64,000 nucleotides of DNA from Asterella californica (taxonomy: Eukaryota; Streptophyta; Marchantiopsida; Marchantiales; Aytoniaceae): the NCBI GenBank assembly GCA_036924285.1, contig JAYKYS010000009.1, positions 25,214,001 through 25,278,000 of the forward strand, written 5' to 3'. Both the position numbers and the translations under genes were made by a program. Below, piece by piece: positions 1 through 64,000 of this stretch. The notes below the pieces were generated by a model. That model was not told the DNA's origin, did not search any database, and worked only from the letters and a program-made list of their open reading frames with translations. The stretch's first letter is position 1. The number at the start of each line of letters is the position of its first letter.

Positions 1-667
1 CGTAGCCCTACTGACACGTGACCACGAAGGTTTGAAGCGATTTTCTCAAATCTACTGCGATTGACATCGAAAACCCCAAAATCAACAGAAGTGCTGCAAT
101 TCTGGCACAAATCGAACTTCAATCAGCCATAACTCCTTCTTTATTGCTCCAAATCGATCAAAAATTTTGCTGACAGTGCTTGGCACGACAAACCCTATCT
201 CGCTGTACTCTCAGATTTTGAAGTCCTCTCACCAAATGCTCGAACTCCTCTTAAGACCTCTACTACTAAGTTTAGCAGTACACAAAGACAAAATTGGACC
301 AATGGGAGTTCATAGCTTCACTCCCTTGTCTTTTTGTGTCCCAAACCACGTGATGACTTAATTTTGCACATAGGCTACCACGTCAAGCCCCTAAAGTGCC
401 AGCGTAACTCCTAAACTACATGCGAAGATATGTAAAACGACACGTAATCCCGAAAAATAACCTAACCTCGCTAGGAAGCATGCATGGGTGACATGTAATT
501 AAAACCCAGGAGCTTAACTCTATCTACATGGTAATCAACCTACTAAGACTCAAAATATATGACATCCTCCAGTGTCGACTTCTCTGAGGTCCTAACTTCA
601 CTCAGAGAGACTAACGCTTGACAGAGAGGTGAATTATTTACAATGTAAAATGATTCACATCACGACA
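1..667 (-). repeat. 3' LTR of element I (truncated by window edge)
   Basis: This is a direct copy of about 7264-7914 with scattered substitutions and small indels. It ends in CACGACA at 667, the expected LTR edge (minus-strand TGTCGTG). A purine-rich tract lies immediately outside it. Confidence 0.8.
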
Positions 668-690
668 TCCATCCCTTCCAAACCTGCACA
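668..690 (-). other. Polypurine tract of element I
   Basis: The minus strand reads AGGTTTGGAAGGGATGGA directly before the LTR start TGTCGTG. This matches the tract beside the G1 3' LTR at 47974. Confidence 0.6.
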
Positions 691-713
691 TCCTCCGACA
701 TATGCCAACCTCT

Positions 714-3700
714 TCAGTCTTTAGTTTGTTCTTCATCAGCATCGTTCTCCTCCGCCTCAGCCTCTTCAGTAGCCGGGGCGTCTTCATCTCTTGTCATCCT
801 CTGCTCAGACTCCAGAAAGTTGAACAAATCTATTGATCCTCCACGTTGTTTGAACAACTTCACTCGCTTGCCGGCCACAGATAGTTTCAAAGGAGTACCA
901 TCTAGCTCTCGTAAACTATAAGTGGCATTCTCGTATACATCTAGCACAACATAAGGCCCAAACTATCTTCGCGAGAACTTACGAAGTGTAGAATGCTGGT
1001 TCTCCAGCGTGCTATCATACACCAGAACCCAATCACCAACACGTATTAGCTTTGGTCATAGTCGGTGAGTCTTGTCAAAATGCTCTTTGTTTTTGACTCG
1101 GGCCACCTTCAGCTTCTCTTGCGCCACAGCAAGATCCTCCTCCCTTCGCTCCAACTGCCTAGTTCGTAAAGCAAGGAGTGAAGTATGATCTATATCATCT
1201 TTCCACGGTAGCATAGTCCACGTAGGGAAGTCCTCCTCAGCAGGCATGATTGGCTTCTGTCCCAACATAAGCTCAACTAGCATATAGCCAGTCGTGGTAC
1301 AGCGTGTAGTTCTATCAGCCCATAAAGCAAATGGATCTCGGTCATTCCCTAGGCCTACCATCACATGCTTTTACTAAAGCGTGAACAACAGAAGGGTGTC
1401 CTCGTTCACTCTTATCAATGTCCTCTGGATTCATAGCAGTAGTAAGTCGAAGCTTTACTCCATAACGAGCAAAGAACTCATTCGATTCTGCACCTCTCAA
1501 CTCCCCCCTATCTGCTCGTAATCTTCCAATAGATCCATAACGACAGATGATATCTTCCAATACGAATCTACATATGTTCTCTGTAGTCTTCGTTCGTAGT
1601 GCTCGTCCCTCCACGTAGTTGGAGAGATATTCCCGAGCTAACACCAAGTAGCGCATCCTCCACAGTCCCGGCGGCATCATCACAAGATCAAGGACCCCCT
1701 AAAAATGAATACTAGGTGGGTAGGTAGGTACAAGTCCATCTCTGTAACGGACTTTAAAGTAGAACTGGCAGTGCAGACACGATCCAACAAAATCCACTAT
1801 GTCTTGATACAAACCCTTCCACCAGTATCGCTCCTTCATCTTCGTGTACGTAGCCCAAACTCCACGGTGTCCAGCCCACAATGTATCATGAAACTCCTTC
1901 AGCAGATTCAGCTTCGTCAGTTGATCATCCACCACTCTGGCAAGCATTCCATCTCTTCTTTTCGGACGTTTTCACAGATAACCTTCACGTAGAAGATAAC
2001 TGTACGTCTTCCGTCTGATCTCGTTGAACTTTGCATCACTCCATCTTTCTCTTCTACCTAACGAACTCAGATAAAATCCAATATCGCGGAACTTTTCTGA
2101 GTAGAACTCCTCATTGAACGGTAGTGGTTCCAAGTCTGAAGTCTGCTGACCAACTTGGCACCAAATGTCTCTCCTCTCTTCATTCTCCACTTCTGCAAAC
2201 ATCTCACCCTCATTTGTATAACGAGTCCTAGACAACATATCTGCAACTAGATTGTCCTTCCCTGCTATATGCTTTAGCTGAGAGTTCAGACTCGGACATA
2301 AGCATCCATCGCAGCATCGCTATGTCTGGTGTATTGCAGTTTGCTATCATACCCAACAAAGACAAACAATTTGTTTCTAGTATCACACGAGCTCCTATCA
2401 AGAACTCTCGATCTATCTTCATAGCAGTAACAGCTCCCCACAACTCACGCTTCACTTGAGGATAGTTACGCTGTCTATCAGTTAAGATCCGAGCTCCAAA
2501 CCTTGAAACAAACCGCACACCATCTGCATCTTCTTGACCAACTACTCATCCAATCGCCTTTGGACTCGTATCAACAATTAGTACCACAGGTCTCCCGCTC
2601 TCGTAGCTAAGCCTCCTCAGTATAGGTGGAGACTTCAGAATCTCCTTCAGCTGCTCCATCATCTAGTGATGTTCTTGCCGTCAAGTAAACCTCTTCTCTT
2701 TTCTCAGAAGTGCATACAGAGGCTCGGCAATGTGTGCATAATGAGGAATACTCACACGAAAGAACACACAAGCTCCTAAGAATCGTTGAACCTTAGTGAT
2801 GTTGGTACAGTCTGCTATCCTTGCTATAGCATCTACCTTCTCTGGGTTCGGCCGTCTTCCAAAAGTGTCGCATAAGTGACCAACCACCACAATCTCTGAC
2901 ATTCCACGAGATTTGGTACCTGACAGAGTGAGGTGTACCTCTTCCAAGCGCATCAGAATCTTCTCCACATCTCAGATGTGGTCTGCAACGAATTTTCTGC
3001 AACCATCAGCAGTCATAGTTTCGTCCTTGTCCTCCACCAGACAACCTTTCATGGGGATATCATCAAGAAATGGGATAGTAACCTCAGGTACAAACTCTCG
3101 TAACATCTTATGCATCGCGTTTTGCATATGAGCTACTGAGTTTGTCGCACCCTGAGGAAGAGTACACATCCGCATCAACCCCAAAGGTGTACGCATGGTA
3201 GTCAAGTCTCTACTCTCCAAAGCAAGCTGAAACTGATCATAACCTGAAAACAGATCTCCAATAGAATAGATGGATCTTCCAGCAAATGCCTCTGCTACTT
3301 CATCAACCATAGGTCCTGTTCCAACATTTTGAATCGTGATGTTGTTAGCAGGCTGTAAGTCTTGGATGAAGCGTAAAGCTCCTGTCTTCTTAGGTACTGT
3401 GAATCATTGGCTAGAATACGGAGCCATAGATGGTTCAAGAATACCCGTCCGCATCCTCTCCTTCAGTAACTCAATAACCTTCGGTAGCAAGGCACGAGGG
3501 ACTGGAATCGGCTTCAAGTCTCAAGGTACGTGAGGAACAGTGAAGATAACCATCGGAGCTATCACACTAGGATCCACACAACCAATCTCTCCAGCTGAGA
3601 AAGAAAATGCCTTACCATGGTTAACTATCATCTGCTCAAAAGCTCGTTTCTCCACTTTAGTCAAGAAGCCACCCCCTCCTATCTGGAGCTGCTCGAGTGT

Positions 3701-4304
3701 ATCTTGAGTAAACTCGTGTCCTATCTGTTTAGGATCTCTCAGTACAGGCTCAGTGGCCGCTAACTCCATCTGCTGTCGTGAATCAATAGGTAACTGGGTC
3801 GTCAACTGGTTTCACTTTCTTCGCTACAGTTTTGTATTTGGTGTGAACCTCTGCTTCTTCACGAGAGCCACACCAGCAGATTGCATCCTTCCATCCACTC
3901 TCTAGTCTCGGATGAGGAAGAGATTGTAAGCACGAGACAACCTCCTCATAGACTTTACGAGAGTGGATAAGGATCACCACCCTTCCTCCCATCTGCTCCA
4001 TCAACCTATCTACACCATCCAGCCAACGAACAAAAGACTGTACACCTACAAACTCCTCGTAAATATCAAAAATCATCTCATCTTCACTCAGAACTCATGT
4101 ACAGTGCAGATTTTCTACATACTTCTCCATCTGTCTTTTACTTTTCTCAGTCAGATCCTCCACTCGCGTGAACTCACTCCAATCATCAGAACTGAAAGTC
4201 ATCAAATCAGATTTCCAACTATATACAGTATAGTTGTTCTCAGAATCTTGAGCAACCTCTTCGTCAGCCTCTTGTGATCCTACAGGCTGCTCAAGCGGGA
4301 TCAT
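714..4304 (-). pseudogene. Broken pol of element I (RT, RNase H, integrase)
   Basis: Fragments read right to left on the minus strand as pre-RT (about 3521-4304), RT (2681-3310, with an FLDD catalytic box near 3060), RNase H (about 2228-2518) and integrase (714-1947). The integrase fragments include the zinc-binding HHCC area and an ADRGEL block for the second acidic catalytic residue. The protein ends in a run of Glu and Asp. At least seven frame changes or stops interrupt it. Each piece aligns by eye to the intact pol at 48037-51540, so this is a dead copy of the same lineage. None of its short frames is a likely separate gene. Confidence 0.8.
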
Positions 4305-4339
4305 AGTAACAGCGGATCCGTCACTCTTGGTATCCCGTC

Positions 4340-6885
4340 CTACAAGAGTGGTTTCTGAAAACCCTTACTCCTACAGATAGGAGAATCTCTCAAAGTTTGT
4401 CTGTTTCGTTCGTGATTCGAACGAACGGTCAGAAACTGCACAGAACGTCTATCATCCGGATAACAGATCCTAGCATAGTGAGATCCGTCATCCATCACCT
4501 TGGTCTCCATTCGAACTGCAGTAATATAAAGCTGACCAAGAATCACAGGATATGAAGCAGAAGACTGCACGAAGAAGTGTTGATCTACCTCCACATCACC
4601 CAGCTTCACTCTCACGTTGGGACAAGCGCCGTATAACTCACCTTTCTGGTTGTTTGCAGCTCGTAGCACCCAACCATGGTTCAGTTCGATAGGCCACTGA
4701 CCTCTCTCATACACTTCCGTGACATGATGTTGATCTCTGAACCGTGATCAACCAAAGCAGCAACAGGTTCAAGATTTCCAAGGCGAACTCGTGTAGCAGT
4801 CGTGGCACGAGCCTAGTGTTTTTTTCTGAAGTCACTATCAATAGGTGGACTGTCGTCGCCAGCTTCTTCATCTTCAAATTCAGCAGTGTTGGTATCAGCA
4901 ACCAACGCTTCTTGCTGGTACTCTGTATCATCAACCTCTTGAAAATGCACCTTGCCGAATTCTGCATCATTAACAGAAGCTCTTACTGCATCTATCATCT
5001 GACTTTCAACTTGGTCGGACATCACCTGTCTCTTCCGCTTGATGATGTCGATGATCAGTTCGTGAAACTCCCTCTTCGCAATACCAAGAACCTCTCGAAG
5101 AGAAAACTCGATTCGCGCGTCAAGTATTCTCTGCTCCAAAATGCTCTTGAGATCAGTTGAAGTCTCGATATCAGCCGCCAACTTATAAGCCGTTCCCTTC
5201 TCTTTCTCTTGGGTAGTAAACCGTCTACCAGCAGTCGTTGGCTCCTGCTGGGATCTCTGCACGTCCTCCATCGGACCTGGTGCAGGTGGAGGAGCTGTAG
5301 AAGTAGACGGGATGTCCTCAGGAAGAGCTGCTCGTCTCCTTGTGACCCTCCGTCTATCTCCAGTCTCCTCTGGAACTCCAGTATCAAGTTTAGAGGCTTC
5401 TCGCCGCCTCTTCTCCTCCACAGAAGCATCATGCCAGTGAACGTGTCTATCCACGTCCAAGAATGCTTTGATAGACGCAGCATCAACAAGATCTCTCCAC
5501 CCTGTGACCTTACGGATAGTTTCTGCTCCTCTCTTTAGTACTTCAGAAGGAACTTGAACAGGTTTCTTCTCAGTAGTCCTATCTAGCAACGTAGGACTAG
5601 AAGAAACTTCAATGTGACCGGCATATACATCAGGATTTACTGGTGGTGCCATCAATGCGTGTACAGTTGCAGCAGCTGTAATCTGAGGTAGACTCCTCAT
5701 GCCTCCTCGTCCAAACTGCGTGCTTAGCGGCTCTTCAGTAGAAAAAAGGTGCAGCCTACCGTTCTGGTAACGAACCACACCATCTCGCAGAGCAGCCGTG
5801 AGCTCTTGACAGTCCCCTCGGAAATGATCTTGACTGTCACACCAGATACATCTACGAGCAAGAGCACCTCCTGGACGTGCAGCAGCAGGCGTCGGTGGCT
5901 ACTCTCTCTACAATCCAGCTAGCTCCACCTTCAGTTCTCGCATCTGCCGAATCAGGTCTTCTATCTGATTTTGTTGCTCATGTTTCTCCGCAGGTCTCTG
6001 TACAGGTGCCCTTTGTGCAGGAACTTGCACAACTGGCATCAAAGGAACTACAGTCGGTACAACAGGTCTAGGAGCTGGAGCCTGAGGTTGCTGTACTTGA
6101 GGAGCAGTGCGAGGTTGAGCTGTCACTTCTGCAAGCGGACGTCCTCCCACAGCCACTCTTCCTCTCCTCTGCCTCGTTAGTACGGCAACAACATCCTCGA
6201 CTCTTCCCCAATCAGTAGTAACACCTCTTTCAGCAGATCGGTCGGCCAACATAAAGCATAACCGATCTGCCGTAGCATCATCGGTAGCTTGCAAGAATAG
6301 TTCTATTTTCCTAGCATCTAAGGTTATCCTCTCTAGAGTCGAGAGTTGTCGGTATCTCCGATCAAACTCTCTCAACATCTCATTCAGACTCATCATACGA
6401 CCAGGTTGCTGCTCAACCCAGTCTAAGAACGTCCTCCTAGTAACTCTCTCTGAATCTTCTTCAAGAAACTCCTCTCGAAGAGATCGCTCAAAACTCATCC
6501 ACACACCTAGATTTCTTCTCTGTACATCCTTAACTTGGTCCCGCAACTCAAGGATTACAGCTAACTCGAAACTGGTTATCATCTCTATATCAGTGACTCT
6601 AACCAGTTCCATCTCTCCTCTGTACTCACGCAGATACCTAAAAATATCTCTACCTTCAAACCTTCCACACCTATTCACTATCGCTTGTAAAGCTTTTGTG
6701 GATTTCAACTCACCCCCTCCATCGATCGGATGCTGTTGGACCAGGGCCGTAAGCATCTTCAGAATCTCAGCCGTATCCAGGCCAAGTGCAGATGTCGTTG
6801 TAGCCGCTGGTGCTACAGAAGGAGCTGCAGTAGACGTAGATGCAGTAACCATAGAAGTAACAACAGTAGCACTCTTGCGATCCAT
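4340..6885 (-). pseudogene. Broken gag-protease of element I
   Basis: The largest piece, 5908-6885, starts at the first ATG (MDRKSATVV). It is a capsid-like helical domain followed by a Pro/Gln/Val-rich stretch. The 4813-5778 piece is a charged linker. The 4340-4970 piece carries the retropepsin region with VDHGSEINIM, where Asp-His-Gly replaces the usual Asp-Ser/Thr-Gly. The same substitution is present in G1, so it is ancestral and not decay. Frameshifts separate the pieces. The zinc-knuckle region, expected near 5800-5880, is broken by a frame change. Confidence 0.75.
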
Positions 6886-6934
6886 CTCTTCTCTTTGTAA
6901 TGAACTCAACCTTTTCAATCAATCACCCCAAGAG

Positions 6935-6952
6935 CTCTCAGTGGAAGCACCA
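6935..6952 (-). other. Primer binding site of element I
   Basis: The minus strand reads TGGTGCTTCCACTGAGAG two bases inside the LTR edge at 6955. The TGG start fits a tRNA CCA end. I could not assign the tRNA. Confidence 0.5.
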
Positions 6953-6954
6953 GA

Positions 6955-7914
6955 TGTCGAGTTGAGAGTTTTCCTAAGAAGGACGTAACCTTCTAGCTGT
7001 GATATGATCTTGAAGGATGTGTTCAGTCTACTCAGGGAAGCGTTGGGCATCAGGCTATGGTTGCTTATTACAGAGGTAGGAGGATTTGCAGTACACAGCT
7101 TGCTGAACACTCTTGTGAAGTTGGCCCTCCTGATTGTACACAGAACTCCAGATCTCGCTCTCTGAAGTTGCTGTTCTAGATTGAAAGCTTTTCGGACCCC
7201 CTCTACTTCAGCGGTCGCCTCGAATTACTCTGTCACTCAACTGACATGAAAATTTGGAGACAGTCGTAGCCCTACTGACAGTGAACGTGACCACGGTTTG
7301 AAGCAATTTTCTCAAATCTACTACAATTGACATCGAAAACCCCAAAATCAACAGAAGTGCTGCAATTCTGGCACAAATCGAACTTCAATCAGCCATAACT
7401 CCTTCTTTATTGCTCCAAATCGATCAAAAAGATTTCACTGACAGTGCTTGGCACGACGAAGATTTTGAAGTCCTCTCACCAAATGCTCGAACTCCTCTTA
7501 AGACCCCTACTACTAAGTTTAGTAGTACACACAGACAAAATTGGACCAATGGGAGTTCATAGCTTCACTCCCCTATCCTTTTGTGTCCCAAACCACGTGG
7601 TGACTTAATTTTGCACATAGGCTATCACGTCAAGTCCCTAAAGTGCCAGTGTAATTCCTAAACTACATGCGAAGACATGTAAAACGACACGTAATCCCAA
7701 AAGATAACCTAACCTCGCTATGAAGCATGCATGGGTGACATGTAATTACAACCCAGGAGCTTAACTCCATCTACATGGTAATCAACCTACTAAGACTCAA
7801 AATATATAACATCCTCCAATGTCGACTTCTCTGAGGTCCTAACTTCACTCAGAGAGACTAACGTTTGACAGAGAGATGAATTATTTACAATGTAAAATGA
7901 TTCACATTACGACA
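6955..7914 (-). repeat. 5' LTR of element I (960 bp)
   Basis: It begins TGTCG and ends CGACA on the plus strand, a perfect 5-bp terminal inverted repeat. It is homologous to the left LTR (1-667) and, in the same orientation, to most of the solo LTR at 59978-61350 (compare about 7050-7810 with 60380-61220). It contains no coding frame worth calling. Confidence 0.75.
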
Positions 7915-8208
7915 GCGTCTAGACGCATCTCGATCTCACGTTTCATACTCACGTCTCAGATTTACGCTTCGATCTGTTTTTAGACTTGTCTCCTTAAGTC
8001 AGCATTCGTCGAGGTTCTCCTTGGGATACAGCTCAACGTCTTAATCCAACGTTCCAACCTTGGTTCAGAGAACCACTTAGGTTTCTTATGTTCTCTACTT
8101 CTTGGTCAAGTCATTAAGTCCTATTGGCAACATTCAGAACTTAGCGCAAGTCCACTAGAGTTCTGTCGTTCACCTCTGCGCACGATCTTGAGATTGAGGG
8201 TCACGACA
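7915..8208 (-). repeat. LTR fragment of element D
   Basis: On the minus strand this begins TGTCGTGACC at 8208. It is homologous, in opposite orientation, to two tandem units at 25898-27062 (shared words such as CTCAAGATC and TCCACTAG). Its outer part is missing because element I is inserted at 7914/7915, so it is probably the truncated 3' LTR of element D. Confidence 0.55.
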
Positions 8209-9079
8209 TTCACTTTGGAGATTGATGCACTCATCAATAATTATCTTTAAGTTAACATCAAGTTCAAAATGGGTAGCCAATCCCTTGGTGTCAGAATTGC
8301 ATTCTGATAGCTAACCCGCAATTCTCTTCTTAACTTGAGTCTTAAGTTGTGACTAGAACACTTAGAAAATTCCAACTAGTCTCGAGAAAGCCTAATCTTT
8401 TTTGCCATCCATAAACACAAAACTAGTTAATAATTTCTAAACATTCTACTTAAGCCTCTAACTTGCTAACTTATAAGTATTCACACCTACTTACTAGGTC
8501 TCGCGAAGCTCACTTTCTGGTTGCAATCTAATTTGACTTAGACGCGTGACTAAGTTTACCTTGCAGTTAGAAAACCACAATGCAAGATCACCTCAAGCTC
8601 CAAGACAAGTGTAAATCATTCACACTTGCTTTGCCAACGCTACGGCAACCCTAAGTCTTGATTTAGATGCTTATCCAAACCAGCTTGTATCCTTGGAGTG
8701 TGCTTCGTTCCTCCTCTTGACAACATCATAGGCATCTGATCAAAACTAGTCATAGCCATGCACTATCAATACACTTAGACAATTTCCAAGAAATAAATTT
8801 TTTTATTTTCACAAAATAAGAGTCAAAGCTACAAAGTCCGTCCGTCCATATCGTCTCAAGTTGCTACTCGTACGGTTTGTCGTTCCTTCACTCCTCGTCC
8901 TCATCTTGTTAATGCCCTTGTTGTCCTTGTCGTCGTTTGAAAAGGTCCAATACTTCACTGGCATGTTCCAAATCGTCCTCTGGCACCCAAGTTGCTTCTT
9001 TCAAATGATATCTATGTCATTTGATCAAGTACTCCATTCGGTTGGATTTGTATCGCGATCATAAAATAATCTCTACCTC
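8209..9079. other. Non-coding 3' tail of element D
   Basis: About 870 bases lie between the end of the recognisable D integrase and its LTR fragment. I see no reading frame with protein similarity and no strong repeat, only AT-rich, decayed sequence. Confidence 0.4.
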
Positions 9080-12000
9080 GTATTTTGCTTCGCATTGTAC
9101 GACATTAGGTTAAGGCCTGAGAACCTATTGCGTTCCAGTCGCAAATCATCCTTGAAGTATTTCTTTAATAAAGAAACATGGAAAGTCGGATACAACTACC
9201 ACTCGGGAAGAAGGTCTAAAGTATAGAAATCTTCATGCGGATTCTTGACAATGACAAAAGGTCCCGTGAACTTTGATGAGAACTTTGTCTAAACTCCTTC
9301 TGGGAGGGTGAAGATTTTCGTACTTAACCATACTTCTTCGCTCACTTGAAACTTCACTTGCCACTGATGCTTGTTTACCTATTTTGTGTAACGTTGTTGT
9401 GCCTTCTTGAGGTTCTTTTTCACTTGTTCTTCGCGTCGTTGCATTTTTACCATCAACTCTTCAGCTGATGTTTGTCGTGTTCTTGGTCGTGCCGAAGTAG
9501 AACTCGCTGCAAGAGTCAAGTTAAGAGGTCTTTCTGGCTCACGTCCGTAAACCAACAGACGATTCGCTGAATGCTTTGTTGAGTTGTAGCAATACTCTGC
9601 AAGACTAAGCTAGTCCGTCCCATCACTTTGGTCCACGTTCACATATTCCTCAAGTATTTATTCAAAACTTGAGTTAATTTGTTCGGTTTGTCCATCAATT
9701 TCTAGATGAAAAGTGATACTAGATTTTAACTTAGTCCTCAACTTTTGGAACAAGTGTTTCTAAAAGACACTATTGAACTTAGAGTCTCGGTCTGAAATAA
9801 TACTCTGTGGTAACCATGTGAGCGCCACCAAGTATCTAAGAACAACAAAGAAGTCATGAATGTCGTTGCGATATCGAAGGTCGGGGTAAATTTTGTGAGT
9901 TTGCTAAACTGATCAACTATCACAAAGATGACAATGTATCCATTTGAATCAGGCAGAGACGTAATGAAGTCCATGCTTATGCTTTCCCAAGGTCTGGGTG
10001 GAATCAGCAAAGTATGTTTTCGCAAAGTTGACAACATCGTCTTTCATGTGGGGCCAATAATTTTTTAGCTATTATTGCTAAAGTGGATTTTTCTCCTTTA
10101 TGGTCTGATAAGGACACATCATGACACTCTTTGAGCAACTTAGTCTTAAGTTTTCCTTGTCTCACATAAACCCGACTTTGCTTGAACATGAATAAGTCAT
10201 GTCTCAGTTGAATGTTCTGCAACTTCACTCCTCACTTGAGCTGTTCTAGGTACTCCTCTGCTTGGTCATTACCCATGTAATCTTCACGTAATCGCCTCTC
10301 CAAGTCTGACTCCTTAGGATACATAGCTCACAAAATCTATGTCGACGATGAAAGATATTTCTCCTTGCGACTCAAGACGTCAGGAACCACATTGTCCTTT
10401 CCCGCTTTGTGGATTAATTCTACATTCATGAGCGCCAAGGTATCATGTCATCATAGTTGCTTTGACATCACCCAATCTTGTGTTTCAATGTACTTGAACA
10501 AAATATTATCAGTATACACTTGGGTTTTGTGAAGTCTCAAGTAATGTCGTCATTTCCTCAAGCAATGAACCACCGCAAACAGTTCCTCCTCGTGAGTTGA
10601 TCATCGACCCTCCGTCTCAGATAACTTCTTGCTTTCGTACAATACAGGTTTTCCATCCTACACCAACACTTCGCCAATCGTATAGTCGCTTGCGTCCGTG
10701 TGCACCTCGAATGGTTTGGTAGACTCTGACAGCTTGAAAACTAGTGTCTTTGACAAAATGGATTTGATCATCAAGGACGCATCATCCACCTCCTTGGTCC
10801 AACTTACATGTACGTCTTTTCTTGTACAATCCATCAACATCTTCCTCGATCTTTGAAAACCCCTTCACATACTTACGGTAGAACTGCACCAATTCTAAGA
10901 ATCACTGCATTTCCTTTATTGTAGTTGGAGGCTCCCAAGTCACAATCGCATTCACCTTCTGCGTATCAGACTCTTTCTATACTTATGACATATCTCGAGA
11001 AGTTAATGCATCCCAAGCTAAACTCACTCTTGTGAACATTGGCAAATAGCTTATGCTCTCGTAGCTTCGTCAACACCACTCTTAGCTATTTCACGTGTGA
11101 CTCCAAGGTTTTTGAGTAGATCACATCGATGTAAACCATGACAAACTCGTCCATCTCCTCACGGAAAATTATGTTCATCAATGTAGTGAACGTCGAAGGG
11201 GCATTGCAGAGTTCAAATGACATCACCACGAAATCAAATGATCCGTATCTGGTTCGACAAGCAGTCTTCTCAACATCTGGGTCAACTATCCGGATCTGGT
11301 AATATCCTGACTTCAAGTCTATTCTGCTAAAGTACTTTACGCTCGCTAACTTATCAAACGTGTCATCTATCCTAGGCAAGGTATAGTTATTCTTGACCGT
11401 CACCTTGTTGAGCGCACGATAATCTCCACAGAGTCGTAAGTTCCCATCCTTTTTCTTTGCAAATAGAACTTGGGCTCCGTAAGGTGACTTGCTGGTTCAA
11501 ATATATCCCTGCGCTAACGGCTCGTCAAGTTGCTTTTTCAACTCAAGGATTTCTACCTGATTGAGTCGGTAAGGAGCTTTGGAGAGTGATTCTGACCTTG
11601 ACAAGACCTCAATCTTATGGTCCACCATCCGCTCTTGAGGAATTCAACAAGTAGCTCATCCATCAAGACATCCTCAAACTCCTTAATCACTTCGTGAAGC
11701 ACCTTCGAAAGTTTAGTCGCAACTCCTGATGTTTTCTTGTCCACCACTCGTCATCAAATCTGCAACCCGCATCAAACACATGACTCCCGTTGAAGTCCAT
11801 ATGATTGTCTTGGTTCTAATTGACCGCAAAGTCGTCAATTTTCTGCATCTTTTGAATCACCCTCACTCCCAGCTGTCGTCTTTAACTCTGACGTTCAACC
11901 TCAAAGGTTTCCGACTAAGTTCTACTTCGAACCTATCCAAGAAAGTGTTTCTCCAAACTGCATGGATATCATCCATCTCACACACCGTGAAGTTTTCTAT

Positions 12001-12343
12001 TAACGCCAACTTCCCACACACAAATCGTACATCCAAGACCATTTCAGAAGTTTGATACGTCTTGCTCGTGGCAAAGCGCACTTGAATAGGCTTGTCTGCC
12101 TTGGAAGTAGACAAGCTCAAATTCTTCACCAACTTCGGACTTATGAAGGAGTGGGTCGTTCATGTGTTCATAAGAAAAGTAACATCATGGTTAGCAACTT
12201 TGGCTTGTAGGAACATCAATTCTGAAGTCTTCTTCGTGATTGTTAAGGTCATAGTCATCTAGCCCTCCAACAAGTCCTTTGCAACAAACTCATTGATGCT
12301 ATAGTTACTAACCTTAGGCTTCGTACACCCTTTAGCAATATGG
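9080..12343 (-). pseudogene. Broken pol of element D (Ty3/gypsy)
   Basis: Read right to left: a protease-flanking region (11863-12132), RT (11086-11403, with [10 protein letters not shown] and a catalytic box mutated to YIDV), RNase H (10658-10840, HTDASDYTIG), integrase zinc region (about 10004-10228), integrase core (9738-10037, SMDFITSLP) and a C-terminal integrase region running to about 9100. Stops and frameshifts occur every 100-300 bases. The 5' end of this frame is cut at 12343 by the methyltransferase element. The missing upstream part resumes at 22328 on the other side of that insertion. Confidence 0.8.
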
Positions 12344-12347
12344 TCCG
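12344..12347. other. Left target-site duplication TCCG
   Basis: TCCG here matches TCCG at 22324-22327. Removing the element and one copy restores the reading phase of the element D zinc knuckle (C-D-E-A-D-H-I-A-K-G-C), which confirms a 4-bp duplication. Confidence 0.85.
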
Positions 12348-12641
12348 TGTCACGTCAGTTTGGGCACCTCGGCTAGGTTGACCGAGTGCGAAGTGGCGCA
12401 TCCCGGTAAGGCCGTTAGTGCCGTTAGGGCGAGTTGGGAGGAGAGTCCACTAGGGGTAAACTTCGCAGGTAGGGCTTGGAGGCCTTAGTTCTTTGAGTTG
12501 AGCCTTCAAGCTCCAGGCTATGGTGGATAGTCTAGTTGAGTGTAACTTGGATTCTCTTCGCGTTTAGAGTGGGTTTGGCTTGACCGTTTGTGAGTAATCC
12601 TTGTTGTGGTGTTGGAGATGGTAATCTCAGTATTCAGATTA
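12348..12641 (+). repeat. R1 terminal repeat, 5' copy (294 bp)
   Basis: It matches 21923-22216 with one visible difference (CTCAGTATTC here, CTCTGTATTC there). It begins TGTC, complementary to the GACA at the far end of the element. After 12641 the sequence diverges at once: the R2 block that follows the 3' copy is absent here. Confidence 0.9.
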
Positions 12642-14402
12642 CTCAAAGAACTCAGTGCAGGTCGAGGCGGAGTTCAGTAAGAGCTCGCTGATCTGAAATC
12701 TGAAATCGTCCGCTGGTATCTTCGGGCGTCGTCGTTCGTGCTTGGTTGTTGAAGCTGTGATCGAGTTGTCGCTGTGATTGAGGTGATTGCTGGTCGCAGA
12801 TCGATTTGCTGTTGTTGGGGTCGAGTGCAGATTTCTGTCATGCGGAAGCGCTGCAGAAATTTTGCGGAATGTTCTTGAAGTGTGTTGTTGGAGCCGGGTT
12901 GCGCATTTGGGCGTTGCAGACGGAGTACTTGGCAATGTCAGGCCGGAGTGGGCTCTTTGGAAGCGCATTGGAGAGACGGTTCTAGCGCACTAAGTTTCGT
13001 GGAGTTTGGTCGAGGATTGAAGAAGTTATGGCATGTCGAAGTTCGCTGCCGTGTGACCCGAAAGTACCAAAAGGCTAGTTACGTCAGATTTTGGTGCAAT
13101 TTGTTGTGGAAACTCGAGTTTAGGAGTTTTGTTGTGTGTGTGTGCATTCGCGAAGTGTGTCTTGTGCATTCGCGAATCTGTTGTGGTGGTTTTCGGGTTG
13201 GATTTGGAGGTTCTTGCTGTTTTACGTCAGATTTTGGTCACCCGTGTGCACCCGCAAGCTGTTTTCGCTGTTTTGGAGCTTCTTTTGGTGCAATCTTCTG
13301 CAATTCGAGTTGGAGCCGAGTCCCTTGGTGTGTGTTGTACCTGTTCGTCTCTACTTCAAGCGGAGCGGAGCGGAGAGTGAGCGGGAGTGTCGAGGTGTGG
13401 AGTGCGTGTTAGGAGGCGTTTAGAGGCTTCGAGGAGCAGAGGTGCGTGAGTGCGGAGGCGTGAGAGCGGAGTGCGAGAGTGCGGAGGCGGAGCGGAGCTG
13501 AGCCTGAGCCTGAGCCCGAGCCCGCGCCCGCCGCAAGCCAGCTTGCTGGCGTGCGTGAGAGAGGTATCCAAGTTCTAGTGTGTGGGAAGGGTAAAACCAG
13601 CTGGTCACCCATCCCAACACTATTTCTGGACCTGGACTCCTGACTTTTTAGTCTTAGCTTTGGCTTTACCACTAGACCAATAGCTCTTGGTGTCCTACAG
13701 GGATGCGTGCAAGTACTTATGGACTTGTTTAAGGTAGTAGGAGACCTTCTCGCACGTTCCTAGAGGAGTGGTAGGGCAACCCCATAGTATTAGGGGCAAG
13801 CTATAGTTGTGGTAGTGTTTGTCTATACCGGAGAGACGCGTATGTAGGCAGTTGGTGGCAGTTGTCTTGGGTGAGCTAGTAGAGCTACCACGTGGATGTT
13901 TTTGGAGCTACTAGAGGTGTGGACATCTAGTTAGTGACCTCCAGTGTCAGTTACGACAGTTGGTGACCATATATTGTGCATGTGGTCACCGACGAGGAGA
14001 CGTCAGTCCGGGTGGGGCTGGATTTCTCTTTAGGTGAATGTTTGAGTGTGGAGGGTTATCGTTTGGACTTCTTGTGGTTGGAACCCCTCCATATTCTGCT
14101 TCCTGTTTGTGCGCCGCGTTTGCTTGTGTTGGCGCTTGATTTCCGGAGTGAGTTCACTCCAGTGTGCTGTCGGTAGTGAGGCTGGAGTTGCGGACCAGTC
14201 AGACTACCTTTGTCTCTCTCACGGTGCGGTTGGAGTGACGACCAACAGACCGTGAGAGGCTGCCTGTGGTGATGGCAGGTACAGGTTGCCCTTATCTTGA
14301 CCGTCCTAGTAGGGGATAGGTGAGCTCAGTAGGAGCGGGGTTAGGCAAGTGATGGTTACGGTGGTGACGGAGATTGCGACTTCCGGTTGGGGAGTGTGCT
14401 AG
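12642..14402 (+). other. Long untranslated leader of the methyltransferase element
   Basis: About 1.76 kb with no convincing protein. It contains a GC-rich GCGGAG/CTGAGCC-type simple repeat (about 13360-13550) and a SINE-like tract (13575-13690). An in-frame stop at 14400-14402 bounds the open frame. I found no plant-type initiator-Met primer site next to R1. Splicing or internal initiation cannot be judged from sequence. Confidence 0.5.
13575..13690 (-). repeat. SINE-like tract with tRNA-type A box and 5S-like word
   Basis: The minus strand reads TGGTCTAGTGG, a good pol III A box in a tRNA-like 5' arm. A weak B-box-like GGAGTCCAGGTCC follows about 36 bases later, then GGGATGGGTGACC, which resembles the conserved 3' control region of 5S rRNA. 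No full tRNA fold or complete 5S gene is present. A tRNA-derived SINE remnant is the best guess. Confidence 0.35.
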
Positions 14403-14591
14403 CGGGATTCTCTCATCACGGAGTTCTCGGGAGGTTCTGGTGGGGACTTCTCCGACAGTGGGTATACACGGAGTGGGGTGAGGTACCGACTACCTACACC
14501 ATTGCCGTCGGTTGTTCCAGAGGACGAGTCAGACGCAGACAGCGCGTTTTCTGGTGGTGAGTCTAGTGTCACCACACCGTTGTTGTGGGAC

Positions 14592-17500
14592 ATGGATGAG
14601 ATCTATGGGGCCACGAAGGGGCCTCGACGTTACTCGGGTACAGTTGGTACCATTGAGCTGGATGACTTCATCCAGGAGTTCGACAGTTGGTGCGATCTGC
14701 AGCAGATGCGGAACCCACAGCTGTTTACACCCTTCATGGCGTGGAAGGGTCTGTTCCAGCACTTGGAGGGACCGCCGATGGACGATTATCATGAGTTCAG
14801 GCGAGATTACAGTGTTGAGATCGAGTTGTGGAGACAACATTGGTCTCCCAACTACGTTTCTATCACTACTGGCGCAGTTTCGGGAGGCGTAGCACCTGCG
14901 AGTTCGGGTGCCAGTAGCAGTGGTACAGCCGCAGGTGGCGGAGTACCTACTACCAGCGGTGCGTCCACAGGTAGTGGAGCGGGTGGTAGTGTGAGCGGGA
15001 TACCACCAGGGTTTAACCCTGTGGTTCAGTTCTTCCAATGTTTGAGGAAGAACTATCAGGGTGTGCGGACCGACAAGTTGAGGAGTCTGCAGGAGTTCCA
15101 GCGGAAGACTGGAGAGAGCCTACGCGAGGCGTTTACTCGCATGAGGCGGTTGATCAGCGTTACCCAAGGGGTGACGGAAGCACAGGCAGTCCAGTTCTGG
15201 TATGGGATACTAGACCGGGAGCTGCGTAGGAGAGTTAGAGATGCTACTCTTCTTAGAGATACCGCTCCGACGTTGGCGGTTGTCTTTAGTCTGGCTGAGC
15301 GGATTGAGCTCAACATGGTGGAGGAGAGGGTGGTGGTTGCTGGGTTCAGCAAGGAGACACCACATGGAGCGACCACCTCTTCTCGAGGATCACAGGCTAC
15401 GCAACAGCGTGGTGGTGGTGGTGGTAAGGATCGTGCAGAGCAGTCACGATCGCAGGGAGGTGTTGGAGGATCTGGTGGGCAGAAGCCCATGCCGTCCTTC
15501 TCTAGTCAGCAGCAAGCGGGTCCTTGCTGGACGTGTGATGGTCCTCATCAGCAGAGGGACTGTCCACAGAGGAGAGGTTATGAGACGTCAGGGACATCAG
15601 GGACGTCTCAAGCAGTACCTAGGCAATGTGAGCATTGCGGACGACCTGGTCACAGTAGTGACCGTTGTTTTGATCTCCATCCCGAGTTGCGGCAAGGGAA
15701 GGCTGATCGTGGACGAGGCGGAGGAGCTCAGGGAGGCCGTGGTGGTCGAGCTGGAGGTAGAGGTCCAGCACCTGGGAGAGGACCGGTCGATCCACCGTCT
15801 GCTACAACGTCAGAAGCAGGTATGGCTGCTCGGATTGAGCAGTTGGAGCAGAGGATAGCTAGTATGGCTATGGCTCAGCGGAGATCAGGTGGAACAGAGG
15901 CTTCCACGTCTTATGGAGGAGAAGGAGGTGACTTCGACTTCATGGCTGGTGTGGCGCAGATTGAGGCATCTGCAGCAGTGACTAGAGGTGCAGTGCGTGC
16001 CTCTGAGCCACGAGGCGCGTCAGTGGAGTTGGATCCACAACGCGGGGAGGCTGGTAGACAAGCCAGGCTTCCCCAATCGTTCACGTTATCGGAGGCGTTG
16101 AGGACCACATCTATGGTTCCTAAACGACCTACCGATGGTGCAGTAGAGTTGGAGGCATCGACATCCAGGAGTGGGTGTGATGTGAGTCCACCTTCGACGT
16201 CTGTGGATGCGACGTCGAACCCGATGTTGGGGGCGGCTACAGCAGTTTTGCGAGCCCCACTATTCTCAGCCACGGATATGAGGGCATTGGGAGTCAACTT
16301 GGCTCCAGTGTTCCAGTTGGCGGCCACGCTCAGTGAGAGCGAGGATGTAGTTACCTCTAGTGCTGAAGTAGTTCAGCGAGAGGCGGTAGACGTGTCCATG
16401 GAGTCGAGGATCAGGACAGCTACCAGTGGTACTTGGCAAGCGGCGGCTGCTAGGTTAGATGAGTTACCAGCTAGGCCGGCGATTGACCGTGCTAGTTTGG
16501 CACCAGGTGTGGTGTTGTTGGACAACAGAAGTGGTATCTTCTGTTTGGTGGCACCTTCAGGGAAAGTGTATCGACCCCAGAAGGTCTTGTTAGACTCTGG
16601 AGCCCAACCGTTAATGTTGGGAAAGGCGGCGTGTATTGGTTTGGGTCTGAAGAAGTCCGAGATAGAGAGATGTCCATTCCAGTTGCAGACATCTCTAGGG
16701 GGATCAGGAGGTACGGCTCTACACATGACACGGGAGATGTTGACGGTGAGAGTTCGGCCAGATCACCCCACGGATGGCTCTATGGTGAAGGCCAAGGCCA
16801 TTGTTACAGCCGCAGAGTCTTATGATGTATTGGTGGGAGGTGCTGTGTTGTACCCTATGGGGTTCGTGATTGACTATTGGGCAGAGACAGCATCTTACAG
16901 ACCAGGTTGGCAGTCCGGTGAGGGACGAGTGAGCCGCTTACCAGTGCGGTTCAGTGCTAGAGTTGGGACGACGGAGCCTACACCAGGAACGATGGCATCC
17001 GTTGCAGGGTTCAGTTCGGTCATCACTTGGCCGGGCGAGTTGTTGGAGGGTAATGCCCATGCGGAGGATACTCCGATCTATGAGGAGGTGGAGGACATGC
17101 CTAACATGTCTACGTTAGTACCATCTGCCTTGGATGTTCCACTCTGGAGTTCGAGTGGAGAGTTGCAGCAGTATGCTGATCAGTTGGTGCAGCAGGCTTG
17201 GAGTGAAGCTTTTGTACCACCAGTAGAGGAACAAAGGGTTGTTCCTGCTACTGGCCCTGTGACCTTATCACCGTTGGATACGACTCCCATTGTGTGGCAG
17301 TATCCAGAGGAAGGTGTATGTGTGCTGGAGCTGTTTGGAGGGATCAACACAGGTTTGGCTGCGGTATTGCAAGCAGGTATACAAGTACAGCGATACTTGT
17401 ATGTGGAGAGAGATGAGATTGCGAGACGCATCTCATTGCGACATGTGGCACGTTTGGTGCAGAGATATCCTGAGTTGTTGCCCATATCAGCTGTTAGAGG

Positions 17501-18515
17501 ATACCAGCAAGCATTACCGTCGGATATTTCGCTGCTGGGGGCGCAGGATCTCACGTTTGTGGGCACCATTCACTTGGTGATAGCCGGATGGCCATGTCAA
17601 GGTCACACGCGTGCAGGGAGAGGTCAGGGTTTACATGACCCGCGATCTAGGATGTTCTGGGAGATGTTACGGATCTTACGACATCTCCAGATGCATCAGG
17701 TGGATTCTCCAGCGTACATCTTGGAGAACGTTCCTTTGTTGGGTGATGCTCGTACACATATGATGGCGAGTGTGCACCAAGTGCGGTCTTGGGTTGGACC
17801 AGCAGTGTTGTTGGATGCAGCGACAGTGGGATCTCGTGCACATCGTCCACGGTTGTGGTGGACGAACTTGTTACCGAGAGAGGTGCTTAAGCGCGCACAC
17901 GATGGAGTGAGACGACCAGCGCACCTCACGGTTGATAGCATCTTGGATGCAGGACGACGATCTCAAGTAGTGAGAGTCGTCGATAGGTCACCCATGGCAG
18001 TGGTGAACCTAGTGGGACGGCCCATGGTAGCATTACCCACATTGGTAAGCTTTCCAGCGTCACATGCTTACAGAGATGGAGGACCTGGGCTTGTGTGGGA
18101 TGCTCAATTACGGCAGTTGGTGGAGCCCAATGCCGATGAGAGAGAGCGAGCGATGGGTTTCACTACGGGTACGACGGCAGTAGCTTCGGTGTCGGAGGCT
18201 TCACGTCGTCAAGTATTGGGTCAAGCAATGGACTTGAATTGCTTGACATGGATTGTTAGCCTTGGATTGGCTGAGCAGCGTCGGATGCGATCGACGGGTG
18301 TTACTGCTCGAGCACTCTTGAGCTCTTTGCCTACCGGGTCGGTGGAGGCAAAGGCTGGGGGCGAGGCACGTGGAGTTCGTCATCCTTGGACATCATGGGA
18401 TGTCATAGAAGAGAGTGTGGAGTTTGCAGCTAGAACTGCAGAAGTTTTACACACAGTAGCGGTGGAGGTTGTTGGTGGTGAGCAGAAGGAAACTGCTCCA
18501 GAGGCTGCAAGATAG
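14592..18515 (+). CDS. Gag - aspartic protease - DNMT3-like cytosine methyltransferase polyprotein
   Basis: 1307 residues from the first in-frame ATG; the frame is open from 14403 but has no earlier ATG. The N-terminal third is a retrotransposon Gag with a Gly/Ser-rich linker and two zinc knuckles: CWTC-x3-H-x4-C at residue 312 (15525) and C-x2-C-x4-H-x4-C at 346 (15627). The retropepsin motif LLDSGA is at residue 668 (16593). Residues 909-1229 form a C5 methyltransferase: motif I VLELFGGINTG (911), the catalytic Cys in GWPCQG (codon 17595-17597, residue 1002), ENV (1045), AHRPRLWWTN (motif VIII, about 1083) and a C-terminal SRRQVLGQAM block like motif X. The SxxHRxRxxWxN and C-terminal patterns resemble DNMT3 more than DNMT1 or Dcm. 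All key residues are present, so it may be catalytic. It would act on DNA in the capsid or in the nucleus. It ends at a UAG that is probably read through. Confidence 0.9.
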   Translation: MDEIYGATKGPRRYSGTVGTIELDDFIQEFDSWCDLQQMRNPQLFTPFMAWKGLFQHLEGPPMDDYHEFRRDYSVEIELWRQHWSPNYVSITTGAVSGGVAPASSGASSSGTAAGGGVPTTSGASTGSGAGGSVSGIPPGFNPVVQFFQCLRKNYQGVRTDKLRSLQEFQRKTGESLREAFTRMRRLISVTQGVTEAQAVQFWYGILDRELRRRVRDATLLRDTAPTLAVVFSLAERIELNMVEERVVVAGFSKETPHGATTSSRGSQATQQRGGGGGKDRAEQSRSQGGVGGSGGQKPMPSFSSQQQAGPCWTCDGPHQQRDCPQRRGYETSGTSGTSQAVPRQCEHCGRPGHSSDRCFDLHPELRQGKADRGRGGGAQGGRGGRAGGRGPAPGRGPVDPPSATTSEAGMAARIEQLEQRIASMAMAQRRSGGTEASTSYGGEGGDFDFMAGVAQIEASAAVTRGAVRASEPRGASVELDPQRGEAGRQARLPQSFTLSEALRTTSMVPKRPTDGAVELEASTSRSGCDVSPPSTSVDATSNPMLGAATAVLRAPLFSATDMRALGVNLAPVFQLAATLSESEDVVTSSAEVVQREAVDVSMESRIRTATSGTWQAAAARLDELPARPAIDRASLAPGVVLLDNRSGIFCLVAPSGKVYRPQKVLLDSGAQPLMLGKAACIGLGLKKSEIERCPFQLQTSLGGSGGTALHMTREMLTVRVRPDHPTDGSMVKAKAIVTAAESYDVLVGGAVLYPMGFVIDYWAETASYRPGWQSGEGRVSRLPVRFSARVGTTEPTPGTMASVAGFSSVITWPGELLEGNAHAEDTPIYEEVEDMPNMSTLVPSALDVPLWSSSGELQQYADQLVQQAWSEAFVPPVEEQRVVPATGPVTLSPLDTTPIVWQYPEEGVCVLELFGGINTGLAAVLQAGIQVQRYLYVERDEIARRISLRHVARLVQRYPELLPISAVRGYQQALPSDISLLGAQDLTFVGTIHLVIAGWPCQGHTRAGRGQGLHDPRSRMFWEMLRILRHLQMHQVDSPAYILENVPLLGDARTHMMASVHQVRSWVGPAVLLDAATVGSRAHRPRLWWTNLLPREVLKRAHDGVRRPAHLTVDSILDAGRRSQVVRVVDRSPMAVVNLVGRPMVALPTLVSFPASHAYRDGGPGLVWDAQLRQLVEPNADERERAMGFTTGTTAVASVSEASRRQVLGQAMDLNCLTWIVSLGLAEQRRMRSTGVTARALLSSLPTGSVEAKAGGEARGVRHPWTSWDVIEESVEFAARTAEVLHTVAVEVVGGEQKETAPEAAR

Positions 18516-18521
18516 CAGTCA
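18513..18521 (+). promoter_or_regulatory. Probable stop-codon readthrough site UAG CAG UCA
   Basis: The only stop between the two halves is UAG followed by CAG UCA. This fits the UAG-CAR-YYA readthrough context known from tobamoviruses. The frame downstream is open and in phase, with ten sense codons before the next ATG at 18546. Readthrough would yield a Gag-PR-MTase-RT-RH-IN-PHD fusion at a low ratio. Confidence 0.75.
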
Positions 18522-18545
18522 ACGACTTCGTCTTCTACCTCTAGC

Positions 18546-21500
18546 ATGGTGACAGAGGATACTTGGGAGCCGGAGATCGGACCCAAGCTTATAGGAGAGG
18601 AGAGACGAAGAGTTCAAAGATTCCTGAAGAGCTACAGGAATTGTTTTGCCTTCAGTATGAAGGATTTGGGTACCTTGAAGGGACCTGGTATACGGATCGA
18701 CTTGGCTAATGACACGCCAATCTTTCGACGTCCTTACAGGTACAGTGACATGGAGAGAGCCTTGATCCAGAGTCGGACTCAAGACTTGTTGGAGGCTGGG
18801 TTGGTGGAGATGTCGCATGGAGAGTATGCATCTGCCACAGTTATGCCAGCCAAGAAGGATATGTATGGCAACTACACAGATAGACGGATGTGTGGAGACT
18901 ATCGTCCTATCAATCGGCAGACGAAGTCTGATAAGTATGCCATGCCGACACCTGAGGAGATCTTTGATGCAGTGGGGCATGTGAAGGTCTTCAGTACTTT
19001 GGATCTTCGAGCAGGGTATCACCAGTTGCCAGTGAGAGAAGAAGATAAGTCCAAGACAGCATTCTGGGGAATTGACTCTCACGGCAAGGATTGTTTGTAT
19101 CAGTGGCGGTTCTTACCATTTGGGTTGAAGAACGCCCCTGCTGAGTTCCAAAGGGTGATGGACAGAATCCTAGCAGGATTGGATTTTGTCAGATGTTATA
19201 TTGACGACATCTTAGTCTATAGTGCTACAGTGGAGGAGCACGAGAGACACTTACGGGATGTGTTTGAGCGGTTGAGAGCTCATGGGTTGAAGTTACACCC
19301 TGGGAAGTGTAAGTTCTTCCAGGAGTTGGTAGAGTATCTGGGCCACACCATCTATCCAGGTGGATTGGGTGTTCAACAGACGAAGGTTGAGGCTATTGCA
19401 CGTATCCCGCGCCCCACAGATGTGAGTCGAGTTCGGGCATTTGTTGGTTTGGCGAACTTCTATCGTCGGTACGTGAAGGGATTTAGTGCAATTGCGAAGC
19501 CGTTGACCAAGCTGATGAAGGTGGACCAGGAGTGGCAGTGGGGAGATGAGCAGGAGCGAGCTTTTGTAGAGCTCAAGGATAGGTTGACATCTGCTCCCAT
19601 CTTGAGGAGACCCGTTAGAGGGCGTCCTTTCCAACTGCACACCGATTGGAGTATGTTGGGACTTGGAGCAGTGCTGACTCAGCATGATGATGAGAAAAAG
19701 GAGTTCGTGGTGGCGTATGCCAGTCGCTCCAACAATTCAGCGGAGGCGAGGTATAGTTCGTACGAGGGAGAGTGTTTGGCGGCAGTGTGGGCTGTTGCAC
19801 ACTTTCGATGTTATCTGTTTGGGAACCCCTTTACTCTCATCACTGATCACCAGCCGCTCAAGTGGTTGATGGAGTCCGACAAGCTTACAGGGAAGCTTGC
19901 ACGATGGGCTCTGATCTTACAGGAGTATGACTTCCAGGTAATACATAGACCTGGAGTCGCAAACCTAGATGCCGATGGGTTGAGTCGCAACCCATGCACG
20001 AGTCAGCAGGACCAGACTGGGGCTCGCTGGCATGACGAGGTTGATGAGGAGATAGTGCCAGGGTGGCATGCATCTGCCTTTCTTTGTGTGTTGGCCATGA
20101 ACTCTAGTATGGAGGGCCAAGTCGTATCTTTCTCTGGTCAGAGAGTAGATGACGAGTCTCCAGATCCTGAAGGTGGAGATGGTGTTTCAGACCAGCGAGA
20201 TATCCATGATGATGTGACCGTGATGGAGTATCTACGTACTGGTGTGGTAGTAGGCACAGTAAGTGCCAAGGAGCGAGATCGTGTCCTTCAACGAGCGAAG
20301 AGATTTCGACGAGAAGGACGACATGTACTTCGAGTGTGGGGTGATGAGAGGGTACGGATAGTGCCACATCCATCCCAGAGGGCACAGTTAGTACGACATG
20401 CCCATGAGGAGTTGGGACATTTTGGAGTGAAGCGTACGCATAGCTTACTCCAAGGACAGTATTGGTGGCGTGGTATGCACATCGATGTGCAACAGTTTGT
20501 CGCACGATGTGTGGTTTGTGATCGAGTACGAGCATCGTTTAATGCTCCTACTCCACAGTTACACCCCTTACCGATTATGGGGTTGGGTTACCGTTGGAGT
20601 TTGGATTTTGCGGGACCCTTACCGTTGACCGTACGTCACCACCGGTATGTGTTGGTGATGGTGGAGCACTTCTCCAAGTGGATTGAGTTGGTGGCATTAC
20701 CGGACAAGGCAAGTGAAGGGACGGCGTATGCGTTCTTAGATCGAGTGCTGAGTCGTTTTGGAGCACCAGCTGAAGTGCTGACCGACCAAGGTACAGAGTT
20801 CCTTGGTGAGTTTCAGGCCTTGTGTGATCAGGCGCTGATTGATCATCGGACTACATCTCGAGATCATCCTGAGGCTGATGGTTTGGCGGAGAGGGTAGTT
20901 CAGACGGTGAAGAGAGGATTGCGCAAGTATGGCTTGCAGAAGGGCCACTTGGGAGACTGGGATGTGCAGCTACCGTGGTTGGCTATGGGCTACCGTTTCA
21001 GCCGGCAAGCGTCTTTGGCTTCCTTCTCACCGTATTTTCTATTGTATGGCCGAGATCCAGATCTACCTTCGGCCATTCGTCGTGATTCTGCTGAGGTGCT
21101 GAACCTTGATGACCCGGATATGTGGGTGAGAGCATGTTCTCAACGAGCAGAGACATTTCGGAGAGTTATGCCTATGGCTTTCGAGAACCTAGCGATTGCT
21201 CAGCATAGAGACACGTTGCGATATGCGACTATCCGAGGAGGAGGTTATCGGCCATCGATTCGCAGGTTTCATCCTGGCGATTATATCTATCTACAGCAGA
21301 CTGCACCGACGACGTTGGATGTGACCGCAGGGCGCACTATTTTACGAGTGCGAGAGGTGTTACCTTCTGGAGTACTCATGTTAGAGGGCCGTGATGGTGT
21401 TGTGTGGAAGGACCATGTGCGTAATTGCGCGCCATGTCATCTTCCCAACATTGATGGTACCGTTGACCCAAGCTTAGCAGTTGTACGCGCGGGCTTGAGG

Positions 21501-21641
21501 TGTATGTTGTGTGGGTCTGCTGGTGGAGCAGCCCGTATGTTGGTGTGTGATGGTTGTTCGAGAGGTTGGCACATGTCATGTTTGACTCCACCTCTCAGTG
21601 TAGTTCCTACTGGACGGTGGGTTTGTCCTCGATGTATATAG
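18546..21641 (+). CDS. Pol: reverse transcriptase - RNase H - DDE integrase - PHD finger
   Basis: 1031 residues if counted from the ATG, though it is probably made as a readthrough extension of the preceding frame (same phase). RT has LDLRAGYHQ and the catalytic YIDD at residues 218-221 (19197-19208). RNase H has HTDWS (Asp 367), a Tyr-Glu pair in SYEGECLA and TDHQPLKWL. The integrase has an HHCC zinc region (about 617-660) and the acidic triad Asp 687, Asp 747 and Glu 782 (codons 20604, 20784, 20889). After a beta-rich C-terminal region the protein ends in a PHD finger, residues 986-1030, with spacing C-x2-C-x11-C-x2-C-x4-H-x2-C-x14-C-x2-C and the conserved Trp before the last Cys pair. The PHD occupies the place of a chromodomain, so it probably directs integration to modified or unmodified H3 tails (inference). 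No frame damage is seen. Confidence 0.92.
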   Translation: MVTEDTWEPEIGPKLIGEERRRVQRFLKSYRNCFAFSMKDLGTLKGPGIRIDLANDTPIFRRPYRYSDMERALIQSRTQDLLEAGLVEMSHGEYASATVMPAKKDMYGNYTDRRMCGDYRPINRQTKSDKYAMPTPEEIFDAVGHVKVFSTLDLRAGYHQLPVREEDKSKTAFWGIDSHGKDCLYQWRFLPFGLKNAPAEFQRVMDRILAGLDFVRCYIDDILVYSATVEEHERHLRDVFERLRAHGLKLHPGKCKFFQELVEYLGHTIYPGGLGVQQTKVEAIARIPRPTDVSRVRAFVGLANFYRRYVKGFSAIAKPLTKLMKVDQEWQWGDEQERAFVELKDRLTSAPILRRPVRGRPFQLHTDWSMLGLGAVLTQHDDEKKEFVVAYASRSNNSAEARYSSYEGECLAAVWAVAHFRCYLFGNPFTLITDHQPLKWLMESDKLTGKLARWALILQEYDFQVIHRPGVANLDADGLSRNPCTSQQDQTGARWHDEVDEEIVPGWHASAFLCVLAMNSSMEGQVVSFSGQRVDDESPDPEGGDGVSDQRDIHDDVTVMEYLRTGVVVGTVSAKERDRVLQRAKRFRREGRHVLRVWGDERVRIVPHPSQRAQLVRHAHEELGHFGVKRTHSLLQGQYWWRGMHIDVQQFVARCVVCDRVRASFNAPTPQLHPLPIMGLGYRWSLDFAGPLPLTVRHHRYVLVMVEHFSKWIELVALPDKASEGTAYAFLDRVLSRFGAPAEVLTDQGTEFLGEFQALCDQALIDHRTTSRDHPEADGLAERVVQTVKRGLRKYGLQKGHLGDWDVQLPWLAMGYRFSRQASLASFSPYFLLYGRDPDLPSAIRRDSAEVLNLDDPDMWVRACSQRAETFRRVMPMAFENLAIAQHRDTLRYATIRGGGYRPSIRRFHPGDYIYLQQTAPTTLDVTAGRTILRVREVLPSGVLMLEGRDGVVWKDHVRNCAPCHLPNIDGTVDPSLAVVRAGLRCMLCGSAGGAARMLVCDGCSRGWHMSCLTPPLSVVPTGRWVCPRCI

Positions 21642-21812
21642 CGGAGATAGTCAATTAGATCTTTGCGTGGTATGGATTGCAGACAGGCGACTAACGATGG
21701 GGCGATGTAGCACCCGGCCTCCTGATCCTTGCACCCATGAAGGTGTGTATCACGTAGTTGAGATATGGAGCTATCTGGAGTTAGAGGGACCTAACCGCCA
21801 GTTAGGGGGGCG
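21642..21812 (+). other. 3' untranslated region of the methyltransferase element
   Basis: 170 bases without a frame. It includes a G-rich tract (GTTAGGGGGGCG, about 21801-21812) directly before the first R2 copy, a possible polypurine primer. Confidence 0.45.
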
Positions 21813-21920
21813 ATTGTGGTACACTTGTGTATGTGTATGACATTGTCCATGTGTTATGTGTATGTGTGGTGTTTCTCTGACAGCGATGTATGTTGTGTAG
21901 CGATGTGTATGCGCACGACA
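21813..21920 (+). repeat. R2 repeat, internal copy (108 bp)
   Basis: It starts ATTGTGGTACAC and ends CGCACGACA. It is identical to 22216-22323 and separated by two bases (GC) from the 3' R1 copy. A diverged minus-strand R2 is found at 39064-39166 and another in copy 2 beside R1. Confidence 0.9.
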
Positions 21921-21922
21921 GC

Positions 21923-22216
21923 TGTCACGTCAGTTTGGGCACCTCGGCTAGGTTGACCGAGTGCGAAGTGGCGCATCCCGGTAAGGCCGTTAGTGCCGTT
22001 AGGGCGAGTTGGGAGGAGAGTCCACTAGGGGTAAACTTCGCAGGTAGGGCTTGGAGGCCTTAGTTCTTTGAGTTGAGCCTTCAAGCTCCAGGCTATGGTG
22101 GATAGTCTAGTTGAGTGTAACTTGGATTCTCTTCGCGTTTAGAGTGGGTTTGGCTTGACCGTTTGTGAGTAATCCTTGTTGTGGTGTTGGAGATGGTAAT
22201 CTCTGTATTCAGATTA
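21923..22216 (+). repeat. R1 repeat, 3' copy (294 bp)
   Basis: A near-perfect copy of 12348-12641. It is immediately followed by the second R2, sharing one base at the joint. Confidence 0.9.
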
Positions 22217-22323
22217 TTGTGGTACACTTGTGTATGTGTATGACATTGTCCATGTGTTATGTGTATGTGTGGTGTTTCTCTGACAGCGATGTATGTTGTG
22301 TAGCGATGTGTATGCGCACGACA
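22216..22323 (+). repeat. R2 repeat, terminal copy (108 bp)
   Basis: Identical to 21813-21920. It forms the true 3' end of the element (CACGACA at 22323), directly followed by the target duplication TCCG. Confidence 0.9.
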
Positions 22324-22327
22324 TCCG
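22324..22327. other. Right target-site duplication TCCG
   Basis: Pairs with 12344-12347. The gag of element D resumes in phase on this side. Confidence 0.85.
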
Positions 22328-23208
22328 CTTCGTCACAATTATACCAAGTAAACTTTGAACCATTGCTCTTTTAAGATGTTTGCCCTTGCTCGACCCTGTT
22401 CGACCCTGTTTGCTATTGCTTTGCTGTCCGAGCAGAAGAGTCCTTCCAATCCTTCTCACCACCATCCTCTTGTCGCTTGAAGCCCTTGTTCTTCTTGTGA
22501 ATCTTGTCCATGCTATGTGATTCAAAGGGTTTATTGTTGCTGGATTTCATCATCTCCAATCCGCTCCGCTAGCTTCAAAAGTTCGGTACATGTCTCAAGT
22601 AGCTTTGGCATCCGAAAGAGTGTCTTCTCCAAGCTAGACTTGAGTTCTCCAATAAATATACATATCTTGGTCTCGTCAGTCCACTTGGAGAACCGAATCC
22701 AACTTAACACTAAACTTGCGCACATAAGCATGTAAAGCTCTCGTCTGCTTCAACCTTACTAATTCAACACCATCCAAAATCCTTTGATACTACTGCGAGT
22801 AACTCTTTGAACTCTTTTCAACCAAATGTCGATACGGTCAAGGTATGTTCGTCTCTGTATGCAGTCCACCAGAGAAGCGCATGGTCCTTTAGACGTAACC
22901 GCCGTTCTCACTTTATTTGAATCCTTATCCTGTTGCGTTTCAAAATATAGATCCAACTCAGTTAAGAAATCCTTAACCTTACGAGCTTGTCCTTTACCTA
23001 AAAATGAGATCGACATATTCGTCTTACAAAGCTTTCGAGTAGACGAAGAAGTCCATTGGCTTGCTTCAAGCTTAGCAATACGTTTATCCTTAGAGATCAT
23101 ACCTTCATGCATGATCTTCATCATCTTGATGAGCTCTGCATACAAAGCTCTTTGACTTCCCACGCATGAATCATTGGACACTGTTGGCAAAACTCCATCT
23201 TGTTGCAT
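22328..23208 (-). pseudogene. Broken gag of element D, split by the methyltransferase element
   Basis: The minus-strand frame begins at or near 23208 (QQDGVLPTVSN) with a coiled, Lys/Glu-rich stretch. It passes through a capsid-like region with several frame changes (for example at 22531-22731) and reaches the first half of a CCHC zinc knuckle at 22328. The second half of that knuckle, with HIAKGC, is at 12310-12343, nearly 10 kb away. The first knuckle Cys appears changed to Trp, so the gag was probably dead before or soon after the insertion. Confidence 0.7.
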
Positions 23209-25897
23209 AGGTGCCGCAATTGGTACTAGGCTTCTTTGACATTGACGGAGGTTGTCAATTATCGTCTCCTAACTGTACCTCGGGGCTAGCTCGAGTCGAT
23301 CTGATCTTGATGTCAAGCGCCACTCGTTTCTTGGTCTTTCTCTTGGAACTCTGCCTACGTCGGCCATTGCTCTAAGCGTTCATCTAGAAACGTTGATCCG
23401 CTTCGTATCTCGCGTCCTTCCTCAAACGTCCAGCCTTCAGCATCTATCTCGAATTAACGCTCTTCAAAACGTCAACTCTGATGTCACTTTTTGCGCACCT
23501 ACCACCTTGTTGTGTCAACGGAAGCTCTTGCTCAATATGTCACAAAACTCACAACGCTAACCTGCAAATCACGATCACACGTTAGCGTTCATACATCACT
23601 TATCTTTGTCCCATTTAGTCCGGACCGGAGCCGGACTGTCTCTCTAACTCTTAAGCTCAACATTCCCTAAGTCCCAACCTAGACCTGGCTAGGTTGATCC
23701 CAAAACATGAACAAGTCACAACATGACTTAGGACGGACTTCTCATAAAGTCTAAGGTCCTAAATAGTATCTCCAGCACACCTAGCGGTCCAACAATCCGT
23801 GATGTTCGTCTGTGTTGAGGCTCCCAAACGGTGGTCTAATCCGCCGTCTCGTTTCTTAGTCTTGCCTAGCCCTTGGGTCATTCTTAAGTCCAGACGTCCA
23901 AGTCTGGACTGATGAACGCGCTTTGGTACTGACCCAATCATCACCTCATCAACTGTTGAGAAACTTGGAAGAAATTATAGAGATATGTGTAATGTTAAAG
24001 TCATCTAGTTTCGAAAATGATTCGATTTTTCATGATTCCTTAGATGGTGAGAACAGTCGTGCATTGGATTCTCATGAATCTTTAGATGGTAAGAACAATT
24101 GTGCATCCAAAGCTCGATCTAGAATATCGTCTTTATTCATATCCTATACCCGTAGTCTCGAGAGCATTTATCCACTCTTCTTCACCTTCAACATGTTGTT
24201 CATCTTTGATGATGCCAATGATGATATCATGGATTTCTTTTGTAATTCGTTTCACCTCCCGTGAAATAAATCCAACCTACGCATCTCGAATCCACTCCTC
24301 CCAGCCTCTCTTCACATCCATCGTTATACCAATATTTGGTTGTTGTATGCTTGCAATCAGATCACCCATGTCCATTGTCTACACCCCAACCATCTCATTC
24401 GGTTGTGAAAGATTGTCTTCCATTGCTAGTTCAGAAAGAATAGTTTTTGGTTGAACTTTATCTTTCTCAACTTGCTTCTCTGAAGAAGTCTCTTTTTGTC
24501 TTTTTTCTCGCTCTACAGTATCCAACTTAAGCTTGCTTGGATCCACGTGCCATCCAAATCATCCCTATGGAGATCATACTCAATCTCTTTCATCCTAGCA
24601 TCATAGTTCGTAGCTTCGATAACTAGAACTGCATGTGCTGCAAAGTAATCATCCACCAACCTCTTCATCCTTCCTTTTAGGAGCCGGTCCACGACATGAC
24701 AACGTACAAGTATCTTTAATGATAAAGGAATGTCTAACACGTCAAGCTTTGAGCTTTCTCATGAACTCCATACTCTGTGCGGTCGTACAACACCGCCATA
24801 TCAGATCAGTTTCTTCATCGTTGAGAGTATTCCAATAACTTTTCAAGCTACGAATGGATTACGACCAAAGATTTGTGAATATCTAGTGGCAACGTAAGTA
24901 GGAGTATTCATTGTGCTACCTCCCTATATCTTCAACTAAGGTAGAAGGATATTCATCGGATAATTATCCATGTCCATATTGCTAGAGTTTGGAAGAAAAG
25001 ACGGAGGGTGAAGAGAACTGAAATGATTGTTCGTACTATTCTTTTCAAGCGAATCATCAATCAACAAACAATCTTGAGTGCATAAGTTGAAAGAATACAA
25101 CTTCAAAAAATCCTTCAAATATAAAATATTGCTAGTTGATGTCTCTGGGACGGCCTTGTAACGCACACACATATTTTGAGCAAAAAATTTACACACCTAC
25201 AACTAGTATCCACCAAGGACAAAAATGAATTTACAAAGCAAGACACACTATCACTCTTAAGAACTCAGTTTAAGCAGAAGGTAGAATTAACAACCCCATA
25301 GACAAAGTTCTACAAAACGGAAAGAAAAGGAGTTTAGCAAAACTTGAATCTAAACAAAGACTTCTTACCTTCCCAGAAGCGATACTTGGTGGAAAATATT
25401 TCTTATTTTCATCGATCGGAGAATAGAGATGACATGAAGAAGATTGACATGACGAGATAAGCCGATGAGGTATACCCGATATGCCACAACCAGTGCTTGA
25501 ATCATTTAGAAATCAGAGAACAAGTTCCAACAGAAATGTCAAAGTTGATGTGTTGAGTTTGTAGGAGGACAGTATCAAAGAAAAAGTTCAGTATAGAAAG
25601 GTGTTTGAAGAATATCGGATGGCTAGACCATAAGAGAAAAAGTGACCTAGAGAGAGTCTTGAGAAGGAGGAGAGTAGGAAAAGACATACGTCTTTATCCG
25701 TCGAGTTATATAAAACGGGTAAGTCGTATGAGAAGATAAAAGAAATTATCGAGAAGCTCGATAACATGTAACTTCGGTGTAAGAAATAAAATGAGAGTTT
25801 GCATCTCTTCGTTTCTTCAGTTCTGATTTCTCGTTCTCATGATCCCTTTCGTGAATAATCTTTTAGGGTTTTGTAGGAGTTGCTCTTGCTGCAGTTT
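23209..25897. other. No recognisable gene; decayed sequence
   Basis: 23209-23950 is probably the leader of element D, but I could not find its 5' LTR or primer site. The minus strand at about 24513-24880 reads as protein-like (for example RLVDDYFAAHAVLVIEATN) with one or two frame changes. I cannot identify it. Otherwise AT-rich with no strong repeats. Confidence 0.4.
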
Positions 25898-27062
25898 TGT
25901 CGCGACCTTCAGTCTCAAGATCAACCACAAATGCAAACAATAGAACCTTAGTGGACTTGTGCTAGGTTATGCGTTGCGAGAAGGACTTAACGACTTGACC
26001 GAGAAGTCAAAAACAAAGTGGTCCTCTAAACCAAAGGTGGAACATCGGGTTAAGACGTAAGGGCCTATCCCAAGACGATAACAGACGAATGCTGACCTAA
26101 GAGAGCAAGTCTGAAAACAGATCAAAACATAAGTCTAAGACGTGGATCCAAGCGAACCGGGATATGAGTATGACAAAGATGGACGTTGGTTTGAACCACA
26201 AGGTCCTAGTCTGACGTTGGATCACGATTCTTCAGAAAAATGCTAAGTGGGCCGTGGACAGAGCTATACATAAGATCTCGAGACGAGTAAGTTGTTATTG
26301 GAAAGACCTTGGACAGAGTTTTCCAATGATACCAAGAACTCCTCGAAGTGACATCGAAGTTGAGAATTATGGTTAATCTTGTGATCAGATTGTGATAATT
26401 TTCAGAGACCAAAAAGGAGGGCAGGGCCAGCGATCCTCCGAAGTATATATGGGAGTATCGCGATCTTCAGTCTCAAGATCAAGCACAGATGCGAACAATA
26501 GAACCTTAGTGGATAGGTTGTGAACCTGCGAGTTGGACTTAACGGTTTGATCGAGTCGAGAACAAAAGAACTCTAAGTAGTTCTCTGAAGCAAGGTTAGA
26601 ACGTTGGGTTAGGACGTAAGGGTCTATCCTAAGAGGACCCTAGACGAATGCTAACTTAAAGAGGCAAGTTTGAAAATAGACCGAAATGCAAGTCTGAGAC
26701 ATAAGTCTGAGACATGGATCGGAAATATGAGTCCCAGACATGAGACCGAAACGTGGATCAAGATGCTGGTACGAACCATAGGGTCATAGTTTGGCGTTGG
26801 ACCATAGTTTTTCAAAAAGTGTGTTGTTGTTGCAAGTGTTAGAGTTCCAACAACATTTTTTATCATGGACAGAGCTTCACGTAAGATCTCGAGGTAAATA
26901 AGATATTGTTTGAAAGATCTCGGCGAGAATTTTCCAATAATACCAAGAACTCCTTGGAGCTAAAAATTATGCTCGATCATGTGATCAATTTATGATAAAA
27001 TTTTCAAGGACCAAAGAGGAGGACAAGACCATCTATCGCTAGAAGTATATATGAGGGGGGTA
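25898..27062 (+). repeat. Two tandem LTR-like (U3-like) units
   Basis: Unit 1 (25898-26455) starts TGTCGCGACC and unit 2 (26456-27062) starts TATCGCGATC. Each carries CAGTCTCAAGATC near its start, a shared CCAATnATACCAAGAACTCC word, and ends in a TATA-like GTATATATG. Both are related in inverse orientation to the element D LTR fragment at 7915-8208. No coding region follows, so they look like a solo remnant with a duplicated upstream half. Confidence 0.55.
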
Positions 27063-27657
27063 CGATGCTTGGGTGGACAGGAAGTGTTTCAAACCTCGTT
27101 TGAAATAAATCCAAAAAAGATACTTCTACCTTCTCGAGTAATGATGAACGCTATATAGAAATTGCATCACCAAATAACTTAAACCTTGAGCGCTATGCAG
27201 AAACTTCTTTGAGCTTCCTCGGTCGATATGTTGAGAATTTCATATATAAAACTTCTACACTGATGATGTGGGCCTATGCATAGGAAATTTGATCAATCGT
27301 AGTACTCAATTCTCTCGAATGATTTTTCATACAAATGCCGTATACTAACTCTTCTAGGAGGATTCAGAAAGTTTCTGCATGCGATAGTCCGAAGGTCATG
27401 GAATCCGGGTAAAGCTTTGTATGAGAACTGTGTGCAGTTTAAAACTTGAGTGACGTTGACATGATCGCTATAATTATTTGGTAACTTCATTGTTCTAGTT
27501 TAATGCACGGGCTAAACTACGATGTCCAGTGCATCAAAAGCCACAAGTCAAATCTACAGGTACCTCCAGCGATTCCGACCAAACTGCTATGGTTATGAAT
27601 TGGAAAAAGATCATACGTAGACCGGGTGAAATATCTCCACAAACTATTCTAGAAAAG

Positions 27658-27861
27658 AACCGAAAGTTTAATCCTCTGATCCATTACGCGGAATACTTTT
27701 CAAAACTCCCATACCATTGCATTACGACCTCACTAGCTCGTTGAACCGCAAACCGGTCTAGAAAAAGCATCGAGAGCTTTAAAACCTCTGTCCATTACGC
27801 GGAATACTTTCCAAAATTCCCGTACCATTACATTAGGACCATCACTAGCTCGTTGAGTCGC
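27658..27861 (+). repeat. Tandem duplication of about 100 bp
   Basis: 27658-27748 and 27767-27861 share CCATTACGCGGAATACTTT, CCATTRCATTA and ACTAGCTCGTTGA in the same order with moderate divergence. No gene is seen around it (27063-28558). Confidence 0.6.
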
Positions 27862-28558
27862 GTATATCTGAAATACAAACGCACCACCTCGTAAACTATT
27901 ACACCATGGACACGATGTCTCCTCTGTCCCTCTATCAGCTGCTATAACGTGGTTTATTTAATCACACAATTTCTCCACATACGCACGTTCGAATTGACTC
28001 TTAACCGACTGGAAGAGTAGAATGCTTTAAAACAAGAGACCCTAAGATGCACGCCATCTCGTTCGAAGATGTGCATCCGGTATGATCGCTTCCCATCTTC
28101 TTGACACTAGAGTTCCACAAAAATTTGACCATCCACTAAATCTCGTATCCACTAAACTGTCTAAATCCACCTCAACCTCTACTTGTTCAAGCAGAGGGTG
28201 GCGGAGTGCACCACTGCAGAAAAGCAGTACTCTGTGCACTTCAGAAACATATCAACCCCAGCCGGTGAAGGCTTCTGCTGATTCGGACCCCTAGCTTGCA
28301 ACATTCCCATATAACTCAAATCTCACGCTTCCAGCAATTTGAGCTTCCCTCAATGACTTGATCAATGTATATCTGCACTGCTTGCAGCAACTATGACCAC
28401 AAAGACAATCAGACGATAATCTTTGGCAATCTGTTTGACATTATGCCAATGACTGTCTCCCTGGAGACTGAGATTCGGTTCCTTGCATCAGCAGGCAGCA
28501 GTTCCATTGAACGCACATGTGCTAAACCATCTCCGCAATTGCATGGTCAAGCGATGCG

Positions 28559-31500
28559 TCACACCAGTGTTCCCCTACATCCCCCTCCATGACAATCATC
28601 GTAAGGAAAGTAATTTGGAACTATTACAGCTGGTGTAGTGAAGACAAACGGCGTATGCGGCTTCGGACCCGGAAATCTCAACTCTACAAAAAATGCCCCA
28701 TATCCCTCCTGTAGGAAATAGGGACAATGACGACGTGATCAGCGACAGAGAGGAATACGAAACAGTTTCACGTTCACCACATATTTTGGCACTTCCCTAG
28801 TCAACGATCTCCAAAGATGCACTTGATTTCAAAGAAGCGGATAACAAGTAATATTCATGTAATTCGCAATTTCTTATATCCACCAAAGCATAAAAACAGA
28901 GCCGTCAGATTGACTGGCATATTTTATCAGCTGAAAGCTTTAGCTGATGATAGATGCATCCCAGAGCCAGACTTGAGAAACGCACCGTAGGAGAGCGTAA
29001 CGACGCGTAGTAGTTTAACATGCCATCTTCACCGGATGATTCAGTAGGTCTTAAAGTAAGGCGCTTAAAGAGTACTGGTCTGATGCAGATATTTTTTACT
29101 GCCACGGTTGGACTGCAGCCAAAACGTGCATTGTCAGAAAGATTGACTCACTACGTCGCTGTATATTACAACCGGAATAAATCAACAAACCTGCATTCTG
29201 GCATCCAAATGACGGAACTTACCATTTCCCATTATCAGATGAGAACCATCGAAAATCCCTCCCCTTCGTCCCTTTGTATGTGTGCACATACCACAAAACA
29301 ACTTCCTCAGGTCTATCCGTCGTTCCGATCTCTATGATTCCACCATCTCGATTGACGTTATACCAATATCTGGGACGGCCTCCGACAGGCCCTTTCATTA
29401 CAGTCTTCCCTTGCATCTGAATCAAAGCTTCTGTCTTCATGTTCACGTTCTGAGGGACACGGCTCAGCTCATAACCCTCCGCAATGCTGAGAAAGAAGGC
29501 TTCAATTCCGGTAAGAAGCTGCGAGGTAGTTAATAACTAGTTAGATACACTTCGCACAGCACGAAGAGTCGCGCAACCGCAACGCACGCTGACAAGGGAA
29601 GTGAAACTTAGCTATCAGGTTCCGAATAGTACCTTCAATAACCCAGTAAAAAGTGAGTGCTCAGTGTTGGCCAGAATCAGACAGTGCTTCTCTCCGGGTA
29701 GATACTCCCAGAAATACGCGCTGAACCAAACAAGTTCAACAAGTGCAACCCCATAAGACCGCATACATACAAGAATTAAAAGTGTAAAAACTTTTGGCTG
29801 ATCGAGGAACTTTCCTTGTGACAGTTTCACTGGTGGTGGGTATCGTCAAGTAAATAAATCCCCAGGCAATGAACGAAATGTAAACAACCACTGAAAACTA
29901 AAGAACTTACTCATTCTATTTCTCACTGCTGGAGTTCAAATCACTAAATATTCTCGGTTATAATCATAGTTGTAACATCCGTCGTGGGATGGACTTTCTG
30001 TACAGACCTTTCTGACTCTTGAGATTTTGGACTCTACTGTGCCCTTCCACTTCTTAAGAAATTTCGACTCCCAGGAAAAGTCAGATAAAAATTCCAACAC
30101 TACTATCAGCACTCAGGTCGCGCTCGAGAACAATCGAGGAATTCGTTAGAGGCCCTACGTTGCCTCAAGACTGCGGTACATCCACCATACACAAGGTATT
30201 ACCTATTATCGAGCATAAAAAACTCATCGTTGGAAGTGGTAATCATCAGCTTCGGTATTCCAAGACGATCTCGGTACACGTAAGGATCATCAATGTCCTG
30301 CAGATGAAATCGCAGATCAGACTGGATGCAGTTTCCACGTGACAACCTTAAATTATAACGAACACGCCTAATAATTTCATGGTTACGATAACCACAAGGC
30401 ATGACAAAAGCGCTGTAGAGCATCATCCTAACTTACTTAGGACAGAAAGTGAGTGTCAACGTTACCGTGAGTTTCTTAAATTCAGGTGTATCCAATCTGC
30501 CAGTGATGTTGGCCTCGTAATACGCTTTGAAAGCAACAGGCCAGCCTCCAAGTGACTGGTAGTAGTGGTGAAGGTTAGGCAGGATATTCAACAAGTCCAT
30601 AGCGATGGGAATGATACCCACAACTCTCTGCGTACGACGACGAACATAAAAAGGCTGTTAAAACAGTTTCTTTCCACGTTTCAAGACAGGTAATCGCACT
30701 TTCAGACTATCACTGTCTTATTCTCTCCTTGTCAAATGTACACAAGTGACAGGCAAAGGGACAGGACTGGGTCATGTGCGAGAGAATTGGTAGAACAAGC
30801 CCATCCAGTACTCAACTAGGCTATAAGGTGAGCCTGATTTGCACGCTACACCCGACATGACTGCTCACAAAAGCACACCAGAAGAGTACACGACGGCATC
30901 AACAGAGATGTTACATCATCAACTGCAGCTGTGGTCCACGTGGTCCATCCTCGTTTACTCGCGCCCGTTACGACGAAGTTATCAACCTGGATGATGGAAC
31001 ACGTAAAACAAAGGTCAGCAATATTCTCTAAGGTTACAACTGCCTTCTACCACACCCGCTTGGGCCTTGTGGCGACCTGGAATCGCACGAAGGTGGATTA
31101 TAACGGAGCATTCATAGGAAATGATGCACAATCCAGCCTCTACCCACTGACATTGGTTCATCGAGCCAATATCTGTGACAAGGAAACCAACAGATTACCT
31201 TCTCTCGTACAAGACCACACCACTGACAACAAGAAGTTTCTCGACAAGTGCCTATCAGTTAACAAAAACTTCACGCGAAAGGGTGAAGTTCAACTGCTCT
31301 TCCTCACCGCCGAACTCGGTCAGACACTTGGAACATACCTGGCTCTGCTAACATTTAGACACTTTACCTGAATTTTCATGTAATCTTTTGCGTAAGCCTG
31401 AATAGTGTCCATTGCACGTACAACCGCTTTAGTCATTGGAAGCCGCAACAGAAAGTCGGATTTATCTAGGTTGTCCATGTAGAACGACCACGAGTCTGCA

Positions 31501-33363
31501 ACATCAGCCATTAACAACAGCTGTTAAGTCTGATCTTCTGGGTAATCCTTTCAAAACACTCTAAACATCGTCAGAGAAGCACCTGAGCACCCGCATCCCG
31601 GAAGCGTTCAACAAAGTGAATCACAAAAACTGATCACGGGTCTTTCCGAGAAAATTCGCATTTCATGCAGTTCTCAGAAGTCAGGATAAGCATAACGCGA
31701 TCGTATCTCTTGAGTAAACGTGCTGCTGAGATATACTGTGAGCAGTTGCATCAATACGAGTTTACGTCGCTGTAATAAATGAAAAGAACTGAGCTTCAGT
31801 AGAACTTGGCAAGAAGTCTGAGAGTTTAGGGAGAATTGTACATGCAACAAGATCGTCATTCGAACGCGGGCGTCGGGGATGTTCGGAAGCAAATGAACAC
31901 GGCTGATTCGGAACTTGGTACAGGACGGCAACCAGGCTCCCAGTCTTCACTGCCACCCTGACCGCCCAGAAAATCAATCTCAATTTGTCCAGTGATCAGT
32001 TCACTAGCTCGTGTTGATGAATCAACGGTACGAAAGCGGTTCACCAGGCGATGTTGCTATCAATTTGAACCGATAACCGGGAAGGCTAAGATAGGCACGT
32101 TGACGAGTTGTACAGCGAAGAACCCTCTAAAGAAGCAACTGCTCACTAATATGTGATGATGTGCATGCAACCACTCGGCGAACAGACCTCTAAACTCTGC
32201 AGTACCAAACAATTAACCAAAAGTACAACTGCTACATGAACGGCAGGTGAACCTCTACCCAGCGAAACCTTAGTAATGCCTACAACGATTAAAACATGCA
32301 GATGATACTACAGCGAAACAGAGACACTCACAACAACATTCAGCGACCATATCCCAAACAATGTGGATTTTCAAGAGCATACGTCGCGGCAAGAACCAAG
32401 AGCTCGTCGGAAGCGGAAGGCCCAGCGCCGTCATTACTTCCGTCCCCGATCACAAGAAGTACTGTTTTCTTGTGCACGTAATTGCACGGTTTCTGTGAGA
32501 GACATGTTCAGGAGTAATAAGATCTGCTGATAACCAAGGATTAAAAGTAGTACAGATGCAGCACAGCTTACTTGAGAAAACAAAGCTCTACAAGACTGAA
32601 ATGTCTAAACTGCTTCACCAATGCACGAAAAGGAAGCGCCTCGCCGGACATAATTCAAGGAGATGAGGGGATCTGCAATTCCTTTCATAAAATTCGCAGT
32701 TAAAAACTACTCGAATTCTCGGGAAGCTACACGCATAGTCGCGCATGGCCTGATCTAGCGTCTCGAAAGCCCTCATCATGACCTCTCAAACATTGACCGC
32801 TCAAATCGTGTCCGAAAAAGTTCGTGGTGTGCTTGAACGCATGGATTATTTATCAGAACATTCTCAGAGAACTGAAAGCTCGGACATTACCACAATGACA
32901 AGGTCATGAGTCCAGAGTGAACAATCCACCTCCGCAGGCGTAAGCCACGCCTGACTTGTCAGGTTCAAAACAATACCTTCCCATTTCTCCAACGGGAGTA
33001 CCCCCGTCACCCTCTTCCCTGTATCATACCATCTGTGCAGAAGCATCAAACGGACCTGGCATTACAATTCGCTTGGCAATTTACACATGCTTCTGTCGAC
33101 TAACTGAAAGACATCGAACGGTGCCCCACTCGAGTCCAGGTGATCGAACTTGCACTGGTCCCGACTGTTCCGTATTATATCAGTTCGTAAAATGTGCCCG
33201 ACATGTCATTTGTTCGTAGATCCACCAAAGAAACCCACCTGTAGTGCGGATCTACTTTCTGGACGTAGTCGTCAAGAGGTGTTCCTCCAGCTGTAGAGGG
33301 GACTCTGGCACATAAAATGAGGAGACACACTGTTGCCAAGTAGCATTGCGCCAGAGAATTCAT
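28559..33363 (-). CDS. PhoPQ-related (PqaA/AprA-like) secreted alpha/beta-hydrolase-type protein, 12 exons
   Basis: My exon model on the minus strand: 33198-33363, 32891-32976, 32383-32492, 31842-31957, 31368-31495, 30915-30986, 30466-30627, 30203-30297, 29633-29720, 29223-29518, 29076-29112, 28559-28708. It totals 1506 bases, 501 codons plus stop, with all phases consistent. Introns 2-11 use GT-AG; intron 1 appears to use GC-AG. Residues 1-26 look like a signal peptide. Family blocks in order: TPLDDYV, LNLTSQAWLTPAEVD, LLVIGDGSND, LYQVPNQP, VVTGASKRGWTTW (putative nucleophile Ser), DDPYVYRDRLGIPKLMI, ITTSNDEF (putative Asp), ANTEHSL (putative His), KGRDFRW and GYGAFFVELRFPG. The family includes bacterial PqaA and Dictyostelium AprA; its substrate is unknown. 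It is probably the one intact host gene here. The first intron is the weakest call. Confidence 0.88.
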
Positions 33364-35036
33364 CGCAGCAAAGTCCTTATATCCAACCGACGGGCCAAAT
33401 GATTACTGGTACGTGAAACTCAATAACCCCCGGAGGACAATGGGCCTGCTTTCGATAAAACAGGCCAGAATCATGTCACTGAACGCATCGTCCTCCAGGG
33501 GCTTCAAGAAAATACGGAAGGGGGAGGAAACTCTCAAAAATATTACGACTTGCGAGCCCCTGTTTCCTTCAAAAGCCTGTCAAGCCTCCGCAGCCATCAT
33601 AGGTTCATCATCCTCTGCTAATGCACGAACACAGAGGCTGCACAATGATCCCCTTCCATCACCACAATCAACTACCCCATTATCAATCAACACATCCCGC
33701 CCCCACCGCACCCCCACCTCCTCAACCTCTCACGCCACCACTCCACTCTCCGCGCTTCCCTCTTTCCTGCTACCAACCCGCTCCCTCGGTTTCCTCCCCT
33801 CCTCATCACGTCTTTCACTCGCATCCATGTGCCCAGCAAAATTTACTTGCCGCTAATTGACCCAATTTCGGAAAATTTATCTCTGCCCATGGCGCACTCC
33901 GTCCAAACCCTAATCCGTGTATCCAGTGGCTACACAGTGCTACACAGCTCACGCTGCCCAGTTATACGCCATGCTCTCCTGACTGCATTAATGCTCGACC
34001 GCGCCATAGTTAATAATTACATCACGGCATCCTGTCCTGTTCACTGCGATGCAGTGGAAATTTTCACACGCTTTCCCTTTCTGCCACCACTCCGGCCTGC
34101 TCCGGCCTGCTCCGGACTGGAGATCTCCTTCTGATTGATTCCCCCTCTCCTCATTTATCATTTTCTCTGTACCATCGCCAAAACTCTACGAGACGGGATA
34201 AGGACACTTTACGACGGCGTATACCCCGCCAAGTAGCTAGATTTAGTCACAAGTGTCGGGTCCAGTCACCTGCAGCCACGTTATCCCGCAGCATTTAGAC
34301 CGGTCCATCGCCGTCACGACGGCTTTTCGATTGTGCATTTATGCGTCCTGTCAGAGTGACCTCCGTCCCCCGAGATCTACGTAACGCCGTTTTTTGTCCG
34401 CAAGTTTTGCTGGTGGGACAGGGCCCAGACAGTCGGACCCACTCGTCTCACAAAAGTCCACTGCGTGCCTTTCGAAAGTGACCTGTTCCCTCCAAAACCT
34501 CGAGAGAACATGCTGCTGCTCGAGGAATTGCTAGAGGCTGTCGGTGTAATTCTGTTGTTTTCTTATTCATTTCACCAGTAAATTCTCCCATTTTTATGCG
34601 GAAATTGACTTTGCCAACACTCTCTGTCATACATGGCAAGATTTGTTGTTCCAGTGCTTAGCAGAATCACAACCTACACTGGAGTATGAATGACCAATGA
34701 TGATTCAGCTACTGCCTCGCCCCATACACAAACACAACGAGATCTCATGCGCTGCGCCACTCGAGACAAGAACGCTTGAAATACTACAGTACCAACGTCG
34801 GTGTGGAGACAGCAGCAGCGAACCGACTGTGGATAATACCTACATCATTCTTTCGTTTCCTGCTCGGAGTCAGTGAATGATTTTCAATGAATCGCTATTA
34901 TTACGTCCTGATTGACATGATACTACAGTACTGAAAAGTAGAAGCATGTGACACCTCTTCCTTATGTTACCGATCCACGAATATCCGAGAAGCAGCCCCA
35001 AATCTTCCCTCGCACATACGGGGAACTGGAAATTGA
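33364..35036. other. Upstream intergenic region of the PqaA-like gene
   Basis: No gene recognised. 33640-33830 is C/T/A-rich with low G. About 34090-34122 is a short tandem of CTCCGGCCTG. Any promoter of the PqaA-like gene should lie here, but I cannot fix its position. Confidence 0.4.
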
Positions 35037-35464
35037 ATAGTATTTCTGCTCGTTGCCGAGAGTGTGTGAATAAATAAGCATCCCCAACCGCCTTGTACAG
35101 TGAATTTCGTTTTCTCCTATCAGAAAACGTGTAAGTGTTATATAATTATATTCCACTAAGCTATAATAAAAAATCAAAATTATTTATAAATATTATATGT
35201 TAACCTCTCCAGGAGCAGCTAATTGATGCAGACAGAACCCATAAGTGAAGGGTGGGCTAAGGCGTTCCTGGAAGTATAAGTCCGGGATTGAAATTGTCAA
35301 TAGGCCTCATTTAACAAGAGCATTTAATATATATCCTAACCCTTCCTGTCGGAAGGATTAGGATATATATTAAATCCATGTACACTCCGAAGTGTACATA
35401 GGTGAATATGCATAGCAGAAATACTATTCATGTATTTCTGCTCGTTGCAGAGAGTGTGTGAAAA
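35037..35464 (+). repeat. Diverged direct repeat about 390 bp apart
   Basis: TATTTCTGCTCGTTGC followed by GAGAGTGTGTGAA occurs at about 35041-35069 and again at about 35434-35462. Similar AT-rich sequence follows both copies (TATAATTATA, then CTTATAAATnTTA-like words). Confidence 0.5.
35323..35399. repeat. Double hairpin, copy 1
   Basis: Stem 1 is 24 bp with one mismatch (35323-35346 with 35351-35374) around a TGTC loop. Stem 2 is ATGTACACT paired with AGTGTACAT (35378-35399). The same composite recurs at 37367-37437. Confidence 0.75.
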
Positions 35465-35589
35465 CCAAAGTGTTCGCATGATATAATTATATAAGTATTC
35501 TGAGATCATTATGTACCAAGCTGATATGAATAACTAAATTTTCTTATAAATGTTAATTGGTAATATGACCTGAAGATGCGGGAAGATCT

Positions 35590-36130
35590 AGACTAGGTCT
35601 CGGTTCCAGTTCGGTTCGAGTCGAACCGAACCACAAAACAGTGATTTAAACAAGTTTAGGTTCGATCAATCATGGTTTGGTTCAAGTTAAACATAATTTC
35701 TATGGTTCGGTTTATAACAATTTGATTCAACATTCCATAAAAAATATTCAGTTCAGATTCAGATAGTTAGAACTGTGGTTTAAACAGCGCAAACCGCAGT
35801 TTGAATAAATTATACTTTCGGAACTTTATGTATAATTTTTAACTCGAGATCTCTTATATTATAGATTATGACTCATCTTTAACTAGCTTAACCGGTTCGG
35901 ATCATGGTTAATACAGTTTGGTCCGAAACGGTTTGGTTCAAATTCAAATTTTTCTAAATGGTTTGGCTTATTGGTTTCGTGTTTAAACGATTCAGTTTAT
36001 ATGATTTTTAATTTAAATAGTTCGGTCCGATTACGATCCAAGTTCAGAGTTTCTTTAACTAGTTCTATCCACAATAGTTCAGTTCAAAACTTTCTCAAAC
36101 CGGTTTGAGCAGAATCGAACCAGGGCCGAG
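35590..36130. repeat. Degenerate GGTTCGGTT-type interspersed short repeat
   Basis: Words such as GGTTCGGTT, GGTTTGGTTC, and the complements CGAACCGAACC and AACCGGTT, recur every 20-50 bases on both strands for about 540 bases. No gene. Confidence 0.5.
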
Positions 36131-36304
36131 GTCTAATCTAGACATAACCCATAATAGTAGTTTGAAAAGACGAGCTTTCAAAACTACATATCAGGGAGAC
36201 TGTTCACAAACACATCACACTTAATTGAAGTTTTAATATTACTTGACTGAACAGAAGGGTTAGGTAACAAATTAAACCATTGCATATTTTCCTCCTCTAT
36301 CTTC

Positions 36305-36435
36305 AGAAAATAAATGATCAGTAACATAGATATTTGATATAATAGAAGAGACTGAATTTAGCAATAAGAAATAAATGATCAGTCACACAGATATCTGATA
36401 TAATAGAAGGGACTTAACTAAGCAGTAAGAAAAAG
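36305..36435 (+). repeat. Tandem duplication of about 62 bp
   Basis: AATAAATGATCAGTnACA, GATATAATAGAAG and GCARTAAGAA occur twice in order (about 36309-36369 and 36370-36433). Confidence 0.65.
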
Positions 36436-36949
36436 ATTATCTTTAGAAAAAATGATCAAAAAGAATTACTGAATACTATAATGTGACATTATCTTTAACA
36501 GAGAGTGCAGCTACTCCAAGTAACTATTGTACTGTAGTGACTACAACAAGCACAGTCACCTTCACTGTATCGCCAGTAAGTGCCCTCACCAGTTTACAGT
36601 TGTATCTCTACATGATCACTTGCCACATCTTTAGCCATCTCTCTTATCCACTTATTAACTTTCTGAAGCACATGATTTTTCTACAACTGTATCTCCAAAT
36701 AGCATGTGATACTCCACATATTATTCCATCTTTAAAAGGAAAGTGAGTATCCTGGACACACGAGGGAATGTCTTACTCAGCAAGGTAATAGCAGAAGAAG
36801 CGTTCGAAACCAGAGAATTGTTTAAAGACGGAAAACCCGTAATAAGAGTGCTGATCAGATCTCCATAAGCATGTGGAATAAATAGTTCTTTGTTATGTTA
36901 CTTCCCTACAAACTACTATTGAGCGTACATACTGAATAATATCCTTTCC

Positions 36950-37135
36950 CACGTCCTTGTACAATGAAGGAAGGGGTGCAGTGTAAATTTAAATATACAG
37001 TCTTACTTGTGTTTTACTAGGGTGTAGTGACAATTTTAATCTCACGGCCTTGTACAGTGAAGGAAGCTGGGGTACAGTGTAAATTTAAATATACAGTCTT
37101 ATTGGTTTTTTATTGAGATGCAGTTAAAATTTTAA
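36950..37135 (+). repeat. Tandem duplication of about 95 bp
   Basis: CCTTGTACARTGAAGGAAG, CAGTGTAAATTTAAATATA and CAGTCTTA appear in order in two successive units (about 36953-37040 and 37048-37135). Confidence 0.7.
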
Positions 37136-37366
37136 TTCGCGCTTGGTTCCGTGAATACATCAAAGTCAAATGACAAATTATAGTTTAAATTTAAATTACT
37201 ATATTTAAATTACTATATTTGAAAAACTTATTTAAGCTTCTCTTAGGTGAACGAAACACATTGCTTCTGGAAACCAGAAAAACTCATAAGCGTAGTGACT
37301 ATACCTGGAATCTAACAAACTACAAGTCAGTCTTATTTACGAACGAAGTCAACCATTAAGACATTA

Positions 37367-37437
37367 ATTTAGAGCTAACCCTTCTTAAGAGAAGTGTTAG
37401 TTCATAAATTATGCCTCATGTACACTTCTAAGTATAC
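37367..37437. repeat. Double hairpin, copy 2
   Basis: An imperfect stem around AACCCTTC-TTAAG-GAAGTGTT is followed by CATGTACACTT-CTAAG-TATACATG and then GGTGAATATGCA, the same order as copy 1. Confidence 0.6.
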
Positions 37438-37467
37438 ATGAGGTGAATATGCAGGTGCTTTGAATAT

Positions 37468-37507
37468 AAATTCACCTCCTCCATCTGAAGATGGAGGAGA
37501 TGAATTT
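37468..37507. repeat. Perfect-type hairpin
   Basis: AAATTCACCTCCTCCATC pairs with GATGGAGGAGATGAATTT around a short TGAA loop, with one mismatched position. Confidence 0.65.
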
Positions 37508-37600
37508 ACTGAAGCATGAAGGAGGTGATTTTACATTCATAGCACTTACATATTCACCTCTTCTTCTATCTTTATAATTGAGGCCCGTTTTATTAACGTT

Positions 37601-37652
37601 CCTTAATTATTACCAAACCCTTCCTGGTGGAAGGCTTTGGTAATAATTAAGG
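37601..37652. repeat. 24-bp hairpin, copy 3 of the AACCCTTCC family
   Basis: 37601-37624 pairs with 37629-37652 around a TGGT loop, with one mismatch. The ACCCTTCC / GGAAGG core at the tip is shared with copy 1. Confidence 0.7.
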
Positions 37653-38114
37653 CCCATGCGCATAAATTTATTATTCTCCTCCTCTCCGCAGTCTGTCTGC
37701 AGTTACAGTTTTTATCTCTTCAACTTGGTATTTCCACTCATTTCAGCTGTCTTAGCAAGGTAGTGATTAAATTATCATATTACATTCACGTCATAAAAAG
37801 ATCATCGTTGATCATCGTTTTTATTATCGCTGAAATAATATATTTACATGCTGCACAGAGTTGCGCATAGACAAGCACTTGACGCGCTTCTGTTCTGTTC
37901 GCTGCACTGGTTACTCTTGCGTACTACTGGAAATTCGAAAACTGAAGTTGAGAACTGTCTTCAGAAGACGTACATATTACACGTCCCTATGCTGCATAGA
38001 AAACTGATTACTTATTGCAAGTAGTAGTAATGATGGAAGACAAGTATTTGAAGACAGTAGCTGCACACTATATGACTATTCTTTTCTGTCATGCCTGTTC
38101 ATAACTATCAAACA

Positions 38115-39063
38115 GAAATGGTCTCGTGGACTTCGAAAGCTCGTCCGGCATCCATACGTCTCAGAAAGACATCTAACAGTGGAATATATTCCGCTGTCTG
38201 TTGATGAATGTTGTCATTTCCAACAGCAGGGTTTGCGTCAATGAGAGACTCCATCTCTGCTATCGGTACTTCTCGCTGCGGATCAATAGATGCGACGGAC
38301 GAGTCACTCCACGTTGCTCCATCTCCCTCGGTATACCTCCTCCTGCACTAGCCATAGCGTCTATTGTCTTGCCAAAAGAAGATGTTCTGAACATCTTTTG
38401 CGTTGACTTCAGCATGATGCAAAAAAGATTTCCACATAGAGTCTATTCTCCGTTCTTGCATTCCACCTTGGATGAGCCAGCGTGGAGAAGTGCTGTATTT
38501 CCTACAGGTTAGCATGGTTCTCAAACACGTGCGGATGGTAGTAGACAACTAATGAGAGTTCCTATACTTATAAAACTAGAGTGCTCGAGCAAGTACATTT
38601 GCATAAGTAAGTTCAACATGATTTTTTGTGTCCTTAGCACCTAGAAGAACATATATATCATTCTCGTCAGTTAACGTGCTCTCAGAAATATTTTTCATTG
38701 TCACATGATGATACTCCTCCTTTTTATCCTTCATACAGTAAAGGAGCATACCAACATAGATGTGCAACCCACGATTTGTCAAAGACTTGACACACAAAGC
38801 AGTCATAAGCCATTTCTTAACATGCGGGCAATTCTTTGCATGGATGCAGACGACTCTTTGAAAGTGCAAATGAAACAGAGCGCCCACACGTTCTACAAAA
38901 AACAAACCCGAAATACAGTACTTCTCTAGAAATAGTGTCAACGACGAAAATAGTTGTAAGTCCAGACCCCTCTGTCTTACAAATAGTGATGACACCTCAG
39001 TACTCTTGTCGAGATTGAACGGATTTGTCTTCTTCGCTCTTGCTTCCCTTCGCAGAGACATTG
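38115..39063 (-). pseudogene. Decayed HUH-type (Replitron/Helitron-like) replicase fragment
   Basis: The longest open piece (38576 to about 39063) reads SGLFFVERVGALFHLHFQ, where H-L-H is a plausible HUH metal-binding motif. It continues with TNRGLHIYVGMLLYCMKDK, where a Tyr could be the nucleophile, and ends with NVLARAL. After one stop the frame continues with SPRWLIQGG, MWKSFLHH and NIFFWQDNRRYG (about 38348-38548). Another protein-like stretch runs to about 38115. This block order matches HUH replicases of algal transposons as I remember them. The N-terminus is missing and abuts copy 2 of the methyltransferase element. It is interrupted by at least two stops. Confidence 0.55.
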
Positions 39064-39190
39064 TCATGCGCATATACATCACTACATAACATATATCACT
39101 ATCAGAGATACATCATACATATACATAACACATGGACGATCTCATACACATACAAGAGTATACCACAGTGATAAACGGTATGTACTAACT
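39064..39190 (-). repeat. Terminal R2 fragment of copy 2 of the methyltransferase element
   Basis: 39068-39166 is a diverged reverse complement of the R2 repeat (CATACATCACTACATAACATA and so on). It continues across the C1 insertion into R1-like sequence at 56449, giving R2-R1-R2 order on the minus strand as in copy 1. Confidence 0.7.
39186..39190. other. Target duplication of C1 (TAACT)
   Basis: TAACT here and TCACT at 56444-56448 are a 5-bp duplication with one mismatch. Confidence 0.6.
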
Positions 39191-39567
39191 TGTAACACTA
39201 CAGAAACTCTAATCGCGATCCTCAAGAACACTCATGAATAGACGGAAGAACTCTCAACTCAACTCAAGGTGGAATGTCTTTCAAGGACCATTCTCCTTCT
39301 TTATATAGTTAGATAAGTGCACACCCCAATCCATACTAACCACTCATCAATCCTCACACGGATTGATGACATGGCTTCCATGCAACCCACACAATCAACT
39401 ACCAATCAAATATCAACACCACCACATTCTTATCCGGTCCCACATACCATGGTCCCACTATAGTCAACTCTACACATATCTTATCCGGTCCCATATACCA
39501 TGGTCCCGCTATAGTCAACTCTACACATAGTTCTAACTATGAGTATAGTTAACTATGCATGGTTACA
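39191..39567 (-). repeat. 3' LTR of C1 (377 bp)
   Basis: TGTAACAC...GGTTACA. It contains a TATA-like CTTTATATAG near 39300. A purine tract follows at 39568-39585 (minus strand AAATGGAGGGAGGTT). Confidence 0.9.
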
Positions 39568-39580
39568 AACCTCCCTCCAT

Positions 39581-42500
39581 TTAAGTTGCAACGTCCTCGT
39601 TGATGATGGAATGCTCATAAGCTTGAACTAACAAGTCGGCATTAGTCAAATTTCCTAGTGGTTCCCAAGTAGCCTCATATAATGGATATCCTTTCCATTT
39701 TACCAAGTATTCTATCTTGGGATATCGAGTACCATGAAGACGTTTGTTCAGTATGCTTTCTACCTCGTATTCCTCATGATCATCCACTATTTCTGGCAAT
39801 GGTGGTGCTATGTGAGGATTGGTGAAACGAGGAGAACGTGGAACATATTTCCTCAATAAAGAAACATGAAACACCGGATGCATGCGCATATGAATTGGAA
39901 GTTGTAATTTGTACGCCACAGCTCTAACTCGTCGTAAGATGGTGAATGGACCGATGTATCTAGGGTTAAATTTGCGAACACCTACTAACGATAAGTTAGT
40001 GGTAGAAAACCACACTTTCTCCCCAATGTCAAACTCCACATGACGACGATGAGCATCTGCATATTGCTTCTGACGATTTTGAGCAGTTTGAATCTTCTCC
40101 TTGGCTTGGTGAACACCTGCATGGATCTTCTGCACAAATTCGTTGACGGCAGCAACTTTGGTTGTTGACTCCTGTCCTGATCCAAATCTAGTAAAACTAG
40201 AAGGAGTGAGCGGATGTGCGCCGTACATCAAGTAGAACGGTGTAGCTTTTGTCGATGCGTTCACAGAGTTATTGTAGGAGAACTCTACTAAAGGTAGGAG
40301 TTCATCCCACCTCGCTTGCTCTTCAATCGTAAAAGCTCGTAACATATCTTCTATCGTACGATTAGCCCGTTCTGTTTGTCCATCACTCTGAGGATGGTAA
40401 GCTGTGGACATAGCAAGCTTAGTTTTGAATAACCCAAACAAGGTTTTCCAAAACATGCTTGTAAAATGTGATCCCCTATCAGTAATTAAGATTCTAGAAA
40501 GACCATGTTGAGCAAAAACAGCGTCTAAGTAGATTTGAGCTAGCTCTGGTGCAGTAACAGTCTTCTTGGTTGGACGAATATGAATCATTTTGCTCAACTT
40601 ATCAACAAAAACTACAATAGAGTCAAATCCCATACTAGTTGGAGGTAGTTCACACACTAAATCCATACTCACATGTTCCCATCGGTTAGTAGGAATAGGT
40701 AATGGTTGGAGTAAGCCTGCCGGTGTTTGATTGGTTGCCTTGTTCTGTTGACAAGCAAGACAACTTTTGATGTATCTCATCACATCATCGTGCATTTTTG
40801 GCCAATAATAAATGCGCTGCACCGCCTCCAAAGTCTTCTCTATTCCGACATGACCGGCAATCGTTGAATCATGACATTCTGTCAAGATAGTCGTACGAAG
40901 CTCTGGATTGTTGGGAATCCAAACTTTGCCGTCCTTGAATGCTAACCCATGCATCTTGGTAAGCTTGGTGTGCTTAGTTGCTGCCACAATCTCCTCATCC
41001 GTTCTGGTAGCTTCCATCAATTGTTGCCACCAATCGGAATGGATCTTCACTTCTGTCGACATGTGATTAACTCGAGGCATTCGAGTTAACGCATCAGCAA
41101 GTTGCTTTTTCTCTTCCACGTATAGAATCTGCATGTTGAAGCGTTGTCGCCATTCCGCCCATCGAATTGACGTTTGGAGAGGTCCTTCTGTGTCTGCAAG
41201 TAAACCAATGGTTTGTGGTCTGTTTCTACCACAAACTCCTTATCTCCCAAGTAGTGCTTCCAATGCTTGGTAGCCAACACAATAGCTAACTCCTCTCTTT
41301 CTGTGGTATGATAGTTGCGTTCTGCAGGAAGCAACTTACGGGAAAAAAAAGCTACAGGATGCCAGCCATCTGCCCATGCTTGTTGTAACACTGCTCCTAT
41401 TGCTGTACCTGATGCATCTGTGGCCAACTTAATGGGTTTTGTAGGATCATACCACTTAAAGATTGGTGCTTGTAACAGCGCGTCCTTCAAGGCTTGGAAG
41501 GCAAGCTCATGCGATGTACCCCATCTCCATTTTTGTCCTTGACCTAATAGGTTTGTCAAGTCCTGTGCAACTTGTGCAAAGTTTTTGACAAATCTACGAT
41601 AGAACCCCGTAAGTCCTAGAAAACTCTTTAACTGGGTTTGATCTTCTGGAGCACTCCACTTTTGGATTGCCTCAATCTTATCGCTCATGACTTGGATTCC
41701 TGCTCCACTCACACGATGTCCTAGGTAATCTACATCGCTCTTGCCAAACTCACATTTAGAGATCTTGGCATATAGCTGGTTTTGTCTAAGTACTTGTAAA
41801 ATCTCCTGTAAGTGCATCTTATGCTCTTGCAACGTCTTACTATAGACAAGAATATCATCTAGGAATACAATGACAGATCTATCCAAGTATGGTCGAAAGA
41901 TGTCATTCATTAGACCCATAAATGTAGCGGGTGCATTAGTGAGACCAAAAGGCATCACTAAGTACTCAAAGTGACCGTACCTTGTACGAAAAGCAGTCTT
42001 TTGTACATCTGGCTCAGCAATCCGGATCTGATTATAACCGCTTCGTAAATCCAATTTGGTGAAGTACTTTGCTCCTCGTAGTTGATCAAACAAGTCATCC
42101 ATTCGAGGTAATGGATACTTATTCTTCACAGTCTGAAGATTGAGAGCTCGATAGTCAATGCACATACGCATACTCCCGTCCTTCTTCTTCACGAACAAGA
42201 CCGGAGCTCCATAAGGAGATACACTAGGTTGGATGAATCCTTTGTGTAACAGTTCCTCCACTTGAGCTTTGCACTCCTCCAACTCGTGCGGTGCTAATCG
42301 ATATGGTGCTTTACAAGGAGGTGCACTACCTGGAAGTACCTCAATCTTGTGATCCACTCGCCTTCTTGGTGGTAATCCGGAAGGTAAATCATTCGGGAAA
42401 ACATCTTTGAATTCTTCTACAATCATTTTGAAACTATCCGGAATATCGCCATCATAGTTGGAACTATAAGCTTCTCTTATTAACCCCAAGAAACATACAT

Positions 42501-43016
42501 CACCACTATGAATAGCGGTCTGTTCTATCACATACAGAGGTATGTTTCTAGATCGAGATCTTACTATGTCTCCAAAAACTATCCACCCCTTACTCTTCAC
42601 AATCTTCTTTCTCCAATCCACCTCCGGATTGTATTGCTCCATCCAAGGCATACCCAAAATGACATCATAACGAGCTAATCGAATAACTCGCCATTCAATC
42701 TTTTCTGAATATTGCCCTATAGTGAGCGCTACACTCCGTGGGAGAGACTCAATCATCTCAGTGTGCCCGTTTGGCAGCTCTACTTCTTCCTTGTCATCCT
42801 TTTCCAAAGCCAAATCCAATCTCATAGCAACTGAACGCGACAGAAAGTTCTCAGTTGCGCCAGGATCAATCAACACTCTCACCTTAATGCCTTCTAACAC
42901 TCCATCAGTAACGATTAGTTGCGTAGTCCTTCGTGTCAATCCATTTAACTCCTTCTTTTGTCCTCCATTCTCGCCTTTTCTTCTCTTTGTTGAACCAGTA
43001 CGACGACGAGGTAAAT
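39581..43016 (-). pseudogene. C1 pol: protease-RT-RNase H-integrase-chromodomain, one frameshift
   Basis: From the gag stop the minus frame, one base back relative to gag, reads PVDLPRRR. It then runs through a protease with [12 protein letters not shown] (D-P-G in place of D-S-G), RT with [10 protein letters not shown] and the FLDD box near 41858, and RNase H ([10 protein letters not shown]). Near 41165 a single-base indel in RNase H shifts frame. The second part (39581-41134 and a few codons upstream) has the rest of RNase H, the integrase HHCC region (HDSTIAGHVGIEKT to CLACQQNK), the catalytic Asp in SMDLVCELP and ITDRGSHF, the Glu in DGQTERAN, and a chromodomain near the C-terminus (YEVESILNKR, EYLVKWKGYP, ATWEP). 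Everything else is open. Confidence 0.88.
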
Positions 43017-44239
43017 CTACTGGTGCTCTTCATTTTCCAAAACTGGATTGTTGTACTGCATCTCTCCTTCCTCTCCACCTTCCTCTGCTCTATCATTCAG
43101 ATGATTCAGAGGTCTTCGATAAGTAGCTCGATTTCCTCGAGGGAATCGGGTGCGACAATGAGCAGCTATGTGCCCAATTCTCCCACAGTTATAACAACGC
43201 CGTGTCTCTCCTTGAAGCTCTTGATTTCGAATGCCGTCACCAATATCACCATCCCTCGGAAGTCCTCGAGGTACATAGTTACGAACTCCACCTCCGACAC
43301 CGCCACCTCGTGGTATCACTTCTCGTCTTGGTTGCTCTCTAGCACGATCTCTCCGATCCTCTCCATAGAATTGTCGTGCATAACCGTCCCGTTGCCGAAG
43401 ATTACCCAATTCCATGGGCATTGGACCTCCATATTGAACTCGCGGTACGATTGGTGGTTCCCCCCCTCTAGCGATACCTAATGCACAAGCAATTCTTTGG
43501 GCATAACCGATTGCTTCGAACACGGTACGTGGATTATTCACCATGACTTCTTGACGAATTCTCTCCTTCAATCCGCGTTTGAACACGTCTAAAGCTTCTG
43601 CCTGGCTCATATCAGAGATAGCTACTTGTAGATCTTGAAATTCCTCTACGTATTCTTGGAGACTTCCTCGTTGCTTGAGATCCCAGAGCTTCATTCGAGC
43701 CATCTGCACTGAATCCACTGATTGGAAATTCTGCAGCAAACCTTCTTGCATATTGCTCCATGTTACTTGACTTCCTCCAGCAATCATCGAACGCTCCCAT
43801 GTATCGTACCATGTAAGCGCTTTATCCATCAAGTAACCACTTGCAAATACTCCCGCAGAGTAATCATTGACTTGTGCTTGAAAAAGTCTCATGTAACGAT
43901 TCATACGAGAAATCCAATTCTCTAGAATACCCATTGCTCGATTACCTCGATAAGGTTCCACGTTACACGTCTTCTTCATGCGAAGCAATAGAGCATCTTC
44001 CCCTCCACTGCACTTTGGACCCCTAAAACAACCTCTTCTCTATGTAATGTCTCCGCTGCTTGCGTTGGAACTTGTGATGGATCACCCATCTCCATTGCTC
44101 TCACATTCTCTCCCTCTAGAGTTGCTATCTTGCTCTCTAGTGTCCTCACCACTGTCGTCATCTCTCGAAACTCATTGAGCATGTTCTGCATGATCTCACG
44201 CATCTCCGTGCCTTGTTGCTCCATGTTATTTCCACTCAT
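43017..44239 (-). pseudogene. C1 gag, one frameshift
   Basis: It starts at ATG 44239 (MSGNNMEQQ) with a coiled-coil-like N-terminus. At about 44000, within a G-run, the frame shifts by one base into the main piece (43017-43988). That piece holds the capsid domain (YLMDKALTWYDTWER) and a CCHC zinc knuckle CYNCGRIGHIAAHC near 43190. It ends in EEHQ and a TAG stop. The same EEHQ-stop ends the gag of C2, so this terminus is natural and the upstream shift is decay. Confidence 0.85.
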
Positions 44240-44289
44240 TCTAACGTCTCTCAACACTCTCAGTCCTTACACCACTCTTTCTACTACCT

Positions 44290-44490
44290 TCAATACAATG
44301 TCAGTATCACTACACGAAAACGCCTCACGAACAAAGGTATCACAAAAGGTTGAGGCGACGAGATAACTTCTTGATAGAATGCCTCTCCAAATTCTCTCAC
44401 TATTTCCTCACGGTATGTCACCTTGGGACGACATGTATAATGAACTGCGCACCAAGTGTTGAAGGTGGTTGGTGGTCGATTCAGATCCAT
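44290..44490 (-). CDS. LORF-B of C1: small leader protein of unknown function
   Basis: 66 residues from ATG 44490 (MDLNRPPTTFNTW). It is conserved in C2 (61359-61538) and in both G1 LTRs (47226-47429, 55634-55837), with shared blocks MDLN-P, FN-W, C-RPK, FG--(F/Y)Y, SP-PFVIP and a C-terminal VVILTLY. It lies 50 bases upstream of the C1 gag, downstream of LORF-A on the transcript. Conservation of the frame between diverged elements suggests a real protein. It resembles LORF-A, as if by duplication. No known domain recognised. Confidence 0.6.
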   Translation of the reverse strand: MDLNRPPTTFNTWCAVHYTCRPKVTYREEIVREFGEAFYQEVISSPQPFVIPLFVRRFRVVILTLY

Positions 44491-44523
44491 ATCCTCCTAA
44501 AGCAAGATATAGAGCGTGAGGTC

Positions 44524-44796
44524 TCACGTAGCAGCATACGTTACGATCGGAAGAATCACAGGGACAGGTGAGTTCATCACTTGCGTCATGAAAGCATCTC
44601 CGAAGTGCGCCACCAAATAAACCTGAAAATGATGACGTGCAATGTAGAGGAGTTTGATATGGAAAGGATTCAAAAACGGAAAATCTGGAACTCTATGAAT
44701 CCTCCTTCCATGTGTACCAAATTTTGCAATTTTGGCAGTTTGACCCCCTATCTTCCGAAGACTATAACTCGAGTTTCCTTGGGTCAAATCTCGCAT
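44524..44796 (-). CDS. LORF-A of C1: small leader protein of unknown function
   Basis: 90 residues from ATG 44796. The conserved part begins DFPFLNPFHIKLLY and continues HFQVYLVAHFGDAFM, then SPVPVILPIVTY before the stop. Homologous frames occur in C2 (61571-61759) and in the G1 LTRs (47436-47651, 55844-56059). The N-terminal 30 residues are not shared. The HFG--FM---SPVPVI-PIVTY pattern parallels FG--FY---SPQPFVIP in LORF-B. Function unknown. Confidence 0.6.
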   Translation of the reverse strand: MRDLTQGNSSYSLRKIGGQTAKIAKFGTHGRRIHRVPDFPFLNPFHIKLLYIARHHFQVYLVAHFGDAFMTQVMNSPVPVILPIVTYAAT

Positions 44797-45232
44797 TTGT
44801 TGAACCCTTGGATAGCTTATCTTGCCAATTAGAAATTTGCAAAGATTCTACTTGAGATTTGACAACCTCAAAACATGGCAGTGACTGTAAAATCCTTCCC
44901 GAGAGCGAAATGTGAAAAAACCGAAAAAATCTGAAAAAACCCCCTCACATTTCGAATGTCATATCTTTCAAACTATAAATGATCTCCATGAGATTTCAAG
45001 TGTCATAGGTAGCTTAGTCCTCCCTCTATAACATACTAAAAGTTGAAATGATTTCAACTTTCTCTCAAAGTTTCACAAGGACTGTAAGCAGCTCGAGTTT
45101 TCACTATTTCTATAACTTTCTCTCACTACTATTGAAAATTCGAAATTTCTCTCCACTCATGTGCATCAAATCACAAGGTTTCTTTGCAATTCTTTCTCCT
45201 AAGAGGGGTAATCCACTCTCTCAGAAGAAGAG

Positions 45233-45248
45233 CCTTGCTCTGATACCA
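45233..45248 (-). other. Primer binding site of C1 (initiator-Met tRNA)
   Basis: The minus strand reads TGGTATCAGAGCAAGG one base inside the 5' LTR. TGGTATCAGAGC is the standard complement of the 3' end of plant initiator-Met tRNA. Confidence 0.9.
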
Positions 45249-45249
45249 T

Positions 45250-45568
45250 TGTAACACTACAGAAACTCTAATCGCGATCCTCAAGAACACTCATGAATAG
45301 ACGGAAGAACTCTCAACTCAACTCAAGGTGGAATGTCTTTCAAGGACCATTTTCTTTCTTTATATAGTTAGATAAGTGCACACCCCAATCCATACTAACC
45401 ACTCATCAATCCTCACACGGATTGATGACATGGCTTCCATGCAACCCACACAATCAACTACCAATCAAATATCAACACCACCACATTCTTATCCGGTCCC
45501 ACATACCATGGTCCCACTATAGTCAACTCTACATATATCTTATCCGGTCCCACATACCATGGTCCCGC
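45250..45568 (-). repeat. 5' LTR of C1, first part (319 bp)
   Basis: Matches 39191-39509. The remaining 58 bases are at 56386-56443, beyond G1. Confidence 0.9.
45565..45568. other. Target duplication of G1 (CCGC)
   Basis: CCGC here and at 56382-56385. The uninterrupted sequence in the other C1 LTR is TCCCGCTATAG, so the duplicated 4 bp are certain. Confidence 0.88.
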
Positions 45569-47225
45569 TATCGTATAACGTGTTTTTCTGTCTAGGAATA
45601 CACGGGGTATATGGCTGTGCAGAGGTATGTGGATTGACAAGGTTGGATCTAGATCTGGATGTTTCCACTCAAATGTTTCATTATCTACTCTTTTAGCCTG
45701 AGTGACCTTGTATCCGCTCGTCTCAAGTTTAAAGCTTGCTACGATCCAAGGTTACGTATAGGTTGCATAAACTTGTGTTACAAACAGATCTTTTGTATTC
45801 TAACTAAAAATACTCAGATCTGTATTATCTAACTGAAGTTATTCCTCTATATCACTGGAAGCCTGACTTCTGAATAGCTCCCCAGCGACGCTAACTGCCC
45901 ATCAATCCAACTATCACAACTTCATAGTACAACCAGAAGACGCTATAAGATCACTCAATCAACTTGATAGAGTATCGATACAACTTGCTGTACACCCTAG
46001 TCTACCAAGCATTCCAGCAAGGTAAAGCATGCATACTCCAAAACACTATTCAGATCTCAATATAGCACCAACGGCGGTAGTACCTGGCAGCTCCGAGAAC
46101 CCAAACAGCGGCTTAAGACTCATGGCGACTCCGTTCTCCTTCATCACCAAGAGCTGAAATCAGCCCCACACCCTCCAATGTCGAATTGCATGCAGCCATG
46201 GCAGTTTCAGCAACAAACTCCTCTCCAAATTGATCGAAAATGACCAAAATGATCATAGATGATACCGAAAAACCCGAAATAGCTAATAACAGAAGTATTT
46301 TCGAACTTTGAGACCTCAGTCCTTCCAAACCACTCGACCAATGATGATCAAACTTCACAGGAAGCTTGATTGGACCCTTCACTCCTACCCTGAACAATTT
46401 TCAGGTCGAAATCTCAAACCAATTCTCATATATGGATCAAACCGTAATCTGTGCTAACTTCAGAGCTTTACAGACCCAGGTACATTTGATCCAAGATTCT
46501 GAACAAACTACTCGACCATTTGAGGTGAAACTTCCCAAGTATCTTACTGATAAGACATTCTTCAATCCTGGAAAGTTTCACTCAGAAATTCGACTCAGAT
46601 CTTAAGCAATAGCAAACTATCCATGGCTATCATAGTTCGCTGTCCCGCCTTATCCCATCTGCACTTCTCAACTTCAATCGGTCGGTTCAGAATCCAAATC
46701 GATCAAGAAACTGATGAAATTGATATCAAAACGACCAGCACGTCGTCAGCTCTCCAACCCAACAGACAGCTCCTCAAAACTCCTCGCGAGTCTCTCGGAA
46801 CAACCAGAAACGTAGCAGTAGGTACAAATTTCACCCCCCTCCACTCAATCGATCATAACGCGCTCATACTTTCATCAAATCGATCGATTCTTCAGCCCAG
46901 ATTGTAGCCCCGGTCGAGAGCTCTCCAACCATACCCTCCGTTTCGCGAATGGACCTCTGAAGCCTCCAGAAACCACAGAAACGTTGCGAGGATCAGCTAG
47001 AACACCATTGGTCCAAAAGTGGACCAATAAGAGCAAAAAGAACTTTACTTTTTGTCTTTTCTCTTCTTAACTTTTCCCTTAGAACGAATTTTTACTCTCC
47101 AAGGAGACACAAGACATCAACAACACTCTAAGACTTCACAAAATCCATCAGATATGTCGATGGATTCTTCGCGGTCCGTAACTACACAGAAGCGCTCAAC
47201 CAGAATGAAACCAGTGAGCCGCAGA

Positions 47226-47429
47226 CTAATACAACGTCAATATTACAACTTGGAAACGTTCTACAATAAAAGGTATGACAAAAGGAAACGGTGAAGCTAT
47301 CACTCGATTGTAATATTCTTGCCCGAAGTTTCTCACGATCCAAGCCCCATGATTGATCTTCGGTCTGCAATGGCACCGGACATCGACCCAAAGATTGAAA
47401 GGAACGTTCGATGGATAGTTGAGATCCAT
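47226..47429 (-). CDS. LORF-B inside the G1 3' LTR
   Basis: 67 residues from ATG 47429 (MDLNYPSNVPFNLW) to VVILTLY-stop. Homologous to LORF-B of C1 and C2, but carried within the LTR instead of the leader. Translation from this downstream copy would require transcription into the 3' LTR. Confidence 0.55.
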   Translation of the reverse strand: MDLNYPSNVPFNLWVDVRCHCRPKINHGAWIVRNFGQEYYNRVIASPFPFVIPFIVERFQVVILTLY

Positions 47430-47435
47430 TGTTCC

Positions 47436-47651
47436 TCACAACAAAATGTACACCGTCATATCCCAAGTCTCTCCGTATGTTACGATTGGAAGGATCACCG
47501 GAAGCTGTAACTCCATCACCCTCCCCATGAACTCATCACCAAAGTACGCAACTAACCACTGTCGAAAGTGATCGTGGTGGATGCAATGAAGCTTGATGTG
47601 AAACGAATTCGGGAAAGGAAGATCCGGAGCCGGTAACACACCTCCGTCCAT
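47436..47651 (-). CDS. LORF-A inside the G1 3' LTR
   Basis: 71 residues from ATG 47651 (MDGGVLPAPDLPF). It contains SFHIKLHCI, the block HFRQWLVAYFGDEFM and PVILPIVTYGE, and ends WDMTVYILL. It precedes LORF-B by six bases on the transcript. Unknown function. Confidence 0.55.
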   Translation of the reverse strand: MDGGVLPAPDLPFPNSFHIKLHCIHHDHFRQWLVAYFGDEFMGRVMELQLPVILPIVTYGETWDMTVYILL

Positions 47652-47973
47652 AACCACCACTCCTGCAGTTCTTCACTCCTCCATGCAGATCACCGAGAAC
47701 CCTTACGAATCATCCGTTGAGAGAGAATGCCGTATGAACCTTCGACCCACCATTTTATACACAAATGCGGCGACAAGGACCACTAAAGTGAACGCGCACA
47801 GATCGATGACTTGGCACGTTCTTCTACCGTGCGATCACTTAAACAGATAATCACAAACGTGGCACTCATCACACCGTTCGACGAGTTACGCGATACGGTT
47901 CACGAAACACGGAAAAGAAACACAACATAGGTTACACAGGAATTTCACACAGGAGCCGAACCACAACACGACA

Positions 47974-47998
47974 TCCACCCCTTCTAAACCTGCGCATC
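47974..47998 (-). other. Polypurine tract of G1
   Basis: The minus strand reads AGAAGGGGTGGA directly before the 3' LTR start TGTCGTG. Confidence 0.75.
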
Positions 47999-48036
47999 CT
48001 CTGGTATGCGCCAACACTCACAAGTTGTGGTCGGCA

Positions 48037-51000
48037 TCACACTATATCTTCATCTTCTTCACTGATGTTGTCGTTAGCAATATCTTCGTCATCCAAATCT
48101 TCTCCGTCATCATCCAAGATATCAAACTCAACTTCGACTTCCTCCATGCTTATCCCTTCATCTCGCTTCTTGAAGAGTTTCACACGCTTGCCTGCAATTG
48201 GAACCTTGAGCTCTGCCCCATCAAGCTCTCTTAGTGAATATGTGGCATTGTCAAGCACGACAAGAACCACATACGGACCAAACCATCGCTTAGAGAATTT
48301 TCTAAGCGCACTGTGTTGGTTGTCCAAGCTACTATCGTAGACCAACACCCAATCTCCTTCTTTAATCTCCTTCGGCCTTAATCGATGACGCTTATCGAAT
48401 CTGTCTTTGTTTCTCAAGCGCGCCTCTTTCAGCTTCTCCAATGCAATCTCTACATCTTCAGGTCTTCTCTCTAGTTGACGGATTCGGACAGCAAGAAGAT
48501 CTTCTGTAGACATACCATCCTCCCAAGGTAGAACACTCCAAGTAGGTATGTGCTCCTCAATGGGCATGATAGGTTTCTGCCCCTGCATCAACTCCGCCGG
48601 CATATATCCCGTAACTGAACTATGAGTCGAACGATCTGCCCATAATGCAAACGGAAGAAATCTTGGCCATTCTCTTGCCCTCCCCTTGCAAGCTTTCACA
48701 ATAGCTTTCACAATAGGAGGATGACCACGTTCACTCTTCGCATTACCTTCCGGATTGTAGGCTGTGGTGAGAGCTAACTTCACACCACACCTCTTGAAGA
48801 ACGCTTTAGCCTCATCATTGTTCAGCTCCCCTCGATCAGCCGTGATCTTCCCAACACAACCATATCTACAAATCACATCTTCCAACAAGAATTTGCAGAC
48901 TCCCTCTGTGGATTTTGTCCGTAAGGCTCGCCCTTCCACTTGGTTGGACAAATCCTCACGTGCCAAAACTAAGTATCGCATCTGCCATATACCAACTGGC
49001 ATAATAACAAGATCTACTACCCACTTATAATGCATTGCAAGTGGATAAGTAGGATGTAATCCATCTCGATGCCGAATTCCTGAATACTCTTGACAAGTTT
49101 GGCATGTCTCCACAAATTGAACTACATCTCTGTACATGTTACGCCACCAATATCTCTCCTTCAGCTTTGTAAAGGTGGCATAAATACCTCTATGTCCTGC
49201 CCACAAGCTCTCATGAAACTCCTGCATGAGTAACTTCTGCATGTCAACCTTGCACACAACCCTTTGTGGCATCTTACCACCTTGCTTAGCATGTTTCCAC
49301 AAATAACCACCTTGTAGCAAGTAGTTATAAGCCTTCCTCCTGATTTGTTTAAAGTGGGCATCACTCCATCCTGGCTGTCTAGTCAACAGACTTAGATAGC
49401 GTCCTATGTCTATCCATTCTCCTTCATATAGCTCCTCCATGAACGGTTTCGAATGCTCACTCTCACCTCCTTGAGCTCTACAGAAAACAGTAGTACCAAC
49501 ATCTTCTGTATCTTCTATCATCTCCTCCTCATCCTCATACCTCGCACGAGATAACATATCAGCTACTAGATTGTTCTTCCCCGCTATGTGTCGGAACTCA
49601 GGATTTAAGGACTTGATGTAAGCAATCCAACGTAGTATAGCAATATCAGGAGTGTTACAGTTTGTAATCATCCCTAATAGTGGTAAACAATCTGTTTCTA
49701 CTATTACTGGCGCTCCAATCAAATAATCCTTTTCAGCTTTCATAGCTGTAACTACTCCCCATAACTCTCTCTTCACTTGAGGATAGTTTCTATGTCGCTC
49801 ACTCAACACCTTTGCTCCAAATCTGACTGCAAACCGATTCTCTTCTTCATCATCTTGTCCTACTGCCCATCCAATGGCTATCGGACTAGTATCAACAGTA
49901 AGTATCACTGGTTTGCTATCCTCGTAGCTCACACGACGAAGTACAGGTGGAGAAGATAACAACTGCTTCAATCTCTGAATCGCCTCGGTATGTCTCTCCT
50001 CCCATGCAAACCTCTTGTGCTTTCTCAACAGATCGTAAAGAGGATCAGCCACATGTGCAAAATGTGGAATCCACACATGATAGAAGACACAAGCTCCAAG
50101 AAACCTTCTCACCTCCGTTGTTGAACCACAAGTATCCTTCATCCGCCGTATAGCATCCACTTTACCAGGATCAGGCTTGCGTCCAAACCATCCACATAAG
50201 TGCCCCACAATCACAACCTCTCGCACTCCAAATGAAGACTTGGCACCTGATAGTGTCAAGTGCGCCTCTTCAAGTCGTGATAAGATTTTATCACAATCTG
50301 AAATGTGATCAGCAACAAAGTTTCTACACCCCTTCTGATCCATTGTCTCATCTTTCTCCTCCTCAACGCATCCCTTAATTGGAATGTCATCCAAGAAAGG
50401 CATGGTCTTCTCAGGAATGAACTCACGGAGAACCTTGTTCATCCCGTTCATCATGTGCGCTACCGAGTTTGTTGCTCCTTGTGGTAGTGTGCACATTCTG
50501 ACCAATCCCAACGGTGTCCTCATGGTGGTGATATCTCTACTCTGTTCAGCAAGTTGAAACTGATCGTATCCAGAGTAAAGATCTCCTATAGAGTAAATAG
50601 CCCTCCCAGCAAACGCTTCAGCAAACTCTCCGACGATAGGTCCTATGCCTGTATTTCTGATGGTCACTTGGTTCACAGGTTGCATATCTTGGATGAACCG
50701 TAATGCACCACTCTTCTTTGGTACTGTAAACCAACGACTAGAGTACGGTGCAAACGATGGTTCCAAGATCTTCATCTGCATCTTCTCCTTCAAGAGCTCT
50801 ATGAGTTTCGGTAGATGCGCTCTAGGTACAGGAATTGGCCTCAAATCCCAAGGAGCATGTGGAACTGTGAATATGATCATTGGCGCCACAATGCTAGGAT
50901 CTACACATCCGATTTCTGAGGCTTCAAAAGCAAAAGCTTTCCCGTGCCTAGTTAACATCTCCCTAAACCTATTCTCCTCCACAGACAAAAGAAAATCTGC

Positions 51001-51540
51001 TGAACCAACCTTCAACTCCTTGAGCGTAGCTTCAGTGAACTTGTGACCGACTCGGCTAAGATCTCTCAAGCTTTTCTCCTTCGAAGATTGTTGGACTCGT
51101 TGGTTAGAATCACTAGGTAATGGCTGAGCAACAGGTTTTACCTTCTTGTCTACCGTTTTGTACCTAGTATCAACTCTAACTTCAGGATCTACGAATGACT
51201 CTATAGCTGTATAGAGCTCCCTAGAGTGTACTTCCACCACATGATCCTCATCTTCTTGCTCATGCATAGCAAGTTCATCGATGAAATCTCCCAATCCTAA
51301 CTCCAAATAAACACCTTCTATCTTATCATCCTCTTCAAGCACACCAACTCTCTTTAGATCTTTTTCAGTTTTTCGCACAACTTTCTGCTCCCACTTCTGC
51401 AAGTCAGCAAGTCGTGTATGTGTAGCAAATCCACTCCTAGAAAATCTCACAACTCCTGTACAAAAAGCACTTTCTTTCTCTAGTGAGAGTACCTTCTCAA
51501 GTGTACCACTATGTCCTCGCTCTATAGCAGTACTTGTCAA
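48037..51540 (-). CDS. G1 pol: RT - RNase H - integrase with acidic tail
   Basis: About 1167 codons, open throughout. The first codon of the open part is TTG, not ATG, and the frame lies one base back from the gag frame, overlapping its stop. It is therefore probably made by -1 frameshifting. RT has GDLYSGYDQFQL and the catalytic FLDD (codons at 50386-50397). RNase H has TVDTSPIAIG. The integrase has an HHCC zinc region (H-ESLWAGHRG to C-x2-C), Asp in WVVDLVIM, Asp in TADRGEL and Glu in AKSERGHP. The C-terminus carries a GPYVV beta-barrel-like region and a 30-residue tail rich in Asp and Glu, with no chromodomain. The same tail type is in element I. Likely functional. Confidence 0.88.
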   Translation of the reverse strand: MTSTAIERGHSGTLEKVLSLEKESAFCTGVVRFSRSGFATHTRLADLQKWEQKVVRKTEKDLKRVGVLEEDDKIEGVYLELGLGDFIDELAMHEQEDEDHVVEVHSRELYTAIESFVDPEVRVDTRYKTVDKKVKPVAQPLPSDSNQRVQQSSKEKSLRDLSRVGHKFTEATLKELKVGSADFLLSVEENRFREMLTRHGKAFAFEASEIGCVDPSIVAPMIIFTVPHAPWDLRPIPVPRAHLPKLIELLKEKMQMKILEPSFAPYSSRWFTVPKKSGALRFIQDMQPVNQVTIRNTGIGPIVGEFAEAFAGRAIYSIGDLYSGYDQFQLAEQSRDITTMRTPLGLVRMCTLPQGATNSVAHMMNGMNKVLREFIPEKTMPFLDDIPIKGCVEEEKDETMDQKGCRNFVADHISDCDKILSRLEEAHLTLSGAKSSFGVREVVIVGHLCGWFGRKPDPGKVDAIRRMKDTCGSTTEVRRFLGACVFYHVWIPHFAHVADPLYDLLRKHKRFAWEERHTEAIQRLKQLLSSPPVLRRVSYEDSKPVILTVDTSPIAIGWAVGQDDEEENRFAVRFGAKVLSERHRNYPQVKRELWGVVTAMKAEKDYLIGAPVIVETDCLPLLGMITNCNTPDIAILRWIAYIKSLNPEFRHIAGKNNLVADMLSRARYEDEEEMIEDTEDVGTTVFCRAQGGESEHSKPFMEELYEGEWIDIGRYLSLLTRQPGWSDAHFKQIRRKAYNYLLQGGYLWKHAKQGGKMPQRVVCKVDMQKLLMQEFHESLWAGHRGIYATFTKLKERYWWRNMYRDVVQFVETCQTCQEYSGIRHRDGLHPTYPLAMHYKWVVDLVIMPVGIWQMRYLVLAREDLSNQVEGRALRTKSTEGVCKFLLEDVICRYGCVGKITADRGELNNDEAKAFFKRCGVKLALTTAYNPEGNAKSERGHPPIVKAIVKACKGRAREWPRFLPFALWADRSTHSSVTGYMPAELMQGQKPIMPIEEHIPTWSVLPWEDGMSTEDLLAVRIRQLERRPEDVEIALEKLKEARLRNKDRFDKRHRLRPKEIKEGDWVLVYDSSLDNQHSALRKFSKRWFGPYVVLVVLDNATYSLRELDGAELKVPIAGKRVKLFKKRDEGISMEEVEVEFDILDDDGEDLDDEDIANDNISEEDEDIV

Positions 51541-51548
51541 AAATCCTT
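51537..51548 (-). promoter_or_regulatory. Putative -1 frameshift site at the gag/pol overlap of G1
   Basis: Gag ends GAT TTT TGA. Slipping one base back on the T-run continues into pol as TTG ACA. The tract U-UUU-UGA puts the stop in the A site. It is not a classic X-XXY-YYZ heptamer, and I did not evaluate a downstream structure. Confidence 0.45.
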
Positions 51549-53918
51549 GAACTCCTCCGTGACCTTAGGCAAGGAACCACCCCTCAGATAATCTCTGTTC
51601 CGCTTGTGGTTTGCTGATACAGTTAGAAACTGTACCGCTCTCTTGCCATCCTGACTTCTGATCCGTGCATAAGCAGATCCATCATCCAAAACCTTGGTCT
51701 CCATCCTCACAGCTGTAATGTAAGGTTGACCGAGTATCACCGGGTATGATGTACTATCTTGAACAAAGAAGTTTTGTTCAATAGTTACATCTCCCACCTT
51801 TACTTTCACATCAGGACAAGCTCCATAGAGTTCTCCTCGTGTGTTGTTCGTTGTTCTGATCATCCAACCATGATCTATATCAACAGGCCATCCACCTTGC
51901 TTGTAGATGTCCTTAGAGACAATATTGATCTCTGATCCATGATCAATGAGAGCAACCACCGGATCTGTCATCTCTCCTACCTTCACTAAGGCTTCGGTAG
52001 TAGCTCTAGCCCAATGTCCTCTAGTGTAATGACTAGGGACCTTGTCATCGTTATCATCCTCAAACCGAACCTTGCGGTTGATGCAGCATTGAGCTAGTTC
52101 TAACTCTTCCTCTCTTGATATCCTTGTGTCTAATGCATTAGACACAGCGGTTTCTCCTGCCAATTGCCTTTTTCGTTTGATGGTGTCAATAATGACATCA
52201 TGAAACTCTCTCTTGGCAATCCCAAGGATCTCTCGCAAGGTAAACTCGATCTTGGCATTGAGTACTCTCTCTTCTAGTACTCCTTTCAGATCCGTAGCAG
52301 CTTCAATATCAGACTGAAGCTTGTATGAAGGAGATTTACCTTTCTCCTTACCTCTGCTCTTCTCTGACTTCTCGGGAGTAGAGGATATGACCTCTTCCAT
52401 AGTCTCCTCTGGTAGAGACATGATCTCCGGTCTGAACTTTTCTCCTCTTGTTTGCCTCTTGAGAGCTGTTCTCTCTTCGCTAGGGCCTGCTTCATCTCGT
52501 TTGCGCTTCTCCTCCATGAGAGCCTCATGTTGACTCTTCGCCAAATAAGCGTGAACAGACATTGTATCCACGGGATCATCCCATCCAGTAGCACCCCTGA
52601 TTGCCGTGGCTGTTCTGAGCAACTCCTCCCTTGCCATTTTCCCCCTTTTGTTCGTGCTTACTGCATGGCTCCACATATCAAGAGTATCTCCATCCTTCTT
52701 AGAAGCACTTCTTTCTCGTACTACCTCAACTCCATAAGTAGCAGCTTCTACCGACGCAGTAGCATGTTGAGATAGATACTCCTCCAGTACTTGCTTCATT
52801 CCTCCTTTCCCGAAGTTGGTTCTAAGAATCTCTCCATTATCCTTCAGAGCAATCTTTCCTTCCTTCCAATAGACTACTCCATCTCGTAGAGTTTTGGCAA
52901 AATCACCACACTCTCTTCGAGCATGATCAGAACTATCACACCAAATGCATCTCTGTACATAATCTTGCTTAGGAGCAAGTTTGGTATCATGTGCTCCTCC
53001 CTTCTCTTCCAACCTTGCTAACTTGATCTGCAAGTCCCTCATCCCTTTTACCAACTCTTCCATAGCATCTCTTTGCGGTGCAACTTTCGGGACAGGAATA
53101 GTAGGAAGTGGAACTTGAGGTACATGCACAATAGGTGCTTGCACATTGGGTACCATTGGTTGCCTACGAGGTACTATGATCGGCGGTGGTCTCTCTTCTT
53201 GTCTTACCATCACCTTCCCTCTCCGGTACTCTCGTTTGGCAAGTACACTCACTGCTTCAGAGACTTTTCTCCAGTCAGTCGTGAGTCCGTTGTCTTCCAT
53301 CCTATCTTCTAGAAGCAGCTCCAACTCCCTTTGTAATTCATTGTTGGCTGCTTGTAGAAACAACTCCACCTTGTCATTCTCCAATGTGAGCTTCTCCATC
53401 CGAGACAACTGAAGGAATTGTCTCTCATACTCCCGAAATAGCTCTGTGGCAACAAGCCCTTTGTTGGGTTTGTTTACCCACTCCATGAATGACTTCTTAG
53501 TCACTCGGTCTGCATCTTCTAAAGAATACTCTTCTTTCAGCTGAAGAGTAAATCCTTCCCACGTAGCACCATGAGATCGGATGATGTCCTTCATGTGCTC
53601 TCGTAGTTCAGGTACGACAGCAAGCGCAAATGTACTCACCATCTCTCTTTCAGGCACCTTGCTCAACTCCATCTCTCGGGAATAGTACTTTAGGTACTTG
53701 GATATGTTCTTCCCGTCAAACTGATCTAGCAACCCCACAACAGATTGCAAGGCTTTAGTAGCCATTGCTTCTTTCCGTTCAGTGGCTTGCTGTTGTTGCA
53801 TTACCAACGCGAATGCCTCAAGCAATCGCATATCAGACCGTGAAAGCTTGGTCACCTTTGGTGCCTCTCCAGATGTAGAAGCCTCATCTACGTAATGACC
53901 CAACCCTTCAATGTCCAT
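51537..53918 (-). CDS. G1 Gag - protease
   Basis: 793 residues from the first ATG, 53918 (MDIEGLGHYVDE). The N-terminal half is a capsid-like helical domain (LRLLEAFALVMQQQQATERK and YLKYYSREMELSK areas). A Pro/Val-rich spacer follows, then a CCHC zinc knuckle CIWCDSSDHARREC near 52910-52955. A charged Lys/Glu linker leads to a retropepsin-like domain with ALIDHGSEINIVS and later SYPVILGQPYITAVR. The protease motif is D-H-G where most retropepsins have D-S-G or D-T-G. Element I has the same residue, so it is a lineage trait. No internal stop. Confidence 0.87.
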   Translation of the reverse strand: MDIEGLGHYVDEASTSGEAPKVTKLSRSDMRLLEAFALVMQQQQATERKEAMATKALQSVVGLLDQFDGKNISKYLKYYSREMELSKVPEREMVSTFALAVVPELREHMKDIIRSHGATWEGFTLQLKEEYSLEDADRVTKKSFMEWVNKPNKGLVATELFREYERQFLQLSRMEKLTLENDKVELFLQAANNELQRELELLLEDRMEDNGLTTDWRKVSEAVSVLAKREYRRGKVMVRQEERPPPIIVPRRQPMVPNVQAPIVHVPQVPLPTIPVPKVAPQRDAMEELVKGMRDLQIKLARLEEKGGAHDTKLAPKQDYVQRCIWCDSSDHARRECGDFAKTLRDGVVYWKEGKIALKDNGEILRTNFGKGGMKQVLEEYLSQHATASVEAATYGVEVVRERSASKKDGDTLDMWSHAVSTNKRGKMAREELLRTATAIRGATGWDDPVDTMSVHAYLAKSQHEALMEEKRKRDEAGPSEERTALKRQTRGEKFRPEIMSLPEETMEEVISSTPEKSEKSRGKEKGKSPSYKLQSDIEAATDLKGVLEERVLNAKIEFTLREILGIAKREFHDVIIDTIKRKRQLAGETAVSNALDTRISREEELELAQCCINRKVRFEDDNDDKVPSHYTRGHWARATTEALVKVGEMTDPVVALIDHGSEINIVSKDIYKQGGWPVDIDHGWMIRTTNNTRGELYGACPDVKVKVGDVTIEQNFFVQDSTSYPVILGQPYITAVRMETKVLDDGSAYARIRSQDGKRAVQFLTVSANHKRNRDYLRGGSLPKVTEEFKDF

Positions 53919-53956
53919 GGTGGCAAAACCACGCACGTACCTCTCACCCTAGACTT

Positions 53957-53974
53957 TTCACGTCGAGTTCACCA
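53957..53974 (-). other. Primer binding site of G1
   Basis: The minus strand reads TGGTGAACTCGACGTGAA two bases inside the 5' LTR. It starts with TGG as expected, but the tRNA was not identified. Confidence 0.6.
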
Positions 53975-55633
53975 GCTATCGTATAACGTGTTTTTCTGTC
54001 TAGGAATACACGGGGTATATGGCTGTGCAGAGGTATGTGGATTGACAAGGTTGGATCTAGATCTGGATGTTTCCACTCAAATGTTTCATTATCTACTCTT
54101 TTAGCCTGAGTGACCTTGTATCCGCTCGTCTCAAGTTTAAAGCTTGCTACGATCCAAGGTTACGTATAGGTTGCATAAACTTGTGTTACAAACAGATCTT
54201 TTGTATTCTAACTAAAAATACTCAGATCTGTATTATCTAACTGAAGTTATTCCTCTATATCACTGGAAGCCTGACTTCTGAATAGCTCCCCAGCGACGCT
54301 AACTGCCCATCAATCCAACTATCACAACTTCATAGTACAACCAGAAGACGCTATAAGATCACTCAATCAACTTGATAGAGTATCGATACAACTTGCTGTA
54401 CACCCTAGTCTACCAAGCATTCCAGCAAGGTAAAGCATGCATACTCCAAAACACTATTCAGATCTCAATATAGCACCAACGGCGGTAGTACCTGGCAGCT
54501 CCGAGAACCCAAACAGCGGCTTAAGACTCATGGCGACTCCGTTCTCCTTCATCACCAAGAGCTGAAATCAGCCCCACACCCTCCAATGTCGAATTGCATG
54601 CAGCCATGGCAGTTTCAGCAACAAACTCCTCTCCAAATTGATCGAAAATGACCAAAATGATCATAGATGATACCGAAAAACCCGAAATAGCTAATAACAG
54701 AAGTATTTTCGAACTTTGAGACCTCAGTCCTTCCAAACCACTCGACCAATGATGATCAAACTTCACAGGAAGCTTGATTGGACCCTTCACTCCTACCCTG
54801 AACAATTTTCAGGTCGAAATCTCAAACCAATTCTCATATATGGATCAAACCGTAATCTGTGCTAACTTCAGAGCTTTACAGACCCAGGTACATTTGATCC
54901 AAGATTCTGAACAAACTACTCGACCATTTGAGGTGAAACTTCCCAAGTATCTTACTGATAAGACATTCTTCAATCCTGGAAAGTTTCACTCAGAAATTCG
55001 ACTCAGATCTTAAGCAATAGCAAACTATCCATGGCTATCATAGTTCGCTGTCCCGCCTTATCCCATCTGCACTTCTCAACTTCAATCGGTCGGTTCAGAA
55101 TCCAAATCGATCAAGAAACTGATGAAATTGATATCAAAACGACCAGCACGTCGTCAGCTCTCCAACCCAACAGACAGCTCCTCAAAACTCCTCGCGAGTC
55201 TCTCGGAACAACCAGAAACGTAGCAGTAGGTACAAATTTCACCCCCCTCCACTCAATCGATCATAACGCGCTCATACTTTCATCAAATCGATCGATTCTT
55301 CAGCCCAGATTGTAGCCCCGGTCGAGAGCTCTCCAACCATACCCTCCGTTTCGCGAATGGACCTCTGAAGCCTCCAGAAACCACAGAAACGTTGCAAGGA
55401 TCAGCTAGAACACCATTGGTCCAAAAGTGGACCAATAAGAGCAAAAAGAACTTTACTTTTTGTCTTTTCTCTTCTTAACTTTTCCCTTAGAACGAATTTT
55501 TACTCTCCAAGGAGACACAAGACATCAACAACACTCTAAGACTTCACAAAATCCATCAGATATGTCGATGGATTCTTCGCGGTCCGTAACTACACAGAAG
55601 CGCTCAACCAGAATGAAACCAGTGAGCCGCAGA

Positions 55634-55837
55634 CTAATACAACGTCAATATTACAACTTGGAAACGTTCTACAATAAAAGGTATGACAAAAGGAAACGGT
55701 GAAGCTATCACTCGATTGTAATATTCTTGCCCGAAGTTTCTCACGATCCAAGCCCCATGATTGATCTTCGGTCTGCAATGGCACCGGACATCGACCCAAA
55801 GATTGAAAGGAACGTTCGATGGATAGTTGAGATCCAT
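55634..55837 (-). CDS. LORF-B inside the G1 5' LTR
   Basis: Same 67-residue protein as 47226-47429. It lies upstream of gag, so it could be translated from the full-length transcript only if transcription starts before 55837 on the minus strand. Confidence 0.55.
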   Translation of the reverse strand: MDLNYPSNVPFNLWVDVRCHCRPKINHGAWIVRNFGQEYYNRVIASPFPFVIPFIVERFQVVILTLY

Positions 55838-55843
55838 TGTTCC

Positions 55844-56059
55844 TCACAACAAAATGTACACCGTCATATCCCAAGTCTCTCCGTATGTTACGATTGGAAG
55901 GATCACCGGAAGCTGTAACTCCATCACCCTCCCCATGAACTCATCACCAAAGTACGCAACTAACCACTGTCGAAAGTGATCGCGGTGGATGCAATGAAGC
56001 TTGATGTGAAACGGATTCGGGAAAGGAAGATCCGGAGCCGGTAACACACCTCCGTCCAT
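55844..56059 (-). CDS. LORF-A inside the G1 5' LTR
   Basis: Same protein as 47436-47651 apart from single substitutions (NPFHIKL here, NSFHIKL there; HRDHF here, HHDHF there). Here it retains the NPF residue shared with C1 and C2. Confidence 0.55.
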   Translation of the reverse strand: MDGGVLPAPDLPFPNPFHIKLHCIHRDHFRQWLVAYFGDEFMGRVMELQLPVILPIVTYGETWDMTVYILL

Positions 56060-56381
56060 AACCACCACTCCTGCAGTTCTTCACTCCTCCATGCAGATCA
56101 CCGAGAACCCTTACGAATCATCCGTTGAGAGAGAATGCCGTATGAACCTTCGACCCATCATTTTATACACAAATGCGGCGACAAGGACCACTAAAGTGAA
56201 CGCGCACAGATCGATGACTTGGCACGTTCTTCTACCGTGCGATCACTTAAACAGATAATCACAAACGTGGCACTCATCACACCGTTCGACGAGTTACGCG
56301 ATACGGTTCACGAAACACGGAAAAGAAACACAACATAGGTTACACAAGAATTTCACACAGGAGCCGAACCACAACACGACA

Positions 56382-56443
56382 CCGCTATAGTCAACTCTAC
56401 ACATAGTTCTAACTATGAGTATAGTTAACTATGCATGGTTACA
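56382..56443 (-). repeat. G1 target duplication (CCGC) and outer end of the C1 5' LTR
   Basis: 56382-56385 is CCGC. 56386-56443 completes the 377-bp C1 LTR, ending GGTTACA. Confidence 0.9.
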
Positions 56444-57403
56444 TCACTCCACCAAACTCATGCACTAAACAATCACTAAAGTCGAGCTAAATCTACTCTG
56501 TGCTCGCATAGAATCCAGATTGCACTCACCAAGACTATCCACCATAGCTAGGAGCTTGAAGACTCAACTCGAAGAACTAAGGCCTCCAAGCCTACCTGTG
56601 AAGTATACCCCTAATGGACTATCTCACCAACTCGTCCTAACGGCACTAGCGGTCCTACCGAGATTCACCAGTTCGCACTCGGTCAACCTAACCGAGGTGT
56701 CAAACTAACGTGATAGCTATCGTACGCATACACATCACTGTCAGAAGTACATCATACATACACATAACACATGGACGATCTCATACACATACACAAGTGT
56801 ATCACAATCGTCCCCCTAACTGACGATTAGGTCCCTCTAACTCCAGACAGCCCTATATCTCAACTACGTGATATACACCTTCATGAGTGCAAGGATTAAG
56901 AGGCCGAGTGCTACATCGTCCATCGTTAGTCACATGTTTGCAATCCATACCACGCAAAGATTTAATCGGCTATTCCTGCTATATACATCGAGGACAAACC
57001 CACCGTCCAGTAGGAACGACATTGAGAGATGGAGTCAAAAATGACATGTGTCAATCTCTCGAACAACCATCACACACCAACATACAAGTTGTTCTACAAG
57101 CAGACCCACACAACATACACCTCAAGCCCGCACGTACAACTGCTAAGCTTGGATCAACGATATCATTGATGTTGGGAAGATGACATGGCGCGCAATTAAG
57201 CACATGGTCCTTCCAAAGAACTGAGGCCTCCAAGCCTACATGCGAAGTATACCTCTAATGGACTATCCCACCAATTCGTCCTTACGGCACTAACGGTCCT
57301 ACCGGGATTCGTCACTTCGCGTTTGGTCAATGTAACCGAGGTGCCAAACTAACGTGACAGCTATCGTGCGCATACACATTGCTACACAACATACATCGCT
57401 ATA
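56444..57403 (-). pseudogene. Copy 2 of the methyltransferase element: PHD end, 3' region and repeats
   Basis: On the minus strand from 57213 leftwards: the WKDHVLNCAPCHLPNI region, a PHD finger whose Trp codon has become a stop (CDGCSRD-stop, about 57054), the CPRCI end near 56995, a 3' region, R2 (about 56720-56815), then R1 (56449 to about 56718). To the right, 57214-57403 is an extra R1-R2 piece placed inside the integrase frame. Identity to copy 1 is still high at the DNA level, but stops and transitions are frequent. Confidence 0.8.
57399..57403. other. Target duplication of C2 (CTATA)
   Basis: CTATA here and CTATC at 62422-62426, with one mismatch. Joining the flanks restores the R2 repeat. 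Confidence 0.7.
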
Positions 57404-57920
57404 TGTAAGATGAGGCTCTATAGTGAACTCAAAACTTATTGTAAGATGAGGCTCTAGAGTGAACTCAAAACTCGAATGCCCGTGGTGGTGCATTCGCAGT
57501 CTTTATATAGTGAGAGGAATAGTACATGATAAGCTTCCGGCCAATGCTGATCTCTCACACGGATCGCTGATGTGGCTTACATGCAGCCTTAGATCTAGAA
57601 CAACATCTAGAGGGTTCAGAATGAGTCACGTAAGAGATTCGTTGGAAAGTTCTAGAAGCTTCCCGGCTGGAAAGTTCTAGAAGCTTCTTTCTAGAAACTT
57701 CCTTCTAGAAGCTTCCCGGCTAGAAAGTTCTCGAAGCTTCCTTCTAGAAACTTCCTTTTGGAAGCTTCCTGGTGGACTTTTGGCGCACCCACCTATTGGT
57801 AGAAGTACTATTTGTTGCATGTGTTCTCCGGTCAACTTAGTCGTAACTAATTCTTATACCAAAGACTTCTACCAAACCAATTTCTCCTCTAGTTGATAAG
57901 TAGGGCTCTAACTTATTACA
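57404..57920 (-). repeat. 3' LTR of C2 (517 bp)
   Basis: TGTAAGATGAGG...CTTATTACA. TATA-like CTATATAAAG is at 57501-57510 (minus). A purine tract (AAAAGGGGGGAGGTT on the minus strand) adjoins at 57921-57937. Confidence 0.88.
57645..57768 (-). promoter_or_regulatory. Array of heat-shock elements in the C2 LTR
   Basis: At least six perfect TTCnnGAAnnTTC units lie in 124 bases, three of them extended to GAAnnTTCnnGAAnnTTC (57645-57662, 57670-57687, 57723-57740). Others are at 57689-57701, 57703-57715 and 57742-57754. The array lies about 135-260 bases upstream of the TATA-like box on the transcribed strand, a normal enhancer position. Confidence 0.75.
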
Positions 57921-57933
57921 AACCTCCCCCCTT

Positions 57934-58500
57934 TTAAGAAGCAACGTCCTCGTTGCTCAACTGCTGTTCGAAAGCTTTCACTATGAGTGAGACGTGTGCA
58001 AGATTGGTTGCAGATTCCCATGTTGCTTCATGTAATGGATAGCCTTTCCATTTCACCAGATAATCTATCTGTTGATGACGAGTTCCACGAACACGTTTCT
58101 TTAAGATGCATTCCACTTCAAACTCTTCCTCGCCATCGATAATTTGAGGGAGAGGTCGTGACTCTTGCGAATTGCCAAATTGAGGAGGTCGTGGTGTATA
58201 TCACCGCAATAAAGACATATGAAAAACCGGATGAATCTTCATGTGAGATGGAAGTTCGAGTTGATATGCCACTGCTACAATTCTACAGACAACAGAGAAA
58301 GGCCCGATGAGACGAGGGTTGAATTTACGACTACCGATCAGAGTAAGGTTGGTTGTGGATAACCAAACTTGATCACCAATCGTGAACTCTTCATGCCGAC
58401 GGTGTCCATCGGCATATTACTTTTGTCGATTCTGAGCAACTTGTAGTTTCACCTTAGCTTTTTCCACTCTTTGTTGAATTTGTGCAACGAATTCATTGAC
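57934..58500 (-). pseudogene. C2 integrase C-terminus and chromodomain
   Basis: The minus strand reads FNPRLIGPFSV and HPVFHMSLL areas, then the chromodomain block ECILKKRVRGTRHQQIDYLV, WKGYPLHEATWE, and the end NEDVAS. At least two in-frame stops are present (near 58200 and 58420). It corresponds to the C1 region 39581-40200. Confidence 0.8.
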
Positions 58501-58501
58501 A

Positions 58502-58791
58502 TCATTCACTTTGGTGTTGACTGACGACGTCGTGTCGAACCGAGTCAAACTTGCTGGTGTGAGAGGATGTTCGCCGTTCACTCTCATCACTTTCTAACTC
58601 CATTCTCAACTTCATAGCAGTCGATCGAGACAAAAAGTTCTCTGTTGCACCAGGATCGATTAGTACTCTCATCTGAGTCCCTTCCAAGACTCCATCCGTG
58701 ACAATCAACTGCGTATTATTTTTTGTCAATCTTCTTTTCCTTCCCTCGCCTTTCTTCTCCCTCCTTGCACCAGTAAGGCCGCGAGGTGCAT
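58502..58791 (-). pseudogene. C2 protease fused by deletion to integrase
   Basis: The frame starts after the gag stop (PVNAPR) and has [15 protein letters not shown], then breaks at about 58577. There the sequence jumps to the integrase GEHPLTPASLTRF region. RT, RNase H and the integrase core are missing, about 2.7 kb compared with C1. Confidence 0.8.
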
Positions 58792-59910
58792 TTACTGGTG
58801 TTCTTCTTTTCCTAGTCTTACCTCCACTTCTTCATTTCCTTCTGTCTCGTTCAGATGATTCAGAGGTCGATGATATGGAGGTCTTGGATCTCTAGAAAAA
58901 TGATTTCGGCAATTTGTAGCTATGTGGCCGAATCGTCCACAGTTGTAACATCGACGTTGCTCGAGTTGAAGTGCAACATTCCTGACACCTTCTCCTCTAG
59001 GAGCTCCTTGACGTCTTTCTTCTGGCCGTCCTCGACGATCTCCATCTTGAAACTGTCGTGGCTGATAGCGGATGTTGCCTAGCTCCATGGGTGTCGGACC
59101 GTTTGCATATGAGATTTCAGATAGATTCTGGTGATTTGGTGGAATCATCACTTCTCCTCTTAATGCTCCAGCAATTCTTTGAGTGCAAGCGATGGCCTTA
59201 AAAACCATGAGTGGATTTTGCACCATTACTTCTTGTCATATTTTTTCTTTCAACCCCCTCTTGAAATTAACAAGAGCCTCCGCTGGACTCATATCAATGA
59301 TTGCAACTTGCAAGTCGAGGAAGGCTTCTACATATTCTTGAAGGCTCCTCTTCTATTTCAGTCCCCACATCCTCGTTCGAGCCATTTGCACAGAATCCAC
59401 ATATTGGAAATTCTTCAATAGACCTTCTTGCATTGTAGTCCATGTGACTGTTCTCTCTTCCGTCAACACCGATCTCTCTCATGCATCATACCACGTGAGA
59501 GCTTTATCGTTCAAGTAGTCACATGCAAACACTCCTACTACGTGATCCGTGATTTACATACTGAAAAGTTGCAAATATCGATTCATCCGAGAAATCCAAT
59601 TCTCGACTACTCCCATGATTCGTTGACATTTGTACGATTCAATGTTACATGTCTTCTTTATTCGTAGTAACAGAGCACTTTCATCATCGACTGGAGCTCT
59701 AACGATTTGTGCCACAGGTTCTCTTGGTGCAGCTTGCTCGCCCACCACCGGTACTCCTTGCGACGATCCTCCTCTTCCAACGTCTGTCATACTCTGATCC
59801 TCGAGGTTCAACATCTTGTTCTGTAGTGCTTCAACCGTCATCTTCATCTCCCAAAATTCGTTCAACATGCCCTGCATCACCAATTTTGGGTTCGGAGGTT
59901 GTGGCTCCAT
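58792..59910 (-). pseudogene. C2 gag, several stops and frameshifts
   Basis: Pieces 59554-59910, 59294-59482 and 58792-59226 align to the C1 gag in order. The last has the zinc knuckle CYNCGRFGHIATNC near 58930 and the same EEHQ-stop end. The start is ATG near 59910 (MEPQPPNPKL). Confidence 0.82.
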
Positions 59911-59977
59911 GATCGTGCTCTCTCTCTCTCCAACAACACGAAAGTTTCAAGGTTTTCCTAGTATAGAGTTATGACGG

Positions 59978-61350
59978 TGTCGGAGTGTAGTCCGTCTATC
60001 TAGGAAAGCGCCGGGCTTCTGGCTGTGGTTGTTCACTCAAGAGGTTGGCTTTCAGGTTACAACAGGGGCTATAAACACTCACACAGATGTGTAAGATCTA
60101 GTAATATACCCAGAAGGCGAAATTCAGGTCTAGCTGGCAGTAATAAGATCCGGCGGTGAACTTTGACACTCACGGAGAGGAAAACTATGAAGGTTTAGAC
60201 CTCTAAACTTCCCCTACATGCAAATGAGGTACTACTGAACTCACAGACGAAATTTCAGCCTGAGATCAAATTCTGACACGGAGATATGAACAGAAAAGTT
60301 TTGAGCAATAAAACTACGGCAATTTCTGGTACCTAGATGGCTATTTCGACCTATAACAGGAGTTTGGCTCGATCAATTTCAAAGTTTCTTACAGGATTTG
60401 CAGTTCACAGCTTGCTGAACACTCCTGTGAAGTTGGGACTCCTGATTGTTTGTAGAACTCCAGATCTCCTTCCCTGAAGTCGCTGCTCTAGATTAAGAGC
60501 TTTTCAGACCCCCTCGGCTTCAGCGGCCGCCCTGAATTACTCAGTCACTCAATCGATATGAAACTTTTTATGAAATCGTAGCCCTGCTGGCAGAGAACAC
60601 AACCTCGAAGTTTTGAAGCAATTTCCTCAAATCTGCTGCGAGTGACACTGAAAACCCTAAATCCAACAAAAGTGATTCAATTCTAGCACAATTCGAACTT
60701 CAATTGGTCATAACTTCGTCTTTATTGCATCAAATCGATCGAAAATTTCACTGGAAGTGCTTGGCATGACGAGCCCTCTCTCCCTGTCTTCTCAGATTTC
60801 GAAGATCCTTCACCAAATGCTCGAACTCCACTCTAGAGCTCTGTTTCTAAATTTAGAGTTTAACAAAAGACAAAAACAGACCAATGGGAGTTCATAGCTC
60901 CATTTGGTTGTCCTTTAGTACCCTAAACCACGTGGCAACTTAGTTTTACTCTTAGGCTACCACGTCAAGCTCCCTAGAGTGCCAGCGTAAAACTTAAACT
61001 ACCTAAAACGACACGCAGCCCCAAAAAATAACTTAAATCAGCTAGAAAGCGTGCATGGGCGACAAGTAAGTACAACCCATGAGCTCAAACCCCTATCAGC
61101 ATGGAAACCCTAAGTTATGTACATTGAACGTCATAGACAAGTAAGAAGTCACTTGCACAAGCGCACAAATGCTTGAACAAGATAACTAGCATACTATCAG
61201 CCTACTAGGACTCAAAATAGTGTTAACACCGTATGCAAAGGTGTCAAACATATACATAAAGGACTAGAAGTAATATGATCTAACTTCTAGAACTACTAAA
61301 CTTAAGCGTCGGAGTAGAAGTCAAGCATGTAGTCGTCAAGTAGCGCGACA
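59978..61350 (-). repeat. Solo LTR of the element I/G1 lineage (1373 bp) inside C2
   Basis: It begins TGTCGG and ends GCGACA, flanked on both sides by ACGG (59974-59977 and 61351-61354). Long homology to the element I LTR in the same orientation. Its first bases resemble the start of the G1 LTR (CTGTCTAGGAA versus CCGTCTATCTAGGAA). No internal region, so it is the product of LTR-LTR recombination. Confidence 0.85.
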
Positions 61351-61358
61351 ACGGTCAC

Positions 61359-61538
61359 TCAGAAGCGTTCATACACTACAGGTACTACAAAAGGGACAGG
61401 AGAATCGATTATCTCACGATAGAAATCCTCACCAAAATTTCTAATCACAAACTCTCTATGTAACGTTTTCAGTCTACAGACATAGCGGATCTCCACCCAC
61501 GTGTTGAAAGGAATAGGAGCGGGTAGGTTTAGATCCAT
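61359..61538 (-). pseudogene. LORF-B of C2, interrupted
   Basis: Starts at ATG 61538 (MDLNLPAPIPFNTW), with RNFGEDFYREI and SPVPFVVP blocks. A TGA at 61359-61361 ends it early. Reading past this stop and across the solo LTR restores VTVITLY-stop, matching the C1 ending VVILTLY. Confidence 0.6.
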
Positions 61539-61570
61539 GCTCACTAAATCAATATATAGACGATCAAATC

Positions 61571-61759
61571 TCAACTGACCGCATATGTCACTATTGGAAG
61601 ATTTACCGGGACTGACGAATTCATCACTTGACCCATGAAATCCTCATCGAAATGATAGACAAGATACACTCGAAAATGCTCACGACGCAAATACATAAGC
61701 TTGATATGAAAAGGATTCAAGAATGATAATTTTGTAACCGAAAATCTACCCTCATCCAT
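61571..61759 (-). CDS. LORF-A of C2
   Basis: 62 residues from ATG 61759 (MDEGRFSVTKLSF). Has NPFHIKLMYLRREHFRVYLV, FDEDFMGQVMNSSVPV and LPIVTYA. Open, and homologous to LORF-A of C1 and G1. It lies upstream of LORF-B on the C2 transcript. Confidence 0.55.
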   Translation of the reverse strand: MDEGRFSVTKLSFLNPFHIKLMYLRREHFRVYLVYHFDEDFMGQVMNSSVPVNLPIVTYAVS

Positions 61760-61859
61760 CACATAGCTCTCTTGACTCTTTTGACGCACTCAAAGTTTCA
61801 ATTGCCCGGTACCTCGATCGAAAGTCCTTCTAAGAGAGGTAATCCGCTCTCTTAGAGTT

Positions 61860-61875
61860 TCTTACTCTGATACCA
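61860..61875 (-). other. Primer binding site of C2 (initiator-Met tRNA)
   Basis: The minus strand reads TGGTATCAGAGTAAGA beside the 5' LTR. One change from the C1 site. Confidence 0.85.
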
Positions 61876-61876
61876 T

Positions 61877-62421
61877 TGTAAGATGAGGCTCTAGAGTGAA
61901 CTCAAAATTTATTGTAAGATGAAACTCTAGAGTGAACTCAAAACTCGAATGCCCGTGGTGGTGCATTCGCAGTCTTTATATAGTGAGAGGAATAGTACAT
62001 GATAAGCTTTCGGTCAATGCTGATCTCTCACACGGATCGCTGATGTGACTTACATGCAGCCTTAGATCTAGAACAACATCTAGAGGGTTCAGAATGAGCC
62101 ACGTAAGAGGCTCATTGGAAAGTTCTAGAAGCTTCTTTTCTAAAAACTTCCTTTTGAAAGCTTCCCGGCTGGAAAGTTCTAGAAGCTTCTTTCTCGGAAC
62201 TTCCTTCTGGAAGCTTCCCGGCTAGAAAGTTCTCGAAACTTTCTTCTAGAAACTTCCTCCTGGAAGCTTCCCGGTGGACTTTTGGTGTACCCGCCTATTG
62301 GTAGAAGTACTATTTGCTGCATGTGTTCTCTGGCCAACTTAGTCGTAACTAATTCTTATACCAAAGACTTCTACCAAACCAATTTCCCCTCTAGTTGATA
62401 AGTAGGGCTCTACTTATTACA
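61877..62421 (-). repeat. 5' LTR of C2 (545 bp)
   Basis: Homologous to 57404-57920, with one extra repeat unit in the heat-shock-element array. The array (about 62118-62270) still has several perfect TTCnnGAAnnTTC units. Confidence 0.88.
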
Positions 62422-64000
62422 CTATCAGAGATACACCACACATACACATAACGCATGGACGACCTCATACACATACACAAGTGTATCACATACAACACCA
62501 TCACGACCCTCTAACATGAGTACTCTAGAAGATAACACCTCACGCACTCCTAAAATAGTGCGTCTTACGGTCACATCCAACATCGTCGATGCAGTCCGCT
62601 GTAGATAGATATAATCGCAAGGATGAAATCTACGAATCAATGGCTGATAACCTCCTCCACGAATAGTCGCATATCACAACATGTCTCTATCTTGAGCAAT
62701 CGCTAGGTTCTCAAGAGCCATAGGCATAACTCTTTGAAATGTCTCACACACGCACTCAAGAACAAGCACTCACCCACATACCCGGATGATCAAGGTTCAA
62801 CACCTCAGCAGAATCACGACGAATGACCGAAGATAAATTTGAATCTCGGTCATACAATAAAAAATACGATGAGAAGGAAGCCAAATATGCTTGTCGGCTA
62901 AAACGGTAGTCTATAATCAACTATGGTAACTGTATATCTTAGTCTCCCAAGTGGTCCTTATGCAAGCCATATTTGCGTAATCCTCTCTTCACCGTCTGAA
63001 CTACCCTCTCCGTCAAACCATCCACCTCAAGATGATCTCGAGATGTAGTCCGATGATCAATCAGCGTTTGATCACACAAGGCATGAAACTCACCAAGAAA
63101 CTCCGTACCTTGGTCTGTTAGCACTTCAGCTGGTGCTCCAAAACGATTCAGCACTCGATCTAAGAACACATATGCCGTCTATTCACTCATCTTGTCCGGT
63201 AGTGTCATCAACTCAATCCACTTGGGAAGTGCTCCACCATCACCAACACATACTGATGGTGACGTACAGTCAACGATAAGGGTCATAAAAATCCAAACTC
63301 CAATGGTAACCCAACCTCATAATCGATAAGAGGTGTAACTGTGGAGTAGGAGTATTAAATGATGCTTGTACTCGATCACACTACACATCATGCGACAAAT
63401 TGCTGCACATCGATGTGCATACCACGTTACAAATACTGTCCTTGGAGCAAGCTATGCGTACGCTTCACTCCAAAATGTCCCAACTCTTCATGGACATGTC
63501 ATACTAACTATGCCCTTTGGGATGGATGTGGCACTATCCGTATTCTCTCATCATCTCACACTCGAAGTAAATGTCGTCCTTCTCGTCGAAATCTCTTCGC
63601 TTGTTAAAGGACACGATCTCACTCCTTGGCACTTACTGCGCCTACCACCACGCTAGTACGTAGATACTCCATTACAATCACATCGTCCTGGATATCTCGT
63701 TGGTCTAGAATACCATCTCCATCCTCAAGATCTAGAGACTCATCATCTACTCTCTGACTAGAGAAAGATACGACTTCCATACTAGAGTTCATGACCAACA
63801 CACAAAAAAAGACATATGCATGCCACCCTGGCACTATCTTCTCATCAACCTCGTCATGTCATCGAGCCCCAGTCTGATCTTGCTGACTCGTGCATGGGTT
63901 GCGACTCAACTCACCGACATCTAGGTTTGCAACTCCAAGTCTATGCATTACATGAAAGTCATACTCATGTACGATCAGAGTCCACCGTGCAAGCTTCCAT
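62422..64000 (-). pseudogene. Copy 2 of the methyltransferase element: RNase H end and integrase
   Basis: Minus-strand pieces match copy 1 pol. 63840-64000 is the end of RNase H, 63619-63834 the linker (SFSSQRVDDES), about 63366-63600 the integrase zinc region, 62939-63169 the core with VLTDQGTEFLGEF and the Glu in DGLTERVV, and 62490-62640 the C-terminal region ending GRDGVV. R2 sequence (62422 to about 62490) follows abruptly. Stops and small indels are scattered. The methyltransferase half would lie beyond the window. Confidence 0.82.

Follow-up and report, generated by a model that had tools for sequence, protein, structure and literature searches.

On the evidence of its sequence, the element in the analysed stretch of Asterella californica DNA (64,000 nucleotides, hereafter the window) is an intact Ty3/Gypsy-type retrotransposon; its repeats are split as in DIRS elements, and it is related to KnitGypsy-Dnmt3. 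The element starts with TGTC at 12348 and ends with GACA at 22323, and its components are listed in Table 1.

Table 1 Components of the retrotransposon in the window.
Feature	Position	Strand	Remarks
Left target-site duplication, TCCG	12344..12347		Pairs with the right copy; a 4-bp match by chance is 1 in 256
Repeat A1, opening with TGTC (element start)	12348..12641	+	293/294 identical to A2
Long leader, from A1 to ORF1 as listed	12642..14477	+	
ORF1: Gag-like region, zinc knuckles, protease, methyltransferase; terminates in TAG	14478..18515	+	First in-frame ATG at 14592
Two zinc knuckles, CX2CX3HX4C and CX2CX4HX4C	15525..15668	+	Identified by eye
Protease active-site motif DSG	16593..16601	+	Motif only
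DNMT3-type C5-methyltransferase	17310..18284	+	Catalytic Cys 17595-17597; ENV 17724-17732
TAG CAG TCA, stop in type I readthrough context (UAG-CARYYA)	18513..18521	+	
ORF2: reverse transcriptase, RNase H, integrase, PHD	18516..21641	+	Same frame as ORF1
Reverse transcriptase core (RVT_1)	18876..19352	+	Pfam
RNase H	19539..19928	+	Pfam
Integrase: H2C2 zinc domain and rve core (DDE type)	20370..20870	+	Pfam
PHD finger	21501..21635	+	PF00628, 6.7e-11
Repeat B1	21813..21920	+	108/108 identical to B2
Palindromic junction CACGACAGCTGTCACG: end of B1, gc, start of A2	21914..21929	+	Exact match in L002
Repeat A2	21923..22216	+	
Repeat B2, closing with GACA (element end)	22216..22323	+	Repeat calls share 1 bp with A2
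Right target-site duplication, TCCG	22324..22327		

The repeats are split in DIRS fashion as A1 ... B1-gc-A2-B2, giving the order A, coding region, B, A, B; a single complete copy in the window shows this order, and B2 is missing from the second copy. The 16-nt junction between B1 and A2 is palindromic and carries one CpG on each side. The paired repeats are nearly identical, with one difference in 294 sites between A1 and A2 and none in 108 between B1 and B2, so the copy is young, and its original description as young and undamaged stands. Inspection by eye revealed no tRNA primer site downstream of A1, and the window yielded no match in Rfam or tRNA scans. A B-like fragment at 39062-39167 was weighed as a candidate independent terminus and set aside because of its ambiguous flank.

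The coding region follows the Ty3/Gypsy order of protease, reverse transcriptase (RT), RNase H and rve integrase, the protease being placed by its motif only. Pfam returns no protease match in the window, but it does return protease matches at the corresponding place in the relatives P0225 and P0276. Neither ORF has a phage-integrase match, the tyrosine recombinase being the hallmark of DIRS elements, and the rve integrase occupies its place. The PHD finger finds KMT2C, CHD4, DPF2 and KDM5B among its matches in the PDB. The type I readthrough context is defined as UAG followed by CARYYA (PMC5382211). This sequence, with the frame continuing past the UAG, is found both in the window and in a related contig, L002. 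Readthrough at the TAG at 18513 is predicted from the stop context, and the enzyme is expected at the level of Gag because the stop leaves it on the Gag side.

The methyltransferase domain matches Pfam PF00145 (E 1e-8, 35.4 bits against a cut-off of 22) and has the catalytic Cys, the ENV motif and the arginines of motif VIII, which places it inside the C5 cytosine methyltransferase family. The motif numbers (I, IV, VI and VIII) are labels that we take to apply here. In a phmmer search against the PDB the domain found DNMT3A at 2.6e-10, and a seven-row profile recovered DNMT3A (4e-23), DNMT3B (1.8e-20) and DRM (2e-12, motifs I-IV only), followed at greater distance by HaeIII (9e-7), HhaI (1.5e-6) and DNMT2 (1.5e-4). 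Among solved methyltransferases it is thus nearest to DNMT3A and DNMT3B in sequence and fold, and the fold is intact in the predicted model. An identity with DRM was rejected: DRM enzymes have a rearranged motif order, as treated in PMC5890265, whereas DNMT3A aligns colinearly with the domain from end to end and DRM over motifs I-IV only. The DNMT3-like enzyme was originally placed in one open frame between protease and RT, and the Pfam and DNMT3A matches, together with the upstream DSG at 16593, bear this out; the span 17316-18276 corresponds to residues 947-1266 counted from 14478, and the residues first given, 909-1229, fit a count from the ATG at 14592. The regulatory domains of DNMT3 are ADD and PWWP. 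Pfam finds neither in ORF1, so the domain is a DNMT3-type catalytic domain and not a DNMT3 of animal layout.

Relatives of the element were found in bryophytes (Marchantia, Calypogeia and Sphagnum) and in the alga Closterium, with Marchantia polymorpha among the liverwort and moss sources of the proteins. The nearest are from Marchantia (85% in the RT), Calypogeia (ORF2, 83% over 73%) and Riccia (81% over 50%). L002 is filed under a cyanobacterial MAG and is taken as eukaryotic contamination; its ends share 127 identical nucleotides, so it is a circular assembly path. Its methyltransferase is 50% identical to that of the window, in the same domain order, and it repeats both the readthrough context UAG-CAR-YYA and the 16-nt palindromic junction. 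Between window and L002, dN is 0.47 and dS 2.67 (saturated). L002 confirms the B-gc-A junction; taken alone, this contig does not separate split repeats from ordinary LTRs. We also considered that the frame might be a product of misassembly, with an exon of a host DNMT3 joined to a Gypsy element, the chance of which is practically negligible: nothing was found in its favour, and it is contradicted by the single open frame and by the equal domain order in L002 and in proteins of Marchantia, Klebsormidium and Closterium. The frame is therefore very unlikely to be an assembly artefact.

Forty-four relatives (out of 56) encode RT and methyltransferase within a single frame and pass the length cut, and 29 of these 44 have a PHD finger, three of the 29 matches being weak (<25 bits). 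The Klebsormidium relative P0238 has one too. The joint presence of PHD, readthrough context and split repeats had been put forward as the outstanding property of this copy; all three features are real, but their peculiarity to it is not supported, given the PHD fingers of the relatives, the same context in L002 and the DIRS-like repeats published for a Klebsormidium Gypsy body with Dnmt3 (PMC5890265). Some relatives show a second architecture, in which the methyltransferase lies between RNase H and integrase. RT and methyltransferase give concordant trees (r 0.68 over 46 rows, a value that 0 of 2000 permutations attained), which indicates a long association of the enzyme with the element. In a methyltransferase tree built without host plant DNMT3, DNMT3A falls in an unresolved fork among the retrotransposon enzymes; its branch is long, as is that of a phage enzyme, and the long branches meet. 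Among the best 120 of 223 profile matches no ordinary host DNMT3 was recognised, and the named plants in that set looked like members of the retro-methyltransferase family. Long methyltransferase proteins without RT mostly end 63-121 aa past the domain (21/27), and some of these gene models are labelled partial. In viral contigs, the profile search found one locus, the phage methyltransferase L001, and the search with ORF2 gave zero matches. Matches to the junction pattern in eight contigs were taken as chance, with no tblastn match to ORF1, ORF2, P0041 or P0261.

These relatives also bear on whether the domain could be catalytically dead or a purely structural passenger. The divergent copies P0246 and P0248 (86 bits, P0246 without a PF00145 match) are in keeping with that reading, as are P0229 and P0231, which lie within the family and have space where the enzyme could sit but show no remnant of it, so that the enzyme is dispensable for some elements. 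After removal of eight fragmentary sequences from 59, however, the catalytic Cys is present in 48 of the 51 aligned domains (a gap in the other three), and the Glu and Asn of motif VI and one Arg of motif VIII are in all 51; with the intact model fold, these residues make a dead passenger quite improbable.

The enzyme most likely serves to methylate the cDNA of the element itself de novo, a role proposed in PMC5890265. The TAG at 18513 would halt most ribosomes and yield Gag-protease-methyltransferase in excess, and readthrough by a minority would add RT, RNase H, integrase and PHD. Once released from the polyprotein by the protease, the free methyltransferase would mark the cDNA de novo, with CG as the probable target, either within the particle or as the cDNA enters the nucleus, and the PHD finger may guide the integrase complex to nucleosomes bearing a particular H3 tail. 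The pre-marked new copy would resemble resident silent DNA and escape treatment as foreign, at the cost of restrained expression, and the B1-gc-A2 junction would keep both element ends adjacent and restore the termini in every round. Taken whole, from the leaky stop that supplies a Gag-side enzyme to the restored ends, this proposal is tentative and somewhat more likely to fail than to hold.

The target of the enzyme may instead be host chromatin, at the insertion site, in its vicinity or over a wider range, and the PHD finger would then be the reader. In this view the element carries a portable means of silencing that keeps new copies in check. The frequency of PHD among the relatives, the chromatin readers CHD4 and KDM5B among its matches, the free enzyme that the predicted Gag-side dosage would supply and the insertion-site effects discussed in PMC5890265 speak for this; enzyme and PHD, however, lie on opposite sides of the stop and the protease and need not stay together, and we regard the reading as rather unlikely. 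Less probable still is that the enzyme shields cDNA or RNA intermediates from host deamination or nucleases, or methylates RNA, with any chromatin outcome secondary. Such possibilities are raised in PMC5890265, and the domain adjoins RT in the polyprotein, but DNMT3 is a far better match than the tRNA methyltransferase DNMT2, and the second, decayed copy in the window abounds in C-to-T changes, which shows that integrated copies, at least, lack such protection. The C-to-T loss in that copy is greatest at CHG and not at CG, a bias that fits the action of a host chromomethylase better than that of an enzyme acting at CG. With a CpG o/e of 0.76, the element falls between its two flanks (0.71 and 0.79), and no CpG depletion relative to the flanks was seen by this measure. 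Both observations count against the cDNA-methylation proposal and against a visible footprint of self-methylation.

Beyond methylation of the cDNA, retroelements with split repeats could, as a class, have methyltransferases as functional companions (Dam or Dnmt3 in DIRS, Dnmt3 in this Gypsy family). The enzyme would act on the replication intermediate, in which the B-gc-A palindrome joins both ends, and mark the termini or the junction for a correct integrase cut or end restoration. This idea is speculative and probably wrong; if true, it would explain why the enzyme is kept over great divergence, sits at two sites in Pol and is supplied at Gag dosage through a leaky stop.

Retrotransposon-borne methyltransferases are already known, as originally stated, among them a Dnmt3 of the KnitGypsy kind (PMC5890265). 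New here are the bryophyte and Closterium relatives, the recurrence of readthrough context and palindromic junction in L002, the second architecture and the PHD finger in most relatives. The 2018 report covered dinoflagellates and one charophyte alga (PMC5890265), and a 2019 article gives methylase-bearing transposons as absent from land plants such as tracheophytes (PMC6338049); the family is now seen in liverwort and moss proteins. DNA methylation is a main weapon of plants against transposons, and a transposon that carries a writer turns this weapon round. Marchantia polymorpha is a genetically tractable plant. What a retrotransposon gains from a methyltransferase could thus be tested in a laboratory plant, with the two architectures as natural replicates.

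Among known systems, chromoviruses are Gypsy elements that carry a chromatin-reader domain, the chromodomain, at the integrase C-terminus; the window has such a reader at the same place, in the form of a PHD finger. SymbioDIRS-Dnmt3 and SymbioLINE-Dnmt of Symbiodinium, as presented in PMC5890265, share with the window a retrotransposon-borne cytosine methyltransferase, and SymbioDIRS also shares the split repeats and a Dnmt3 in Pol and, like the family of the window's element, occurs in two domain orders. SymbioDIRS uses a tyrosine recombinase and SymbioLINE an endonuclease, whereas the window has a DDE-type integrase core (rve) and a target-site duplication. DIRS elements with Dam likewise combine split repeats with a DNA methyltransferase (PMC6338049) but encode an adenine enzyme of unrelated fold (PMC5890265) and a tyrosine recombinase. 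The bryophyte host enzyme PpDNMT3b, as characterised in PMC6453930, has a DNMT3-family catalytic domain like that of the window, and differs in being a host gene outside any polyprotein.

The closest counterpart is KnitGypsy-Dnmt3, which de Mendoza et al. (2018, PMC5890265) described from the alga Klebsormidium nitens with Gypsy domains, a Dnmt3-type enzyme in the polyprotein with canonical motif order, and DIRS-like repeats; the Gypsy body, Dnmt3 and repeats of the window place it in this group. The main text of that article mentions neither PHD nor readthrough. The Klebsormidium retrotransposon copies are described there as a more divergent, intronless clade relative to host DNMT3. According to its yeast assays, the SymbioDIRS-Dnmt3 enzymes methylate CG de novo and the Klebsormidium enzyme gave no methylation, a result called inconclusive by the authors since human DNMT3B failed too. 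The K. nitens protein P0232 groups with the architecture of the window (support 88) and has a protease-like region, methyltransferase, RT and integrase in the order seen in the window, with 47% identity over 936 aa of ORF2; it differs in that methyltransferase and RT lie in one open protein model, where the window has a TAG between them.

The window, whose host is probably a bryophyte, contains a complete retrotransposon, which is a new member of an already described kind of Dnmt3-bearing retrotransposon; we regard the identification of the element and of its DNMT3-type methyltransferase as practically certain. As the original prediction stated, the methyltransferase lies in one open frame between protease and RT, and a PHD finger is present. 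The enzyme follows the DSG motif in ORF1, and the PHD is at the C-terminus of ORF2.

Features of the Dnmt3-bearing element and related or neighboring elements in the window
Feature	Position	Strand	Details
Complete retrotransposon	12348-22323		G+C 52.8%, vs 43-44% in flanks
Repeat A1	12348-12641		identical to A2 at 293/294 sites
ORF1	14478-18515		Gag-like sequence, two zinc knuckles, DSG protease motif, methyltransferase
DSG protease motif	16593		within ORF1
ORF2	18516-21641		RT, RNase H, H2C2 and rve integrase domains, C-terminal PHD finger
Repeat B1	21813-21920		identical to B2 at 108/108 sites
Repeat A2	21923-22216		partner of A1
Repeat B2	22216-22323		partner of B1
Decayed second copy, related element	62422-63998 and 56481-57400	minus	88-91% identical in ORF2, over 63998-62489 and 57221-56481
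Nested LTR element splitting the decayed copy	repeats 57404 and 61877
Further young Gypsy-like element	39190-45548	minus	LTR pair 3 differences in 300
Further young Gypsy-like element	45564-54271	minus	LTR pair 1 difference in 300

The split repeats and young age expected for this copy are confirmed by the order A1 - coding - B1 - A2 - B2 and by the near or complete identity of the repeat pairs. This is the DIRS order, combined here with an integrase core of the rve (DDE) type. The element runs from TGTC to GACA, with TCCG immediately outside each end. At the meeting point of B1 and A2, CACGACAGCTGTCACG, both element ends are joined via 'gc', an arrangement that would resemble a circle junction. 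An exact copy of this 16-mer stands at the equivalent position of L002 (a relative's element found as DNA, with a circular assembly path), and versions with 3 and with 1 mismatches lie near the second copy, on the minus strand; when the window was shuffled 100 times, three or more such matches turned up twice. An inverted repeat, GTAATCT...AGATTAC, is located at the 3' end of A1, where no adjoining tRNA primer site was recognised (window 12590-12660); self-priming at this end is possible.

ORF1 and ORF2 share one frame and are separated by a lone TAG. Its context (TAG CAG TCA; TAG CAA TCA in L002) matches in both elements the type I readthrough motif of plant RNA viruses, UAG-CARYYA (PMC5382211; this and the other papers are cited from the parts available), and the predicted readthrough holds at the motif level. 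Among 27 long methyltransferase-bearing rows without RT (the window and L002 counted in), 21 end 63-121 aa past the domain; some of the 21 are gene models labelled partial, whose ends need not all be real stops. The remaining 6 are fragments or have the domain close to the N-terminus. The stop position places the window-type enzyme on the Gag side, and the enzyme would be expected in excess over RT. Its proposed target would be the element's own cDNA. The whole account, including this self-methylation, whose mechanism we infer, is tentative, and we consider it slightly short of an even chance.

Methyltransferase relatives were found in Marchantia polymorpha (up to 75% identity), Sphagnum fallax and Closterium (58 proteins), and, among the 120 of 223 matches listed, in Calypogeia fissa, Sphagnum troendelagicum and M. 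paleacea. The 120 of 1579 ORF2 matches listed include Riccia, Klebsormidium, Closterium and the label Tetstr1, which we take to be Tetraselmis striata, a chlorophyte. These sets were gathered by searching with this Dnmt3-Gypsy family and are no survey. Two Tetstr1 proteins (P0261 and P0273) start in the C-terminal half of the methyltransferase, followed by RT and integrase; no PHD was found in either. Bacterial labels on L002 (a Synechococcales MAG contig) and P0052 (a Minisyncoccia MAG protein) probably reflect eukaryotic contamination of bacterial MAGs.

Within these sets, RT and methyltransferase matches co-occur in 56 proteins, 44 of them above the length cut. The methyltransferase precedes RT in 20 and lies between RNase H and integrase in 24, with a PHD match in 8 of the former and 21 of the latter; 3 of these matches are weak, and many proteins are incomplete. 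Two environmental proteins (P0246 and P0248) show the order RT-methyltransferase-integrase-PHD with a very divergent methyltransferase (86 bits; no PF00145 match in P0246), possibly replaced or decaying. An RT tree built from the 44 proteins, the window and L002 (46 rows) parts the two architectures by one change (SH-aLRT 99). Methyltransferase and RT distances correlate overall (r 0.68; 0 of 2000 permutations equally high) and within the groups (r 0.79, 0/2000; r 0.45, 4/2000), indicating a long shared history of enzyme and element. P0229 and P0231, which are without the enzyme, nest inside the second group. In the methyltransferase tree, whose rows are retroelement enzymes, DNMT3A and a phage enzyme, DNMT3A sits at an unresolved fork; the architectures may stem from one capture and a move, or from two captures. 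Rooted on the window's other Gypsy element, P0276 (environmental, 1532 aa, Gypsy-type) falls outside both groups. Its protease and RT are separated by a Dam adenine-methyltransferase domain (PF05869, 3.6e-7), and its RNase H and integrase by a PHD, while it shows no cytosine methyltransferase match; an adenine writer occupies the position of the window's cytosine writer.

Identity between the window element and L002 is 50% in the methyltransferase (dN 0.47; dS 2.67, saturated), 67% in ORF2 and 31% in the Gag part. Inside ORF2 of the decayed copy lies a B-A(1-148) piece, bordered at either end by about 8 bp of ORF2. Measured against the intact copy, the longer piece of the decayed copy shows 165 differences, of which 118 are G-to-A or C-to-T; on the assumed direction of change, C loss is 26% at CHG, 15% at CG and 12% at CHH (29%, 10% and 12% in the shorter piece). 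Since de novo CHG methylation in moss is performed by chromomethylase, and that of CG and CHH by DNMT3b (PMC6453930), the CHG-strongest decay points to host silencing rather than a CG-specific self-encoded enzyme as the visible footprint. In other LTR pairs of the window that differ at 15 to 18 sites, transitions likewise dominate (13/16, 14/18 and 14/15), so the decay is not special to the Dnmt3-Gypsy family. By eye, the 39190-45548 element ends in chromodomain-like sequence.

DNMT3 embedded in retrotransposons is known from streptophytes and dinoflagellates (PMC12344493), and methylase-bearing transposons have been stated to be missing from land plants, with tracheophytes as the example (PMC6338049). 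Nothing on bryophyte members appears in the available parts of PMC9998398 or PMC8616336, and among the matches listed from the open-licence literature no title concerned bryophyte members, PHD or readthrough of such elements. That captured retrotransposon methyltransferases had already been described is borne out by KnitGypsy-Dnmt3 of the alga Klebsormidium nitens, which combines Gypsy domains with a Dnmt3 in the Pol ORF, with conserved residues, purifying selection and a repeat order 'the same as that of a DIRS retrotransposon' (PMC5890265). PHD, readthrough and Marchantia all go unmentioned in the available main text on that element; the window element carries both a putative readthrough stop and a PHD finger.
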